A stretch of DNA of 64,000 nt from an uncultured Pelagibacteraceae bacterium (GTDB lineage Bacteria; Pseudomonadota; Alphaproteobacteria; Pelagibacterales; Pelagibacteraceae). The notes under the pieces were generated by a model. The model was not told the DNA's origin, did not search any database, and saw only the letters and a list, made by a program, of their open reading frames with translations. Location: NCBI GenBank assembly GCA_902568875.1, contig CACFSG010000001.1, forward strand, positions 44,374 to 108,373, given 5' to 3'. Shown piece by piece: positions 1 to 64,000 of the stretch (within the stretch, counting starts at the first letter, position 1; each line of letters starts with the position of its first letter). A program made the translations under genes and the position numbers.

Positions 1-899
1 ACGTAATCTGAAAGTTGTAGAGCAGCTTTTGTTGCAATTACAGAGTTACATCCATGTGCAATATTAGCAAATGGACCACCATGTATTAAAGCAGGATTAT
101 TTTCTAAAGTTTGAGTAACATTAGGTCTAATTGCTTCTTTTAACAAAACGGTCATAGGACCTTGAGCTTTTAAGTCTTTAGCATAAATGGGTTGGTTATT
201 TTTGTTATAAGCAATTGTAATATTTCCAATTCTTTTTTCTAAATCTTTCAAATTATTTGATAAACAAAAGATAGCCATAACTTCTGAAGCTACCGTGATA
301 TCAAAACCGTCTTCTCTTGGAAAATCTTTTGCAACACCTTTTGTATTAATATTAATTGCTCTTAATGCTCTATCATTCATATCCATAACTCTTTTCCAAA
401 CAATTTTTTTGTCATCAATATTAAGTTTGTTACCCCAATAAATATGATTATCTATAAGGGCTGATAAAAGATTATGAGCTGAAGTGATTGCATGAAAGTC
501 TCCAGTAAAATGTAAATTAATTTGTTCCATGGGGACTACTTGTGCATATCCACCTCCAGCAGCACCACCTTTCATTCCAAAAGATGGTCCCAAACTTGGT
601 TCTCTCAAACATACAATTGATTTTTTGCCAATTTTATTTATCCCATCTGATAGACCAACTGAAACTGTTGTCTTTCCTTCTCCAGCAGGTGTTGGAGTGA
701 TGGCAGTGACTAGAATAAGTTTGCCTTCTTTTTTATTTTTTAAAGTTTCAAGATATTCAAGGTTTATTTTTGCAATATGTCTACCCATTGGACTAAATGC
801 AAAACTTTCGTCTGGTACATTAATTTTTGCCAATATATCTTTTATTGGCTGCATTTTTGCTTCTCTTGCTATTTGGATATCTGATTTAACTTCACTCAT
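1..899 (-). CDS. fhs: Formate--tetrahydrofolate ligase, partial (3' end runs off the window)
   Basis: Reverse strand translates as [28 protein letters not shown]...[28 protein letters not shown]...[47 protein letters not shown], typical FTHFS; open to position 1, so absent from the ORF track. Confidence 0.95.
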
Positions 900-1024
900 T
901 AAAAATCTATTATAAATATTTAAATTGCTCGATTAGTATCTCTTTTTGAAGCCTTTGGAAATATCTAAAAATTATATATAAAAAAAATATGAACTATTTA
1001 TATTCAATATTATAAAATTTAATC

Positions 1025-2281
1025 ATGCAAAAATATTCTGTTTTTAGTCTTATTAAAAATGCACTTAAAGGTCATAAAGACTGGGAAGTTGCGTGGAAAG
1101 ATCCAACTCCTAAAGAGGAATATGACGTTATAATTATTGGAGGAGGGGGACATGGTTTAGCTACCGCATATTATTTAGCCAAAGAACACAAAATAACAAA
1201 TGTAGCAATTATAGAAAAAGGATGGATAGGTGGAGGCAATGTTGGAAGAAATACTACAATTATAAGATCAAACTATATGCATGATGAAAATGGTCTATTT
1301 AGTGAATTTGGAATGAATTTATGGAGAAACATGAGTCAAGAATTAAATTTTAACGTAATGTTTTCTCCGAGAGGAATAATTAATTTAGCACATTCTGATG
1401 CTCAAATGAATGTTTTCTCTAGAAGAGGAAATTCAATGAGATTAAATGGAATTGATGCGGTTCTTCTACAAAGAGAAGATGTAAAAAAATTAATTCCAAT
1501 GGCAGATTTTTCAGAAAATGTAAGATTTCCAATTTTTGGTGGTTTAATGCAACCAAGTGCAGGTACAGCTAGACATGATGCAGTTGCTTGGGGATATGCA
1601 CGTCAAGCAGACTCAATGGGAGTAGATATTATTCAAAATTGTGAAGTAAAAGGTTTTGATATTTCTAATGGAAAAATTTTAGGAATAAGAACTTCAAAAG
1701 GCAACATCAAAGCAAAAAAAATTGGCCTTTGTGTTGCTGGAAGTACAAATATTCTAGCAGAAAAATTAAATATAACATTACCTATAGAAACTCATCTTTT
1801 ACAAGCATGTGTTTCAGAACCAATTAAACCAATATTAAATAATGTTGTTACATTTGGAGCAGGACATTTTTATTGCAGCCAATCTGATAAAGGTGAAATG
1901 GTTATGGGTGGAGACCTTGATGGATACAATAGTTATTCTCAAAGAGGAAATCTTCCAACATTACAACATGTATTAACTGAAGGAATAGCAATGTTTCCGT
2001 TTCTAAGTAAATTAAAAATGCTTAGAACATGGGGAGGAATTATGGATATGTCTATGGATGGATCACCTATTATTGATAAGACACATATTAAAGGTTTATA
2101 TTTAAATTGTGGATGGTGTTATGGAGGATTTAAAGCAACTCCTGCATCTGGTTGGACTTTTGCTCATACTATAGCTCAAGATAGACCTCACGAATTAAAT
2201 GCAGGTTATAGTTTAAATAGATTTAGTACTGGGCATTTACTTGATGAAAAAGGTCTTGGAACAAAAACTTGGATTTCATAA
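1025..2281 (+). CDS. soxB: Sarcosine oxidase subunit beta
   Basis: FAD-binding GGGGHGLATAYYLA, ~418 aa, followed directly by soxD/soxA/soxG. Confidence 0.95.
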   Translation: MQKYSVFSLIKNALKGHKDWEVAWKDPTPKEEYDVIIIGGGGHGLATAYYLAKEHKITNVAIIEKGWIGGGNVGRNTTIIRSNYMHDENGLFSEFGMNLWRNMSQELNFNVMFSPRGIINLAHSDAQMNVFSRRGNSMRLNGIDAVLLQREDVKKLIPMADFSENVRFPIFGGLMQPSAGTARHDAVAWGYARQADSMGVDIIQNCEVKGFDISNGKILGIRTSKGNIKAKKIGLCVAGSTNILAEKLNITLPIETHLLQACVSEPIKPILNNVVTFGAGHFYCSQSDKGEMVMGGDLDGYNSYSQRGNLPTLQHVLTEGIAMFPFLSKLKMLRTWGGIMDMSMDGSPIIDKTHIKGLYLNCGWCYGGFKATPASGWTFAHTIAQDRPHELNAGYSLNRFSTGHLLDEKGLGTKTWIS

Positions 2282-2548
2282 ATGTTGCATATTAAATGTC
2301 CACACTGCGGATTAAGATCACAAAATGAATTTTCATATGGTGGAGATGCAACAGTTAAAAGGCCAGAACTAAACAAAGAAGTTTCAGATCAAGATTGGGA
2401 TAATTTTGTTTATTTACGTAAAAGTCCAAGAGGAAAACATTTAGAATTATGGCAACACATTTCTGGATGCAGACAATGGATTAAAGTTGAAAGGGATACT
2501 TTAACTCACGAAATATTTAAAACATTAAAAGCAAACGAAGAAGTATAA
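2282..2548 (+). CDS. soxD: Sarcosine oxidase subunit delta
   Basis: 88 aa, zinc-binding CPHCG motif, operon position between soxB and soxA. Confidence 0.95.
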   Translation: MLHIKCPHCGLRSQNEFSYGGDATVKRPELNKEVSDQDWDNFVYLRKSPRGKHLELWQHISGCRQWIKVERDTLTHEIFKTLKANEEV

Positions 2549-2550
2549 AA

Positions 2551-5547
2551 ATGTCTGAAAACTTTAGATTAGATAAAGGTGGATTAATAAATAGAAATAA
2601 AAAAATTTCATTTAATTTTAATGGTAAAAAATATTTTGGTTATGAAGGTGATACTTTAGCTTCAGCCTTAATTGCAAATGGAGTTCATTTAGTTGGCAGA
2701 AGTTTTAAATACCATAGGCCTAGAGGTTTTTTTGGAGCAGGCGTAGATGAACCTTATGCAATAGTTCAAATGAATAGAAATAATGAAGTTGATCCCAACG
2801 TAAGAGCAACAGAACAGGATTTATTTGAAGGTTTAGAAGCAAAAAGTGTAAATTGTTGGCCAAATGTAGATTTTGATATTGGTGCAATAAATAATTTTTT
2901 AAATAAATTTTTTCCCGCAGGTTTTTACTATAAAACTTTTATGTGGCCCAAAAGCTTTTGGTATAAGGTTTATGAGCCAATAATTAGAAAAGCAGCAGGT
3001 TTTGGAGCTGCTTCAATTAAACATGATAAAGAAAGATATGAACATAAATACGAATATTGTGATCTATTAATTACAGGATCAGGTCCTTCTGGTTTAGCGA
3101 GCGCATATGCTGCTGCTCAAAATGGAGCAAAAGTAATTTTAGCTGAAGACAAATCTAGGTTTGGTGGAAGTCTTCTTACTAGTGAAGTAACAATTGGAAA
3201 TCAAAGTGGGCAAGAATGGGCAGAAAAAATAATATCTGAACTTAAATTAATGCCGAATGTAGTTGTGAAAAATAGATCTCAAGTTTTTGGCTATTACGAT
3301 CACAATATGCTTGTTATGTCTGAGAGAATTAGCGATCATTTACCTAAAACAAAAAAATATAGTCCTAAACAAAGACTTTGGTACATACGTGCAAAAGAAG
3401 TTATTATTTCGTCTGGATCAATAGAAAGACCTTTAGTTTTTGGAAATAATGATACTCCAGGTGTTATGCTTTCTTCAGCAGCTAAAGAATATTTAAAAAT
3501 TTATGGAGTTTTAGTTGGAAAAAAACCATTAATATTTACAAATAATGATAGTGGATATGAAACTGCAATAGAATTTAAGAAAAATGGAATTGATCCTATA
3601 GTTTTAGACACAAGAAAAAATCCTAATTCAGAAATTATAAAAGAAGCTAAAGACTTAAATATAAACATAAAGTTTTCATATGTTGTTGTAGCAGCCAAAG
3701 GTTATAAAAAAGTTAAGTCCGCAGATATTGCTAAAATATCAGAGGATAAAAAAAATATAAGTAATATTGAAAATATACAATGTGATTGTATTTGTGTCTC
3801 TGGATTTTGGACACCAACAATTCATCTGGCTTCACAATCAGGAAATAAAACTAAATTCAATGAAAAAATAGATGCATTTATACCAAGTCAATCGAAACAA
3901 AAAGAAACAACTCTTGGAGCAGCTAATGGGATTTTTACATTAGAAGAAACATTAAAAACATCTTTTAAAAAAGGAAGTGAGTTATCAAAGCAAATAACAA
4001 AAGAAGATAATAAAGTTTCAGTTCCTACAGTTGTTGAGAAAAAATCTTCCAATCATGATAAATTTTGGTGTGTACCATTACCAGAAGGTAAAAATTATAA
4101 AAGATTTTTAGACTTTCAAAATGATGTTGCTGTTTCTGATATACAGCTTGCTTTACGAGAAGGTTATAGATCAATAGAACATGTTAAAAGATATACAACA
4201 TTAGGAATGGCTACTGATCAAGGTAAGACGAGTAATCTTAATGGATTACAAATGGTTTCAGATGTTGAAAATAAAGTTGTGCCTCAAGTAGGCCATACTA
4301 CATTTAGACCACCTTACACACCAGTTTCAATAGGAGCTATTGTTGGAAGAGAAATTGGAAAACATTCTAAACCAACTAGAAAATCGCCAATGCATTATTG
4401 GCATGAAAAAAATAATGCAGTATTTGTCGATGCTGGTGTTTGGTTGCGTCCAAGATATTACAAACAAGGAAATGAAAATTTATTTGAAGCATCGAAAAGA
4501 GAAGCAAAAAATGTAAGACAAAATGTTGGAGTATGCGATGTAACTACTTTAGGTAAAATTGATATTAAAGGACCTGATTCAGCAGAATTTTTAAATAGAG
4601 TTTATACAAATGCTTGGCTTAAGCTACCAGTTGGAAAAGCAAGATATGGTGTAATGTTAAGAGAAGATGGAATTGTAATGGATGACGGGACAACTACTAG
4701 AATTTCGGAAAATCATTATCACATGACAACTACTACTGCTCAGGCAGCAAACGTACTGTCACATCTAGAATATTATTTACAATTAGTGTGGCCTGAGCTG
4801 AATGTAAATGTAGTTTCGTCTACAGAACAGTGGGCAGGCGCTGCAATAGCTGGACCAAATTCAAGAAATTTACTAAAAAAATTATTTCCAGATTTAAATG
4901 TTTCAAACGAAGGTTTGCCATTTATGGGTTATATGGAAGGTAATTTGTTTGGTGTTAATGCAAAAATTTACAGAATTTCATTTTCTGGTGAACTCGCTTA
5001 TGAAGTAAATGTGGAATCTGATCATGGTAATTATATGTGGGAAAAAATAATGGAGGTTGGAAGAGAGTTTAATATTCAACCATACGGAACGGAGGCATTA
5101 TCAACATTAAGAATTGAAATGGGACACGTTGCTGGATCTGAATTAGATGGACGTACAATTCCATATGATAATTCACTAGACGGATTAGTTAGCAAAAAGA
5201 AAGATTTTATTGGAAAAAGATCTTTAAGCAAAACAGCTTATATAACTAAAGATAGACAGAAAGTAGTCGGTGTTATTCCATTAGATAAAAAAACGAGCAT
5301 CCCAGAAGGATCGTATATAGTTAAAGATGCAAAAGCGAAACTTCCAAACCCTAAATTAGGTCATGTATCCGCATCATGTTGGAGCGTTGAGTATGATAAT
5401 CCATTTTCTCTTGCAATAATTAAAGATGGAAAAAATATGATTGGACAAAAACTTTTTGCAATGTCTCCTTTAAAAAACAAAATAATACCTGTTGAAATAG
5501 TATCATCTCATTATGTTGATCCTAAAGGAGAAAGAGTGAGATCATGA
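2551..5547 (+). CDS. soxA: Sarcosine oxidase subunit alpha (GcvT-like C-terminal domain)
   Basis: 998 aa, N-terminal 2Fe-2S-like/FAD domains (GSGPSGLASAYAAAQNGA), C-terminal aminomethyltransferase domain. Confidence 0.95.
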   Translation: MSENFRLDKGGLINRNKKISFNFNGKKYFGYEGDTLASALIANGVHLVGRSFKYHRPRGFFGAGVDEPYAIVQMNRNNEVDPNVRATEQDLFEGLEAKSVNCWPNVDFDIGAINNFLNKFFPAGFYYKTFMWPKSFWYKVYEPIIRKAAGFGAASIKHDKERYEHKYEYCDLLITGSGPSGLASAYAAAQNGAKVILAEDKSRFGGSLLTSEVTIGNQSGQEWAEKIISELKLMPNVVVKNRSQVFGYYDHNMLVMSERISDHLPKTKKYSPKQRLWYIRAKEVIISSGSIERPLVFGNNDTPGVMLSSAAKEYLKIYGVLVGKKPLIFTNNDSGYETAIEFKKNGIDPIVLDTRKNPNSEIIKEAKDLNINIKFSYVVVAAKGYKKVKSADIAKISEDKKNISNIENIQCDCICVSGFWTPTIHLASQSGNKTKFNEKIDAFIPSQSKQKETTLGAANGIFTLEETLKTSFKKGSELSKQITKEDNKVSVPTVVEKKSSNHDKFWCVPLPEGKNYKRFLDFQNDVAVSDIQLALREGYRSIEHVKRYTTLGMATDQGKTSNLNGLQMVSDVENKVVPQVGHTTFRPPYTPVSIGAIVGREIGKHSKPTRKSPMHYWHEKNNAVFVDAGVWLRPRYYKQGNENLFEASKREAKNVRQNVGVCDVTTLGKIDIKGPDSAEFLNRVYTNAWLKLPVGKARYGVMLREDGIVMDDGTTTRISENHYHMTTTTAQAANVLSHLEYYLQLVWPELNVNVVSSTEQWAGAAIAGPNSRNLLKKLFPDLNVSNEGLPFMGYMEGNLFGVNAKIYRISFSGELAYEVNVESDHGNYMWEKIMEVGREFNIQPYGTEALSTLRIEMGHVAGSELDGRTIPYDNSLDGLVSKKKDFIGKRSLSKTAYITKDRQKVVGVIPLDKKTSIPEGSYIVKDAKAKLPNPKLGHVSASCWSVEYDNPFSLAIIKDGKNMIGQKLFAMSPLKNKIIPVEIVSSHYVDPKGERVRS

Positions 5548-6131
5548 CATCTGTATCAGCATTAAACTATATTCATAAAACAGGTCTTTTTGGAAATCAT
5601 GAAAATAAAAATAAAGAAAATTTAATAAAAATTTCAGAAATTAAAAATTTACTTATTGTTCAAATAGTTCAGTACAAAAATTCTAAAGTTTTATTTGAAA
5701 ATATTGATATTGATACTTTAAAGTTAAAAAATGAACCATTAAATGTAGTTAATAATAATAATACAAGAATTTTATGGAATGGTCCAAAAAATTGGCTTTT
5801 AGTATCAACTAAAAAAAATTTGTTAAAAAATATTACAGAAGTTTTTAAAGAAACAGACTTTGCTGTAACTGACCTATCTCATTCACGAGCTATAATTGAA
5901 TTAGAAGGTAAAGATCTCAAAGAAGTTTTAAAAAAAGGATGTCCATTTAATTTTAATATTTTAGAAAAAAACAATTCAATAAACTCTACGTTTAACAGCA
6001 TAGCATTTACAGTAGATATGTTAGATGATAAGCCTGAAAAAATTAGATTATTTGCTCTTAGAAGTTTTGGAGAGTCTTTATATCATTCAATTACAGATGC
6101 CTCTTTAGAATTTGGTTATCTAGGAAATTAA
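5544..6131 (+). CDS. soxG: Sarcosine oxidase subunit gamma
   Basis: 195 aa, overlaps the soxA stop, conserved operon position. Confidence 0.88.
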   Translation: MTSVSALNYIHKTGLFGNHENKNKENLIKISEIKNLLIVQIVQYKNSKVLFENIDIDTLKLKNEPLNVVNNNNTRILWNGPKNWLLVSTKKNLLKNITEVFKETDFAVTDLSHSRAIIELEGKDLKEVLKKGCPFNFNILEKNNSINSTFNSIAFTVDMLDDKPEKIRLFALRSFGESLYHSITDASLEFGYLGN

Positions 6132-6136
6132 TTTTA

Positions 6137-7009
6137 TCAATTGCGAGTTGCTATATAAACACCAATTGTTGCAATCAAAAATCCAACAAGGTCTAAATTT
6201 GTTAATGTTTCATTTAAAAAAAACCAAGCTATAAAAGCAGATGTTGCTGGAATTAAAAAAAATATTGAAACAGTTTTGCTTGCTGAGTTTTTTTTGATCA
6301 AAAACATTAATATGGTAAACGCACCAAAAGATACTAGAAAGATTTGATGACTCATTGCAATAATAAATGTTTTTGTAAAGTTGATATATGGTTCAACAAA
6401 AAAAATTATTATAAAAACATGAAACAAACATCCACCTACTGCTTGATAAAAATTACTAACAGATAAAGGTAAATTATTACTTAGTTTTTTTTGCCATATA
6501 GTAGAAAATGTGATTGACAACAAAGCAATTATAGTTGCAACGACTCCAGCAAGAGGTATTTTAGTGCCAACATCTAAACCTAATACAAGAGTAGCTCCAA
6601 CAAATCCCAATAAAACCCCGACCCATTGTTTAACTGAAACTTTTTCGTTTAATATAGGACCGCTCAAAGCATTAGTAAGAACAGGCTGAAGAGTTACTAT
6701 CAAAGCAGCAATTCCTGTAGGCATTCCTTTTGAAATTGAATAAAAAACTCCTCCAAGATAAAAACCATGAAAAAGAACACCACTTAAAAAAGATTCTAAA
6801 AAATTTCTTTTACTTACTATAATTTTTTGATTTGAGTAAATAGAAAATAAAAAAAAGCCTATAGTAACTAGAGCAAATCTAAATGCAAGAGCAGCAAATG
6901 GATCACTATTATCAATTATTGGTTTTGTAGTTATGAATGCCGAAGACCAAAGAACAATGAATATAAAAGGAAGTATTTTTAACATGTTAGTTTTATAGAC
7001 TATAAACAA
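6137..7009 (-). CDS. DMT superfamily (EamA) transporter
   Basis: About ten hydrophobic helices, EamA-like repeats (ILWSSAFITTKPI; LNEKVSVKQWVGVLLGFVGATLVL). Confidence 0.85.
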   Translation of the reverse strand: MFIVYKTNMLKILPFIFIVLWSSAFITTKPIIDNSDPFAALAFRFALVTIGFFLFSIYSNQKIIVSKRNFLESFLSGVLFHGFYLGGVFYSISKGMPTGIAALIVTLQPVLTNALSGPILNEKVSVKQWVGVLLGFVGATLVLGLDVGTKIPLAGVVATIIALLSITFSTIWQKKLSNNLPLSVSNFYQAVGGCLFHVFIIIFFVEPYINFTKTFIIAMSHQIFLVSFGAFTILMFLIKKNSASKTVSIFFLIPATSAFIAWFFLNETLTNLDLVGFLIATIGVYIATRN

Positions 7010-7102
7010 AACGTAATTTACAAGATTATTAGCCTAATTTGGACTATTTCTTATTTGAGATAATGTTTTAAATCACATAAATTTATCTTGGAGAGAGATA
7101 AA

Positions 7103-7501
7103 ATGATGTTTAAGTTATTAAGAGTAATTTTTTTAATTACTTCATTTGTATTTTTAAGCGGTTTTTTGCCATTCGCTTCTTTATTGGGTCCAGGAGTAAC
7201 TATTGTTTCTTCAGGTAATGTTTATAAGGCTGGAATACAATATATTATTGACAGTACAATAAAACAGAAAACTGGAAAAAATTCATTAGCTTTAGTTAAA
7301 GATGAAGTCAGAAAACAAAATAATAAAAGAGATTTCAATCAAGAGTTTAAAAAGTTAGTTGAAAAAAGAATTGCTCTAACGCATAAAAAATTAATTAAAC
7401 AAAATAATCAAAAAAAATTTAATGAAGGTTTAAAGAGACTAATTGAGAAAAGGTTTGCAATAGTACAAAAAAAACTAATTTTAAAAAAATTTAGTCAATA
7501 A
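7103..7501 (+). CDS. Hypothetical secreted or membrane-anchored protein with internal repeat
   Basis: Track start 7088 is TTG; the ATG at 7103 has GGAGAGAGATAAA upstream; hydrophobic N-terminus; repeated KRIALTHKKLIK/KRFAIVQKKLIL units. Confidence 0.6.
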   Translation: MMFKLLRVIFLITSFVFLSGFLPFASLLGPGVTIVSSGNVYKAGIQYIIDSTIKQKTGKNSLALVKDEVRKQNNKRDFNQEFKKLVEKRIALTHKKLIKQNNQKKFNEGLKRLIEKRFAIVQKKLILKKFSQ

Positions 7502-7928
7502 TATTTAAAACTATTAACTCAGCTTGTTTGGTTTCTCTACACCATAATTCATAACTTTCACACATTCTCCATAAATGATCAAAAGCTCTTTGTGATATTT
7601 CTAGCGGATAATAACTTTTTGCATGATATAAATTTGGAAATTGAACCAATTGTTTAATCATCATATCTTTTTGAATTTGTAACAATCTTATTGTTTCATC
7701 AGGAATTTTTTTTTTAGTTTTTTGATCAATAAAATTATTTTTTTTTAATCTTTTGAACCATTTATCATGAAATTGTCCATTACTTATTTCTTTATAAGTT
7801 TTAGATTCAATAAAAATTTCAATCGCATTAATATTTGAAAATTCTGGATTTTTTTTCTTAATTTCACAAACTTTTGAATAAATTACTTCAGCCACATATA
7901 ATACATATGGCTTTTCTTTAGATTGCAT
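7491..7928 (-). CDS. Hypothetical protein
   Basis: Intact 145-aa ORF, 3 bp from the downstream minus-strand racemase gene. Confidence 0.6.
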   Translation of the reverse strand: MQSKEKPYVLYVAEVIYSKVCEIKKKNPEFSNINAIEIFIESKTYKEISNGQFHDKWFKRLKKNNFIDQKTKKKIPDETIRLLQIQKDMMIKQLVQFPNLYHAKSYYPLEISQRAFDHLWRMCESYELWCRETKQAELIVLNIID

Positions 7929-7931
7929 TAT

Positions 7932-8684
7932 TTATTTTTTATATTTTTTCATAGCAGCATTTGCTAGAATTAGATTAGGGTCCAAAAATATTTTCGATGA
8001 TTTAATTGTTTTGAATGATTTAAATGCAAAAATAGCTATTGGTAATTCAGTACATCCAAGAATTATTTTTTTACATTTTTTTTTGATTAAATAATTTATT
8101 GCAGGTTTAATGATTTTGTTAGCTTTTTTAACTTTTCCCATTTTCACAAGTTTTATAGCTTTATTCACAGAATTTTTTTGGATAATTGTGTTTGGATAAA
8201 TAAGTTTATAATTTTCGTCAAAAAATTTATTATAAATGCTAGTTTTTATAGTACCTTCAGTAGCAAGCAAACCAATAAATGAATTTTTTTTACATTTTTT
8301 AACTGTGTGATTGAAAACTTCTTTTGGCATATTAATTATTGGTAATTTAATTCTTTTTTGCAAGTCATCATACCAATAATGTGCTGTGTTACAGGGGATT
8401 ACTATAAATCTACATTTACTTTTTTTAAGAATCTGACAACCACTAATTAAGCTTTTTAAAACTGAAAAATATTTCTTTTTATTTTTTTTGTTTTTTACTT
8501 TAGTAGACAGGTTTTTTGTTTGGACACCTATTGACTCTGGTCTACCTGGAATATTTGATTTATTATAAAGTAAGAATAAAGGATAATCTTGATCGATCTT
8601 ACCTCTATACAAAATTGCTAGTTTATTACAAAAATCAAGGCCGGCTTGAGTCCCCATTCCACCTAGTATACCAATCATACTCAA
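7932..8684 (-). CDS. Aspartate/glutamate racemase family protein
   Basis: GILGGMGTQAGLDF start, IPCNTAHYW and LGCTELP catalytic-cysteine motifs. Confidence 0.85.
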   Translation of the reverse strand: MSMIGILGGMGTQAGLDFCNKLAILYRGKIDQDYPLFLLYNKSNIPGRPESIGVQTKNLSTKVKNKKNKKKYFSVLKSLISGCQILKKSKCRFIVIPCNTAHYWYDDLQKRIKLPIINMPKEVFNHTVKKCKKNSFIGLLATEGTIKTSIYNKFFDENYKLIYPNTIIQKNSVNKAIKLVKMGKVKKANKIIKPAINYLIKKKCKKIILGCTELPIAIFAFKSFKTIKSSKIFLDPNLILANAAMKKYKK

Positions 8685-8714
8685 ATTATATTTCTTTATT
8701 AATTATAAGAATAG

Positions 8715-8777
8715 TTTATTGGCTATGAAAATAAATCAATTCTTAATTAAGAATTGAAATAATTTATAGCCAATAAA
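8715..8777. terminator. Long nested inverted repeat downstream of the cold-shock gene
   Basis: Outer arms TTTATTGGCTAT (8715-8726) / ATAGCCAATAAA (8766-8777); inner perfect palindrome TCAATTCTTAATTAAGAATTGA (8736-8757). Confidence 0.6.
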
Positions 8778-8791
8778 TGATATTGTGAAAA

Positions 8792-8998
8792 TTATGCAGT
8801 TTTTAAGTTAACTGCTGAAGGACCTTTGGGACCATCTTCAACATCGAAAGTCAAAGCTTGACCCTCATCTAAACCGTTCATACCAGCATCTCTTACTGCT
8901 GAAACATGTACAAACACATCTTTTTCTTTATCTTCTCTTTCAATAAAACCAAAACCTTTGGTTGGATTGAACCATTTTACTTTACCTTGTAGACTCAT
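8792..8998 (-). CDS. Cold-shock protein (CspA family)
   Basis: 68 aa, [31 protein letters not shown]. Confidence 0.97.
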
Positions 8999-9030
8999 AT
9001 TTATCTTCTTATTTTTTGTTATATTAATTT

Positions 9031-9050
9031 ATTACTTATAATTAAGTAAT
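9031..9050. repeat. Inverted repeat upstream of the cold-shock gene (possible 5' UTR hairpin)
   Basis: ATTACTTA-TAAT-TAAGTAAT, perfect 8-bp arms, about 33 bp upstream of the start codon. Confidence 0.5.
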
Positions 9051-9115
9051 TTTAGCTTTGTTTAGAATTTCAAGGGTTTTGTCAACTAAATTGATACTTT
9101 TTGGGTTTTTTTATT

Positions 9116-9583
9116 CTAATCGTTGTTTATTAGTTTGGTTAAATAGATTGAGTTTACGTCCTCTTTGTAATGAGCAAAGGGTTTGCAAGGCTCAAAATTA
9201 CATTTTTTAAACAATTTTCTAGCTGGTATAAAAAATTTTCCAGCACCAGTTTCAATGCTTATCCTTTTTATTTTTAGTTTCTTGGCTTCTTCAATTAAAT
9301 GTTTAATAACTATAATACCATTACCTTTGTTTCTAAAATTATCATGAACTCTTATTGATTTAAATTCACCATGTTCTTTATCTAGAAATTTTAAAGCACC
9401 ACAACCAAATAATTTTTCATTTTCCCATAAACTCCAAAACTTTATGGATGCAACTTTTAAACCTGCTATGTCCAAAACATGTGCACTTCCTTCAGGAGAT
9501 GCAGCTCTCAATTCTATAAAATGTTTTGTTAGAAGTTCATTTACTTCTGGATGATTAAAATTTCCTTCTATAGATTTAAGCAT
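9116..9583 (-). CDS. GNAT family N-acetyltransferase
   Basis: IRVHDNFRNKGNGIIVIKHLIEEAKK acetyl-CoA binding region. Confidence 0.85.
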   Translation of the reverse strand: MLKSIEGNFNHPEVNELLTKHFIELRAASPEGSAHVLDIAGLKVASIKFWSLWENEKLFGCGALKFLDKEHGEFKSIRVHDNFRNKGNGIIVIKHLIEEAKKLKIKRISIETGAGKFFIPARKLFKKCNFEPCKPFAHYKEDVNSIYLTKLINND

Positions 9584-10630
9584 TTATATTAAGGTTGTTA
9601 TATGGCCCATTTTTCTTTTTTCTTTTATTTCTTTTTTGAGATAATCAAAGAAAAATTCATTATCATTTAATTTAAAATTTTGTCTATATGGTTTTATTTG
9701 GTTTCCTATCAGATTAATCATTTTTGCATTAGATAATTTTTTTAATGGAATTTTTTCAAGAGAGCATACAGCTCTTACATGATTTTCAAATTGACTTACG
9801 TTATATGCGTTAATAGACAAATGACCAGAATTATGAACTCGTGGCGCAATCTCATTTACGTATAAATTTTCATTTCTATCTATAAAAAATTCTACACATA
9901 AAGTGCCAATATATTTTAATTCTTCAGCAATTTGAGTAGCCCAATCTTTTGATTGTTGCAATATTTTTTGACTAATTTCTGCAGGTATTTTAGAATATTT
10001 AAGTATTTGTTCTTGATGTATATTTTCTATAGGCTCATATATATCAAAATTGTTATTACCAAATCTTGTTATAATAACGGAAATTTCTTTTTTAAGTTTT
10101 ACCAATTTTTCAAGTATATATCCTTTGGAAAAATCAATATTAAGAGAATTAATATCTTCAATTTTTTTTATAGGGTATTGACCTTTTCCATCATAACCTA
10201 ATGTTGTAGTTTTTAAAATTCCTGGAAGAAAATCTTCTAAAGTATCCATGTCAGATTTTTTTTCTATTGCAACATATCTTGTTGTTCTAATATTAAGTTT
10301 ATTTATAAAATCTTTTTCTGCTATTCTGTGTTGGATAAGTCTATTAACAGATGGTTTTGGTAATACAGGTTTTATTTTATTAATTTCATTAAGAGTCTCA
10401 TAAGGAATATTTTCAAACTCATAAGTTACCACATTAACTTTGTTAATAAATTCAAGAATCTTTTCTTTATTATTATATTCGCCGAAAATGAAGTCATCAC
10501 AAAAATTTTGTGCTGGAGCATCAATATCATCACAATAAATAGTTGTTTTTATATTTAGTTTTTTAGCAGCTGTACAGAGCATACTTCCTAACTGACCTCC
10601 ACCAATAATACCTAAATTTTTTTCTGACAT
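9584..10630 (-). CDS. purK: 5-(carboxyamino)imidazole ribonucleotide synthase
   Basis: LGIIGGGQLGSML start, ATP-grasp motifs, next to purE. Confidence 0.95.
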   Translation of the reverse strand: MSEKNLGIIGGGQLGSMLCTAAKKLNIKTTIYCDDIDAPAQNFCDDFIFGEYNNKEKILEFINKVNVVTYEFENIPYETLNEINKIKPVLPKPSVNRLIQHRIAEKDFINKLNIRTTRYVAIEKKSDMDTLEDFLPGILKTTTLGYDGKGQYPIKKIEDINSLNIDFSKGYILEKLVKLKKEISVIITRFGNNNFDIYEPIENIHQEQILKYSKIPAEISQKILQQSKDWATQIAEELKYIGTLCVEFFIDRNENLYVNEIAPRVHNSGHLSINAYNVSQFENHVRAVCSLEKIPLKKLSNAKMINLIGNQIKPYRQNFKLNDNEFFFDYLKKEIKEKRKMGHITTLI

Positions 10631-10637
10631 CTTTTAA

Positions 10638-11129
10638 TTATTTAGGATTTTTTTTTATAGATTTTGTTTGTGATAATCGCCAACTATTTAATTTTTTTTT
10701 AACATTTGGACTGCTATTAGCAATAATAGAAGATGCTAATAGTCCAGCATTTATTGCTCCATCCTTACCAATTGCTAAAGTGCCTACAGGAATTCCTTTT
10801 GGCATTTGAGCTATAGATAACAAACTATCCAATCCCTTAAGTTTTTTACTTTCAATTGGAACTCCCAAAACGGGAATAGATGTTAATGCAGAAATCATTC
10901 CTGGTAAATGCGCTGAACCACCAGCACCTGCAATTATTACCCCAATATTATTTTTTTTTGCTGAACTTGCAAATTCATACATTCTTTTTGGAGTGCGATG
11001 AGCTGAAATTATTTTAGTTTCAAACTTAATACCCATTTTTTTAAGTATTTTCCCAGCTAATTTCATAGTTCTATAGTCTGATTGACTACCCATAACAATT
11101 GAAACTTTTAGATTTTTATTCTTTTTCAT
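10638..11129 (-). CDS. purE: 5-(carboxyamino)imidazole ribonucleotide mutase
   Basis: VSIVMGSQSDYRTMKLA, ISAHRTPKRM, GAGGSAHLPGM. Confidence 0.97.
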   Translation of the reverse strand: MKKNKNLKVSIVMGSQSDYRTMKLAGKILKKMGIKFETKIISAHRTPKRMYEFASSAKKNNIGVIIAGAGGSAHLPGMISALTSIPVLGVPIESKKLKGLDSLLSIAQMPKGIPVGTLAIGKDGAINAGLLASSIIANSSPNVKKKLNSWRLSQTKSIKKNPK

Positions 11130-11195
11130 GATTTTTTTAGTACAAACTTTATTTCAAAATTAAATAAAAATTTCAATAAAATAAATAGTATTTAA

Positions 11196-11215
11196 AAACC
11201 ATATTGGTATGGTTT
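11196..11215. promoter_or_regulatory. Palindromic candidate operator or hairpin upstream of the dipeptidase gene
   Basis: AAACCATA-TTGG-TATGGTTT, perfect 8-bp arms, 16 bp before the ATG. Confidence 0.45.
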
Positions 11216-11231
11216 ATGATTAATAATCAAA

Positions 11232-12197
11232 ATGAAATTTAGAATAGACAACCTTCAATACTGCAATTGGTCTAGAAAAATTTTTGAAATTAATAGAGAA
11301 GCAGGTCTTGATGCAGTTCATACAACAATTGTATACCATGAAGATTTTGATGAATTATTAAATGAAATAAAAAAATGGGAAAAATTGTTTAAAGATAATT
11401 CAGATTTAATTTTTTTAGGAAAAAGTTTTAAAGATATTGAAAAAGCAAATATTGAGAAAAAAACTGCTATTTTTTTTGGTTTTCAAAATTGTTCTCCAAT
11501 AGAGGATGATATTAATTTAGTTGAAAAAGTTCATGAGCTTGGTTGTAGGTTTATGCAACTTACTTATAATAATCAATCTTTATTGGCAACTGGTTGTTAT
11601 GAAAAAGTTGACAGTGGTGTAACTAATTTTGGTCGTGAAGTTATAAAAGAAATGAATAGAGTTGGTATAGTAGTTGACATGTCTCACTCAGCAGAAAAAA
11701 GTACTTTTGATGCCATAGAAATAAGTGAAAAACCTATTGCAATAACTCATGCAAACCCATCATTTTGGTATAATGTAAAAAGAAATAAATCATCTGATTT
11801 ATTAAAAAGTTTAAGCGATAGTGGAGGTATTTTGGGATTATCACTTTATCCTCATCACTTAAAAGATGGTACAAATTGTACTCTTGATAGTTTTTGTGAG
11901 ATGATAGCTAAAACTGCAGAAATTATAAATGTAAATAAAATTGGAATTGGTTCTGACCTTTGTTTAAATCAACCAGATGAAGTTGTAGAATGGATGAGAA
12001 ATGGAACTTGGTCTAAAAGTAAAAATTATGGCGAAGGTTCAAAAAATAAACCTGGTTTTCCAAAACAACCTGATTGGTTTAAGGACGCAAGGGGATTTGT
12101 AAATTTAGAAAGAGGATTAAAAAAAGTAGGTTTTTCAGATACCGAGATTAAAGGGATACTTGGTAACAATTGGTTTAATTTTTATAAATCTATTTAA
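11232..12197 (+). CDS. Membrane dipeptidase (peptidase M19) family protein
   Basis: Renal-dipeptidase-like GCRFMQLTYNNQS, VDMSHSAEKSTFDAIEIS.PIAITHANP, IGIGSDL. Confidence 0.88.
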   Translation: MKFRIDNLQYCNWSRKIFEINREAGLDAVHTTIVYHEDFDELLNEIKKWEKLFKDNSDLIFLGKSFKDIEKANIEKKTAIFFGFQNCSPIEDDINLVEKVHELGCRFMQLTYNNQSLLATGCYEKVDSGVTNFGREVIKEMNRVGIVVDMSHSAEKSTFDAIEISEKPIAITHANPSFWYNVKRNKSSDLLKSLSDSGGILGLSLYPHHLKDGTNCTLDSFCEMIAKTAEIINVNKIGIGSDLCLNQPDEVVEWMRNGTWSKSKNYGEGSKNKPGFPKQPDWFKDARGFVNLERGLKKVGFSDTEIKGILGNNWFNFYKSI

Positions 12198-12199
12198 AA

Positions 12200-13861
12200 A
12201 TGAATATAGAGTTACGAGATCCAAATATAATTATGAAATTATCGAGATTGGGTTCATTCCATCAATCCAAGTTATCATTTTTAAGAAGCTTTTTAAAAGA
12301 GTTTAAAGATTGGGATTATAATAGAGATTTATTTGATTTAGATGATAATGGATTTGGAGTAGCTGTTTACTCTTTTAAAAAGAAAGAAAGAGTTTATTCA
12401 TTAATTTGTTTTGCTAATAAAATTAATGATGATGAAAGATCAGATAGAGTAATTGCTACCAAATGGGATGCAGCTTTTACATTACATGATGGTGTACCAA
12501 GCAAACAAGATATTGAAAGATTAAAAAACGAAGTACCAAAGCAAGAAATTGGTAGATTGTCTTATAAAGAACTGACTTTATCAAGAGCAAATAAATCAGT
12601 GAGAGTATTTAATCATGTTATTGAAAGCCTAAGCAATGGAACTCAGCCTAATTTAAATTTATTAGACAGAGTAGGTTATCTTTATAGAACAACTGCAGTT
12701 TATGGTTCTGGTAAATTTGGATTGGCAGATCGTTTTAGAATAAAAAATAGAGATGAAATAAATGGTCCTTTTAGACTAGAAATGATGTTGGTTTATTTAG
12801 TTAGACAATTTACTTTTGATCAAGTTAATCATGTAGCAAAATATAGGAATCCAAAAAAAGCAGTTAAATTAGATCCTAAAATTTGTAAAAATCTTGGAAT
12901 AGGAAATTCAACTGGTTTAGGTATGGCACCATTTATTGTTAATCACCCCACTTTACTCAACAATTGGATACTTTGTAGGGAAACAGCTTTAAAAAAAATT
13001 AGAGAAATAAAAAAGGTTGAAACTCAAGACAGTGATTTATTTAAAAATTGTGTAAGAAACTCTATTAAAAATATTACTAGTTGGAATACTGAAAGTGATT
13101 TTCAGCTTAGGAAAATTAAATCTTTATTAGAAGATGTAAGAAAATTTTTAGATTTTATAGATAATAAATTTAATTTTGAAATAGACTATCCATTTAATGA
13201 AATTTATTTTTGGTTGGAGAAAGAAACTTGTGAAGAATGTATCGAATATATTGTTTCAATTATGATGGAACCTTATGGAAAAATAATAGAACCACTTGTA
13301 AAAGAAATGAGTTCTGATGAAGAAAAATACTTTAACATTCCAACAAATAGAACAGTCGAGGAATTAAGAACTATTATAAAAAAAAAATACCCAAATGTTC
13401 TTACTATTAACTTTGATAAAAAAGAAAATTATAAAAAATTTTGGTTTATTTCAAAAAATAAAGAAGAGCCTAGATTAGCAGATCGTTTTAAAGAACAAGG
13501 AGCAGACTTAGAGCAACCTCTTGCTATCGCAAGAGATGTTAAAAAATTATATGATAAATTATTGGAATCAAAAAATAGTTTAACGATTGATAAATTTTTA
13601 ATTGAAAATTCAGACTTAAGACATGTTGTAAGAAGAGCTTTTATTATTGAAAAATTTCCTTATTCAGAAATTCAAGATAATACGATTAGTGAAAATATTA
13701 TTCCTATAGATATGCTGAGATTAAAATTATCTTTTTTTGGAGCATTAAAATTTGACCCAAGATCCGATAAGTGGCTTCGAATCAATATGTTTCAGGGTGC
13801 GCCCTTACCTAATGAATTAAAAGATTATGATGAACAGTGGGTTTATAAATCTCATTCTTAA
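12200..13861 (+). CDS. Conserved-looking hypothetical protein, 553 aa
   Basis: Long intact ORF 2 bp after the dipeptidase gene and 3 bp before the DUF3726-like gene; no family motif recognised. Confidence 0.75.
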   Translation: MNIELRDPNIIMKLSRLGSFHQSKLSFLRSFLKEFKDWDYNRDLFDLDDNGFGVAVYSFKKKERVYSLICFANKINDDERSDRVIATKWDAAFTLHDGVPSKQDIERLKNEVPKQEIGRLSYKELTLSRANKSVRVFNHVIESLSNGTQPNLNLLDRVGYLYRTTAVYGSGKFGLADRFRIKNRDEINGPFRLEMMLVYLVRQFTFDQVNHVAKYRNPKKAVKLDPKICKNLGIGNSTGLGMAPFIVNHPTLLNNWILCRETALKKIREIKKVETQDSDLFKNCVRNSIKNITSWNTESDFQLRKIKSLLEDVRKFLDFIDNKFNFEIDYPFNEIYFWLEKETCEECIEYIVSIMMEPYGKIIEPLVKEMSSDEEKYFNIPTNRTVEELRTIIKKKYPNVLTINFDKKENYKKFWFISKNKEEPRLADRFKEQGADLEQPLAIARDVKKLYDKLLESKNSLTIDKFLIENSDLRHVVRRAFIIEKFPYSEIQDNTISENIIPIDMLRLKLSFFGALKFDPRSDKWLRINMFQGAPLPNELKDYDEQWVYKSHS

Positions 13862-13864
13862 ATT

Positions 13865-14476
13865 ATGAAATCTTTAAGTGAAATAGAAACAACATCAAAA
13901 AGAGCTAGTCGTGCAGTAGGATTTTCATGGGGGATTGCAGAAGAAGTTGGAAAATGTATTAGATTATTAGAGCTATTTGGTTTTCCAGGAATTAAAAATT
14001 TAAATCAATATTATCAAAACAAAAATAAAGAAAATTTTGAAAATCTAAAATTGATTAATCAAAATAACAAATCAAATAAATCAGCTTTTTGTCCTATTAT
14101 CCTTGGAGTAAGTTTTTTGGATCAAATTAAAACACTTGAACCTTTAAAAAAATGCACATTTCAGGGAATAGCATACCCACTTTTATTGTTACCCTTTTTA
14201 AGTAGAAGCTCAGAAATAATAGGAAAAAAAATTTTATTTAAGTTTGATGAAAATGAATTTTTATTAAATTTTAATGTTAACATTTATTCAAATTTTTTAA
14301 AAAAAGAATTTCCATTAATAGCCAAAAATGTTGAAGTAATTTTTTTAGAAAATAAAGATACTTTTAATGACATAGAATGGAAAAATCTTTATAAACTCTC
14401 TGAAGATACTTTTGTCGAAGAAAGTGATAGTTTAAAACAAGGTGCCGCAGGAGCTGGATTGACTGATAATGACTGA
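13865..14476 (+). CDS. DUF3726-like protein
   Basis: N-terminus SLSEIETTSKRASRAVGFSWGIAEEVGKCIRLLELFG resembles DUF3726. Confidence 0.65.
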   Translation: MKSLSEIETTSKRASRAVGFSWGIAEEVGKCIRLLELFGFPGIKNLNQYYQNKNKENFENLKLINQNNKSNKSAFCPIILGVSFLDQIKTLEPLKKCTFQGIAYPLLLLPFLSRSSEIIGKKILFKFDENEFLLNFNVNIYSNFLKKEFPLIAKNVEVIFLENKDTFNDIEWKNLYKLSEDTFVEESDSLKQGAAGAGLTDND

Positions 14477-14630
14477 AGATAATCAACTTAATGCAAAAGA
14501 CTTAAAAGATTTTGATAATATTTGTGAAGAATGTAAAAAAGAAGAAGAGACTGTTTTCCAGAATCTTGTTTTAACAGGCTATAAACTTTGTAAATCTTGT
14601 CGAATTTCAAAAACTATTTTTCCAATTTAA
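14469..14630 (+). CDS. 53-aa CxxC...CxxC micro-protein (zinc-ribbon-like), not in the supplied ORF track
   Basis: MTEDNQLNAKDLKDFDNICEECKKEEETVFQNLVLTGYKLCKSCRISKTIFPI; start overlaps the DUF3726-like stop; stop overlaps the convergent gene's stop. Confidence 0.7.
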   Translation: MTEDNQLNAKDLKDFDNICEECKKEEETVFQNLVLTGYKLCKSCRISKTIFPI

Positions 14631-15169
14631 ATGTGATTGATTGGTAACACATCCATTCTACTCATTACAAAAGATATTGACAGAAAAACTATAATTAAAA
14701 AAGACAAAAACACAATTCCAAAAGATTTAAAATTTGATTTTAGGTTTAAAATTTGTTTTGTAGATATTATTAGAGCAGCAAAAATCCAAAATTGAGTTAA
14801 GAAAATTATTGGTATCATTAATTCTGGTGTGATTGCAAAAAATCTTAATAAACCAGGTGCATGTGCAAAACCAACTGCTGTTAAAACTTTTTTAAATGGT
14901 ACTTTAGTTTGTTTATCTGGAAATAGTTTTACACCAATAACAAATATAAATACTGCCCAAATAAACCAAGTTAGAATTGCAGTTAATCCAGACATAGCTA
15001 CAGCCGTTTTAATTATTGTATTAGCAGCAACAGCACCGGCGATCCCATCTAAAATCATGATGAGACCCGCAAAGTATACAGATGCCTCACCAAAATTTTT
15101 GTTATCGCTGTAAAGGGATTTATCTAATTTAATAGATTTGAAAACTATATTAAGAAATTCACCAAACAT
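14627..15169 (-). CDS. YIP1-like integral membrane protein
   Basis: Five or so hydrophobic segments, Yip1-like KVLTAVGFAHAPGLLRF. Confidence 0.6.
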   Translation of the reverse strand: MFGEFLNIVFKSIKLDKSLYSDNKNFGEASVYFAGLIMILDGIAGAVAANTIIKTAVAMSGLTAILTWFIWAVFIFVIGVKLFPDKQTKVPFKKVLTAVGFAHAPGLLRFFAITPELMIPIIFLTQFWIFAALIISTKQILNLKSNFKSFGIVFLSFLIIVFLSISFVMSRMDVLPINHI

Positions 15170-15199
15170 TTATTTTTTTTAATTCTTCAAAAAATAGAA

Positions 15200-16558
15200 T
15201 TATCCTTTTACAACTTCTCTTGTATTAGCATTGAAAGATTCTTTAAATGGAATATCAACTACAACAGCGTCTACAGGTGTTCCTGGTTTGTCTGAGTATT
15301 TTTCAGGTAAATGAACTTTGTATTTAGTTCCAGTTTTACCTTTTGGAAATCCATTAGAATTTAAAGTTCCATCAAACGGCACATATCCCATTGCTATATT
15401 TGTTTTTTTTTCAGGATGGTACCAAGGGGAAGTTATAAAACCAACGGGATCTCCTCCATCAGCATTCGAAATTAACCAAAAATCCGGGGCATAGTCCTCT
15501 ATTGGTTTTCCACCTAGTTCAAGACCAACTAATTGGAGTTTATAAGGTTTTTTCCCTGCTTTAATTTCTGTATGCATTTTTTCTAAAGCCGCTTTACCAA
15601 CATAATCAGCTGTTTTATTCCATTCACCTTTTCCAGATAAAGAAACTTGATAACCTAAATTACATTGAAAAGGATTGTGTTGTTGATCCATATCTTGTCC
15701 CCATGAAAGAATTCCTGCTTGAATTCTTCTATGGTGTGCAGGAGCAATAACCATTAAATTATGTTTTTTTCCAGCTTTAAGAACAGCATTCCACATATCA
15801 TCAGCATATAAAGTTGCATTTCTTAAATATATTTCATAACCAGCTTCACCTGAGAAACCTGATTGAGAAATAACACAACTTCTTCCAGCAACTTTAACCT
15901 CAGCCAAACCATAAAAAGGCATGTTTTCTAAATCAATTTGATCACCTAATAAATCTTTCATTAGTGCTTTTGATTTAGGTCCTTGAATTTGCACTGGACA
16001 AGCATCAATTTCCTCTACAGTACAATTAAATCTGCCATCAGCATTAACACCTTGTAGATACATACCAATATCAGAGTCTGATAAAGAAAACCAAAACTCA
16101 TCTTTTGAAATTCTAAGAAGAATTGGATCATTTAAAACTCCACCATAAGCATTACATAAAATTACATATCTAGCTCTCATAGGAGAAATTTTTGTTGCAT
16201 CTCTTGTAATTACATAATCTGTAAACTTTTCTGCATCAGGACCTTTAACTCTTATTTGTCTTTCAACAGCCACGTTCCACATAGTAACATGGTTAACAAT
16301 TGCATCATATTCTACCATTGCGCCACCATCTTCTGGTTTTACGTATCCTCTTGGATGGTAAATACGATTGTAAACTGTTGCTCTCCAACAACCTGCTTGC
16401 ATTGATAAATGCCAGTAAGGAGATTTTCTTACTCTTGTTGAAATTAACATTTCAACTTTAGTAGGTCCGCTTTGTCTTAAGTTATATGGAACTTCACGAT
16501 CTGATTGATCAACTGAAGTTGCGTGTTTTAGTTTAGTATAGTCAAATTCATTAGACAT
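15200..16558 (-). CDS. GcvT/DmdA-family aminomethyltransferase-like protein (putative THF-dependent demethylase)
   Basis: 452 aa; WNVAVERQIRVKGPDAEKFTDYVITRDATKISPMRARYVILCNAYGGVLNDPILLRI resembles the DmdA/GcvT fold; translationally coupled to a MetF-like gene. Confidence 0.75.
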   Translation of the reverse strand: MSNEFDYTKLKHATSVDQSDREVPYNLRQSGPTKVEMLISTRVRKSPYWHLSMQAGCWRATVYNRIYHPRGYVKPEDGGAMVEYDAIVNHVTMWNVAVERQIRVKGPDAEKFTDYVITRDATKISPMRARYVILCNAYGGVLNDPILLRISKDEFWFSLSDSDIGMYLQGVNADGRFNCTVEEIDACPVQIQGPKSKALMKDLLGDQIDLENMPFYGLAEVKVAGRSCVISQSGFSGEAGYEIYLRNATLYADDMWNAVLKAGKKHNLMVIAPAHHRRIQAGILSWGQDMDQQHNPFQCNLGYQVSLSGKGEWNKTADYVGKAALEKMHTEIKAGKKPYKLQLVGLELGGKPIEDYAPDFWLISNADGGDPVGFITSPWYHPEKKTNIAMGYVPFDGTLNSNGFPKGKTGTKYKVHLPEKYSDKPGTPVDAVVVDIPFKESFNANTREVVKG

Positions 16559-17279
16559 ATTTGTTCTCCATCAACCACTTGTTTGTTTCCTTCAAGCCGC
16601 CGAATGTATAAATGTGGAAAAAATCAGTATGCGATTTAATTTTTCCAATTAAATCATTAGGGTCTTTAGGTTTCAATAAATCTAATGCCTTAGTAAAGTT
16701 AGATTTAAGAAAGTTTAAGGAATTTTTTGCACCAACAATATTAGCAAATTTAATTAAGCTAGATATTTTTAGAGGCCCAGTAATTCCCACATGAACTGGT
16801 ATGCTTTGTTTAGAGATAAAATCTATAATAGGCTGCGGATCTAATAACCATTGCGTTACAATGTAGTCAGCGTAAGGCTTTTTATCTATCATAGCTTTTT
16901 CTAAATCTGAATCGGATATATCAGGACTCCCCTCCGGGTGTCCAGCGATTCCTATCTTCATCTTCTCAAAATAACCTGTTTCTAAAAGTTGAAATGAGCT
17001 GTCAAATTTTCCAACTGGTTCTCGACCTCCACCAATTACTAAAACTTGTTTAACTCCTCCATCTTTACATCGAGAAACGTAATCTTTTAGCTCTTTTTCA
17101 TCACTTATTGATCTTGCTGGAAAATGGGGAACAGGATTAAAGCCTTTCTTAATAAGCTCAACTGCTTGTTGAGCTGTCTCTTTATAATCTCCACCTGGAA
17201 GCATTGTAATATAAACATCACTTACCTTTGGGACTGTTTCAAGGTCAGTTTGTGGACTAATTTCCAAAGAAAAATTCAT
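16551..17279 (-). CDS. Methylenetetrahydrofolate reductase (MetF-like)
   Basis: 242 aa; VYITMLPGGDY, PVPHFPARSI, QVLVIGGGREP, GIAGHPEGSPDIS. Confidence 0.75.
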   Translation of the reverse strand: MNFSLEISPQTDLETVPKVSDVYITMLPGGDYKETAQQAVELIKKGFNPVPHFPARSISDEKELKDYVSRCKDGGVKQVLVIGGGREPVGKFDSSFQLLETGYFEKMKIGIAGHPEGSPDISDSDLEKAMIDKKPYADYIVTQWLLDPQPIIDFISKQSIPVHVGITGPLKISSLIKFANIVGAKNSLNFLKSNFTKALDLLKPKDPNDLIGKIKSHTDFFHIYTFGGLKETNKWLMENKYV

Positions 17280-17299
17280 TTTTTAGATCATTATCCTTT

Positions 17300-18574
17300 T
17301 TGAAAATAGTGTCAAAGAAATTCAACAAGAACTCCAAACGAAATTTGTTGCCAAAAATAATGCTCATGATAATTTTTTTTGTGGATCAAAATCATAAAAA
17401 TAAAACCCTCTCAGAAATTTTAGACATTCAAAAATTAAAAGATGTAGATAAACAAATAGAGGCTGCAAATGGCCTTCCAAATGAGTGCTATATAAGTGAA
17501 GATTATTTAGCTTATGAAAGAGATAAGATTTTTTGTGACAAATGGACTGTCGTAGGAGTTGGAAGTTCAATTCCAAATGCCGGTGATGCAAAACCCTATA
17601 ATCTGCTCGGGATTCCTCTGATAATTATTAGAAGTAAAGATATGAAGATTCGAGTATTTCATAATGTTTGCAGTCATAGAGGTTTTAAACTTTTAGACAA
17701 ACCATGTAATTTAAAAAATGTTATTAGATGCCCATACCACTCTTGGTCTTATGACTTTGCAGGAAATCTTGTTGCAACACCTCATATTGGAGGACTTGAT
17801 ATTCATCAGTTTGATAAATTTGATAAAAATAAAAGTAATTTAAAAGAAGTTAAAACTAAAGTTTGGATGGATATTATTTTTGTGAATATTAATTCAAATG
17901 AAATCGATTTTAATAAATATATTAAACCTCTTGAACAAAGATGGTCTAAATTCATTAATAATGATGATCATAATTTATTAGTTCATTCAAATGATTACGG
18001 TTATTTTAATTTAGAAGTAAAATGTAATTGGAAATTTGCTATTGAAAATTATTGTGAAAGTTATCATTTACCAACAATCCATCCTGAATTAAATAAAGTT
18101 TCAAATATTAATGATCATTATCATATTCAAGGTTTACCAAATAGATTTGCTGGTCAAGGAAGTAAAAAGTATGAGCAACCAGTAAAAGGAAATAAAAAAT
18201 TTAATACTTTTTCTAATTGGGAAAAAAGTATGTTGAAAAATTCAGAGTATATTGCGCTGTTTCCAAATGTAATGATAGGCTTACATATAGATCATTTTTA
18301 TGTTTTTTGGTTAGAACCTCTTGGAATGGATAAAACCAAGGAACATATGCAAATATATTATGTTGGTGATGAAAGTGCTAATGGTGAAGAATTAAAAGAA
18401 TTAAGAAAAGAAAATTCAAAATTTTGGAAAAATGTCATGCTAGAAGATGTAAGTGCTATTGAAGGTATGCAAGATGGACGACATTCTCCAGTTTATAATG
18501 GAGGAAACTTTTCTCCTGCAATGGATCAACCAACTCATCAATTTCATAAATGGGTTGCTAACAGTTTAATATAA
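17300..18574 (+). CDS. Rieske [2Fe-2S] oxygenase alpha subunit (choline monooxygenase / ring-hydroxylating type)
   Basis: CSHRGFKL...CPYHSWSYDFAGNL Rieske ligands; ENYCESYHLPTIHPEL mononuclear-iron motif. The track start is TTG; the true start may be 17360 or 17381. Confidence 0.88.
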   Translation: MKIVSKKFNKNSKRNLLPKIMLMIIFFVDQNHKNKTLSEILDIQKLKDVDKQIEAANGLPNECYISEDYLAYERDKIFCDKWTVVGVGSSIPNAGDAKPYNLLGIPLIIIRSKDMKIRVFHNVCSHRGFKLLDKPCNLKNVIRCPYHSWSYDFAGNLVATPHIGGLDIHQFDKFDKNKSNLKEVKTKVWMDIIFVNINSNEIDFNKYIKPLEQRWSKFINNDDHNLLVHSNDYGYFNLEVKCNWKFAIENYCESYHLPTIHPELNKVSNINDHYHIQGLPNRFAGQGSKKYEQPVKGNKKFNTFSNWEKSMLKNSEYIALFPNVMIGLHIDHFYVFWLEPLGMDKTKEHMQIYYVGDESANGEELKELRKENSKFWKNVMLEDVSAIEGMQDGRHSPVYNGGNFSPAMDQPTHQFHKWVANSLI

Positions 18575-18575
18575 A

Positions 18576-18983
18576 ATGAAAATAATTTTAATAATGGGAT
18601 TACCCGGTGCAGGCAAAACAACTTTGGCAAATGAATTATCCAAATTAATTAAATGTAAAAGATTAAATGCAGATGAAATCAGAAAAGCTGCTAATGATTG
18701 GGATTTTTCAGAAGAAGGCAGAACAAGACAAGCAAAAAGAATGTCAGATGAGGCATTAAAATTAAAAAATGGAGGCAATAATGTTATTGCTGATTTTATT
18801 TGTCCAACACCAGAAGCAAGAAATTTGTTTCCTGCAGATTATATTATTTGGGTAGATACAATTGAAGAAGGAAGGTTTGATGATACTAACAAGATGTTTG
18901 TAAAACCCGATAAGTATGACTTTCATGTTACTACGCAAGATGCTAAAAACTGGGCACCAAAAATATATAAGGAGATAAAATAA
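18576..18983 (+). CDS. Small APS-kinase-like P-loop kinase
   Basis: Walker A GLPGAGKTT; LNADEIRKAANDWDFSEEGRTRQAKRM; VIADFICPTPEAR. Confidence 0.75.
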   Translation: MKIILIMGLPGAGKTTLANELSKLIKCKRLNADEIRKAANDWDFSEEGRTRQAKRMSDEALKLKNGGNNVIADFICPTPEARNLFPADYIIWVDTIEEGRFDDTNKMFVKPDKYDFHVTTQDAKNWAPKIYKEIK

Positions 18984-19363
18984 TGGCTTACGAATGGGAT
19001 GATAAAAAACCAACTGCTCAAATGTTAGGAAGATGGCAACCTTTTCACGATGGTCATTATACTTTATTCAAAGAAATAATTAAAAAGACAGGCCAAGTTT
19101 GTATTCAAATTAGAGATGTTCAGGGTGTTGATGATAATCCGTTTGATTTTGAAACTGTAAAAAAGAATATTGAAGATAGGCTTAATCCAGAATTTGAAGG
19201 GCGTTTTAAAATCATGTTAGTGCCAAATATTACCAACATTTGTTATGGAAGGGGAGTTGGTTATAAAATTGAAGAGATAGTATTACCTGAGGAAATACAA
19301 AAAATTTCAGCCACTAAAATTAGAGCTAAGATGAGAGAAGAAGGTAAGCTAAAAAAATCATAA
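18983..19363 (+). CDS. Small nucleotidylyltransferase (HxGH / cytidylyltransferase-like)
   Basis: GRWQPFHDGHYTLFKEII signature and C-terminal ISATKIRAKMREEG; shares 1 bp with the upstream kinase gene. Confidence 0.75.
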   Translation: MAYEWDDKKPTAQMLGRWQPFHDGHYTLFKEIIKKTGQVCIQIRDVQGVDDNPFDFETVKKNIEDRLNPEFEGRFKIMLVPNITNICYGRGVGYKIEEIVLPEEIQKISATKIRAKMREEGKLKKS

Positions 19364-20137
19364 ATGAATATTAAAGTAGTAAATCAACAAAAAGATATTG
19401 TTAGAGTTATTATAAATGATCCTAAAACTTATAATTCTCTATCTACAAAAAATTTAAATGATTTAATTAGAGTATTCCAAAAATTAGATAAAGATCAAAA
19501 AGTTAAAGTAATAATCCTTGAAGGAGCTGGAAAAGGATTTAGTGCAGGACATAATTTAAAAGAAGTTAAAGGATTAAAAAAAAGAAAAAAATATCAAAAA
19601 CTATTTAATCTTTGTTCAAAATTAATGCTTCAAATTGTTGAAGGAAGAAAACCTGTAATTGCTAAAGTTCATGGAGCAGCTTATGCAGCAGGATGTCAAT
19701 TAGTTGCAAGTTGTGATTTAGCGTACAGTACAAAAGATGCTTTGTTTGCAACACCTGGAGTTAATATTGGATTATTTTGCAGTACTCCAATGGTAGCAGT
19801 AAGTAGAAAAATTAATAGAAAGTCCATGATGAAAATGTTGTTAACTGGAGAACCTATTAAAGCAAATTATGCAAAAGAAATAGGGTTAATAAATGATTGT
19901 TATTCAAAATTAAAATTAAATAATGAAGTTTTAAAAATAGCTAAAAAAATTGCATCAAAATCAAATTTAACAATAAAAATTGGAAAACAAGCTTTTTATA
20001 AACAATTAGAAATGCCATTAAGAAAAGCTTACGCTTATACGAGCAAAATGATGACAATTAATATGATGGCAATGGATGCCAAAGAAGGTATTTCAGCATT
20101 TTTAGAGAAAAGAAAACCTAAATGGAAAAATAAATAA
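19364..20137 (+). CDS. Enoyl-CoA hydratase/isomerase family protein
   Basis: GAGKGFSAGHNLKE; KVHGAAYAAGCQLVASCDLAYS. Confidence 0.9.
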   Translation: MNIKVVNQQKDIVRVIINDPKTYNSLSTKNLNDLIRVFQKLDKDQKVKVIILEGAGKGFSAGHNLKEVKGLKKRKKYQKLFNLCSKLMLQIVEGRKPVIAKVHGAAYAAGCQLVASCDLAYSTKDALFATPGVNIGLFCSTPMVAVSRKINRKSMMKMLLTGEPIKANYAKEIGLINDCYSKLKLNNEVLKIAKKIASKSNLTIKIGKQAFYKQLEMPLRKAYAYTSKMMTINMMAMDAKEGISAFLEKRKPKWKNK

Positions 20138-20337
20138 TGACTAAAAATAAAAAAAATATTTTAATTTTACTTTTTATAATTTTAGGAATGTATTTAGTTT
20201 TAGATTTTAGAGATCATAATTTTAAAAGAGCAGTTGATGCATGTTTGGCAGGAAGTCAAAAGTTGTCTGAATCTAAAATAACAGATTTAGATGAAGCTAA
20301 AAAATTTTGTGAAGATCAAATTAGAAAAAATAAGTAA
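20137..20337 (+). CDS. Small hypothetical protein with N-terminal TM helix
   Basis: 66 aa, overlaps the upstream stop. Confidence 0.55.
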   Translation: MTKNKKNILILLFIILGMYLVLDFRDHNFKRAVDACLAGSQKLSESKITDLDEAKKFCEDQIRKNK

Positions 20338-20339
20338 TA

Positions 20340-20807
20340 ATGACAGACGATCAAATAAAACATATTTTAAAAAATTCAAAAACTATAGCGATGATAGGTA
20401 TTAGTTCTGAAAAAAAAGGAGAAGATCCTAGAAACTTAAAAAGAAAACCTGCTAATATTGTAATGAAATATATGCAGGATTTTGGTTATAAGGTAATACC
20501 CATAAATCCATTTGCTACAGGAGAAGTTATAAATGGAGAGACTGTAGTAGAAAATTTAAATAATATTCAAGAAAAAATAGATATAGTTGATGTATTTCGA
20601 CCATCAAAAGAAACACCTGGTTTTGCTAAAGAAGCTGTTAAATTTGGAGCTAAAACTTTGTGGTTACAGTATGGAATTCAAAATGATGAGGCTAAAAAGA
20701 TTTCTGAAGAAGCAGATATAAAATATATAGAGAACAAATGTATTAAACAAGAATATCAGAGATTATTTCTAAAATCTAACCCAGTATTTCCTGTACTAAA
20801 AAAATAG
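20340..20807 (+). CDS. CoA-binding domain protein
   Basis: IAMIGISSEKKGEDPRNL; YKVIPINPFA; KTLWLQYGIQN. Confidence 0.85.
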   Translation: MTDDQIKHILKNSKTIAMIGISSEKKGEDPRNLKRKPANIVMKYMQDFGYKVIPINPFATGEVINGETVVENLNNIQEKIDIVDVFRPSKETPGFAKEAVKFGAKTLWLQYGIQNDEAKKISEEADIKYIENKCIKQEYQRLFLKSNPVFPVLKK

Positions 20808-21367
20808 TGAAAAAAATTATACTTTTCATATTTTGTAGCATAGTTTTTTTTTCATATTCTAAAGTTATGGCAAATGAAGAAGCTAAATACAAGGTAGTAA
20901 AATCAAATAAAATTTATGAAATAAGAAAATATTCTGATCGTTTGGTAGTTCAGGCTATCAACACAAATGAAAATAGCAGCTTTCGAAAATTGTTTAATTA
21001 CATATCAGGAGCTAATGAAACAAATGAAAAGATTGAAATGACAATACCTGTCACAGAAATAAAAAAAAAAGGACACGTAACTATGCAATTTTATTTACCA
21101 TCAAAATTTAATAAAGATAATGTTCCAAATCCATCAAGATCTGATTTAAAAATAATAAAAATTAAACAAGGTTATTATGCGGTAATTAGGTATTCAGGAA
21201 GAGCATCTGAAAAAAATTTTATTAAACATAAAGAGATTCTAGAAAATGAATTAAAAAAAGATAATATTTTAATTGTAGGTCCTGCAGTAAAAGCAACTTA
21301 TAATGGACCATTTACACTGCCTAAGCTTAGAAGAAATGAAGCAATGTTTGAAGTAAATTGGAAATAA
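20807..21367 (+). CDS. SOUL heme-binding family protein with signal peptide
   Basis: YEIRKYSDRLVVQAI; FRKLFNYISGANETNEKIEMTIPV. Confidence 0.85.
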   Translation: MKKIILFIFCSIVFFSYSKVMANEEAKYKVVKSNKIYEIRKYSDRLVVQAINTNENSSFRKLFNYISGANETNEKIEMTIPVTEIKKKGHVTMQFYLPSKFNKDNVPNPSRSDLKIIKIKQGYYAVIRYSGRASEKNFIKHKEILENELKKDNILIVGPAVKATYNGPFTLPKLRRNEAMFEVNWK

Positions 21368-21370
21368 AAA

Positions 21371-21946
21371 ATGATAGCAAAATACAAGGCTATATTTTTG
21401 TTTTTATTATTGCAAACCTCAGCATTTGGCCAAGATTTAGGAAAAGTATATTTTGCTGGAGGTTGTTTTTGGTGCATGGAAGAATCATTTGAAAAAAAAG
21501 AAGGAGTTATCGAAGTGATTTCAGGTTACTCAGGTGGTAATACAAAAAATCCAACATACGAAGAAGTTACATATGGAAATACAGGACATTTTGAAGTTAT
21601 TGAAATTATTTATGATAAAAATAAAACAAATTTTAAAGATCTACTCGATCATTTTTGGATAAATATTGATCCTTTCGATAAGTATGGCCAATTTTGTGAT
21701 AAAGGTTATAGTTATAGGTCTGTAGCTTTTTATCAGAATGATAAACAAAAAGATTTAATTGAAAACAGTATTGTGAAGTTAGAAAAAAAATTTAATAAAA
21801 AAATTGTAACTTATGTTAGAAAATTTGATGAATTTTTTAAGGCAGAGGCAATACATCAAGACTATTATCAAGTTAAATTTCTAAATTACTTACGTTACAA
21901 AAAAGCCTGTGGAAGAGAAAAAATATTAGATAAAATTTGGAATTAA
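21371..21946 (+). CDS. msrA: Peptide-methionine (S)-S-oxide reductase
   Basis: YFAGGCFWCMEESFEKKEGV motif, N-terminal signal-like segment. Confidence 0.95.
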   Translation: MIAKYKAIFLFLLLQTSAFGQDLGKVYFAGGCFWCMEESFEKKEGVIEVISGYSGGNTKNPTYEEVTYGNTGHFEVIEIIYDKNKTNFKDLLDHFWINIDPFDKYGQFCDKGYSYRSVAFYQNDKQKDLIENSIVKLEKKFNKKIVTYVRKFDEFFKAEAIHQDYYQVKFLNYLRYKKACGREKILDKIWN

Positions 21947-22515
21947 TGAAAAAAATTTTTTTAGTTTATGGACATTATAATGAAAAATCATTTAACGCAG
22001 CAATAAGAGATACTTTTATTAAAACAGCAAATGAAAATGGAAATGAAGTAGATTGTGTTGATTTGTATAAAGAAAAATTTAACCCAGTATTTTCTGGTGA
22101 AGAACCAGATCAAGTTGTAATTGATCATCAAAAAAGAATAGAAAAATCAGATATCATTGTTTTAATTGCACCTATATGGAACTTTAGAATGCCAGCTATT
22201 GTAGAGGGCTGGATAGACAAAGTTTTAGCCCCACCATGGGCCTTTAGTTTTAAAAAACTTTTTGGAAACTATGGGTATCCAATTGGTAATTTAAAAGGAA
22301 AAAAAGCAATAGTTTTTTGTACTTATGGTTCTCCTCAATTTGCTATTAGAACTTTTTTTCTAAATATGCCAACTAAAAGATTAAGGAGAGGTGTATTTAA
22401 TATTTGTGGAATAAAAGATGTAACTTATAAAAGGTATTTTGCAGTCCCTTTTGTTAGTGATAAAAAAAGAAAAAAATTTTTAAAGGATGTTAAAGAAACC
22501 GTTAATAAATTATAA
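21946..22515 (+). CDS. NAD(P)H dehydrogenase (quinone)/flavodoxin-like family
   Basis: IFLVYGHYNEKSFNAAIRD; LIAPIWNFRMPAIVEGWIDKVLAPPWAF; ATG at 21946 preferred over the track's TTG at 21937. Confidence 0.85.
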   Translation: MKKIFLVYGHYNEKSFNAAIRDTFIKTANENGNEVDCVDLYKEKFNPVFSGEEPDQVVIDHQKRIEKSDIIVLIAPIWNFRMPAIVEGWIDKVLAPPWAFSFKKLFGNYGYPIGNLKGKKAIVFCTYGSPQFAIRTFFLNMPTKRLRRGVFNICGIKDVTYKRYFAVPFVSDKKRKKFLKDVKETVNKL

Positions 22516-22972
22516 TTTATATTTAAAAATAATTTTAATATTTTTAGTATTATTAAGACCAACGTTAGCCGATATTATAAAACCAAGTATCAATATAGAG
22601 CCAAAAGAAGTTGTTAAAATTCAATTATCAGCACTTATGAAAAATGATTTTCCTAATATAGATAGTGGAATAATTCAAACCTGGGAGTTTGCCCATCCAA
22701 ATAATCAAAAGGTCACAGGACCAATTGAAAAATTTAAAAATATGTTAAAAAATGACTCTTATTCCATGCTTTTAAATCACTCAAATCATGAAGTTTTAGA
22801 AGTGTATAAGTCAAATAGGGTGGCAACTTTTGAGGTTACAGTTTTAGATAAAGAAAAAAAATACTACAAATTTAAATGGCAAGTTGAAAAATATACAATA
22901 GAAGGATCTTTAAAAGATTGTTGGCTAACTACAGCAGTTTCTCAGCCTATCCTTTTAGGATCATCTGTATGA
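22487..22972 (+). CDS. DUF4864-like secreted protein
   Basis: Signal-like N-terminus, IQLSALMKNDF..DSGIIQTWEFAHPNNQKVTGP. Confidence 0.65.
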   Translation: MLKKPLINYNLYLKIILIFLVLLRPTLADIIKPSINIEPKEVVKIQLSALMKNDFPNIDSGIIQTWEFAHPNNQKVTGPIEKFKNMLKNDSYSMLLNHSNHEVLEVYKSNRVATFEVTVLDKEKKYYKFKWQVEKYTIEGSLKDCWLTTAVSQPILLGSSV

Positions 22973-23024
22973 CAAATGAAAAATTTTGTATCGTTATTAA
23001 AGAAAATTTAGTAAAAACCGCAAG

Positions 23025-25457
23025 ATGAAATCTAAAGCAAAAGTAGTAGTAGTTGGTGGAGGAGTGGTAGGCGTTAGTGCTCTTTATCATTTAGCTAAAA
23101 AAGGATGGTCTGATGTAGTTTTAATAGAACGAAAAGAATTAACTTCAGGTTCAACCTGGCATGCAGCGGGATTACTTCCATTATTTAATATGAGTTATTC
23201 TGTAGGACAACTTCATAAATATGCTGTTGATCTTTATAAAAAATTAGAAGAAGAAACGGGAAAGAATGTTGGTTTTAGTGTGGTATCAAACATTAGACTA
23301 GCAAGCACTAAAGATAGAATGGAAGAATATCATCAGTATGCTGGTGTAGCACAAACAATAGGAGTTAAAGTTAATTTTTTAAAACCCGAACAAGTAAAAG
23401 AAATTTGGCCTTTGTGTAATACCGAAGGTTTAATTGGAGCAATTCAACATCCTGAAGATGGATATATTCAGCCTGCAGATTTAACACAAGCGCTTGCTAC
23501 AGGAGCAAGAAATCACGGTGCAGAAATTTACAGAAACACAACAGTCGTAGGAATTAAACAAACAAACAATGGTTGGGTTGTAGAAACTGATAAAGGAACA
23601 ATAGAATGTGAACATGTAATCTCATGTTCAGGAAATTTTGCTAGACAAACTGGTAAAATGGTTGGATTAGAAATTCCAGTTATTCCTGTTGAACATCAAT
23701 ATATTGTGACAGAGCCTCATCCAGAGATCGTTAAAAGAAAAAAAGAAGGCAAACCAGAAATGGGAGTGCTTAGAGATAGTGATACCCAATGGTATATGAG
23801 AGAAGAAGCTGGAGGTTTAATATTAGGACCTTATGAAAAAGGCGCTCCATGTTGTTATGTAGATGGACCTTCTAAAGATTCAGAATACGAATTATTTCAA
23901 GAAGATTTAGAAAGACTCGCGCCACATATTGAAGGAGCTATTCACAGAGTTCCTGCTTTTGGAGAAGTAGGGGTTAAAAAAGTTTATAATGGTGCAATTT
24001 GTTATACACCTGATGGTAATCCAATAGTTGGACCTGCTTGGGGATTAAAAAATTTTTGGATTAACGAAGGTCATAGTTTTGGAATTACTGCCGCAGGTGG
24101 AGCTGGATGGCAACTTGCAGAATGGATTATAGATGGCGAACCTACAATAGATATGCTTGGTGTTGAACCAAGAAGATACGGAGACTATGCATCAAAATCT
24201 TATTTAATAGAAAAAAATGAAGAGGCTTATAGAAATGTGTTTACCATACATTATCCTGATGAAGAAAGAGAGGCAGCAAGACCTTTAAGACAGGCACCTT
24301 GTTATGATAGATTAAAAAATTTAGGTGCTGTATTTGGACAAAAATTTGGTTGGGAAAGAGCTAATTTTTTTGCAACAGATGGAATGGAACAAAAAGATGA
24401 TTGGTCTTTTAGAAGATCTAAATGGTTTAAAGCTATTGAGAAAGAATGTAAAAATGTAAAAGAAAATGTAGGTCTTTTAGACATGACTGCTTTTGCAAAA
24501 TGTAGAATTAAGGGTCCAAAAGCAGAAGAATTTTTAGATTATTTAGTTGCAAATAAACTACCAAAAAAAATTGGTAGAGTAAATTTATGTCATGCGCTTA
24601 ATACAAAAGGAGGAGTTCATTCTGAATTTACAATAATGAAAGAAGCTGAAGATAGTTTTTATTTAGTTTCAGCAGGAGCTTTTCAAAGATTAGATCATGA
24701 TTGGATACAAAAATGGATGCCGAAGGATGGTTCAGTACAATTTGAAAATATTACAAATTCAGTTGGTGTATTAGTTGTTGCTGGTCCAAAAGCTAGAAAA
24801 TTAATGCAAAAAGTTTCTAAAGATGATTTTTCTAATGAAAAATTTAAATGGTTAAGCTCTAAGAAAGTTGATATAGGGCATGCACCTTGTACTGCTATTA
24901 GAGTAAATTTTGTAGGAGAGCTAGGATGGGAAATACACCATCCTATTGAGTACCAAAATCATATATTTGATAAATTAATGGAACATGGAAAAGATTTAGG
25001 TTTAAAACCTTTTGGAATTAGAGCAATGAATAGTTTAAGAGTTGAAAAATCTTACAAACTAGTTGGCACTGAATTATCTATAGAATATTCACCTTATGAG
25101 TCTGGTCTAGATAGATTTATTCATCCAAATAAAGGAAATTTTATAGGCTTAGAAGCATTAAATAAATGGAGAGAAAAAGGTTTCCAAAACAAACTAGTAA
25201 CAATGGAAGTTCACGATGTCACTGATGCTGATGTATTAGGAAATAATCCAATTTATAAAGACGAGAAAGTAGTTGGAAGAGCAACTGGAGGAGATTTTGG
25301 TTTTAGATTAAATAAGTCAATAGCCATTGGGATGGTTAAACCTGAACTTGCGACAACTGGACAAAAATTAAAAATTGATATTCTAGGAAAAATGCATGAT
25401 GCTACAATTTTGGATGAAAGTCCTTACGATCCTGAGAATAAATTATTAAGAGCATAA
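23025..25457 (+). CDS. Dimethylglycine/sarcosine dehydrogenase-like FAD oxidoreductase with C-terminal GcvT domain
   Basis: 810 aa; [44 protein letters not shown]; GcvT C-terminus; followed by etfBA and ETF-QO. Confidence 0.88.
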
Positions 25458-26206
25458 TGAAAATATTAGTCGCTGTTAAAAGAGTTATTGATTATAACGT
25501 TCAAGTTAGAGTTAAAGAGGATGGAACTGGTGTAGTTACCGACAATGTAAAGATGTCAACTAACCCACCTGATGATAATGCTATTGAAGAAGCTGTAAAA
25601 ATTAAAGAAGCGGGTAAAGCAAAAGAAATAGTTGCGGTTACTGTTGGTGAAGAAAAAGCTCAAGAGACAGTAAGAAAAGCTTTAGCCGTTGGTGCTGATA
25701 GAGGAATTCATGTTAAAGTTGATGGAATAGTTGAACCGTTAGCTGTATCTAAAATTTTACAAAAAATTGTAGATAAAGAAAAACCTGATTTAATTTTTAT
25801 GGGTAAGCAAGCCATTGATGATGATTGTAATCAAACAGGACAAATGCTTGCAGCACTTTTAAATTGGCCACAAGCAACTTTTGCCTCAAAAATTGAAGTT
25901 AAAGATAAATCTTTAGAAGTTACAAGAGAAGTAGACGAGGGTTTGGAAACAATTGAAGTTAATATTCCAGCTATAGTTACTTGTGATTTAAGATTAAATG
26001 AACCTAGATACGCATCTTTACCAAATATAATGAAAGCTAAAAAGAAACCTATCGAACAAATTAATTCATCAGATTTGGGAATTGATACAAAACCAAGAAT
26101 AGAGCAAATTAAAGTTGAAGAACCACCTAAAAGAAAAGCAGGAATTAAAGTAGCAAATGTTGCTGAATTAGTTGAAAAATTAAAAAATGAGGCAAAAGTA
26201 ATATAA
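25457..26206 (+). CDS. etfB: Electron transfer flavoprotein beta subunit
   Basis: [32 protein letters not shown]. Confidence 0.96.
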
Positions 26207-27159
26207 TGTCAGCATTATTAATAGCAGAGCATAATAATAAAGAAGTAAAACCTTTTACTTTAAATGCAATAACAGCCGCATCTCAAATAGATGAGGATTT
26301 ACATGTACTTGTTATAGGTAATAAATCAGAAGAAGTAGCAAAATCTATGTCTCAAGTACCAAATGTGAAAAAAGTTATACATATAGATAATGAAATATAT
26401 GAAAATTTTTTAGCAGAAAATTTTACTTCTGTAATAGTTAAACAAGCTGAAAATTATTCACATGTAGTTTGTTCAGCAAATACATTTGGTAAAAACTTAA
26501 TGCCAAGAGTAGCTGCATTATTAGATACTTCCCAAGTAAGTGATATAATAAAAGTTATATCTGCAGATACATTTTTAAGACCAATTTATGCTGGAAATGC
26601 TTTTGCTACAGTAAAAAGTTCTGATTCTAAAAAATGCATAACCATTAGACCAACTTCATTTGATCCTGCTGCAACCTCAGGCGGATCTGCAGAAATTGTT
26701 AAAGCTGACGTAGGAGAAGCGAGCACTCTTATAAAGTTTATTAAAAGAGAAGAAATTAAATCAGATAGACCTGAACTTGGAACAGCAAGAGTAGTTATAT
26801 CTGGTGGAAGAGGAATGGGGAGTGGAGAAAATTTTAAACTTATTACAGAAATTGCTGATAAATTAAATGCAGCCATTGGAGCATCACGTGCAGCAGTCGA
26901 TGCTGGATATATTACCAATGATCATCAAGTTGGACAAACTGGAAAAGTAGTAGTTCCAGATTTGTACATTGCGGTTGGAATATCAGGCGCAATACAACAT
27001 CTAGCCGGAATGAAGGAAAGTAAAGTCATTGTTGCAATAAATAAAGATGGTGAAGCTCCTATTTTTAGTGTTGCAGATTATGGTTTAGAAGCAGATTTAT
27101 TTGAAGCACTTCCTCAATTCTTAGAAGAACTAAGTAAATTAAACACTATACAAAAATAA
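26206..27159 (+). CDS. etfA: Electron transfer flavoprotein alpha subunit
   Basis: C-terminal [38 protein letters not shown]. Confidence 0.96.
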
Positions 27160-27180
27160 CAAATACTGTAAAAAATTAAT

Positions 27181-28800
27181 ATGTCCAGAGAAGTGATGGA
27201 ATACGATGTAGTAATCGTAGGTGGCGGACCATCAGGGCTTTCAACTGCAATTAAATTAAAGCAGTTAAATCCAGATATTAATGTCTGCCTTTTAGAAAAA
27301 GCATCAGAAATTGGTGCTCATATATTGTCAGGTAATGTTTTTGAAACAAGAGCCTTAGATGAATTGTTCCCTAATTGGAAAGAACTAAACGCTCCAATAA
27401 AAACTAAAGTAAATAAAGAAAAATTTTTATTCTTAGGAAAGACAAAATCATTAAGTTGGCCTACTTGGTTACTTCCAAAAGTTCAACATAATCATAATAA
27501 TTATATTATTAGTCTTGCAAATTTATGTAGATGGTTAGCTGAACAAGCTGAAGCGTTAGGAGTAGAAATATTTCCAGGTTTTCCTGCAAGTGAAGTTTTA
27601 TATAACGAAGATGGTTCGGTTAAAGGAATAGTTACACAAGATATGGGTTTAGATAAAGAGGGTAATAAAAAGGATAGTTTTGAGTCTGGAATGGAACTTC
27701 ATGGAAAAGTTACTGTATTTGCTGAAGGTTGTAGAGGCCATTTAGGAAAAGAATTAATTAAAAAATTTGAATTAGACAAAGGTAAGAGTCCTCAACAATA
27801 TGGAATAGGATTTAAAGAAATTTGGGAAATTAAAGAAGAAAAACATGAAGAAGGTCTTGTAATGCATACAGCAGGTTGGCCACTTGATAAAAAAACTTAC
27901 GGTGGAAGTTTTGTATACCATGCTGAAAATAAGCAAGTATTTCTTGGTTATGTTATTGGATTAGACTATAAAAATCCTCATTTATCACCATTTGATGAAT
28001 TTCAAAGATTTAAAACTCATCCATCTATAAAAGTAATTCTTGAAGGTGGTAAAAGAATTTCTTACGGAGCTAGAGCTCTTATTGAAGGAGGTTTACAAAG
28101 TTTGCCTCAAATGTATATGCCAGGAGCATTGCTAGTAGGTTGTGATGCAGGAACATTAAATATGCCAAAAATAAAAGGATCTCATACCGCAATGAAAAGT
28201 GGGATGATTGCAGCCGAAACTATTGTTGATCATTTAAAAGAAAATAAAAATTTATCTTCTTATGAAGATAAATTTAAAAAAAGCTGGGTATATAAAGAAT
28301 TGTATGCTGCAAGGAATGTAAAACCTAGTTTTAGTTGGGGTTTAATTTTAGGAATAATTTTTACTGGTATAGATCAAATTTTATTTAGAGGAAAATTACC
28401 TTTTACTTTAAAACACAAACATGCAGATCATGAAACTTTAAAACCTGCAAATGAGATGCCAAAAATTGATTATCCTAAACCAGACAATGTAATAACTTTT
28501 GATAAAACTAGTTCAGTATATTTAACAGGAACAAATCACGCAGATAACCAGCCTGTTCATTTAAAATTAAAAGATAAAGATTTACCGATAAAATATACTT
28601 TAGAAAAATTTGCTGAGCCTGCACAAAGATATTGTCCAGTTGGAGTATATGAAATTCAAAATGAAAATAATGTAGAAAAATTTGTCATAAATTCTCAAAA
28701 TTGTATTCACTGTAAAACTTGTGATATAAAAGAACCTTCACAAAATATTACTTGGGTAACTCCAGAAGGTGGAGGTGGGCCTAAATATGGAAATATGTAA
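27181..28800 (+). CDS. Electron transfer flavoprotein-ubiquinone oxidoreductase
   Basis: 539 aa, YDVVIVGGGPSGLSTAIKLKQ, C-terminal 4Fe-4S NCIHCKTCDIKEPSQNITW. Confidence 0.96.
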   Translation: MSREVMEYDVVIVGGGPSGLSTAIKLKQLNPDINVCLLEKASEIGAHILSGNVFETRALDELFPNWKELNAPIKTKVNKEKFLFLGKTKSLSWPTWLLPKVQHNHNNYIISLANLCRWLAEQAEALGVEIFPGFPASEVLYNEDGSVKGIVTQDMGLDKEGNKKDSFESGMELHGKVTVFAEGCRGHLGKELIKKFELDKGKSPQQYGIGFKEIWEIKEEKHEEGLVMHTAGWPLDKKTYGGSFVYHAENKQVFLGYVIGLDYKNPHLSPFDEFQRFKTHPSIKVILEGGKRISYGARALIEGGLQSLPQMYMPGALLVGCDAGTLNMPKIKGSHTAMKSGMIAAETIVDHLKENKNLSSYEDKFKKSWVYKELYAARNVKPSFSWGLILGIIFTGIDQILFRGKLPFTLKHKHADHETLKPANEMPKIDYPKPDNVITFDKTSSVYLTGTNHADNQPVHLKLKDKDLPIKYTLEKFAEPAQRYCPVGVYEIQNENNVEKFVINSQNCIHCKTCDIKEPSQNITWVTPEGGGGPKYGNM

Positions 28801-29175
28801 TTAAGAAAGATCTATTGCAAGTTTTTTTAATTTTTCAATAGGTACAACTTTTAATGTATTCACGTGAGTTTTTTTTAAATAAATAGAACATTCTTTTCCA
28901 GCTTCAATTGCTCTAGCTACCCAGCTAGCACAAACACACCAGTTGTCCCCATCTTTAAGTCCTGGAAAACCAAATTCAGGATGAGGAGTAATCAAATCAT
29001 TTCCAGCTTCCTTACACCATTCTAAAAATTCATTATTAACTTTTACACAAACAGTGTGAAGACCATGATCATTTTTGTCCGTATTACAACAACCATCTCT
29101 AAACCAACCAGTTAAAGGATTTGCAGAACATTCTTCTAGATCTTCTCCTAGAACATTTTTTTGTTTTTCATTCAT
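28801..29175 (-). CDS. DUF2237 family protein
   Basis: NVLGEDLEECSANPLTGWFRDGCCNTDKNDHGLHTVC. Confidence 0.85.
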   Translation of the reverse strand: MNEKQKNVLGEDLEECSANPLTGWFRDGCCNTDKNDHGLHTVCVKVNNEFLEWCKEAGNDLITPHPEFGFPGLKDGDNWCVCASWVARAIEAGKECSIYLKKTHVNTLKVVPIEKLKKLAIDLS

Positions 29176-29642
29176 TAAATTTTTGTTGGATTAGGTTGAT
29201 CTTTATAAACTTCCTCAGGATCAAATTTTTTTTCTTTTTCTAAAAATTTCATTTCAATTTTTCTTCCATTATCGATTGGACCCAGAGGAACAGATCTATA
29301 AAAACATGAACGATAACCGACGTGACAGCTAGCTCCATCACCAATATCAACAGTTAACCATATTGAATCCTGGTCATCATCAATTCTAATTTCGATAACT
29401 TTTTGTGTAAAACCACTTGTTTTACCTTTGTGCCAAATTTCATTTCTTGATCTGCTAAAATAATGTGCTTCTTTTGTTTCTATTGTTTTTTTTAATGCTT
29501 CAACATTCATGTAACCATGCATTAAGATATCTTTTGTTTTAGAGCACATTGTAATAACAGGAATTAAACCGTCATTATCAAATTTAGGAGAAAGGAGGTT
29601 TCCCTCTTCAATTTCAACTACTTTTTCTCTTTTTTTGAACAT
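29175..29642 (-). CDS. hisI: Phosphoribosyl-AMP cyclohydrolase
   Basis: MHGYMNVEALKKTIETKEAHYFSRSRNEIWHKGKTSG...GASCHVGYRSCFYR. Confidence 0.93.
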   Translation of the reverse strand: MFKKREKVVEIEEGNLLSPKFDNDGLIPVITMCSKTKDILMHGYMNVEALKKTIETKEAHYFSRSRNEIWHKGKTSGFTQKVIEIRIDDDQDSIWLTVDIGDGASCHVGYRSCFYRSVPLGPIDNGRKIEMKFLEKEKKFDPEEVYKDQPNPTKI

Positions 29643-29700
29643 ATTCGGTAATTATGTAGCACATATCTAGATATATTAAATATTTTAAAAATAACTATTT

Positions 29701-30324
29701 ATGGGTATAAAACGTGCAATGAAACTAGTTAAAAATACTGAAGACAATAAAGAGTTAAAAAAAGTCTCTGATAAAGAAGCCGAAGAAGCTTTTAGAACAA
29801 TTTTATCTTGGATGGGTGAAAATCCAGCTAGAGAAGGTTTAATAGAAACTCCAAAAAGAGTTGTAAAAGCCTTTAAAGAATATTTTAGTGGATATTCACA
29901 AGATGCAAATAAAATATTAGACAAAACTTTTGGAGATGTAAAAGGTTATGATGACATGGTTATAGAAAAAAATATTTCTGTAACAAGTCATTGTGAACAT
30001 CATATGGCACCTATAGTAGGAGTTGCACATGTTGCATACATTCCTAATAATAAAGTTGTTGGATTAAGTAAATTAGCAAGAGTTGTTGAAGTTTTTTCAA
30101 AAAGATTGCAAACACAAGAAAGATTAACTATGCAAATAGCACATACGCTAATGTCATCTTTAGATGCTAAAGGAGTTGCTGTAACAATTGATGCTGCACA
30201 TCAATGTATGACAATGAGGGGTGTTAAAAAAGAAAGTGCAACAACAGTAACTAATTACTTTACTGGTCAGTTTAAAGAAGATCTTTCTAAACAAAATAGA
30301 TACCTAAGACTTATTAGTAAATAA
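29701..30324 (+). CDS. folE: GTP cyclohydrolase I
   Basis: ENPAREGLIETPKRVVKA; TSHCEHHMAPIVG; QCMTMRGVKK. Confidence 0.96.
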   Translation: MGIKRAMKLVKNTEDNKELKKVSDKEAEEAFRTILSWMGENPAREGLIETPKRVVKAFKEYFSGYSQDANKILDKTFGDVKGYDDMVIEKNISVTSHCEHHMAPIVGVAHVAYIPNNKVVGLSKLARVVEVFSKRLQTQERLTMQIAHTLMSSLDAKGVAVTIDAAHQCMTMRGVKKESATTVTNYFTGQFKEDLSKQNRYLRLISK

Positions 30325-30325
30325 A

Positions 30326-31327
30326 GTGTCAGACAAATTTAAAGCATTAATTCTTAATCAAAGTGGTGAAAATTATACTAGAGAAATAAAATCTATAGAC
30401 AAAAGCTTTCTTAAACATGGAGATGTAACAGTTAAAGTTGAGTATTCTGATCTTAATTTTAAAGATGGTATGATTTTAAAAAATGGAGGAAGATTAGTTA
30501 AAGAGTTTCCTCATATTCCTGGTATAGATTTTTCAGGAACAGTATTAGAAAGTGAAAATTCAAAGTTTAAAAAAGATGATGAAATAATTTTAACAGGATT
30601 TAGAGTAGGTGAAATTTTCTATGGAGGTTATTCTCAAATAGCTAAAGTTAATGGAGATTTCTTAGTTAAAAAACCAAAAAATTTAACTAGCAAACAAGCG
30701 ATGATACTTGGCACAGCTGGATTTACTTCTTTAATGAGTGCATTTGCAATTAAAGCTAGAGAAGAAATTTTGTTAGGTGAAAAAGTTAATAATGTTTTAG
30801 TAACTGGAGCAACAGGAGGTGTTGGTAGTGTTGCTGTTATGGTATTAAATAAAATGGGTTACAATGTAACTGCAGTAACTGGAAAAGATTCTAAAGTGGA
30901 TTATTTAAAATCATTAGGTGCTAAAAGTATTATAAATCGAGCTGAATTTGACAAAGATCCTAGACTTATTGATAAAGGATTATGGGATGGTGTTGTTGAT
31001 ACTGTTGGTGGTAAAATATTAGCAAATGCAATAGTTCAAACAAATCCAAATGGGATTATTACTGTTTGTGGAAATGCTAATACAAATGAACTTAATACAA
31101 ATGTAATTCCATTTATGCTTAGAGGAATAAAACTTTGGGGAATAGATTCTGCAAATTGTAGTATTAAAAGAAGAGAATTTATTTGGAATGAAGCAGTAAA
31201 CTTAATTGATTTTAATATATTAGAAAAATCTATTCAAACAGTTAGCTTAGAAGAATTAATTGAAACTTATCCTAAAATATTGAAAGGGGAAATTTCAGGA
31301 AGAGTTTTAGTTGATTTAAATAAATAA
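30326..31327 (+). CDS. acuI: YhdH/YhfP-type quinone oxidoreductase, AcuI-like (acrylyl-CoA reductase family)
   Basis: VEYSDLNFKDGMIL; HIPGIDFSGTV; VTGATGGVGSVAVMVLNKMGYNVTAVTGK. Confidence 0.8.
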   Translation: MSDKFKALILNQSGENYTREIKSIDKSFLKHGDVTVKVEYSDLNFKDGMILKNGGRLVKEFPHIPGIDFSGTVLESENSKFKKDDEIILTGFRVGEIFYGGYSQIAKVNGDFLVKKPKNLTSKQAMILGTAGFTSLMSAFAIKAREEILLGEKVNNVLVTGATGGVGSVAVMVLNKMGYNVTAVTGKDSKVDYLKSLGAKSIINRAEFDKDPRLIDKGLWDGVVDTVGGKILANAIVQTNPNGIITVCGNANTNELNTNVIPFMLRGIKLWGIDSANCSIKRREFIWNEAVNLIDFNILEKSIQTVSLEELIETYPKILKGEISGRVLVDLNK

Positions 31328-32217
31328 TGGATTGGGATAAATTAAAGATATTTCATGCGGTTGCAGAAGCAGGTAGTTTTACCAATGCAACAATTAATTT
31401 AAATCTTAGCCAATCAGCAATCAGTAGACAAATCCAATCATTGGAACAAGACCTAAAGGTCCAATTATTTGAAAGACATGCTAGAGGTTTAACACTTACT
31501 GAAAATGGTGAATATGTGTTCAAAACTGCTCATGAAGTTATTAGTAAATTAAAAGAAGTAGAAACTTCACTAGGAGATCAAAAGAATAAACCTACTGGAA
31601 AACTAACTATTACCACTGTTAGAAGCTTCGGAACTCACTGGCTGACACCAAGAATCCAAGAGTTTATGCGTTTAAATCCAGGAATAGAGGTCGAACTGGT
31701 TTTTGATGATAAAGAATTAGATTTGAGCACTAGACAAGCAGATATAGGTATTTTTATGAGAAGACCTAAAAAACTTAACTATATTCAAAAAAAACTAGTT
31801 GATATTAAATATTATATATATGGATCAAACAAATATTTAGAAAAGTATGGGATGCCTAAAACAATTGGTGATTTAAATAAACATAAATTTATTTCTTTTG
31901 GCAAAGGTGCTCCTTCACCAGTTTATAACCCTGACTGGGCTTTAAAACTTGGTATGCACGATGGTAAAAAAAGAAAATCTATAATGAAAGTAAATAGTGT
32001 AATGGGATTACTTTTAGCTGTGGAATCTGGTGTTGGTCTAGCAGCATTACCGGAATATTTAGTGAGCAATTCAAACAATGTTATTAAAGTATTACCTAAA
32101 TCCGAAGGCCCTATAACCGAGGCTCATTTTGTTTACCCTCAATCGCTCAAAAACACAGCTAGAGTCCAGGCTTTTAGAAACTTCTTATTCAGTAAAATAG
32201 GTGACTGGAAAGCCTAA
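31327..32217 (+). CDS. LysR family transcriptional regulator
   Basis: N-terminal wHTH FHAVAEAGSFTNATINLNLSQSAISRQIQSLEQDL; translationally coupled to the AcuI-like gene. Confidence 0.93.
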   Translation: MDWDKLKIFHAVAEAGSFTNATINLNLSQSAISRQIQSLEQDLKVQLFERHARGLTLTENGEYVFKTAHEVISKLKEVETSLGDQKNKPTGKLTITTVRSFGTHWLTPRIQEFMRLNPGIEVELVFDDKELDLSTRQADIGIFMRRPKKLNYIQKKLVDIKYYIYGSNKYLEKYGMPKTIGDLNKHKFISFGKGAPSPVYNPDWALKLGMHDGKKRKSIMKVNSVMGLLLAVESGVGLAALPEYLVSNSNNVIKVLPKSEGPITEAHFVYPQSLKNTARVQAFRNFLFSKIGDWKA

Positions 32218-32261
32218 ATAATCTCAAAACAACTCTTGGTTTAGGGTGCGACATACTTGCG

Positions 32262-32300
32262 ATTGATAATCATTCTCATTGATAATAGTTATCATTCTCA
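32262..32300. promoter_or_regulatory. Fur-like iron box with duplicated half-sites
   Basis: ATTGATAATCATTCTCATTGATAATAGTTATCATTCTCA: palindrome TGATAATAGTTATCA at 32280-32294; ATCATTCTCA repeated at 32269 and 32291; 32 bp before an iron(III)-binding-protein gene. Confidence 0.8.
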
Positions 32301-32331
32301 ATTTAATTTTATGCGGAGAAAAGGATAATAA

Positions 32332-33360
32332 ATGAAAAGAGTATCGATATTTGCACTAATTACATCTTTGCTTGTATCAACATTTGCAATTGCAAATGAA
32401 GTAAATGTTTTTAATGCAAGACATTATAAAGCAGACGCTGAACTTTATTCCAAGTTTACAAATAAAACAGGAATTAAAGTAAATTTAATAAATGGAAAAT
32501 CTGGAGCTCTTGAAAAAAGAATGATTGAAGAGGGCGCAGATTCCTCTGCAGATCTTTATATCACAGCAGATGCTGGAAGATGTGGAGCTTTCAAAGCAAA
32601 AGGAATGACACAAGGTGGCCTAACATCTGCAGCTATTAAAGCAGCTGTACCATCGAACTTTAGAACATCACATTGGACTGGAATCGCTAAGAGAGCAAGA
32701 ATAGTTTATTACTCTCCAGAAAGAGTTAGTGGCGCTGATTTGTCAGGATTAACTTATGAAAGTTTAGCCGACTCAAAATGGAAAGGTAGATTAGTAATAA
32801 GAAAATCAAGTAACATTTACAACAAATCACTTGTAGCTTCATTAATTGCGAATAATGGAAAAAAAGCAACTGCTGAATGGGCAAAGGGAGTTGTTGCTAA
32901 TATGGCTAGAGATTCTAAAGGAAACGATAGAGCTCAAATCATGGCAGTAGCCGCTGGAGAAGCTGACATCGCTGTTGCTAATACTTATTATTTAGCTTTA
33001 ATGTTGTCAGGTAAAAAAGGTGCTGAACAACAAGAGGCAGCTAAAAAAGTTAAAGCTTTCTTTCCTAATCAAAACGATAGAGGAACACACATGAATATTA
33101 GTTGTGCAGCTTTAGTTAAAGGTGCTCCTAATAAAGCTAATGCTATCAAACTAGTAGAGTTTTTATTAACTCCAGAATCTCAAGAGCATTTTACAAACAA
33201 TACTTTTGAGTTTCCAATGATTGATGGTGTTTCACCAAATCCATTAGTAGTTAATAATTTGGGATTAGATTTTAAACAAGATCTAAAAACAAAAGTTTCT
33301 ACTTACGGAAAACATCAAGCTGCAGCATTAGAAGTAATGACAGCTGCTGGTTGGAAATAA
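32332..33360 (+). CDS. Fe(III) ABC transporter periplasmic binding protein (FbpA/FutA-like)
   Basis: Signal peptide, NVFNARHYKADAELYSKFTNKTGIKV, DLYITADAGR; followed by permease and ATPase. Confidence 0.92.
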   Translation: MKRVSIFALITSLLVSTFAIANEVNVFNARHYKADAELYSKFTNKTGIKVNLINGKSGALEKRMIEEGADSSADLYITADAGRCGAFKAKGMTQGGLTSAAIKAAVPSNFRTSHWTGIAKRARIVYYSPERVSGADLSGLTYESLADSKWKGRLVIRKSSNIYNKSLVASLIANNGKKATAEWAKGVVANMARDSKGNDRAQIMAVAAGEADIAVANTYYLALMLSGKKGAEQQEAAKKVKAFFPNQNDRGTHMNISCAALVKGAPNKANAIKLVEFLLTPESQEHFTNNTFEFPMIDGVSPNPLVVNNLGLDFKQDLKTKVSTYGKHQAAALEVMTAAGWK

Positions 33361-33531
33361 GTGAAAGAAAAAAAAGAATTTATGTCTAATGTTGATTTAA
33401 ATAAATCTTCCAGTGCATGTTCCCCATGTATTCAGGAGTGTAAAAAAATCAATAGAAGAATAAATAAAAGAAAAATGTCTCAAATTAAAACTAAGGAGGT
33501 TCCGCATATCCTAAAAGTATTTAATTTTTGA
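33361..33531 (+). CDS. 56-aa Cys-containing micro-protein (GTG start), not in the ORF track
   Basis: VKEKKEFMSNVDLNKSSSACSPCIQECKKINRRINKRKMSQIKTKEVPHILKVFNF; immediately follows the binding-protein stop. Confidence 0.4.
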   Translation: MKEKKEFMSNVDLNKSSSACSPCIQECKKINRRINKRKMSQIKTKEVPHILKVFNF

Positions 33532-33542
33532 TTTTCTTAAAT

Positions 33543-33578
33543 AGTGTCCGCAGTAAATGGGGATTTATAGCGGACACT
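33543..33578 (+). terminator. Strong intercistronic hairpin between iron-binding protein and permease genes
   Basis: AGTGTCCGC (33543-33551) ... GCGGACACT (33570-33578), inner TAAA/TTTA pairing, then TTACTTTTTT. Confidence 0.75.
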
Positions 33579-33610
33579 TTACTTTTTTCATTTATAAGGC
33601 GGATTATAAT

Positions 33611-35230
33611 ATGAAATTCAACAGCTGGTATCTTAGTTCTTTTTTAATTTCTTTTTTTGTATTAATTCCAATTATCACGGTATTTACAAGTTTTTTTGAA
33701 AGCACGTCTAATTATTATGAAATTTTAAAAAATACTTTTTTAATAGAGTATATCTTTAATTCAGTTGCATTATTAATATCAGTATTGATTTTAACATTTA
33801 TATTAGGCACAGGAACAGCTTACTTAGTATCTTTTTATAAATTTCCAGGAAGTAATTTTTTTAAATGGGCACTCATTTTATCTTTTGCAGTTCCTCCTTA
33901 TATTTATGCTTACTCTTTAACAGCTTTTTTTGAAAACTATGGTACCGCTTTTACTATTTTAAAAAGCTTATTTGGTGATGCTAACTACAATAAAAGTATA
34001 CCAAAATTTGATGGAATGTTTGGAGCAATAATATCAATTAGCTTTTCTTTGTTTGCTTATGTTTATATTCTCGCTAGAGCATCTTTTTTATATCAGTCAC
34101 AAAACTTAATAGATTTAGGAAAAAATCTTGGTTTTTCAAAATTTAAATCTTTTTATAAAATAATATTACCAGCTGCTAGACCTGCAATTGTTGCTGGCTT
34201 ATCGTTAGTTGCTATGGAAACTCTAGCAGAGTTTGGAGCAGTAGATTTTTTTTCTATAAATACTTTAACTACTGGTATTTATAACTCTTGGATAACTTTT
34301 GATGATTTAGCTTTTGCTAACCGAATATCTTTCTTTTTATTATTGTTTATATTTTCATTATTTGTGCTTGAAAATTTATCTAGACGAAAAGCAAAATATC
34401 ATTTCAATGCGAGAGGTGGTTTTAAACAAAAAGAAAAATTTAAACTTACTGGTAATAAATCTTTTTTAGCATTCATATTCTGTTTTTTTGTATTTTTTGT
34501 GAGCTTTTTATTTCCCTTAAGTCAAATGTTATATTGGACACTAAAATTTCCAGAAAACTTATTTGATCTACAAATAATTGATCTTTTATTAAATACTCTT
34601 TATTTAGTTTTTTTGTCTAGTTTAGTTTTAATATTATTTTCTTTGATATCTAACTATGGAAATAGAGTATCTAATAATAAAACTTTAAATATTTTGTCTA
34701 CTTTGTCTATTTCTGGTTATGCAATTCCTGGAGTAATTTTGGCTATTGCTTTTATAACTTTTATTGCTTGGTTTGATGAAAATATAATTAAGTCATTAGG
34801 TTTTTTATCTATTAAAAAATTGTTTATTGGTTCAATTCTTGGATTAGTTTTAGTTTATTTTGTAAGATTTTATTCTTTGGCTTTTAATGGAATAAAATCT
34901 GGATATGAAAAAATTAATATTTCAGTTGATGAGAGTGCGTACCTTCTTGGTTTTTCAAAAAGAAAAACTTTTATAAATATTCACATTCCTTTTTTGAGAA
35001 ATTCTCTTTTGTTTATTATAATTTTAATATCGTTAGAAATAGTACGAGAATTACCTATAACCCTTATTTTAAGACCTTTTAACTTTGAAACTTTTGCAAC
35101 TACTGCTTATATTTCTGCATCTGAGGACTTATTAGAGGCTGCTGCAGTACCTTCATTATTTTTAATTTTAATTGCAAGTTTCTTCATTATAATTACTTCA
35201 AAATATATATTAAGAGAATCTAATGACTAA
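33611..35230 (+). CDS. Fe(III) ABC transporter permease (FbpB-like)
   Basis: Two permease halves; track start 33557 lies inside the hairpin; ATG at 33611 (MKFNSWYLSSF) preferred. Confidence 0.9.
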   Translation: MKFNSWYLSSFLISFFVLIPIITVFTSFFESTSNYYEILKNTFLIEYIFNSVALLISVLILTFILGTGTAYLVSFYKFPGSNFFKWALILSFAVPPYIYAYSLTAFFENYGTAFTILKSLFGDANYNKSIPKFDGMFGAIISISFSLFAYVYILARASFLYQSQNLIDLGKNLGFSKFKSFYKIILPAARPAIVAGLSLVAMETLAEFGAVDFFSINTLTTGIYNSWITFDDLAFANRISFFLLLFIFSLFVLENLSRRKAKYHFNARGGFKQKEKFKLTGNKSFLAFIFCFFVFFVSFLFPLSQMLYWTLKFPENLFDLQIIDLLLNTLYLVFLSSLVLILFSLISNYGNRVSNNKTLNILSTLSISGYAIPGVILAIAFITFIAWFDENIIKSLGFLSIKKLFIGSILGLVLVYFVRFYSLAFNGIKSGYEKINISVDESAYLLGFSKRKTFINIHIPFLRNSLLFIIILISLEIVRELPITLILRPFNFETFATTAYISASEDLLEAAAVPSLFLILIASFFIIITSKYILRESND

Positions 35231-36284
35231 AAATTTTTTTGAAGTTAAAAATGTTGATTTTAATGTAGGCGAAAAAACCAAAGTTAAAAATGTATCTTTT
35301 TCTATAAAGAATGAAGGCGATGTTATATGTCTTTTGGGTCCCTCAGGTATTGGAAAAACTACAATCTTAAGAACAATTGCTGGACTAGAAAAGATTGATA
35401 ATGGATCAATTGAATTAAATAATAAAATATTATCTTCAAAAACAACTAATGTAGAACCAGAAAATAGAAATATATCTCTAGCGTTCCAAGATAATAGCTT
35501 GTTTCCTCATTATACAGTTGAAAAAAATATATTGTTAGGAGCTGAGAGAAATAAGGAAAAGAAAGATAAAAAGATTGGTTTAAAAGAAATAGTTGATTTG
35601 CTTGATATTTTTCACATATTAAATAAATATCCTCATCAAATTAGTGCTGGAGAAGCTCAAAGAGCATCACTCGCAAGATCTCTAATAACTCAACCTGATC
35701 TTTTATTGTTAGATGAACCTTTATCTAATGTTGATCAAAGTTTTAAAGAAGAAATTCAGGTTAGATTAAAAAAAATACTTAATAAATTAAAGATTACCAC
35801 AATAATTGTTACACATGATTCTTATGAAGCTTTTTATCTAGGCTCAAAATGTGGAATAATCTTAAATCAAGAATTAAAACAATTTGATGATCCTTATAAA
35901 GTTTATCATTTCCCAAACTCTGTTGAGGTTGTTAATTTTTTAAATAGAGGAATATTAATTCCAGCTAAAGTAACTGGTGAAAACACATTAGAAAATTGGG
36001 ATTTAGGAACAATTGAAGGAAATTTCATGAAACCTTATCCAAAAGGTTCAAACGTACAATTATTACTTCAACCTGAAGATTTAGAACATGATGATAAAAG
36101 TAACTTAAAACTTGAGGTAGTTGATAGAAAATTTAGAGGTACAAATTTTATTTACACACTTAAAACACCCAGTAATGCATTAATTCCAGTTTTTGTACAC
36201 TCACATCACATTCATCAACATGAAGTAGATGAAAAATTTGGTATTAAAAGACCAATTCATATTGATCATATAGTTTGCTTCTAA
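35223..36284 (+). CDS. Fe(III) ABC transporter ATP-binding protein (FbpC-like)
   Basis: Walker A GPSGIGKTT, signature SAGEAQRASLARSL, Walker B LLLLDEP. Confidence 0.93.
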   Translation: MTKNFFEVKNVDFNVGEKTKVKNVSFSIKNEGDVICLLGPSGIGKTTILRTIAGLEKIDNGSIELNNKILSSKTTNVEPENRNISLAFQDNSLFPHYTVEKNILLGAERNKEKKDKKIGLKEIVDLLDIFHILNKYPHQISAGEAQRASLARSLITQPDLLLLDEPLSNVDQSFKEEIQVRLKKILNKLKITTIIVTHDSYEAFYLGSKCGIILNQELKQFDDPYKVYHFPNSVEVVNFLNRGILIPAKVTGENTLENWDLGTIEGNFMKPYPKGSNVQLLLQPEDLEHDDKSNLKLEVVDRKFRGTNFIYTLKTPSNALIPVFVHSHHIHQHEVDEKFGIKRPIHIDHIVCF

Positions 36285-36303
36285 TAAAAAGCTTTTTAAT
36301 AAA

Positions 36304-36996
36304 ATGAATAGTAATTTTAAAATTTTTTTAAAAGGTATTATTGATGTAAGTCCATTAATGATACCAGTAGTTCCTTTTGGTTTAATATTTGGTATTTTAG
36401 CAATTGATATTGGATTCACTCCATTAGCTACCATGGGAATGTCCTTAATAATTTTTGGTGGTGCGTCTCAAATAGTTCTTTTGCAGTTATTTTCTGGCGG
36501 AGCATCTTCCTTAGTTATTATAAGCTCAGTAGGAGCAGTAAATTCAAGACATTTGCTTTACGGTGCGGTTGTTTCTGAACATGTTTCAGACCTAAAGTTA
36601 TTTTGGAAAATTATTATCTCATACTTTTTAATTGATCAGGCTTTTGCTAGATCAAATGAGTATTTCAAAAAAAGCAATGATAAGAATAAATATTTTCATT
36701 TAATTGGAGGAGGGGTTACTTGTTGGGTAATTTGGCAAACCACAACATTTTTAGGAATTATTTTAGGTTCAGCTATCCCTGAAAAACTTGGTTTAAGTTT
36801 TGCGGTACCTTTAACTTTTTTAGCTTTATTAGTTAATGATTTTAGAAAAATGATAAATGTAATTGTTATTATAATTTCAGGCTTGGTAGCTACATTGGGT
36901 TATAATTATATTCCTTATAAAGCTTATGTGATCGTAGCTGCTTTTGCAGGATTATTTACAGCGATGATTTTAACAAAAATAATAAAAAAAATATGA
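36304..36996 (+). CDS. AzlC family branched-chain amino acid exporter
   Basis: PLMIPVVPFGLIFGILAIDIGF; SRHLLYGA; followed by AzlD. Confidence 0.9.
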   Translation: MNSNFKIFLKGIIDVSPLMIPVVPFGLIFGILAIDIGFTPLATMGMSLIIFGGASQIVLLQLFSGGASSLVIISSVGAVNSRHLLYGAVVSEHVSDLKLFWKIIISYFLIDQAFARSNEYFKKSNDKNKYFHLIGGGVTCWVIWQTTTFLGIILGSAIPEKLGLSFAVPLTFLALLVNDFRKMINVIVIIISGLVATLGYNYIPYKAYVIVAAFAGLFTAMILTKIIKKI

Positions 36997-37307
36997 GTGA
37001 TTGGGCTTTAATTATTTATTGTGGATTGATAACTTTTTTAACAAGATTTTCAATGATAGCACTTCTTAAAAAAGAGATGTTTAATGATAGAATAAGGGAA
37101 GTTTTATCCTATGTTCCATCTGCAATCTTTCCAGCAATTATATTTCCTGCTATATTCTTAGATAATAATGGATTAATACATTTAGAAAATAATCCAAAAA
37201 TTTTGGCGGCAATTATCGCTATGGGCGTTGGAATTTTTAGCAGAAATATCCTTGCGACAATTTTTTCAGGATTAGCTTCTTATTGGTTTTTAATATTTGT
37301 TGTATAA
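36993..37307 (+). CDS. AzlD domain protein
   Basis: Small hydrophobic protein overlapping azlC; LITFLTRFSMIALL..REVLSYVPSAIFPAIIFPAI. Confidence 0.85.
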   Translation: MSDWALIIYCGLITFLTRFSMIALLKKEMFNDRIREVLSYVPSAIFPAIIFPAIFLDNNGLIHLENNPKILAAIIAMGVGIFSRNILATIFSGLASYWFLIFVV

Positions 37308-37313
37308 AATTTC

Positions 37314-37682
37314 ATGAAAAAATTTTTTATATTTATTTTTTGTATATTTGTATTTAGCGCCAATGCATTAGAGAAAATAACAACTTTTAATAAAGAATTG
37401 TTTGATAAAGCACAATCAGACGGCAAGGTTGTGGTAGTAAATGCTTGGGCTAAATATTGTTCATCTTGTGCGAGTCAAATGAAAGTTTTAGATAAAGCAA
37501 AAAGTGAATTTAATAACATTGAATACTTTACATTTGAAATAACAAATAAAGAAATTTCTAGCTTACTAAACGTGCAATATCAAACTACACTTTTAATTTT
37601 TAAAAATAATAAAGAAATTTACAGAAGTATTGGTGAAACAAGTAGAGACGCAATTTACAAAGCTATAAAATCTTCAATTTAA
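37314..37682 (+). CDS. Secreted thioredoxin-fold protein
   Basis: Signal peptide; VVVVNAWAKYCSSCASQMKVL with CSSC active site. Confidence 0.8.
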   Translation: MKKFFIFIFCIFVFSANALEKITTFNKELFDKAQSDGKVVVVNAWAKYCSSCASQMKVLDKAKSEFNNIEYFTFEITNKEISSLLNVQYQTTLLIFKNNKEIYRSIGETSRDAIYKAIKSSI

Positions 37683-38332
37683 ATTTTTTTGTTTACGACA
37701 AAAAATAATTTTCGTGGAAATTTACCTTCTTCAAATTTTTCAAGAGTAATATTTTTAAATCCATTTAATAAAGAACTTACTTTTTCCTCTGAAAAATAAT
37801 GAACAATAAATCCATCATTTTCATAAAGATCTTCTCCTATATGGATTCCGTTTTTAAAATCACCATCATTTGTATGACGTACGGTGTAAATATTAATACC
37901 ACCTGGTTTTAAAATTCTATGAATTTCATTATTTAATTTTTTTAAATCTTTTGTTGTCATGGCCATACAATAAAGCATATGAGAATAACAAGCCTCTATA
38001 GAATTATCTTCAAATGGAAGTTTTTTTCTTACATCAAATAATTTTGTTGAAATAAAATTTGATAGATTATTTTTTTTAATTTTTTGATTAATAACTTTAA
38101 TTCCTGAAGGACTATAGTCTAAAGCAATAGTATTAATTGAATTTTTTGCAAAAAATACAGTATCTCTACCTAGTCCTGCTCCTATCTCAATAATTTTATC
38201 TATTTTTTTTTCTTTAAATAATTTTAAAGATTTTTCTGCTGATAAACTTTGAGTTAATCCAAACATCTCAGGTTTACTTGAGAAGTTATCTTCCCAATAC
38301 TGAGATTGTTTGTCTAATTTTTTTTGATCCAA
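37679..38332 (-). CDS. Class I SAM-dependent methyltransferase
   Basis: IIEIGAGLGRDTVFFAKN; HRILKPGGINIYTVR. Confidence 0.85.
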   Translation of the reverse strand: MDQKKLDKQSQYWEDNFSSKPEMFGLTQSLSAEKSLKLFKEKKIDKIIEIGAGLGRDTVFFAKNSINTIALDYSPSGIKVINQKIKKNNLSNFISTKLFDVRKKLPFEDNSIEACYSHMLYCMAMTTKDLKKLNNEIHRILKPGGINIYTVRHTNDGDFKNGIHIGEDLYENDGFIVHYFSEEKVSSLLNGFKNITLEKFEEGKFPRKLFFVVNKKI

Positions 38333-38334
38333 AT

Positions 38335-38997
38335 TTATTTTGCTGGGTCTGGAACTTTACGTAAATAAGGCTTTAAAGTTTCCCAACCATCTGGATATAT
38401 TTTTTTTGCTTCTTCATCTTTAACCGCAGGAACAATAATCACATCTTCTCCTGGTTTCCAATCCGCAGGTGTTGCGATTTTATGTTTTGCTGTACGCTGC
38501 ATTGAATCGATAGCTCTCAATATTTCTTGAAAGTTACGTCCAGTTGTCATTGGATAAGTTAAAAATAAACCTATTCTTTTATCTGGCCTAATAACATATA
38601 CGGTTCTAACTGTTTGGTTATCTACAGCAGTACGTCCCATAGATGTTGTTCCAGCATCTCCTTCTAGCATGTTAAAAAGTTTTGCAACTTCTAGTTTTTC
38701 ATCTGCTACGATTGGATAATTTGGTTTTAATCCACAAACATCTTTAATATCATCTAACCATTTAATATGATCAGATACTGGGTCTACGCTTAAACCCATA
38801 ACTTTTACATTTCTTTTTTCAAATTCAGGTTTCATTTTAGCCAATGCACCAAGTTCGGTTGTACAGACAGGTGTAAAATCTTTTGGATGAGAAAATAAAA
38901 TTCCCCAGCTATCCCCAAGCCATTTATGAAAAGATAATTTTCCTTCTGAAGTTTCTGCCGTAAAATCAGGTGCTATACTATTGATTTTTAAAGTCAT
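38335..38997 (-). CDS. Peroxiredoxin (1-Cys, Prx6-like)
   Basis: SHPKDFTPVCTTELGALAK; 220 aa. Confidence 0.94.
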   Translation of the reverse strand: MTLKINSIAPDFTAETSEGKLSFHKWLGDSWGILFSHPKDFTPVCTTELGALAKMKPEFEKRNVKVMGLSVDPVSDHIKWLDDIKDVCGLKPNYPIVADEKLEVAKLFNMLEGDAGTTSMGRTAVDNQTVRTVYVIRPDKRIGLFLTYPMTTGRNFQEILRAIDSMQRTAKHKIATPADWKPGEDVIIVPAVKDEEAKKIYPDGWETLKPYLRKVPDPAK

Positions 38998-39079
38998 TAA
39001 ATTCTCCTTTGAGTTTTTTTGAGATGATTATAATCAAGATTTAATTGCCATGCAATTTTTTATAGTTTAAATTTTAATA

Positions 39080-39772
39080 ATGGTCTTTGAACAATTATTT
39101 GATACTAAATCTTCAACTTATACGTACATTATTTCAAGTGGAAAAGGTAGAGAAGCTTTAATAATTGATCCTGTAATTGAACACACTGATAGATACATAA
39201 AAGTTTTAAAAAATTTAGAATTAAAATTAGTTAAAGTAATAGACACACACATTCATGCTGATCATATAACAGGTTTAAATGAATTAAATAAAAGAACCAA
39301 CTGCACAAGAATTATGGGAGAACAATCTAAATCAGAAGTTGTTGATATTAGATTAAAAGACAATGAAAAAATAAAAGTAGAAAATATTGAGCTTAAAGCA
39401 ATGTATACTCCAGGTCACACTGATTGTTCTTATAGTTATTTAATGAATGATAGAGTTTTTACTGGTGATACTCTTTTAATAAATGGAACTGGAAGAACAG
39501 ACTTCCAAAATGGAAGTTCTTATGATGCTTATGATTCTTTATTTAATAAATTACTTAAACTACCTGAAAAAACTTTAGTATATCCTGCTCATGATTATAA
39601 TGGAAAAAAATATTCAACTATTGAAAATGAAAAAAATAATAATCCACGCCTAAAAGTAAGTTCAAAAGAACAATATGCTGAAATTATGAATAATTTAAAT
39701 TTAGCAAATCCTAAAATGATGGATGTGGCTGTACCAGCGAATGTTAAAGGACTTACTTTAGATAGATTATAA
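39080..39772 (+). CDS. MBL-fold hydrolase, ETHE1/persulfide-dioxygenase-like
   Basis: FEQLFDTKSSTYTYII; VIDTHIHADHITG; GRTDFQ; VYPAHDYNG. Confidence 0.85.
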   Translation: MVFEQLFDTKSSTYTYIISSGKGREALIIDPVIEHTDRYIKVLKNLELKLVKVIDTHIHADHITGLNELNKRTNCTRIMGEQSKSEVVDIRLKDNEKIKVENIELKAMYTPGHTDCSYSYLMNDRVFTGDTLLINGTGRTDFQNGSSYDAYDSLFNKLLKLPEKTLVYPAHDYNGKKYSTIENEKNNNPRLKVSSKEQYAEIMNNLNLANPKMMDVAVPANVKGLTLDRL

Positions 39773-39871
39773 ACTGCGACAAATCATATAAACGCATAGT
39801 AGTCGTGTAATAAAATCATAACATATTATTGCTAAATTGAGCTAAATACATTTCATTAATCACTTTAAATA

Positions 39872-40246
39872 ATGAAAAAATTATTAACTTTATCTATATT
39901 TATCATTTTATCATTTTCATCTTCAAATGCTAAGATCAATGAGTCAGATAAAGAAAAATTAATCAAATGTCTTGGGCTATATGCGGCTCATAGTTTTTTA
40001 ACTCAAGATAAATTGAGCTTAGCAAAAATAGAACATTCGCTTGGAGGTAAAAAATTTTTAACAATGTACCTTTTAGAAAATGGAATGAGTGAAGATGAAG
40101 TTAACAAAAAAATGGTAGAAATCACAGATGAGATATATGGACAACCTTTTGATGAAAAAGGTTCTAAAAATTGTGATGTCTATGTTTATAATCTAATTCC
40201 TGGTTCAAAAGAGAAAATAGATGTGCTAGGATCTAATCAATATTAA
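39872..40246 (+). CDS. Hypothetical secreted protein
   Basis: N-terminal signal peptide MKKLLTLSIFIILSFSSSNA. Confidence 0.6.
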   Translation: MKKLLTLSIFIILSFSSSNAKINESDKEKLIKCLGLYAAHSFLTQDKLSLAKIEHSLGGKKFLTMYLLENGMSEDEVNKKMVEITDEIYGQPFDEKGSKNCDVYVYNLIPGSKEKIDVLGSNQY

Positions 40247-40262
40247 CAAAAAGGAAAAAAAA

Positions 40263-40553
40263 ATGGAAAAAGAAATGTTAGTACTCGTAGATTTAAAAGA
40301 AGGAAAATTTGAAAAATTTATGGGATGGATGCAATCAGATGAAGGAATGAGTGCAAGAAAATCAGCAGCTTATCCAGAAAAAACAGTAGGAGCAGTAAAA
40401 CCAGATAAAAGTGGTGTTATGTTTAAGGTATTTGTGCATAATGAGGAAAAAATGAAAGAGCTAGTAACAGGAACACATCCACTTGGAAAACCAATTTTTG
40501 ATGAGTGTGTAAACAAAATGCATATATGGGAATTAAATAAAGTAAACCTATAA
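40263..40553 (+). CDS. Hypothetical small protein
   Basis: Intact 96-aa ORF with AAAGGAAAAAAA upstream. Confidence 0.6.
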   Translation: MEKEMLVLVDLKEGKFEKFMGWMQSDEGMSARKSAAYPEKTVGAVKPDKSGVMFKVFVHNEEKMKELVTGTHPLGKPIFDECVNKMHIWELNKVNL

Positions 40554-40571
40554 TTAATTAAAGGCGGAACA

Positions 40572-40988
40572 ATGTTTGAGAAATTTAATGGCATAATTTA
40601 TTTTGTAGTTTTCATAATCCACTTTATAGGTTTTGCTTACTATGGATTTAGATGTGTTTTTCAAACTAAATCCTTTTTATCTCAATACGGTATGGATGAT
40701 ACTGGGGCTATCATGACCAGGTTCTTTGGTTCAATATTTATTGGATCAACAGTAATGGCTATCTATATTGGTTTCATTAGACCGAATGGATTAGAAGCAA
40801 CATGGGGATTTTTTAATCTTATATTCTTGCAAAACCTTTCAGCATTTCTAGTTGGTGTATATTCAAACAAAATTAATAAATTAGGTCATACAGATAAAAC
40901 ATCTGATGAAGGTATTTATGCCCCATTAGTTTTGACTATATTAAGTGCTGTACTGTGTTACGGTCTTGCTGACAAAATTTATATTTAA
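40572..40988 (+). CDS. Hypothetical integral membrane protein
   Basis: 138 aa with about four TM helices; AAAGGCGG upstream. Confidence 0.65.
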   Translation: MFEKFNGIIYFVVFIIHFIGFAYYGFRCVFQTKSFLSQYGMDDTGAIMTRFFGSIFIGSTVMAIYIGFIRPNGLEATWGFFNLIFLQNLSAFLVGVYSNKINKLGHTDKTSDEGIYAPLVLTILSAVLCYGLADKIYI

Positions 40989-41012
40989 TCATAAGGAGCA
41001 AAAGAAGTAATT

Positions 41013-41333
41013 ATGTCAATAATAGAAAAAATGACAAATATAGTAAATGAAGGTGATACTGCAGGCGCTGAACAATTAATTCACGATGATTTTAAATTCT
41101 TAATGCATTCGTCAGGAAACTCATTAACTAAAAAAAATGTAGTTGAATGGATTGGAAAAAAAGATGTTAAAAAAGACAATGTAAGAGTTCTTTTTGAAAA
41201 TGATGAAGTTGGATTCGAACATGCTACGGTAACTTTCAATGATGGTAATAAAGAAGCTGTAATGTCTTATTATAAATTTAAAGATGGAAAAGTAATTCAC
41301 CAAGAAACTGGAGCAACTAAATTACCTAGGTAA
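41013..41333 (+). CDS. SnoaL/NTF2-like protein
   Basis: 106 aa; AGAEQLIHDDFKFLMHSSG ... GKVIHQETGATK. Confidence 0.6.
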   Translation: MSIIEKMTNIVNEGDTAGAEQLIHDDFKFLMHSSGNSLTKKNVVEWIGKKDVKKDNVRVLFENDEVGFEHATVTFNDGNKEAVMSYYKFKDGKVIHQETGATKLPR

Positions 41334-41344
41334 AGGAATTATAA

Positions 41345-41929
41345 TTGATAGACTTTTATTTTTCTATTGGAAGTACATATACTTATCTTGCAGTTACAAG
41401 AATTTTGGATGTTGAAAAAAAACATGGAGTAAAATTCAATTGGAAGCCTTTTAGTGTAAGAGCAATTATGAAGGAAATGAATAACATTCCTTTTCCTAAA
41501 GATAAAAAAAATAAAGTTGATTATATGTGGAGAGATATTGAAAGACGTGCTGAAGGGTATGGTTTTTTTGCAAAAACTCCTGTTCCATATCCTCTAAGTG
41601 AGTTTGATCTTGCCAACAAATTAGCAATTCTAGGTATAAAAGAAGGTTGGGGCATTGATTACGTAAGATTAACTTACAAAAGATGGTTTCAAGAAGGCAA
41701 AGAACCGGCAACTGAACCTAATATTTCAGAAATTTGTACAGAACTTAAATTAGATAAGGAAAAGATAATTTTAGAAGCTAATTCAGATGAGATAGATAAA
41801 GAATATTCATCAAATACTGATAGTGCAAGAAATAATAAAATTTTTGGGAGTCCATCATTTGTTGTAAACAATGAAATATTTTGGGGCGATGACAGAATGG
41901 AAGATGCTATAGCTTGGTCTAAAAAATAA
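41345..41929 (+). CDS. 2-hydroxychromene-2-carboxylate isomerase / DsbA-like family
   Basis: IDFYFSIGSTYTYLAVTR; FGSPSFVVNNEIFWGDDRMEDA. Confidence 0.88.
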   Translation: MIDFYFSIGSTYTYLAVTRILDVEKKHGVKFNWKPFSVRAIMKEMNNIPFPKDKKNKVDYMWRDIERRAEGYGFFAKTPVPYPLSEFDLANKLAILGIKEGWGIDYVRLTYKRWFQEGKEPATEPNISEICTELKLDKEKIILEANSDEIDKEYSSNTDSARNNKIFGSPSFVVNNEIFWGDDRMEDAIAWSKK

Positions 41930-42264
41930 TGGGAAATTTTACAGCATATATAATTTTAATTATTGCTGTTATTTTAGGCACTGCTGCAAATGGTTTTGCT
42001 AAAGGAGCTCAAGGTTTTACATTAATATTTCCAAGCATACTTACAGCAATTACTATTGTTGGGTGCATGTATGCACTTTCACTAGTTATGAAATCAATTC
42101 CAGTTGGAATAACTTATGCTTCATTTGCAGGACTATGTATTATTGCCACAACAATTATTGGTATTTATAAATTTAATCAAATGCCTGATTTTTATACTAT
42201 TATAGGTTTTGCTTTAATAATCTCAGGTGTATTAATTGTCAATCTTCTAGGAAAAACAAATTAA
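41929..42264 (+). CDS. SMR-family small membrane protein, copy 1
   Basis: 111 aa, four TM; GFAKGAQGFT, IPVGITYASFAGL, IIGFALIISGVLIVNLLGKT. Confidence 0.82.
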   Translation: MGNFTAYIILIIAVILGTAANGFAKGAQGFTLIFPSILTAITIVGCMYALSLVMKSIPVGITYASFAGLCIIATTIIGIYKFNQMPDFYTIIGFALIISGVLIVNLLGKTN

Positions 42265-42277
42265 ATATTTAATCCAA

Positions 42278-42499
42278 ATGATTAATAAAAAATATTCCAA
42301 TTTATTATTTATTTTTTTTATGGGTCTTGGTATGAGCCTTTTGATGACTTTAATAATAACTTACATAAATACAGGTTATGATGAACATTACATTGATAGA
42401 TTTTTAAAAGCTTGGTCTATTAGCTTGCCAGTCGCTCTTATTGCAACAACAATTGTAGCTCCAGTTATACAAAAATTTGTAGATAAAATAACTAAATAA
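42278..42499 (+). CDS. DUF2798-like membrane protein
   Basis: 73 aa, two TM; YIDRFLKAWSISLPVALIATTIVAPVIQKFVDKI. Confidence 0.65.
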   Translation: MINKKYSNLLFIFFMGLGMSLLMTLIITYINTGYDEHYIDRFLKAWSISLPVALIATTIVAPVIQKFVDKITK

Positions 42500-42513
42500 T
42501 CATAATCTTAAAT

Positions 42514-42849
42514 ATGACTAATTTATCTGGTTATTTTTTTTTACTTTTGGCAATAATTCTTGGAATAACCTCTAATGGATTTTTAAAATCCACCAATGGT
42601 TTTACAAATATTTCACCAACAATTTTTTGCATCATTTCAATAGTTGCTTGTATTTTTTGTTTATCAAAAGCAATGAATATAATTCCTGTAGGATTTACTT
42701 ATGCTACGTACGGAGGATTAACAATTACTGCAGTAACTTTATTTGGAGTATTTAAATATAATCAAATACCAAATTTTTATGGAGTAATTGGAATAGCTTT
42801 AATTATTATTGGTGTAATTTTACTAAATACTCTTGGTAAAACTACTTAG
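42514..42849 (+). CDS. SMR-family small membrane protein, copy 2
   Basis: 111 aa; GFLKSTNGFT, IPVGFTYATYGGL, VIGIALIIIGVILLNTLGKT. Confidence 0.82.
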   Translation: MTNLSGYFFLLLAIILGITSNGFLKSTNGFTNISPTIFCIISIVACIFCLSKAMNIIPVGFTYATYGGLTITAVTLFGVFKYNQIPNFYGVIGIALIIIGVILLNTLGKTT

Positions 42850-43648
42850 AAATTGGTTTTAAAATTTTCAAAACCTTATTATGAATATTTTTATTTGCTG
42901 AAGCGATAATATTTCCTGCTTTAATTGGATCATTATTATTCCAAGTGGTAACAATTCCTCCAGCAGCTTTTATTATTGGAATTAAAGGATGAATATCCCA
43001 AATTTTATTTAGAGTTTGCAAAACAACGTCTACTTTTCCTTCTGCAAGATGAGAATAACTTAAAGCATCAGCGCAAGGGAATTGCATTAATTTTAAAATT
43101 TTAGGTATTTTTTTCTGTTGTTTGAGTGTTAAGTTTCCATGAAAAGCAGCGGACATTCTTAAATTAGAAAATGAAACTTTGTTATTAACTTTTAACTTTT
43201 TTCTTTTATTTTTTTCTACTACATAGGCACTTTTTTGAGATGTGTTAAAATAATATTTTTTTAGCACAGGGTAATTTGCAAGACCTAATACTGGTTTACC
43301 TTTATAATTTAAAGAAATTAAGTTACTCCAAGTTGGATTACCAATTATATATGATCTGGTTCCATCAATTGGATCAATTATCCAAGCGTATTCACTTTTT
43401 GTTTTTTTATATCCATATTCTTCTCCAATAACTTCATGGTTTGGAAATTTTTTCTTTATCTGATTTCTTATAAATTTTTCAAAAGCTTTATCTGAACTTG
43501 TTACAGGGTCATAACCTTTCCCCTTTATTTTATTGGATACTTTAAAAGTTTTGTTTAATTTTGAGTAATAATATTGAGTTAATTTTCTTGCTAAATTTTC
43601 AAGAAATTTTGAGTAAACCTTATAATCTTTAGATTTTAATAATGACAC
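42842..43648 (-). CDS. Inositol monophosphatase family / histidinol-phosphatase-like
   Basis: HEVIGEEYGYKKTKSEYAWIIDPIDGTRSYIIGNPTW; WDIHPLIPIIKAAGG. Confidence 0.87.
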   Translation of the reverse strand: MSLLKSKDYKVYSKFLENLARKLTQYYYSKLNKTFKVSNKIKGKGYDPVTSSDKAFEKFIRNQIKKKFPNHEVIGEEYGYKKTKSEYAWIIDPIDGTRSYIIGNPTWSNLISLNYKGKPVLGLANYPVLKKYYFNTSQKSAYVVEKNKRKKLKVNNKVSFSNLRMSAAFHGNLTLKQQKKIPKILKLMQFPCADALSYSHLAEGKVDVVLQTLNKIWDIHPLIPIIKAAGGIVTTWNNNDPIKAGNIIASANKNIHNKVLKILKPISK

Positions 43649-43714
43649 AAGGGACTAATACTATTTAATTACTATTGATTAAAGCTAAATTTTAAATAAT
43701 CATCATTAATTGGC

Positions 43715-44815
43715 ATGAAAATTCAATTATCAGAAAACAAAGTTTTTTTTGAAAATAAGGGTCTAAAAAAAGAAATACACCCTTTTTGGTTAAGAGAAAG
43801 AGTAAATGAAGAAAATTTTGTAGATAAAGAGACACAACAAAGATTATTTGATCCAACAAAACTTAAAGAAAATATAGAGATTAAAAATTTAAATTTATCG
43901 GATAAATTTTTAGAAGTTTCTTTTAATGATGGAGTTAAAACTAAATTAACCATTCAAAGTATCCTTAAAGAATTTTCCAATATCAATGATATAAAATTTA
44001 TTGAAAGAATTAAGTGGGATTCATCTTTAACTAATTTGAATTATTTAGAGTTTAAAGAAGATATGTTTGAAAAAAAAACAATGTATGAAACTTTAATAAA
44101 TTTTTATAAATATGGATTTATTATTTTTAAAAAAGTACCAACTAGAGAAAATTTTATAGTAAAATTTGCTAATTCAATTGGAAGTATAAGAAGAACTAAC
44201 TTTGGTGAATTTTTTAATGTTAAATCAAAACCAAATCCTAATGATCTTGCTTACACTTCACTACCTTTGGCTCCTCATACAGATAATCCTTATAGAAATC
44301 CTGTGCCATGTATACAAATATTACATTGTATAGAAAATGAAGTAAACGGAGGATGGTCTACATTAGTTGATGGTTATACAGTTACTGAAAAACTAAAAAA
44401 AGATTTTCCTGATTATTATAAAATATTAACTGAGATCAAAGTTAGATTTCAATTTATAGACCAAAATGTAGTTTTGGAAAATTGGGCTGAAATGATTCAG
44501 TTAGATGAAAACAAAAAATTTAAACAGGTAAGATTTAGTCCTAGATTAGATTTTGTGCCTTTAATGGATAAAGAAAAATTAGAATTATATTATGCAGCAA
44601 GAAAAAAAATATCTGATTTATATAATTCAGATAGATTTAGAATTGAATTTAAATTAAATGCTGGAGACTTATTAATGATGGATAATTATAGACTTCTTCA
44701 TGGCAGAACAGAATATAATGCTAACGAGGGTAATAGATTTTTACAAGGGTGTTATATTGATTACGATAGTACTGAGGGAAAATTAAAACATTTAAAAAGA
44801 AAATTTAATATTTAG
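43715..44815 (+). CDS. Fe(II)/2-oxoglutarate dioxygenase, gamma-butyrobetaine-hydroxylase-like (TauD/TfdA)
   Basis: N-terminal DUF971-like HPFWLRERV; LAPHTDNPYRNPVPCIQILHC; MDNYRLLHGRTEY. Confidence 0.83.
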   Translation: MKIQLSENKVFFENKGLKKEIHPFWLRERVNEENFVDKETQQRLFDPTKLKENIEIKNLNLSDKFLEVSFNDGVKTKLTIQSILKEFSNINDIKFIERIKWDSSLTNLNYLEFKEDMFEKKTMYETLINFYKYGFIIFKKVPTRENFIVKFANSIGSIRRTNFGEFFNVKSKPNPNDLAYTSLPLAPHTDNPYRNPVPCIQILHCIENEVNGGWSTLVDGYTVTEKLKKDFPDYYKILTEIKVRFQFIDQNVVLENWAEMIQLDENKKFKQVRFSPRLDFVPLMDKEKLELYYAARKKISDLYNSDRFRIEFKLNAGDLLMMDNYRLLHGRTEYNANEGNRFLQGCYIDYDSTEGKLKHLKRKFNI

Positions 44816-44822
44816 AGATCAT

Positions 44823-45536
44823 CTATTTTTTCAAAATAAAACAAATTAATTTATCTTTAAATTCTAATACTTTATCATATTTATGATCGATTTCTTTAAT
44901 TCCATTTGAGATTTGTTTATTACTAAAACTAAGTAGCATAGAAATATATCTTTGTTTAATCAGATCAAGATATTTCTGTTTGGAAATTTTTACATTAAAT
45001 TCAAATTTTCTTATATTAACTGTAGTAAAAATCTGGCTAATTAAAAAAAAAATTTTTTGATGTCTTTTAAATGAATCTTTTAATTTTTTATCCATCAATG
45101 AAAATGTTGGTAACTCATTCTTATAAGAATCTAAATTTAATATAAAAATTACTCCATTTTTATTTAAACTTTTATTACATAAAAATAATAATTTTTTGAT
45201 TTCATTCATTTTTAAAAAATGAATGGTCTGTTTAATTAAAATTAAATCAAAAGTTTCTTTATTTTGTTTAAAAAATGATAAAGCATCGGTTCTTTGAAAG
45301 GATATTCTTTTATCTTTGTCTTTATGATTTATTATATCAATTCCTAATGGTTTATTTGTAAGTTTTAATTGTGAACTTAATGTGCCTAAAATTTTTCCTC
45401 GACCACATCCAATATCTAAAATTCTAGATTTTGAATTAAGTTTAATACTTTTTGTTAAAAATCTATTAAATGAATGAATATAATTATCAGATGCGATCCA
45501 AGTTTTAGTATCCCAATTTTTAAGTAAAGGTGGCAT
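44823..45536 (-). CDS. Class I SAM-dependent methyltransferase
   Basis: SRILDIGCGRGKILGTL; FDLILIKQTIHFL. Confidence 0.83.
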   Translation of the reverse strand: MPPLLKNWDTKTWIASDNYIHSFNRFLTKSIKLNSKSRILDIGCGRGKILGTLSSQLKLTNKPLGIDIINHKDKDKRISFQRTDALSFFKQNKETFDLILIKQTIHFLKMNEIKKLLFLCNKSLNKNGVIFILNLDSYKNELPTFSLMDKKLKDSFKRHQKIFFLISQIFTTVNIRKFEFNVKISKQKYLDLIKQRYISMLLSFSNKQISNGIKEIDHKYDKVLEFKDKLICFILKK

Positions 45537-45657
45537 GAATTTTTTAATCTCGAATAATTATCTCGATTAATTTTAGAGTCAAGGAACTAAGATGAGCTAT
45601 TAATATTGCTAAATTTAAATTATTCATAATATTTGTCATCTTGATATAAATAATTAG

Positions 45658-46272
45658 ATGGAATATTTAATTTTAGGATTTTTTACAGGCTTAAGTTTAA
45701 TTTTAGCAATAGGTGCTCAAAATATTTTTGTAATTGAACAAGGATTAAAAAAACAATATATATTTTTGGTATGTCTAATTTGTTCTTTGTCAGATTTAAT
45801 TTTAATATTTATAGGTATATTTTTATTTGAATATTTTAGAAACTTATTCACAAACAATATTGAATTAATATTTAATATATTATTATTTATTTTTTTAATT
45901 TATTTTATATTTACTAAAATTAGATTTAAATATGATGATTTAAATATTAACTTAAATGAAAATAAAATATCTTTAAAAAATATAATTGTTAAAACACTAG
46001 GCTTTACATACTTAAATCCACATGTTTATTCAGATACAGTTTTTTTTCTTGGAAATTTTTCTAAAAATTTTTTGATTACTCAAAAATATTTTTTTGGGGT
46101 TGGAGCCTCAATAGCTTCTTTTTTATTTTTTTTTTCTTTGGGCTACTTATCTAAATTTTCGTCAAAATATTTACAAAATGTTAAAGTATGGAAAATCATT
46201 AATATATTGATAATTATTTTTATGAGTGCATTGACCATATTTGTATTAAAAGATATTTTAAATTTTATTTAA
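45658..46272 (+). CDS. LysE/ArgO family amino acid exporter
   Basis: GFFTGLSLILAIGAQNIFVIEQGLKKQYIFLV. Confidence 0.9.
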   Translation: MEYLILGFFTGLSLILAIGAQNIFVIEQGLKKQYIFLVCLICSLSDLILIFIGIFLFEYFRNLFTNNIELIFNILLFIFLIYFIFTKIRFKYDDLNINLNENKISLKNIIVKTLGFTYLNPHVYSDTVFFLGNFSKNFLITQKYFFGVGASIASFLFFFSLGYLSKFSSKYLQNVKVWKIINILIIIFMSALTIFVLKDILNFI

Positions 46273-46279
46273 TATTATT

Positions 46280-46298
46280 GTGTGACAAGTTGTTACAC
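46280..46298. promoter_or_regulatory. Near-perfect inverted repeat upstream of the pseudoazurin gene
   Basis: GTGTGACAAGTTGTTACAC: 9-nt arms with one mismatch (or G-U wobble) around a central G. Confidence 0.45.
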
Positions 46299-46379
46299 TT
46301 TTCTTATCTTGTTATAGAAAATTAAATACATACATTAAATTTATTAATTTAGATCCCCAAGAAAGGATAAAACTAAAAA

Positions 46380-46817
46380 ATGAAAAATAATTTAAGTAAA
46401 ATATTTATCTCATTATTTTTAATAATATTTACTAGCAATTCTATTGCAGCAGATGAAACAATTGAAATGCTTAATAAATCGGGTAATGAAATAATGGTTT
46501 ATTCTAAAAAAATTGTAAGAGTAGACGTTGGAGACACAGTATTTTGGAAAGCTACCGATAAAGGACATAACGTTGAGTTTATAAAAGGTGGAGTTCCAGA
46601 AGGTGTTAATAAATTTAAATCAAAATTTAATGTAGATACTGAATATAAATTTACTGTACCTGGCATTTATGCTTACTGGTGCACTCCTCATAAAAACATG
46701 GGAATGATTGGATTTGTTGTAGTTGGTGGAGATAAATCTAATTTAGAAAATATTAAAAAGATTAGATTCTCAGCTAAATCCAAAAAAATAGCTCCAGATT
46801 TAATAAACTCTCTATAA
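46380..46817 (+). CDS. Pseudoazurin-like cupredoxin
   Basis: Signal peptide; VDVGDTVFWKATDKGHNVEFIKGGVPEG; YWCTPHKNMGMIGFVVVG copper site. Confidence 0.93.
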   Translation: MKNNLSKIFISLFLIIFTSNSIAADETIEMLNKSGNEIMVYSKKIVRVDVGDTVFWKATDKGHNVEFIKGGVPEGVNKFKSKFNVDTEYKFTVPGIYAYWCTPHKNMGMIGFVVVGGDKSNLENIKKIRFSAKSKKIAPDLINSL

Positions 46818-46828
46818 TTAAATAAAAT

Positions 46829-46860
46829 ATTAAGGTCGCTTAATAAATAGTGGCCTTAAT
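46829..46860. terminator. Probable bidirectional terminator between convergent genes
   Basis: ATTAAGGTCGC / (G)TGGCCTTAAT inverted repeat with wobbles, AT-rich flanks, overlaps the stop of the minus-strand gene. Confidence 0.6.
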
Positions 46861-48142
46861 TTGAAAAACCATATTTTCTTAGTCTTGCATCTCCGGTTCT
46901 AGCATGTGCTTCCATACCTTCGTATCTGGAAATTCTAGCTGCTGCTGCACCAACTTCTTTTGTAGATTTTTTAGTCATTCTCTGAAAACTAAGTGTTTTT
47001 ATAAACTTACCAACAAAAAGTCCTCCAGTATATCTACCTGCGCCTTTAGTTGGTAGTATATGATTTGTTCCTGAACATTTATCTCCATAGGCAACTGTTG
47101 TTTCTTCTCCAATAAATAATGAGCCATAATTTTTTAATCTTTTATGAAACCATTCAAGATTTTGAGTTTGAACTTCTAGGTGTTCTGGTGCATATTCATC
47201 ACTTATTGTAGCCATTTCTTCATCTGTATCACAAAGTATAACTTCACCATAATCACGCCAAGCAGCCTCTGCACTAGTTCTAGGTAATTCGGGTAACTCT
47301 GCTATCAATTCTGGAACCCTTTTCATTACTTCTTCAGCTAATTTTTTACTTGTTGTATACAACCAAGCTGGAGAATTATATCCATGCTCTGCTTGTCCAA
47401 CTAAATCTACTGCTACGATTTCAGGATCAGCTTTATCATCAGCTATAACAGCTATTTCAGTTGGGCCAGCAAACAAATCTATTCCAACTTTTCCAAATAA
47501 AATTCTCTTTGCTTCAGCAACAAATTGATTTCCTGGTCCAACCAATATATCTGCAGGTGGATTTTTAAATAAACCATTTGTCATTGCAGCAATTCCTGGA
47601 ACACCTCCTAAATTAAGTATTACATTGGCACCACATAAGTCAGCTGTATATATTATTGCAGGATGTGCTCCTACACCTTCTTTTGGTGGACTACATGCAA
47701 TTATATTTTTTACACCAGCAACTTTTGCAGTAGTTACACTCATTACAGCAGATGCAATATGAGCGTATCTACCTCCAGGGATATAACATCCAGCAGTATT
47801 AACAGGTATTAATTTTTGACCAGCATAAAGACCAGGTGAAAGCTCCACTTCAAAATCCTGGCCATAATTTTTTAACTGTGCTTCAGCAAATTTTCTAACT
47901 CTTTCATGAGAAAATTGAATATCATCCTTAGTTTTTTGATCTAAATCTTTTTTGATTTTTTCAATTCTTTCTTTTGAAACAATAATTTCACCATCATATT
48001 TATCAAATTTTTTAGTTAGATTTATACAGGCTTCTTCTTTAGATGTTTCAATTTCTTTTAATAAATTTTTAACTATTTCTGTAGTTTTTGTATCATCTGT
48101 AGAAGATGTTTTAGGGGATTTTTTTAGATATGTAATTGCCAT
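46856..48142 (-). CDS. Histidinol dehydrogenase family, possibly HpsN-like sulfopropanediol dehydrogenase
   Basis: HisD-fold motifs YIPGGRYAHIASAVMSVTTAKVAGVKNIIACSPP; VGPGNQFVAEAKR; SGTNHILPTKGAGRYTGGLFVGKFIKT; neighbours suggest sulfonate context. Confidence 0.75.
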   Translation of the reverse strand: MAITYLKKSPKTSSTDDTKTTEIVKNLLKEIETSKEEACINLTKKFDKYDGEIIVSKERIEKIKKDLDQKTKDDIQFSHERVRKFAEAQLKNYGQDFEVELSPGLYAGQKLIPVNTAGCYIPGGRYAHIASAVMSVTTAKVAGVKNIIACSPPKEGVGAHPAIIYTADLCGANVILNLGGVPGIAAMTNGLFKNPPADILVGPGNQFVAEAKRILFGKVGIDLFAGPTEIAVIADDKADPEIVAVDLVGQAEHGYNSPAWLYTTSKKLAEEVMKRVPELIAELPELPRTSAEAAWRDYGEVILCDTDEEMATISDEYAPEHLEVQTQNLEWFHKRLKNYGSLFIGEETTVAYGDKCSGTNHILPTKGAGRYTGGLFVGKFIKTLSFQRMTKKSTKEVGAAAARISRYEGMEAHARTGDARLRKYGFSN

Positions 48143-48184
48143 GATTTATTTAAAGCATATTGAATTTTATTTCAACGAAAAGAA

Positions 48185-49096
48185 TTAATCTAAAGCCACT
48201 ACAGCCGCAGCAATGGAAGCCAATCTTGCTTGAGCTTCATCAGATCGACTTGTTATAACTACAGGAACTTTACCACCAACAACAACACCAGCTGCACATG
48301 CGCCAGAAAAATAAATTAACATCTTAACTAGTCCATTGCCCGCTTCAACATTTGGAACCAACAAAATATCAGCCATTCCAGCGACATCATTTTTAATACC
48401 TTTAATTGATGCAGATTTTTTTGAAATGCTATTATCAAATGCTAGTGGACCATATACATCTGCATTAAAATTTTCTTTTTTTGCAAGTTTTGTTAACTCT
48501 TCTGCATCTTTAGAGCTAGGAATACTATCTAAAACTTCTTCTGTGGCAGAAAGAATGGCAACCTTTGGCCTTTCAATACCAATTCTATTTGAAAAGTTAA
48601 TAACATTTTTTAAGATATGCATTTTAGTTTTAACATTAGGCAAAACATTTAAAGCACCATCCGTAATAATTAGTGGTTTGTCTTCTTTTTCAATAGTCAT
48701 ATGCCAAATATGACTTAATCGAGTTTTTCCAAGCAAATCATACTCTCTCTTCAAAACTTCTTTCATTAGAACATCTGTATGAATATGACCTTTAACAATA
48801 ATTCTAATTTTTTTTTCACTAGCTAGTTTTGCAGCAATAGTTGCAGTATTGTTTTCTACAGGCTCGTGAATAATTTCATAATTTGAAATATCCCACTTTA
48901 AATCTAAAGCACATTTTAATATTTCTTTTTCATCACCAATAAAAATTGGTTCAATTAAATTTTCATTTACAGCATCTTGAACAGATAACATTGGCAAAGG
49001 TTTACCAGCATTAACTATACCTGCTTTAATTCCTTTTTTTTTATGAGCTAAATTAAGTAAGTTATTAGGACAAACTATTTGTTTATTTGAAAGCAT
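48185..49096 (-). CDS. Phosphate acetyl/butyryltransferase family protein
   Basis: KGHIHTDVLMKEVL; ITDGALNVLPNVKTK; LLVPNVEAGNGLVKML. Confidence 0.85.
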   Translation of the reverse strand: MLSNKQIVCPNNLLNLAHKKKGIKAGIVNAGKPLPMLSVQDAVNENLIEPIFIGDEKEILKCALDLKWDISNYEIIHEPVENNTATIAAKLASEKKIRIIVKGHIHTDVLMKEVLKREYDLLGKTRLSHIWHMTIEKEDKPLIITDGALNVLPNVKTKMHILKNVINFSNRIGIERPKVAILSATEEVLDSIPSSKDAEELTKLAKKENFNADVYGPLAFDNSISKKSASIKGIKNDVAGMADILLVPNVEAGNGLVKMLIYFSGACAAGVVVGGKVPVVITSRSDEAQARLASIAAAVVALD

Positions 49097-49098
49097 AT

Positions 49099-50139
49099 TT
49101 AATGTTTAAGTATTTCAAAATCTTTTTCAATAATCTTTGATATTTTTATCTTTTTTTTTGTATTCATTTTAAATCTTTTATATTTATTTTGACCAGGATA
49201 CATTATCTCTTTAACCCCTTTTATCTTTGGCAATCTTTTGATCCTTCTAATATTATCTTTTATTCTAGTATTGTAATTTTTGACAAATAAATTTGTTTTA
49301 AATGTGATAAATAAATGCCCAATATTTTGTGGTCCCGAAAAATCATCAAAAGGATCTTTTACTCTTCCAGCATGATTTCCACCAGTTAATACACCACTTA
49401 AAATATCAATCATCCAAGCTAAACCTGAACCTCTAAAACCTGCTATGGGTAATTGAACTCCTTCAAGTGCCTTTTTAGCATTGGTTGTGGGTCTACCAAA
49501 TTTATTTAAAGCAACACCTTTGGGAATTTTCTTATTATTTATTGCTGCAACTCTAATTTTTCCTCTATTAATCATTGAAATAGATGTATCTAAAATAAAT
49601 GGAACCTTTGATCCTGTTGGTGTTCCAAAACAAATAGGGTTAGTTCCAAATAAACTTTTTAATGCACCATGAGGCGCAACTGCAGGAGGAGCATTTGTAT
49701 ATATCATTGTTATTAGATTTTTTTTTACCGCTTGTTCTGCGTAATAACCTGAAAGACCATAATGACCACTATTTTTGACAGCAACCATTCCTATACCTGT
49801 TTTTTTAGCATTTTGGATTGCTGTTTTAATTGCAATATCTGCTGCAACAAATCCTATACTATTATCAGCATCAATATGTGAAATTGATTTAGATATTTTT
49901 TTTATTTTTATTTTTGGTTTTGGGTTTATTACTCCTTTAGAAATTCGATCACAATACATTTTTAATCGTGAAAGACCATGACCATATGCACCAACAAGTT
50001 CAGCATTAATTAAAGCATCAGCTGAAATAGAAGCATGGTCGTTACTTAAACCAAACTTTTTAAAAATTTTTATAAGTTTTTTTTTTAAATTAATTGATTT
50101 CAAATTAACCTTTTCCACGCCATGGAATTGTTTTATCAA
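49099..50139 (-). CDS. Malate/L-lactate/sulfolactate dehydrogenase family (ComC/SlcC-like possible)
   Basis: SADALINAELVGAYGHGLSRLKMYCDRI; KNSGHYGLSGYYAEQA; LFGTNPICFGTP. Track start overlaps the upstream permease gene; a TTG about 35 bp downstream is an alternative start. Confidence 0.85.
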   Translation of the reverse strand: MIKQFHGVEKVNLKSINLKKKLIKIFKKFGLSNDHASISADALINAELVGAYGHGLSRLKMYCDRISKGVINPKPKIKIKKISKSISHIDADNSIGFVAADIAIKTAIQNAKKTGIGMVAVKNSGHYGLSGYYAEQAVKKNLITMIYTNAPPAVAPHGALKSLFGTNPICFGTPTGSKVPFILDTSISMINRGKIRVAAINNKKIPKGVALNKFGRPTTNAKKALEGVQLPIAGFRGSGLAWMIDILSGVLTGGNHAGRVKDPFDDFSGPQNIGHLFITFKTNLFVKNYNTRIKDNIRRIKRLPKIKGVKEIMYPGQNKYKRFKMNTKKKIKISKIIEKDFEILKH

Positions 50140-52030
50140 TTATTTTTCTTAAAGTTACGTCAAATAAAAGACCAAGCATTCCCATTATGAAAATTGTAAT
50201 CCAAATAACTTCATATTGAAAATATTTTTTAGCTACATTTTCAACAAATCCAATACCCGTTGTTCCAGCTAAAAATTCAGCAGCAACTAAAGTTCCCCAA
50301 CACATACCAACAGCAACTCTTATACCAGTTAAAATTTCAGGTAATGAATTTGGAAAAATTACATGTCTTAATATCTGTTTTTTTGATGCCCCAAGAGAAT
50401 GAGCGGCATGAATTTTTGAAAGTTGTGTTCCTGATGCACCAGCTCTTGCTGAAATAATCATAATAGATAAAGAGACCATAAATAATAGAAATACTTTTCC
50501 AGTGTTATCTATACCAAGTACTGAAATAATTAGCGGTGCCCAAGCAAGAGGAGGAACAGGTCTGTATAATTCTATTAATGGATCAAAAAATCCTTTAGCA
50601 AATCTATTTAATCCCATAAACAAACCTAGAGGAACACCTATAATTATTCCGAAAATCAAACCTAACAATACTCTTAAAAAAGAATCCCAAATATGACCAT
50701 ATGGAACAGGTATTTTGAATAATGAAAAGTCTCCAGTAACAACTTTCAAAACTTTTCCTTTAAAATTTTGTTCAACCGTTCCATCTTTTGTGTGAATTGG
50801 GTATTCGCCAGGGAGAATATCAGCAATCCAATCAGGTAAAATAAATCCTATTATTTTACTTACATCCATCATGTCAATCCAAAGCAGAGGAATGTTTTTA
50901 TAACCAACGCTTGGTTTTGACATTAAAATAAATTTATTAAAAGTATCAGATGGTTTTGGTAACCATCGCCCAGATCCTTGCTCAGAGCAACTTGGACCAC
51001 TAGCAACAATTGTACCTGCTGGAAATAAAATTATATCAATTAGCCTAAGTCCACCTTGTTGATCTTTTTGTACTTCATCAAATTCAATTATTGCATCTTT
51101 CATACTGTTTAATGTTTTTGGTGGATAAATACTTGCAAATTCAATTCTTCTTGCAATTTTAACAATATCTTTTGCAAAAGTTGATGCTACTTCCTCAGTA
51201 TCATCTAAACTTTTCCTATATGTTTTGATATCGTCTTTTAATTTTTTAATTGAATTTTTGAATTGTAGATTGTGATTTCTTAATTTAAAGAATTTATCGT
51301 TTATAATTTTAAGTTCTTTAGCAGCAGCATTGAATTTTAGTCCACGATCTGTTTCTGGTACCAATGGAATTTCTATTGTATTTTCTATAGATCCAGTTCC
51401 TTTTCTAACCGTTATAATAGCCCAGCTACCTTGTTCTGAAACAGCTTTTTGTCTTTCAATTTTTTGTTCTTGTGTTTCAAATGGATAATCTTCCTTTTTA
51501 AAGTTTGAACTTAAAAGTTTTATATCTTCCGTTATTTCTTGTAGTTTAATTTTTGTATCTATTTCCATTAATTCTTCGTTAGTTAATAATGGAATTAATT
51601 GTTTGGTTTGAGTTATGTAGCCCAGTAAAGTAGTTTTTTGTTGATTACTTAGATCTGGTGAATTTTCTATTTCATTAATAGTTCTTTGAAGATTTTTATT
51701 CTCAATTTTAATTATAGAAGTGCTTTTGAATTCTCTTTCTACAATAGGGAATTGATATTTTAATCCTAACAACGACTCGTTTACTTTAGCAACTTGGCAT
51801 AATTCATTTGCTGATTTTGGATAAAATCCCTTTGCAATATCCCAAGAATAATAAAGCCATACCAGTAAGATTGCACTACTACCAACAATTACCCAGTGCG
51901 TACCACCTTTAGATCTTTCTGGATTGCCAAAAACTGCATCAACTTTTTCAGTTTTAATTAGTCTTCTTCCATAAAGAATACATCCAACAATTGATACAAG
52001 GATTAATATTGTTACTATTTGCGTAAACAT
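50105..52030 (-). CDS. TauC/SsuC-type ABC permease with long N-terminal extension
   Basis: 641 aa; C-terminal BPD permease domain (GLNRFAKGFFDPLIELYRPVPPLAWAPLIISVLGI ... EILTGIRVAVGMCWGTLVAAE). Confidence 0.88.
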   Translation of the reverse strand: MFTQIVTILILVSIVGCILYGRRLIKTEKVDAVFGNPERSKGGTHWVIVGSSAILLVWLYYSWDIAKGFYPKSANELCQVAKVNESLLGLKYQFPIVEREFKSTSIIKIENKNLQRTINEIENSPDLSNQQKTTLLGYITQTKQLIPLLTNEELMEIDTKIKLQEITEDIKLLSSNFKKEDYPFETQEQKIERQKAVSEQGSWAIITVRKGTGSIENTIEIPLVPETDRGLKFNAAAKELKIINDKFFKLRNHNLQFKNSIKKLKDDIKTYRKSLDDTEEVASTFAKDIVKIARRIEFASIYPPKTLNSMKDAIIEFDEVQKDQQGGLRLIDIILFPAGTIVASGPSCSEQGSGRWLPKPSDTFNKFILMSKPSVGYKNIPLLWIDMMDVSKIIGFILPDWIADILPGEYPIHTKDGTVEQNFKGKVLKVVTGDFSLFKIPVPYGHIWDSFLRVLLGLIFGIIIGVPLGLFMGLNRFAKGFFDPLIELYRPVPPLAWAPLIISVLGIDNTGKVFLLFMVSLSIMIISARAGASGTQLSKIHAAHSLGASKKQILRHVIFPNSLPEILTGIRVAVGMCWGTLVAAEFLAGTTGIGFVENVAKKYFQYEVIWITIFIMGMLGLLFDVTLRKIIDKTIPWRGKG

Positions 52031-52828
52031 TTAATTATCTTTTCCCATAATCTCTTCTTCCATGTTCCAAATCATAGTTAGGATTTCTTCTCTTTTACTT
52101 GCAAAATCTTTGTTATTTTTAATTTCTCTTAAATCTCCATTTAATCCCATTGATGCAAAAGGAAGATTATATTCTTTGTGAATTCTTCCTGGTCTTGGAG
52201 CCATTACATACAATCTTTCTCCAAGTAACAGAGCTTCTTCTACAGAGTGAGTAATTAAAATAATAGTTTTACCAGTTTCTTTCCAAATTTTTAAAACTAG
52301 AGACTGCATCTTTTCTCTTGTTAATGCATCTAATGCACCCAAAGGCTCATCCATTAAAATTAAATCTGGATTGTTTATTAAACATCTTGCAAGGGCAACT
52401 CGTTGCTGCATTCCTCCAGATAATTGATAAGTTGGTGTGTTTCCAAATCCTTGTAATCCTACAATTTCTAACCATTCATCAACTTTTTTGGCCGTAGAGA
52501 TTGGGTCTTCTTTTTTCATTCTTAAACCAAAGTTCACATTTTCAGCTACAGTAAGCCATTCAAATAAAGCACCTTGTTGAAACACCATACCTCTCTGAAC
52601 ACCTGGTCCATTGATTTCATTTCCTCCAAGAGTAATCGATCCTGAAGTAGGTCTTAAAAAACCAGCGGTAATATTTAATAAAGTTGTTTTTCCACATCCT
52701 GATGGTCCAAGAACTGTTAGAAGTTCTCCTTTTTTTAAAGTAAAATTTAAATCTTTTAATGCGTGAACTGTTTCTCCTTTAGGAGTTTTAAAAACCATAT
52801 TTAGATTTTGAGAAATTAAATCACTCAT
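52031..52828 (-). CDS. Taurine/nitrate/sulfonate-type ABC transporter ATPase (TauB-like)
   Basis: Walker A GPSGCGKTT, signature LSGGMQQRVALARCL, Walker B LILMDEP. Confidence 0.92.
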   Translation of the reverse strand: MSDLISQNLNMVFKTPKGETVHALKDLNFTLKKGELLTVLGPSGCGKTTLLNITAGFLRPTSGSITLGGNEINGPGVQRGMVFQQGALFEWLTVAENVNFGLRMKKEDPISTAKKVDEWLEIVGLQGFGNTPTYQLSGGMQQRVALARCLINNPDLILMDEPLGALDALTREKMQSLVLKIWKETGKTIILITHSVEEALLLGERLYVMAPRPGRIHKEYNLPFASMGLNGDLREIKNNKDFASKREEILTMIWNMEEEIMGKDN

Positions 52829-52861
52829 ACGAATAACTTTATATTAGAATTTTTTTTAAAA

Positions 52862-52896
52862 AAATAGGCACCAATTTTTTAAATTGGCGCCTATTT
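52862..52896 (-). terminator. Intercistronic hairpin between the tauA-like and tauB-like genes
   Basis: AAATAGGC-A-CCAATTT-TTT-AAATTGG-C-GCCTATTT, 15 paired positions with one mismatch, U-tract on the minus transcript. Confidence 0.8.
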
Positions 52897-52920
52897 AAAT
52901 TTTTTTAGCTCTATAAAAAA

Positions 52921-53862
52921 CTACAGAGGTAAGAAACTAGTATCTACTGCTCCTTTTGGTGTTCCCATTCCTTTAAGGAATCCATCAAGATTTCCACTTT
53001 CCATAGATTTTTTAGTTTCTTCTGGTGTTAGAAATTTAAATCCACCGATAGTTTCTTTCATATCAGCAAGTTTCATTTCAGCATCTTTAGCTATTACGTT
53101 TAAGTCTGATTTACCAGCTGCGTATCTAGCATTTGCTTCATGAGTTACTTCAATAAAAGTTCTAAGCATTCCTGGATTTTCTTTCATGAATTTGTCAGTT
53201 ACAGATGTAATATCTATACCTAAAATACCAGCATCACGTGCTTCCTGAACAGTTAAAAGTCTAGAACCAACTGCTGTAGCTGCTTTAATAGAGTTACCAC
53301 CAAATAAACATGCCATTACAACATCACCACTTACTAATGCAGCAGCTCCTTCTTCAGGGTCCATTTGAATAACATCCATTTTGCCTCTATCAGCTCCTAC
53401 AACTTTCATACTTTCATCAAAAACGTACTCAGCCATAGTTCCTAATGGAACAGCAACTTTTTTACCTTCTAATTCAGAAGCGTTAGCTTTTGTAATACCA
53501 GAAGTATTAGATGTAACACAAGTTGTTCCACCCATTCCGTATTCCATAGCAATATCAACAAGCTTTAAAGGTGCTTTAGATTTTACAGCATTTATAAAAG
53601 GTACTAAACCTTGTGAGTAAGAGATATCAATATCTCCTGCTAACATAGCATCTGTCATTGCTCCACCATTTGAAAAGTTAGTCCATTTAACTGGAACACC
53701 TAAAGCTTTATCAAAAAGTTTTTTGACTTTATCTTCTTGGTTAGGCGTTGGCCATTCTAAAAAGAAAGCAACTCTAACTTCATTTGCAGCAGCGTTAGCA
53801 ACTGAAATAGATAAGTTTAGAGCAACGATTGTACCAAGAATAAAACTAATTATTTTTCTCAT
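52921..53862 (-). CDS. Taurine-type ABC transporter periplasmic binding protein (TauA-like)
   Basis: Signal peptide; VRVAFFLEWPTPNQ; FSNGGAMTDAMLAGDIDISYSQGLVPF; ELEGKKVAVPLGTMAEYVF. Confidence 0.85.
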   Translation of the reverse strand: MRKIISFILGTIVALNLSISVANAAANEVRVAFFLEWPTPNQEDKVKKLFDKALGVPVKWTNFSNGGAMTDAMLAGDIDISYSQGLVPFINAVKSKAPLKLVDIAMEYGMGGTTCVTSNTSGITKANASELEGKKVAVPLGTMAEYVFDESMKVVGADRGKMDVIQMDPEEGAAALVSGDVVMACLFGGNSIKAATAVGSRLLTVQEARDAGILGIDITSVTDKFMKENPGMLRTFIEVTHEANARYAAGKSDLNVIAKDAEMKLADMKETIGGFKFLTPEETKKSMESGNLDGFLKGMGTPKGAVDTSFLPL

Positions 53863-53873
53863 TATATTCCTCT

Positions 53874-53895
53874 CGTTAATTTAATTAAATTAACG
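53874..53895. promoter_or_regulatory. 22-bp perfect palindrome directly upstream of the tauA-like gene
   Basis: CGTTAATTTAATTAAATTAACG. Confidence 0.55.
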
Positions 53896-54051
53896 ATATT
53901 TAAATTCAATTTTTGAGAGATGTAAAACAAAATAAATACTACAATCCAAGGTTGTGTAACTATATAAGGTAAGGTATTATGATAAAATATTTCTAGTAAA
54001 CTAGTAAATTTAGTCTAAGAATTTTATAATTATTAAGTTAAAAATTTTATT

Positions 54052-55398
54052 ATGAGCTCAGAAAATAGAACTTCAGTACCAAATTCGTTAAACGAACATT
54101 GGATGCCATTTACATCTAATAAAGATTTTAAAAAAAACCCAAGATTAATTACTGAAGCAAAAGGTGTTTATTTAAAAACTCATCACGGCAAAACACAAAT
54201 TGATGCAAGTTCAGGATTATTTTGTAATCCACTGGGTCATGGAAGAAAAGAAATTACAGAAGCTGTTACAAAACAATTAGAAACTTTAGATTATGCTCAG
54301 CCATTCCAACAGGGTTTTGGAGGTTCATTTGAACTAGCAACAAAAATTTCTAAACATACACCTGGTGATTTGAATAAAATGTTTTTTACTATTTGTGGAT
54401 CAACAGCTGTTGAGACTGCAATTAAAATAGCAGTCGCTTATCATAGAGCTAAAGGAAATGCTCATAGATTTAGATTTGTTGGAAGAGAGCGTGCTTATCA
54501 CGGGATGAATATAGGATGTGTTTCTGTTGGTGGAATGGTTAATAACGTAAAAACTTTTGCTAGCATTTTAATGCCAGGTGTTCAACATATGAGACACACT
54601 CACTTACCAGAACATAAATTTGTTAGTGGACAACCTGAAACAGGTGGAGATTTAGCAAACGATTTAGAAAGAATAGCAATGAATTTTGGTCCAGAAAATA
54701 TAGCGGCATGTATTGTAGAACCAATAGCTGGATCAACTGGAACACTAGTTCCACCAAAAGGTTATTTACAAAAATTAAGAGAAATCTGTGATAAGTATGG
54801 AATACTTTTAATTTTTGATGAAGTAATTACTGGTTGGGGAAGAACAGGATCATCTTTTGCAAGTCATGAATTTGGTGTTACTCCAGATATAATGACAATG
54901 GCAAAGGCTACAACAAATGGAGTAGTGCCAATGGGTGTTGTGGCATGTAAGGATGAAATTTATGATGCTGTTATGGATGCTTCACCAATGGGATCAGTAG
55001 AGTTATTTCATGGTTACACTTATTCAGGAATTCCGGTAGCAGTAGCAGCTGCATTAGCTGTTCAAGATATTTTTGAAAAAGATGATATTTTTAATAGAGC
55101 AAAAAATTTAGCTCCTTATTTCCAAAAAGGTTTATTTTCTCTTCAAGATTTAGAGTCGATAGACAATATAAGAGGTTATGGAATGATGGGTGGTATTGAT
55201 ATGAAAATGAAAGAGAAACCTGGTAAGGCAGGATATGAATGTTTTAAAGCATGTTATGAAGCAGGTGTGAATTTTAAAGCAACAGGAGATTGTTTAATTA
55301 TTGCCCCACAATTTATTTGTGAGGAAAAACATATTGATGAGATTATTGATAAACTTAGAACAGGTATCACTAACTATCAAAAAAACCAAAAAAACTAG
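54052..55398 (+). CDS. Class III omega-amino acid:pyruvate aminotransferase (taurine/beta-alanine type)
   Basis: NSLNEHWMPFTSNKDFKKNPRL; PLP motif LLIFDEVITGWGRTGSSFA; AKATTNG. Confidence 0.88.
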   Translation: MSSENRTSVPNSLNEHWMPFTSNKDFKKNPRLITEAKGVYLKTHHGKTQIDASSGLFCNPLGHGRKEITEAVTKQLETLDYAQPFQQGFGGSFELATKISKHTPGDLNKMFFTICGSTAVETAIKIAVAYHRAKGNAHRFRFVGRERAYHGMNIGCVSVGGMVNNVKTFASILMPGVQHMRHTHLPEHKFVSGQPETGGDLANDLERIAMNFGPENIAACIVEPIAGSTGTLVPPKGYLQKLREICDKYGILLIFDEVITGWGRTGSSFASHEFGVTPDIMTMAKATTNGVVPMGVVACKDEIYDAVMDASPMGSVELFHGYTYSGIPVAVAAALAVQDIFEKDDIFNRAKNLAPYFQKGLFSLQDLESIDNIRGYGMMGGIDMKMKEKPGKAGYECFKACYEAGVNFKATGDCLIIAPQFICEEKHIDEIIDKLRTGITNYQKNQKN

Positions 55399-55441
55399 TT
55401 AGTTTATATTTTTATATATCTATAGTTAACAGAGAGAGATA

Positions 55442-56560
55442 ATGAAGATAGGCGTACCTAAAGAAATAAAACCACAAGAAAATAGAATTGGTTTAACACC
55501 AGATAGTGTAAAAACATTAGTTTCAGAAGGTCATGAAGTTTTAGTTGAAAATAATGGTGGATTTGAAGCAGGATTTGAAAATGATCAATATACCAAAGCA
55601 GGAGCAAAAATCGTAAACAAAGCATCAGATATTTTTAATGATGCTGAGATAATCGTTAAGGTAAAAGAACCTCAAAAAGCTGAAGTAGATATGATTAGAG
55701 AAAATCAAATTGTATATACTTATCTTCATTTAGCTGCTGCAAAAGAACTTACTGAAGGATTAATTAAATCTAAAAGTATTAATATAGCTTATGAAACAGT
55801 TACTGATGATAATGGTAGACTTCCTTTACTTGCACCCATGAGTGCAGTTGCAGGTCGTATGTCGGTTCAAGCTGGAGCACATTGTTTAGAAAAAAATCAA
55901 AAAGGTAGAGGAATATTATTAGGAGGAGCACCAGGAGGTGAACCAGCAAATGTTTTAATTCTTGGAGGTGGAGTAGTAGGAGAGAATGCTGCAATAATAG
56001 CTACAGGTATGAGAGCTAAAGTTCATATAGTTGATAAATCTGAAGCAAGATTAAAACAATTAGTTCAAATTTTTGGAGATAAAATTATTCCTGAACAAAG
56101 TGATAAAATTGATTTAAATAAATTAGTAGCAGAAACTGATTTATTAATTGGTGGTGTTTTAATACCTGGGGCAGAAGCGCCAAAATTAGTTACCAAAAAT
56201 ATGCTAAAACTAATGAAAAGAGGTTCTGTAATAGTTGATGTTGCAATCGATCAAGGAGGATGTGTTGAAACAAGTAAGCCAACAACTCATGGAGACCCAA
56301 CATATATAGTTGATGATGTTGTTCATTATTGCGTTGCAAACATGCCAGGTGGAGTTCCTAGAACTTCAACTTTTGCATTAAATAAAGCAACTCTTCCTTA
56401 TTTAGTGAAATTAGCAAATAAAGGTTATCAAAAAGCTTTAGGGGAAGACAAAAACTTTTTAGCTGGATTAAATGTTCACAAGGGTGAAGTTACATACAAA
56501 GCTGTAGCGGAAGTTTTTGGGCATAATTTTGTTGTACCAGGAGAAGCAATCAAAAATTAA
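55442..56560 (+). CDS. ald: Alanine dehydrogenase
   Basis: MKIGVPKEIKPQENRIGLTP; VLILGGGVVGENAAIIATGM; VDVAIDQGGCVETSKPTTH. Confidence 0.96.
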   Translation: MKIGVPKEIKPQENRIGLTPDSVKTLVSEGHEVLVENNGGFEAGFENDQYTKAGAKIVNKASDIFNDAEIIVKVKEPQKAEVDMIRENQIVYTYLHLAAAKELTEGLIKSKSINIAYETVTDDNGRLPLLAPMSAVAGRMSVQAGAHCLEKNQKGRGILLGGAPGGEPANVLILGGGVVGENAAIIATGMRAKVHIVDKSEARLKQLVQIFGDKIIPEQSDKIDLNKLVAETDLLIGGVLIPGAEAPKLVTKNMLKLMKRGSVIVDVAIDQGGCVETSKPTTHGDPTYIVDDVVHYCVANMPGGVPRTSTFALNKATLPYLVKLANKGYQKALGEDKNFLAGLNVHKGEVTYKAVAEVFGHNFVVPGEAIKN

Positions 56561-56564
56561 TTAG

Positions 56565-59009
56565 ATGGAAAATAAGCTTCCAACTAACACTAAAGTTATT
56601 GTTATTGGAGGCGGAGTAGTTGGCTGTTCAGTTACATATCATTTAGCTAAATTTGGCTGGAAAGATACAATTCTTTTAGAGAGAGATCAACTAACCTCTG
56701 GAACTACATGGCACGCTGCAGGACTTGTTAGTCAATTAGGACCTACTGCAGCAATAACTAAAATAAGAAAATATACATTAGATCTTTATAAAGAGCTCGA
56801 AAGGAAGGTCGATCATTCAGCTGGATTAAGATTAAACGGCGCACTTTCAATTGCTCAAAACAAAGGAAGATGGCAAGAACTACAAAGACAAGCAACAACA
56901 GCTCAACTTTATAATGTTGATGTTAGAATTTTAAACAAAGATCAAATTAAAAAAAATTATCCTATTATTAACACAGATGAAGTAATAGGAGGAATTTTAA
57001 TGCCTGGTGATGGAGCAGCTGATCCTTCAGGGGTAACTCACATGTTAGCAAAAGCAGCTAGACTTGAAGGTGCTAAAATTTTTGAAAAATCTCCTGTTTC
57101 AGAAATTTTAACTAAAAATGGAAAAATTTCAGGAGTTAAAGTTAACGGACAAAAAATTGAATGTGAATATATTGTTTTAGCTTCAGGAATGTGGTCTAGA
57201 CAAATTGGAGAAAAATCTGGTGTAAGTATACCTCTTTATCCTGCAGAGCATTTTTATATTATTACTGAACCCATAGAAAATTTATCTAAAACTTTACCAG
57301 TTATAAGAGATTTTGATAATAGTACTTATATTAAAGAAGATGCTGGTAAAATTTTAGTAGGAATTTTTGAAGGAAAATCCATTCCAGCGTTTGATAAAAT
57401 AAATATGGTTCCAGAAGATTTTTCTTTTGGTGAGTTTCCTGAAAATTTTGAACATTTTGAACCTTATTTAAAATCAGCCATAAAAAGATTTCCAGTTTTG
57501 GAAACTGTTGGAATTAGAAAATTTTTTGCAGGACCAGAATCTTTTACCCCTGATACCAATACTTTATTAGGTGAAGTTCCAGAAGTTAAAAATTTTTTTG
57601 TATGTTGTGGTTTAAATAGTATTGGAATTGGAAGTGGAGGAGGAGTTGGTAAAGTTACAGCAGAATGGCTAATGACTGGTCATATTAATGAAGATATTTT
57701 TAGTTATGATATTAAAAGATTTCAAAAATTTCACTCTGAATTAGGATTTATTAAAAAAAGAATAACAGAAACTTTAGGTGATTTATATGGAATGCACTGG
57801 CCATTCAAACAACATAAAACTTCAAGAAATATTAAAACACTTCCTCATCATGAAAATTTAAAAAGTTTTGGCGCATGTTTTGGTGTTTCAGGTGGATACG
57901 AAAGACCAATGTGGTTTGCATTAAATGGAGGAAAAGCAGAATACGAATACAGTTACAATTATCAAAACTGGTATCCATCTACAGAATATGAAACAAATAA
58001 TACTATTAAGAATGTTGGTTTATTTGATTTAACACCCTTTTCGAAGTTTGAAATAAAATCAGAAAATGCTCATCAAGAATTACAGAGAATATGTACAGCA
58101 AATATCAAAAATGAAGTTGGAAAATGTACTTATACACACATGTTAAATGCTGACGGAGGTATAGAAACTGATTTAACAGTTGTTTGTGTTGAAAAAAATA
58201 ATTTTAGAATAATAAGCTCTGCTGCAACTAGAGAAAGAGACAAATTTCATATAAAAAAACATCTTTCTGAAGGAATTGAATTAAAAGATGTAACAGATGA
58301 TTTTTGTGTATTTGGATTATTTGGTCCAAAAAGTAGAGATTTAATTAGAACAATTAGTAAAGATAATTTTGATAATGATAAATTTAAATTTGGAACAGCT
58401 AAATATATTACAATTAGTGGAGTAAAAATTTGGGCTCAAAGATTATCTTATGTTGGTGAATTAGGTTATGAATTATATGTAGAATTTAAAAATGCTAAAA
58501 GAATATATGAATTACTTATTGAAAAAGGGAAAGATTTTAATCTTTCCAATTGTGGAATGCATGCAATGGATATTATGCGAATGGAAAGTGGATTTTTACA
58601 TTGGGGACACGATATTTCTCCAGAGGAAAATCAATATCAAGCAGGCTTATCTTTTACAATCAGCAATAAAAAGAATGTAGATTTTATTGGTAAACAAGCT
58701 TTAGAAAAAATTAAAAATGAAAAACTTAAAAGTAAATTTACTATGTTTATTTTAAAAGATAGTAAACCAGGAGAACCCTTATTGCTTCATGATGAGCCAA
58801 TTTATATCGATGATAAAATTATAGGAAGATCAACATCCGCAAATTACTCATTTAACTTTAAAAAAAATTTAGTATTTGGATACATTAATAACGATTTTTC
58901 TAATGAAGAACTTCAATCTAAAAATTTATTTATTGAAGTGGAAAAACAAAAATATCCAATATCAATTCAATTAAAGCCATTAAAACAAACAGATTTTAAG
59001 AATATTTAA
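56565..59009 (+). CDS. Second dimethylglycine/sarcosine dehydrogenase-like FAD + GcvT-domain protein
   Basis: 814 aa; KVIVIGGGVVGCSVTYHLAKFGWKDTILLERDQLTSGTTWHAAGLV; C-terminal GcvT domain; 4 bp after ald. Confidence 0.88.
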   Translation: MENKLPTNTKVIVIGGGVVGCSVTYHLAKFGWKDTILLERDQLTSGTTWHAAGLVSQLGPTAAITKIRKYTLDLYKELERKVDHSAGLRLNGALSIAQNKGRWQELQRQATTAQLYNVDVRILNKDQIKKNYPIINTDEVIGGILMPGDGAADPSGVTHMLAKAARLEGAKIFEKSPVSEILTKNGKISGVKVNGQKIECEYIVLASGMWSRQIGEKSGVSIPLYPAEHFYIITEPIENLSKTLPVIRDFDNSTYIKEDAGKILVGIFEGKSIPAFDKINMVPEDFSFGEFPENFEHFEPYLKSAIKRFPVLETVGIRKFFAGPESFTPDTNTLLGEVPEVKNFFVCCGLNSIGIGSGGGVGKVTAEWLMTGHINEDIFSYDIKRFQKFHSELGFIKKRITETLGDLYGMHWPFKQHKTSRNIKTLPHHENLKSFGACFGVSGGYERPMWFALNGGKAEYEYSYNYQNWYPSTEYETNNTIKNVGLFDLTPFSKFEIKSENAHQELQRICTANIKNEVGKCTYTHMLNADGGIETDLTVVCVEKNNFRIISSAATRERDKFHIKKHLSEGIELKDVTDDFCVFGLFGPKSRDLIRTISKDNFDNDKFKFGTAKYITISGVKIWAQRLSYVGELGYELYVEFKNAKRIYELLIEKGKDFNLSNCGMHAMDIMRMESGFLHWGHDISPEENQYQAGLSFTISNKKNVDFIGKQALEKIKNEKLKSKFTMFILKDSKPGEPLLLHDEPIYIDDKIIGRSTSANYSFNFKKNLVFGYINNDFSNEELQSKNLFIEVEKQKYPISIQLKPLKQTDFKNI

Positions 59010-59858
59010 TTAAGATTGTTTTCTTAAAATCAAGACAAAAATAATCGATGTTGTCATCATGACCAAAGCATAAGCTGCAGCAGGCACTATAAAAACAATC
59101 TTATCAAACAATTGTGTTCCAACAAATGCTGCTAGAGTCCCATTTTGAAGGCCACATTCTAAGGAAATACATTTTTGTTGAGGTAAGCCTGAAGTAAAGA
59201 ATTTTGCTACATAGAATCCAATTGTCATCATAATTAGATTAAGGCATAAAGCAATTGTTCCAGCTCGCGTAATAAAACTTAACACATTATCCCATTCTTC
59301 AATCCATATTGCAGCAAAGACAATTATAAACAATATAACTGAAACTTTTTGAATTAATTTAGAATTATTGATAATAAAATCTGTAGCTAAACGTCTTATT
59401 ACCATACCTAAGATAACTGGAACAGTTACTACAAAAAACATTTTTAATGCAATATTAGTCATTGAAATATTTTTTGAATCATAGTCAAAATTCAATAAAT
59501 CCATAGATGAAAAAATAATGAAAGGAACTGAAATTATGCTTATTAAACTTATAATTGCTGTAAGAGAAATAGATAATGCAACATCACCGTCACAAAATTT
59601 TGTTAAAACATTCGAAGTAACTCCACCTGGTGCAGCAGCAATTAACATTACTCCTACAGCTAATTCGATTGGAAGATTTATTATCATTAATAATAGATAA
59701 GCAACAATTGGTAATATTATCAATTGACATAATAAACCAATCATAAAATCTTTTGGATTTTTTATTACTCTTACAAAATCATTGATTGTAAGAGACATAC
59801 CAAGTCCAAGCATGATTAATGCTAAAGCTATTGGCGCTACTGTTGTGGCTATTTCCAT
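59010..59858 (-). CDS. Bile acid:sodium symporter (BASS) family transporter
   Basis: LIMLGLGMSLTINDF; AAPGGVTSNVLTKFCDGDVALSISLTAI; SLECGLQNGTLAAFV. Confidence 0.9.
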   Translation of the reverse strand: MEIATTVAPIALALIMLGLGMSLTINDFVRVIKNPKDFMIGLLCQLIILPIVAYLLLMIINLPIELAVGVMLIAAAPGGVTSNVLTKFCDGDVALSISLTAIISLISIISVPFIIFSSMDLLNFDYDSKNISMTNIALKMFFVVTVPVILGMVIRRLATDFIINNSKLIQKVSVILFIIVFAAIWIEEWDNVLSFITRAGTIALCLNLIMMTIGFYVAKFFTSGLPQQKCISLECGLQNGTLAAFVGTQLFDKIVFIVPAAAYALVMMTTSIIFVLILRKQS

Positions 59859-59920
59859 AATATTTTTTTTTAAAAAAGTGATTAAACATTATATTAATAT
59901 TTTATAAAATACAATTTATG

Positions 59921-60889
59921 TTATGAAATCATAATGAGATTAAGAACTTTTCTTAAAAATTTAGATTTATCTTTGAAAACTATTGCTTGATGAAGAGTTA
60001 AATCTTTAACATTTTGTCCTCCTAAAAGATATTGTTTTTTATTATTTAACGATAAAAGTTTTTTTTTATTTAAAGTTTTACATTTTCTTATTACTGTAGC
60101 ACGTGGGATATGTGTCATATCTGATATAGACATTGCACTTAAGCCAGGACTGTTTTTACCTTCTAAAACTAAATTTTTTATCCACATTTTACGGCTAGGG
60201 TTTTTATCATCAATATTTCTTTTAGAAAGGTTAATCTGTTGATTCATAGCCACCGTACCTACAATATGAAAACTTAATATATCTTTATAAAATTTGTTGT
60301 ATGAAAGTATTAAAGGTATTTGCATTGTTAAAAACCATCTTAAACATAATGACCAATTAGTCTTTATGATATTTTCAATTATTTCTTTTGTAAAAATATT
60401 TTTGGTTTCAATAAACTTGTTTAATTGCATAGCAAACAGACTAATATATTTTGAGGTAACTTTAATTTGTATTTCTTGAGCCCCTTTGTCAAAAGCTGAA
60501 CGTTTTAAAATAATTTGTTTTTTTTGTCTCTTCAAAATACCTAAATTTTCGAGTTCTAAAACTTTTCGTCTAACTGTTTCTTTAGGTAATGAAAGTTTTT
60601 CACAAAGTTCAGTAATGCTAAATTTATCTATTAATAGTGTTGATTTTGAATTAAATTCATCAAAACTAAGATGAATATTCATTGTATCGTAAAATTGTAA
60701 AGTTTTTTCAACTAATGAAATAACAATCAGAAATTTTATATGATCTTTAAAAGGCATGTATAAGTAGTTCATCCAATTCCATTGGTGAGTTATCCATTCT
60801 TTTCCTAAGAAACCGTAATTTTTGACCAAACAATCATAAATTTGTTCATCAGTAAGAGTTTTTGTAAAATCTATTTGTTTAGGTTCCAT
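59921..60889 (-). CDS. Putative transcriptional regulator with two predicted wHTH segments
   Basis: FSITELCEKLSLPKETVRRKVLELENLGILKRQKKQIIL and LSAMSISDMTHIPRATVIRKCKTLNKKKLLSLNNKKQYLL. Confidence 0.65.
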   Translation of the reverse strand: MEPKQIDFTKTLTDEQIYDCLVKNYGFLGKEWITHQWNWMNYLYMPFKDHIKFLIVISLVEKTLQFYDTMNIHLSFDEFNSKSTLLIDKFSITELCEKLSLPKETVRRKVLELENLGILKRQKKQIILKRSAFDKGAQEIQIKVTSKYISLFAMQLNKFIETKNIFTKEIIENIIKTNWSLCLRWFLTMQIPLILSYNKFYKDILSFHIVGTVAMNQQINLSKRNIDDKNPSRKMWIKNLVLEGKNSPGLSAMSISDMTHIPRATVIRKCKTLNKKKLLSLNNKKQYLLGGQNVKDLTLHQAIVFKDKSKFLRKVLNLIMIS

Positions 60890-60911
60890 ATTTTAAAAAT
60901 AAATCATTTGA

Positions 60912-60957
60912 GACCCAAATTGGACATATGTCAATAAATTATCGACCCAATTTGAAC
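60912..60957. promoter_or_regulatory. Direct repeat plus palindrome in the regulator's upstream region
   Basis: GACCCAAATTGGAC (60912) and GACCCAATTTGAAC (60944), 12/14 identical, 32 bp apart; GACATATGTC palindrome at 60923-60932. Confidence 0.5.
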
Positions 60958-60986
60958 TTTAATAAAATTGTTTACTTAGGTTTTGC

Positions 60987-61232
60987 ATGTTTAAATGTTT
61001 TATGGAAAATAAAGGCTTTGCAGAACAACAAACTAATATTACGACCCCAAATAGTTTTGTAATAGCTGAAAAGCCTTTAAAAAATGGAAAAACTTTTTCA
61101 AAACGAGTTGATATCAACGATCTAAAATCAAAACTTAAAGAGACAGAAAGCAAAGAATTAAAAAAAAATATTTCTATTTTTTCATTTTTAATTTTAGCAT
61201 TAGCCTCTTTAGGAATTTATCTTTCTTTTTGA
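60987..61232 (+). CDS. Hypothetical small membrane-anchored protein
   Basis: Intact ORF with C-terminal TM segment; the start may be the in-frame ATG at 61002. Confidence 0.5.
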   Translation: MFKCFMENKGFAEQQTNITTPNSFVIAEKPLKNGKTFSKRVDINDLKSKLKETESKELKKNISIFSFLILALASLGIYLSF

Positions 61233-61273
61233 TAATATTTGCAAATACAGTTAATTAGTGATTAAATTAAATT

Positions 61274-61480
61274 ATGAAAAAAATGGATATCAACAATAAA
61301 GATAACGTATTTTATAGATATTTACAAAATGACGCTAAAGAACTTCAACCAAAAAGTAGCAATATAAATGTTCTATTAAATAGAATTAAATTAAATAAAA
61401 AAAATGAAAATAGAAAAAAAATATATTTTTCAGCAATTGCTTCTACAGGGTTAATTTTATTTGGACTATTCATCTTTTAA
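61274..61480 (+). CDS. Hypothetical small membrane-anchored protein
   Basis: 68 aa with C-terminal hydrophobic segment, resembling its neighbour in layout. Confidence 0.5.
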   Translation: MKKMDINNKDNVFYRYLQNDAKELQPKSSNINVLLNRIKLNKKNENRKKIYFSAIASTGLILFGLFIF

Positions 61481-61575
61481 TAAAATTTACTAAATTTTCC
61501 TAAAATTCTTATATTTATTTGATTAATTGATATTGAATCAAAATATTAAACTATTATAAATCAACATCAGTAAAA

Positions 61576-61652
61576 GGCGGGGTAGCTCAGTTGGTTAGAG
61601 CGCGGGACTCATAAGCCCGAGGTCAGTGGTTCGATCCCACTTCCCGCTACCA
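61576..61652 (+). tRNA. tRNA-Met (CAT), probably elongator
   Basis: GGCGGGGTAGCTCAGTTGGTTAGAGCGCGGGACTCATAAGCCCGAGGTCAGTGGTTCGATCCCACTTCCCGCTACCA; 77 nt cloverleaf, anticodon CAT, encoded CCA. Confidence 0.95.
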
Positions 61653-61657
61653 TTATT

Positions 61658-62692
61658 TTATTTTACGAAAGTATCATTAAATTGGTTAGATACTCTCACA
61701 AATGTAGTACACTTGCTTAATTGTTTAAGAGAAGGTGCGCCAACATATGTACAGCTACTTCTGATTCCCCCAAGAATATTTGAAATAGTATCTTTTATTT
61801 TTCCTCTGTATTTAACTCTGACAACTCTGCCTTCGCTACTTCTATAATCAGATAAGCCACCATAATGTTTTTTATTAGCTGTGAGAGAACTTGATCCATA
61901 AAATTCTATATATTTACTTCCATTATTTTTTACAATTTTACCTTTACCTTCATCATGTCCTGCAAGCATTCCTCCAAGCATAACAAAATCTGCACCTCCA
62001 CCAAATCCTTTTGCAACATCGCCAGGGCATGTGCAACCACCATCAGCAATAATATGCGCTCCTAAACCGTGTGCTGCATCTGCACATTCCATAACAGCGC
62101 TTAATTGCGGATAGCCAACACCAGTTTGAATTCTAGTTGTACAAACGCTTCCGGGTCCGATACCAACTTTTACTATATCCGCACCACTTAATACTAATTC
62201 TTGTGTCATATCTGCCGTAACAACATTTCCAGCTATTATAGTTTTTGTTGGATATTTATCTCTAACTGATTTTATAAATTTACTAAAACGTTCTGAATAT
62301 CCATTGGCAACATCTATACAAATAAATTTTATAAAATTAAACTCTTTTAATAATTTATCAAGTCTACTGAAATCTTCTTTTTTAATACCAATACTTAAAG
62401 CAATATTTTTATAAATTGATTTAATTTTTTTATATTGATTTAATTTTTTAATATCGTGTTGTTTAGTTAGACAGGTAATCATGTTAAATTCAGCCATTTT
62501 TTCTGCAACTCCTAATTCACCTACACCATCCATATTTGCAGCCATGATTGGAATTCCTGACCATTCGTTGTTGCTATATTTGAATTTATAAGTTCTTTTT
62601 AAATCTACATCTTTACGACTTGATAAAGTGCTTCTTTTAGGTCTAAAAAGTACATCTGAATAATCAAGTTTTACTTCTTCTTCAATTCTCAT
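61658..62692 (-). CDS. guaC: GMP reductase (IMPDH/GMPR family)
   Basis: LDYSDVLFRPKRSTLSSRKDV; IVKVGIGPGSVCTTR; IADGGCTCPGDVAKGFGGGADFVMLGGMLAGHDE; 344 aa, no CBS domains. Confidence 0.92.
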   Translation of the reverse strand: MRIEEEVKLDYSDVLFRPKRSTLSSRKDVDLKRTYKFKYSNNEWSGIPIMAANMDGVGELGVAEKMAEFNMITCLTKQHDIKKLNQYKKIKSIYKNIALSIGIKKEDFSRLDKLLKEFNFIKFICIDVANGYSERFSKFIKSVRDKYPTKTIIAGNVVTADMTQELVLSGADIVKVGIGPGSVCTTRIQTGVGYPQLSAVMECADAAHGLGAHIIADGGCTCPGDVAKGFGGGADFVMLGGMLAGHDEGKGKIVKNNGSKYIEFYGSSSLTANKKHYGGLSDYRSSEGRVVRVKYRGKIKDTISNILGGIRSSCTYVGAPSLKQLSKCTTFVRVSNQFNDTFVK

Positions 62693-62756
62693 TTAAATTG
62701 TAAGTTATTATTATAAAAATTAATTTCAAATTAATAAATAGCCTGTGGATAAGTTT

Positions 62757-63977
62757 TTAGCCAGTTATTCTTTTATATTTGAATTTTATTAAAATTTTTT
62801 TAAATACCTTACATATATAATTTAAATCATTTTTAATCATACCTTGATGACAACCTAATAATATTCCATTTTTCATTATATTGTCCGCAATTTTATTACA
62901 ATTCGGATGTTTTTTATAAGATTTATTTTTCATAACAGGTTGTTTTAAAATATTTCCTGTAAAAATAGTTCTAGTTTGTATGTTGTTTTTTTCAAAGAAT
63001 ATCTGCAAATCTTTCCTATTAAAGTACTTATTTTTTTTAATCACCAAAGGAAAAGCTAACCATGGTGTTTTTACTTCTGAATATTGTTCTGGAAGATTAA
63101 ATAAATCGTCATATTTATTAAAAAAACCTTTCAAATATTCAAAATTTCTAATTCTAATTTTTATGTTGTTTTTAAGTTTTTTAATTTGTTCAATTGCAAA
63201 AGCAGCAGATACTTCAGAAGGTAGAAAATTATACCCAAGTTCTGAAAAAATATATTTTCGATCATAATCTATATTTGAAATTTTAATATTGAATCTCTTA
63301 TTAATATGTTCTGACTCTCTAAAATTTGCTGAAGATCTTCCCCAACCTCTTAATAATTGTGCTTTTTGATATAATTTAAAGTCATTAAAACAAACTATTC
63401 CACCTGTGCCTGCACCATTAATAATGTGAGAAGCATAAAAACTATTAGTTGTTATGTCTGAAAATTTACCGGTATTTTTATTATTAAAAGTATAACCAAT
63501 AGTGTCAGCCGAATCTTCAATGACTTTTAAATTAAATTTTTTTGCAATTTGATTAATTAATTTCCAGTTTGCAATATTTCCAATTAAATTAGGAATCATT
63601 ATTGCGACTGTTTTTTTATTTATACATTTTACTATTTGTAAAGGATCAGCAACAAATTTATTTTTTTCAACTCCAATAAAATATGGTTTAAGACCGAGCT
63701 GATATATTGGAGCAACAGTTGTTGAAAAAGTTAAATTTGGTGTAATTATTTCTGAATTTTTTTTAAAGTTAAATGATGCGAGTGCTAGCAAATTCGCTGA
63801 TGATCCTGAGTTAACCATCAATCCATATTTTTTACCAAATATTTTGCAAACTTTATTTTCTAAAATTTTTACATTAGTTCCATCAACTAATGATAAACTA
63901 TTATTTTTAAGTACTTTATTAACAGCTTTTATTTCTCTTGAATCATAAATTGCTTTTCCATAATAAATTTTTTTCAT
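62757..63977 (-). CDS. DegT/DnrJ/EryC1/StrS family sugar aminotransferase
   Basis: YGKAIYDSREIKAVNKVL; VNSGSSANLLAL; VIEDSADTIG; NSFYASHIINGAGTGGIV. Confidence 0.9.
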   Translation of the reverse strand: MKKIYYGKAIYDSREIKAVNKVLKNNSLSLVDGTNVKILENKVCKIFGKKYGLMVNSGSSANLLALASFNFKKNSEIITPNLTFSTTVAPIYQLGLKPYFIGVEKNKFVADPLQIVKCINKKTVAIMIPNLIGNIANWKLINQIAKKFNLKVIEDSADTIGYTFNNKNTGKFSDITTNSFYASHIINGAGTGGIVCFNDFKLYQKAQLLRGWGRSSANFRESEHINKRFNIKISNIDYDRKYIFSELGYNFLPSEVSAAFAIEQIKKLKNNIKIRIRNFEYLKGFFNKYDDLFNLPEQYSEVKTPWLAFPLVIKKNKYFNRKDLQIFFEKNNIQTRTIFTGNILKQPVMKNKSYKKHPNCNKIADNIMKNGILLGCHQGMIKNDLNYICKVFKKILIKFKYKRITG

Positions 63978-64000
63978 AAGTGTTTATATTTTTTTAGAAA

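What the first reader, a model, noticed from the sequence alone, without database searches (positions are those of the whole stretch)
15200..19363. Divergent demethylation-like module: MetF-like + DmdA-like facing Rieske oxygenase + APS-kinase-like + nucleotidylyltransferase
Seen in sequence: two coupled minus-strand genes (8-bp overlap) and three near-contiguous plus-strand genes sharing a divergent promoter. Inference: a Rieske monooxygenase and a THF methyl acceptor with its own MetF could handle an unknown methylated N-, S- or O-substrate, with the kinase and nucleotidyl transferase activating or conjugating part of it. I know of no described pathway with this gene set, so this is one of the best candidates here for an undescribed system.
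Basis: partly seen in the sequence, partly recalled or inferred. Interest (0 to 1): 0.75.

Follow-up and report, generated by a model that had tools for sequence, protein, structure and literature searches.

The report
SAR11 betaine-type demethylation gene island
The two leftward genes probably strip a methyl group from glycine betaine or a similar compound, the oxygenase beside them is a separable add-on, and the small kinase and transferase belong to a different unit that marine viruses also carry.

Summary
The gene layout is as described, but it is not one five-gene module; three separable units meet here. (1) AMT (GcvT/DmdA-like) + MetF is an overlapping pair in all 31 fetched loci with AMT, already known as SAR11_1265/1264 (PMC3160333, substrate unassigned). 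In haloarchaea, AMT orthologs (50-56% identity) sit with MetF in folate C1 and betaine islands. AMT also neighbours dimethylglycine-dehydrogenase-type genes in haloarchaea and three other alphaproteobacteria, with sarcosine oxidase in two. The same gene types lie elsewhere in this window. Best reading: AMT moves a methyl group from a betaine, most likely glycine betaine, to tetrahydrofolate (THF), and MetF oxidises methyl-THF. (2) The Rieske protein carries the group Va quaternary-ammonium signature (Y229/E231). It occurs in 79 of 198 genomes of the order, within 10 kb of AMT and divergent in 68 of 69 same-contig cases, but unlinked in the second family. (3) Kinase and nucleotidylyltransferase are the split form of a phage family (PHROG 10255), found in hundreds of viral contigs and often fused; they are unlikely to belong to this chemistry. 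The proposed conjugation step is unsupported; demethylation is likely; the substrate is inferred, not shown.

The parts
15200..16558 (-). AMT: GcvT/DmdA-like folate methyltransferase, ortholog of SAR11_1265; proposed betaine:THF methyltransferase
   Evidence: Pfam GCV_T 135.8 bits; DmdA model 230.9 of 410 bits; folate-site E242 and Y244 and N143-D144 kept; 170 of 198 genomes of the order
16551..17279 (-). MetF-like short methylenetetrahydrofolate reductase, ortholog of SAR11_1264; proposed to oxidise methyl-THF
   Evidence: Pfam MTHFR 26.1 bits, cut-off 24; solved MTHFR 7xg9 E 1.1e-33 alone, 1.7e-43 as a profile; adjacent to AMT in 31 of 31 loci
17280..17365 (.). divergent intergenic region (length depends on the true Rieske start)
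   Evidence: promoter scan inconclusive
17366..18574 (+). Rieske oxygenase alpha subunit, quaternary-ammonium type (group Va signature); start uncertain (17360/17366/about 17384)
   Evidence: Pfam Rieske and Ring_hydroxyl_A; CntA best solved match; Y229 and E231 conserved
18576..18983 (+). APS-kinase-like P-loop kinase, N-terminal half of PHROG 10255
   Evidence: probably not part of the demethylation unit
18983..19363 (+). NMNAT-like HxGH nucleotidylyltransferase, C-terminal half of PHROG 10255
   Evidence: probably not part of the demethylation unit
19364..20137 (+). enoyl-CoA hydratase family protein, next gene of the plus-strand run
   Evidence: NCBIfam PRK08139 354 bits, over cut-off
23025..25457 (+). 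dimethylglycine-dehydrogenase-type protein (FAD oxidoreductase + GCV_T); proposed later step
   Evidence: homolog 79% identical next to AMT in G640 (L308) and homologs beside AMT-MetF in Haloarcula and Haladaptatus
25457..28800 (+). electron-transfer flavoprotein genes (25457-26206, 26206-27159) and an ETF-ubiquinone-oxidoreductase-like gene (27181-28800); proposed electron acceptors
   Evidence: names from the sequences, no family search run; same order next to AMT in G640
1025..6131 (+). sarcosine oxidase / N-methylglutamate dehydrogenase-type complex (SoxB 1025-2281, SoxA 2551-5547, SoxG-like 5544-6131)
   Evidence: NCBIfam soxB 671.5 and soxA 1313.6 bits, over cut-offs; homologs beside AMT in G521 and G559
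11232..14476 (+). M19 dipeptidase, 553-aa unknown protein, DUF3726 protein: a linked catabolic trio on the other flank (homarine-type operon from memory)

Best explanation
AMT and MetF form a two-enzyme, cobalamin-free demethylation unit. AMT transfers a methyl group from a methylated onium compound, most likely glycine betaine, to tetrahydrofolate, as DmdA does from DMSP, giving dimethylglycine and 5-methyl-THF. MetF runs in the oxidative direction, 5-methyl-THF to 5,10-methylene-THF, which feeds folate-linked C1 oxidation. Dimethylglycine then goes to the dimethylglycine-dehydrogenase-type enzyme with ETF (window 23025-28800) and to the sarcosine-oxidase-type complex (1025-6131), ending at glycine. 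The Rieske protein is an accessory, exchangeable monooxygenase that attacks a quaternary ammonium compound (choline or another trimethylammonium compound) and may supply the betaine pool. Kinase and nucleotidylyltransferase belong to a separate virus-shared unit. Shown: the genes, their families, conserved residues, coupling and conserved contexts. Inferred: methyl-THF as the AMT product, the direction of MetF, the substrate, and the role of the Rieske protein.
For: AMT-MetF overlap in 31 of 31 loci. A dedicated MetF fits an AMT that makes methyl-THF; per PMC7487153, DmdA makes 5-methyl-THF while GcvT makes 5,10-methylene-THF. SAR11_1264 and 1265 transcripts fall together in stationary phase (PMC5069961). 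AMT orthologs at 50-56% identity in haloarchaea sit with MetF in five of five loci viewed, with BCCT transporters in three, dimethylglycine-dehydrogenase-type genes in three, and folate C1 genes (GlyA, FolD, Fhs or FdhF) in most; ilvA in three. In alphaproteobacteria outside the order: AMT next to the dimethylglycine-dehydrogenase-type gene, ETF pair and ETF-QO (G640); AMT-MetF, that gene and SoxA (G521); that gene, AMT and SoxB/SoxA (G559). Nine of 20 searched genomes with AMT have no BHMT relative, and the six of these read with enough flank keep the dimethylglycine-dehydrogenase-type gene, so another source of dimethylglycine would fit. Rieske: bridging Glu and the Tyr that PMC7948474 ties to choline, carnitine and benzalkonium oxidation; relatives are followed by aldehyde dehydrogenase genes in the annotated loci viewed.
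Against: No activity data. Context is guilt by association; four of seven alphaproteobacterial AMT loci outside the order show no betaine context. The dimethylglycine dehydrogenase and sarcosine oxidase names rest on family-level similarity, and the SoxBA models do not separate sarcosine oxidase from N-methylglutamate dehydrogenase. Sun et al. (PMC3160333) placed a different AMT (SAR11_1303, beside opuA) in betaine use and proposed MMPA for SAR11_1265. In this window AMT and the 23025 gene are 6.5 kb apart on opposite strands. The folate-island genes in archaea would suit any methylated substrate.
Confidence: 0.45

Rival explanations
1. AMT-MetF removes a methyl group from a sulfur compound, for example MMPA in DMSP breakdown, as proposed for SAR11_1265 in 2011.
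For: DmdA is the closest solved relative (3tfh); proposal in PMC3160333; enoyl-CoA hydratase nearby, and SBP56/methanethiol-oxidase-type genes with a ferredoxin gene in some relatives.
Against: DmdA model score 230.9 of 410. MMPA is a thioether, not an onium, so a poor methyl donor for a DmdA-type transfer (chemistry, inference). Haloarchaeal and other alphaproteobacterial contexts hold betaine-type rather than DMSP genes.
Confidence: 0.12
2. AMT-MetF acts on another quaternary ammonium compound (proline betaine, beta-alanine betaine, trigonelline, homarine) and not on glycine betaine.
For: The 11232-14476 trio matches an operon seen in Rhodobacterales, Rhizobiales and Pseudomonas that fits homarine use from memory; many betaines occur in seawater.
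Against: The trio is not with AMT in haloarchaea or family f2; homarine breakdown is reported to run through Mgd (PMC13390433), which would remove the methyl group without AMT.
Confidence: 0.2
3. AMT, MetF and the Rieske protein form one pathway for one substrate: the Rieske protein oxidises choline or a similar compound to a betaine and AMT-MetF demethylates it. (Compatible with the best explanation; adds an obligate role for the Rieske protein.)
For: 68 of 69 same-contig genomes keep them within 10 kb and divergent; a group V type Rieske gene also lies in the AMT-MetF island of Haloarcula marismortui.
Against: Rieske gene in 79 and AMT in 170 of 198 genomes; absent from the same island in Haloarcula hispanica; unlinked in family f2. 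Choline dehydrogenase-like genes do not sort with it clearly.
Confidence: 0.2
4. The arms only share a gene hotspot: osmolyte genes collect next to AMT-MetF without working together.
For: The slot holds different genes in different genomes: BHMT, OpuA, M24, SET, EgtB/EgtD, PhyH.
Against: Most of these still concern methylated nitrogen compounds, and divergent linkage to the Rieske gene is near-complete in the genus.
Confidence: 0.3

Closest known systems
DmdA, DMSP demethylase (GcvT family)
   Same: Fold family, folate-site Glu and Tyr, methyl transfer to THF expected
   Different: Model score 230.9 of 410 bits; about 31% identity to a DmdA of Phaeobacter; 452 vs 369 aa; paired with its own MetF; betaine-type contexts
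SAR11_1265/SAR11_1264 of Pelagibacter HTCC1062 (PMC3160333)
   Same: Same gene pair by family and adjacency (the HTCC1062 sequences themselves were not compared)
   Different: Substrate there speculated to be MMPA; wider contexts here point to betaines
LigM/DesA O-demethylases with a dedicated MetF
   Same: Folate-dependent demethylase in the GcvT superfamily, partner MetF; best solved MetF match 7xg9 (its source organism, Sphingobium SYK-6, is from memory)
   Different: AMT scores 35.7 of 580 (LigM) and 42.6 of 800 (DesA); no aromatic genes nearby
CntA, carnitine monooxygenase, and group Va Rieske oxygenases
   Same: Rieske and 2-His-1-Asp sites, bridging Glu, aromatic residue at CntA Tyr203
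   Different: Cys206/Cys209 pair absent; CntA Tyr295 and Tyr225 positions changed (M328, H251 in the alignment); no FNR-type reductase found
GbcA glycine betaine monooxygenase (group Vb)
   Same: Rieske oxygenase of betaine chemistry; best NCBIfam model (118.6 bits)
   Different: Far below the cut-off of 670; Tyr where Vb enzymes have Asn
PHROG 10255 'kinase' of phages
   Same: Kinase and nucleotidylyltransferase match its N and C halves
   Different: Two overlapping genes in this genome, one protein in many viruses

Membership tests
DmdA | Curated model cut-off (NF009133, 410 bits) | tested here: not met
   230.9 bits
DmdA | Folate-binding Glu and Tyr | tested here: met
   E242, Y244 invariant
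DmdA | DMSP-contact Trp (W171 in the alignment numbering of PMC7487153; W197 of 3tfh by my count) | tested here: inconclusive
   Phe235 in AMT and its orthologs, but the annotated Phaeobacter DmdA in L291 has Tyr, so the site is not diagnostic
DmdA | DMSP demethylase activity | not testable with these tools
   -
MTHFR (MetF) | Pfam PF02219 gathering score | tested here: met
   26.1 of 24 bits; 7xg9 E 1.1e-33
MTHFR (MetF) | Curated equivalog cut-offs (TIGR00676, TIGR00677) | tested here: not met
   27.3 of 293.7 and 29.5 of 310.05 bits
MTHFR (MetF) | Direction of reaction | not testable with these tools
   -
Group V Rieske oxygenase | Rieske CxH...CxxH and 2-His-1-Asp sites | tested here: met
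   C102, H104, C122, H125, H234, H239, D361 invariant
Group V Rieske oxygenase | Bridging Glu (CntA E205) | tested here: met
   E231 invariant (PMC7948474)
Group Va | Aromatic residue at CntA Y203 | tested here: met
   Y229, Phe in L072
Group V Rieske oxygenase | Cys-X-X-Cys pair (only in some members) | tested here: not met
   S232 and L235 (PMC10952381)
GbcA (group Vb) | Curated cut-off; Asn at the Y203 position | tested here: not met
   118.6 of 670 bits; Tyr
CntA/CntB two-component enzyme | Partner FNR-type reductase in the genome | tested here: not met
   No PF00175 match in 10 genomes; controls rang in 10 of 14
APS kinase | Curated model cut-off (TIGR00455) | tested here: not met
   34.6 of 138.7 bits
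NMN adenylyltransferase | Curated model cut-off | tested here: not met
   PRK01153 27.4 of 127 bits
PHROG 10255 | Kinase and transferase halves both match | tested here: met
   Model positions 1-102 and 127-228
Glycine betaine:THF methyltransferase (proposed) | Methyl transfer from glycine betaine to THF | not testable with these tools
   -

The most novel reading that the evidence does not exclude
AMT-MetF is an undescribed cobalamin-free, GcvT-family glycine betaine:THF methyltransferase with a dedicated methyl-THF oxidase, shared by SAR11 bacteria and haloarchaea and independent of BHMT, MtgBCD and GbcAB.
Probability: 0.38. Interest if true: 0.85.

Novelty: new variant of a known kind. Interest (0 to 1): 0.62.

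Why it matters
Glycine betaine is a major marine osmolyte and SAR11 the most abundant marine heterotroph. PMC12478193 proposes that SAR11 demethylates it only through BHMT, yet nine of 20 searched genomes with AMT have no BHMT relative. A folate-dependent betaine demethylase would fill that gap, tie SAR11 to haloarchaea and name a substrate for a gene pair left unassigned since 2011. Separately, a kinase-nucleotidylyltransferase pair shared with hundreds of viral contigs is an open functional question.

Tried and rejected
Single five-gene module: rejected on distribution and on the viral and fused kinase-transferase forms. Structure models: KIN-NT (mean pLDDT 62.5, pTM 0.55; the best PDB matches were APS kinases) and Rieske (pLDDT 49.3, pTM 0.49) were too weak to use; the Rieske model was not searched. 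The Trp-to-Phe argument against DMSP was dropped as diagnostic after a DmdA control showed Tyr. Choline monooxygenase test by presence of BetA and BADH: inconclusive (no match over cut-off). Promoter scan: inconclusive. Homarine pathway paper (Nat Microbiol 2026, cited in PMC13390433) is not held, so gene identities there are from memory. A second viral scan with the fused alignment gave no answer.
Full report
What is there. The window lies in a genome of 854,767 bases in 44 contigs, about 67% complete, whose order I take to be Pelagibacterales (SAR11): relatives found by its Rieske protein are titled Pelagibacteraceae or Pelagibacter in nearly all cases, and the AMT-MetF pair corresponds to SAR11_1265/1264 of PMC3160333. 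The stated genes and the 8-bp overlap are present. The plus-strand run goes on without a gap into an enoyl-CoA hydratase gene, and the Rieske start is uncertain.

Distribution. In 198 genomes of the order, AMT occurs in 170, the Rieske protein in 79, the kinase in 137 and the nucleotidylyltransferase in 151. Of 78 genomes tabulated with the Rieske gene, 69 have AMT listed on the same contig; in 68 the two are within 10 kb, all on opposite strands; the exception is G134 at 96 kb. In family f2 none of the six is linked. Gene order in 40 fetched loci shows a stable side (MetF, AMT, a membrane protein) and a variable slot between MetF and the kinase/transferase/hydratase genes. The slot may hold BHMT, a dimethylglycine-dehydrogenase-type gene, OpuA-type transporter genes, M24 and SET proteins, or EgtB and EgtD; G134 also carries carnitine dehydrogenase, a BKACE-type protein and a gamma-butyrobetaine dioxygenase fragment.

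AMT and MetF. AMT has GCV_T and, below its cut-off, GCV_T_C, scores 230.9 of 410 bits with the DmdA model and keeps the folate-site Glu and Tyr. MetF is a short MTHFR; 7xg9 matches far better than other solved MTHFRs. Sun et al. described the pair without an assigned substrate and guessed MMPA (PMC3160333); transcripts of both fall together in stationary phase (PMC5069961). New here: orthologs at 50-56% identity on haloarchaeal plasmids, with MetF in all five loci viewed. In Haloarcula marismortui pNG700 they lie with two FAD oxidoreductases, a Rieske gene, ilvA, a BCCT transporter, formate-THF ligase and folate synthesis genes; one of the FAD proteins matches the window's 23025 gene over 841 positions at 30% identity. 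H. hispanica has the same island without the Rieske gene. Outside the order, three of seven alphaproteobacterial loci place AMT beside the dimethylglycine-dehydrogenase-type gene, in two of them with sarcosine oxidase subunits. Four show no such context. Together these favour a betaine, and glycine betaine first, but do not prove it.

BHMT. A BHMT of the human type (1lt7, E 2.3e-44) accompanies the Rieske gene in many relatives. A relative was found in 11 of 23 searched genomes; nine of the 20 that carry AMT had none. PMC12478193 proposes BHMT as the sole SAR11 route.

Rieske protein. The metal sites, the bridging Glu (E231) and the Tyr (Y229) of CntA Y203/E205 are conserved, also in relatives at about 42% identity. 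PMC7948474 uses that Tyr to separate group Va (carnitine, choline, benzalkonium) from Vb (glycine betaine, stachydrine), which has Asn there. The Cys pair is absent; it occurs only in some group V enzymes. In the HMMER alignment, CntA Y203, F258 and N270 align with Y229, F282 and N301, while Y225 and Y295 align with H251 and M328; this pairwise mapping, done by hand and with a gap near N270, is unchecked by structure. No FNR-type reductase was found in ten SAR11 genomes, so the electron donor is unknown. In Pseudomonas MPC6, Oceanisphaera, Cupriavidus, Leisingera and Phaeobacter LSS9 an aldehyde dehydrogenase gene lies beside the relative.

Kinase and nucleotidylyltransferase. In five phages both halves hit the same place; in the two I opened, both hits fall in one annotated CDS. 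PHROG 10255 spans both. The viral scan reported 338 relatives of the transferase, of which 80 were kept; among those 80 many have kinase and transferase in one open frame, and AMT, MetF, Rieske and hydratase gave no hit. Neighbours such as ribonucleotide reductase, DNA primase and D12 methyltransferase support viral origin for the contigs checked. The transferase was not seen in 298 other genomes of the phylum. Function open.

Other flank. The trio at 11232-14476 recurs as LysR, aldehyde dehydrogenase, M19 dipeptidase, the 553-aa protein, DUF3726 and often an Ldh-family gene in Rhodobacterales and Rhizobiales, and partly in Pseudomonas, where M24 and the Rieske relative are also present. This resembles the homarine operon I recall; PMC13390433 confirms that such a report exists and that Mgd takes part, not the gene identities.

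Verdict. Demethylation by AMT-MetF is likely; the substrate is an inference at about 0.45; the Rieske gene is a linked but separable partner; the kinase-transferase pair is a different unit.

Noticed in passing
window 18576-19363; L185-L264, L102, L103: Kinase-nucleotidylyltransferase pair shared with viruses (338 relatives reported, up to 94% identity), fused in many of the 80 loci kept and, by shared open frame, in hosts G090, G165 and G174.
   Followed up: partly
window 11232-14476: M19 dipeptidase, 553-aa unknown protein and DUF3726: part of a conserved operon elsewhere, possibly homarine breakdown.
   Followed up: partly
L291 (Phaeobacter inhibens pPGA1_262): The same operon lies next to dmdA, an AMP-binding gene, dmdD and an acyl-CoA dehydrogenase gene.
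   Followed up: no
window 43715-44815: Dioxygenase scoring best with 2-trimethylaminoethylphosphonate dioxygenase TmpA (340.1 of 400 bits).
   Followed up: no
L062 2612-3985, L077 4114-4500: SBP56/methanethiol-oxidase-type gene (L062) and a 2Fe-2S ferredoxin gene (L077); the same two families lie next to each other downstream of the hydratase gene in four relatives.
   Followed up: no
L077 9277-10239, L088 4801-6024: EgtD-type and EgtB-type ergothioneine genes occupy the variable slot in two relatives.
   Followed up: no
L098: G134 carries BHMT, OpuA, Rieske and carnitine genes together about 96 kb from AMT.
   Followed up: partly
G145, G186, G170, G056, G147, G088: The Rieske match contains one in-frame TGA; its position was not located.
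   Followed up: no
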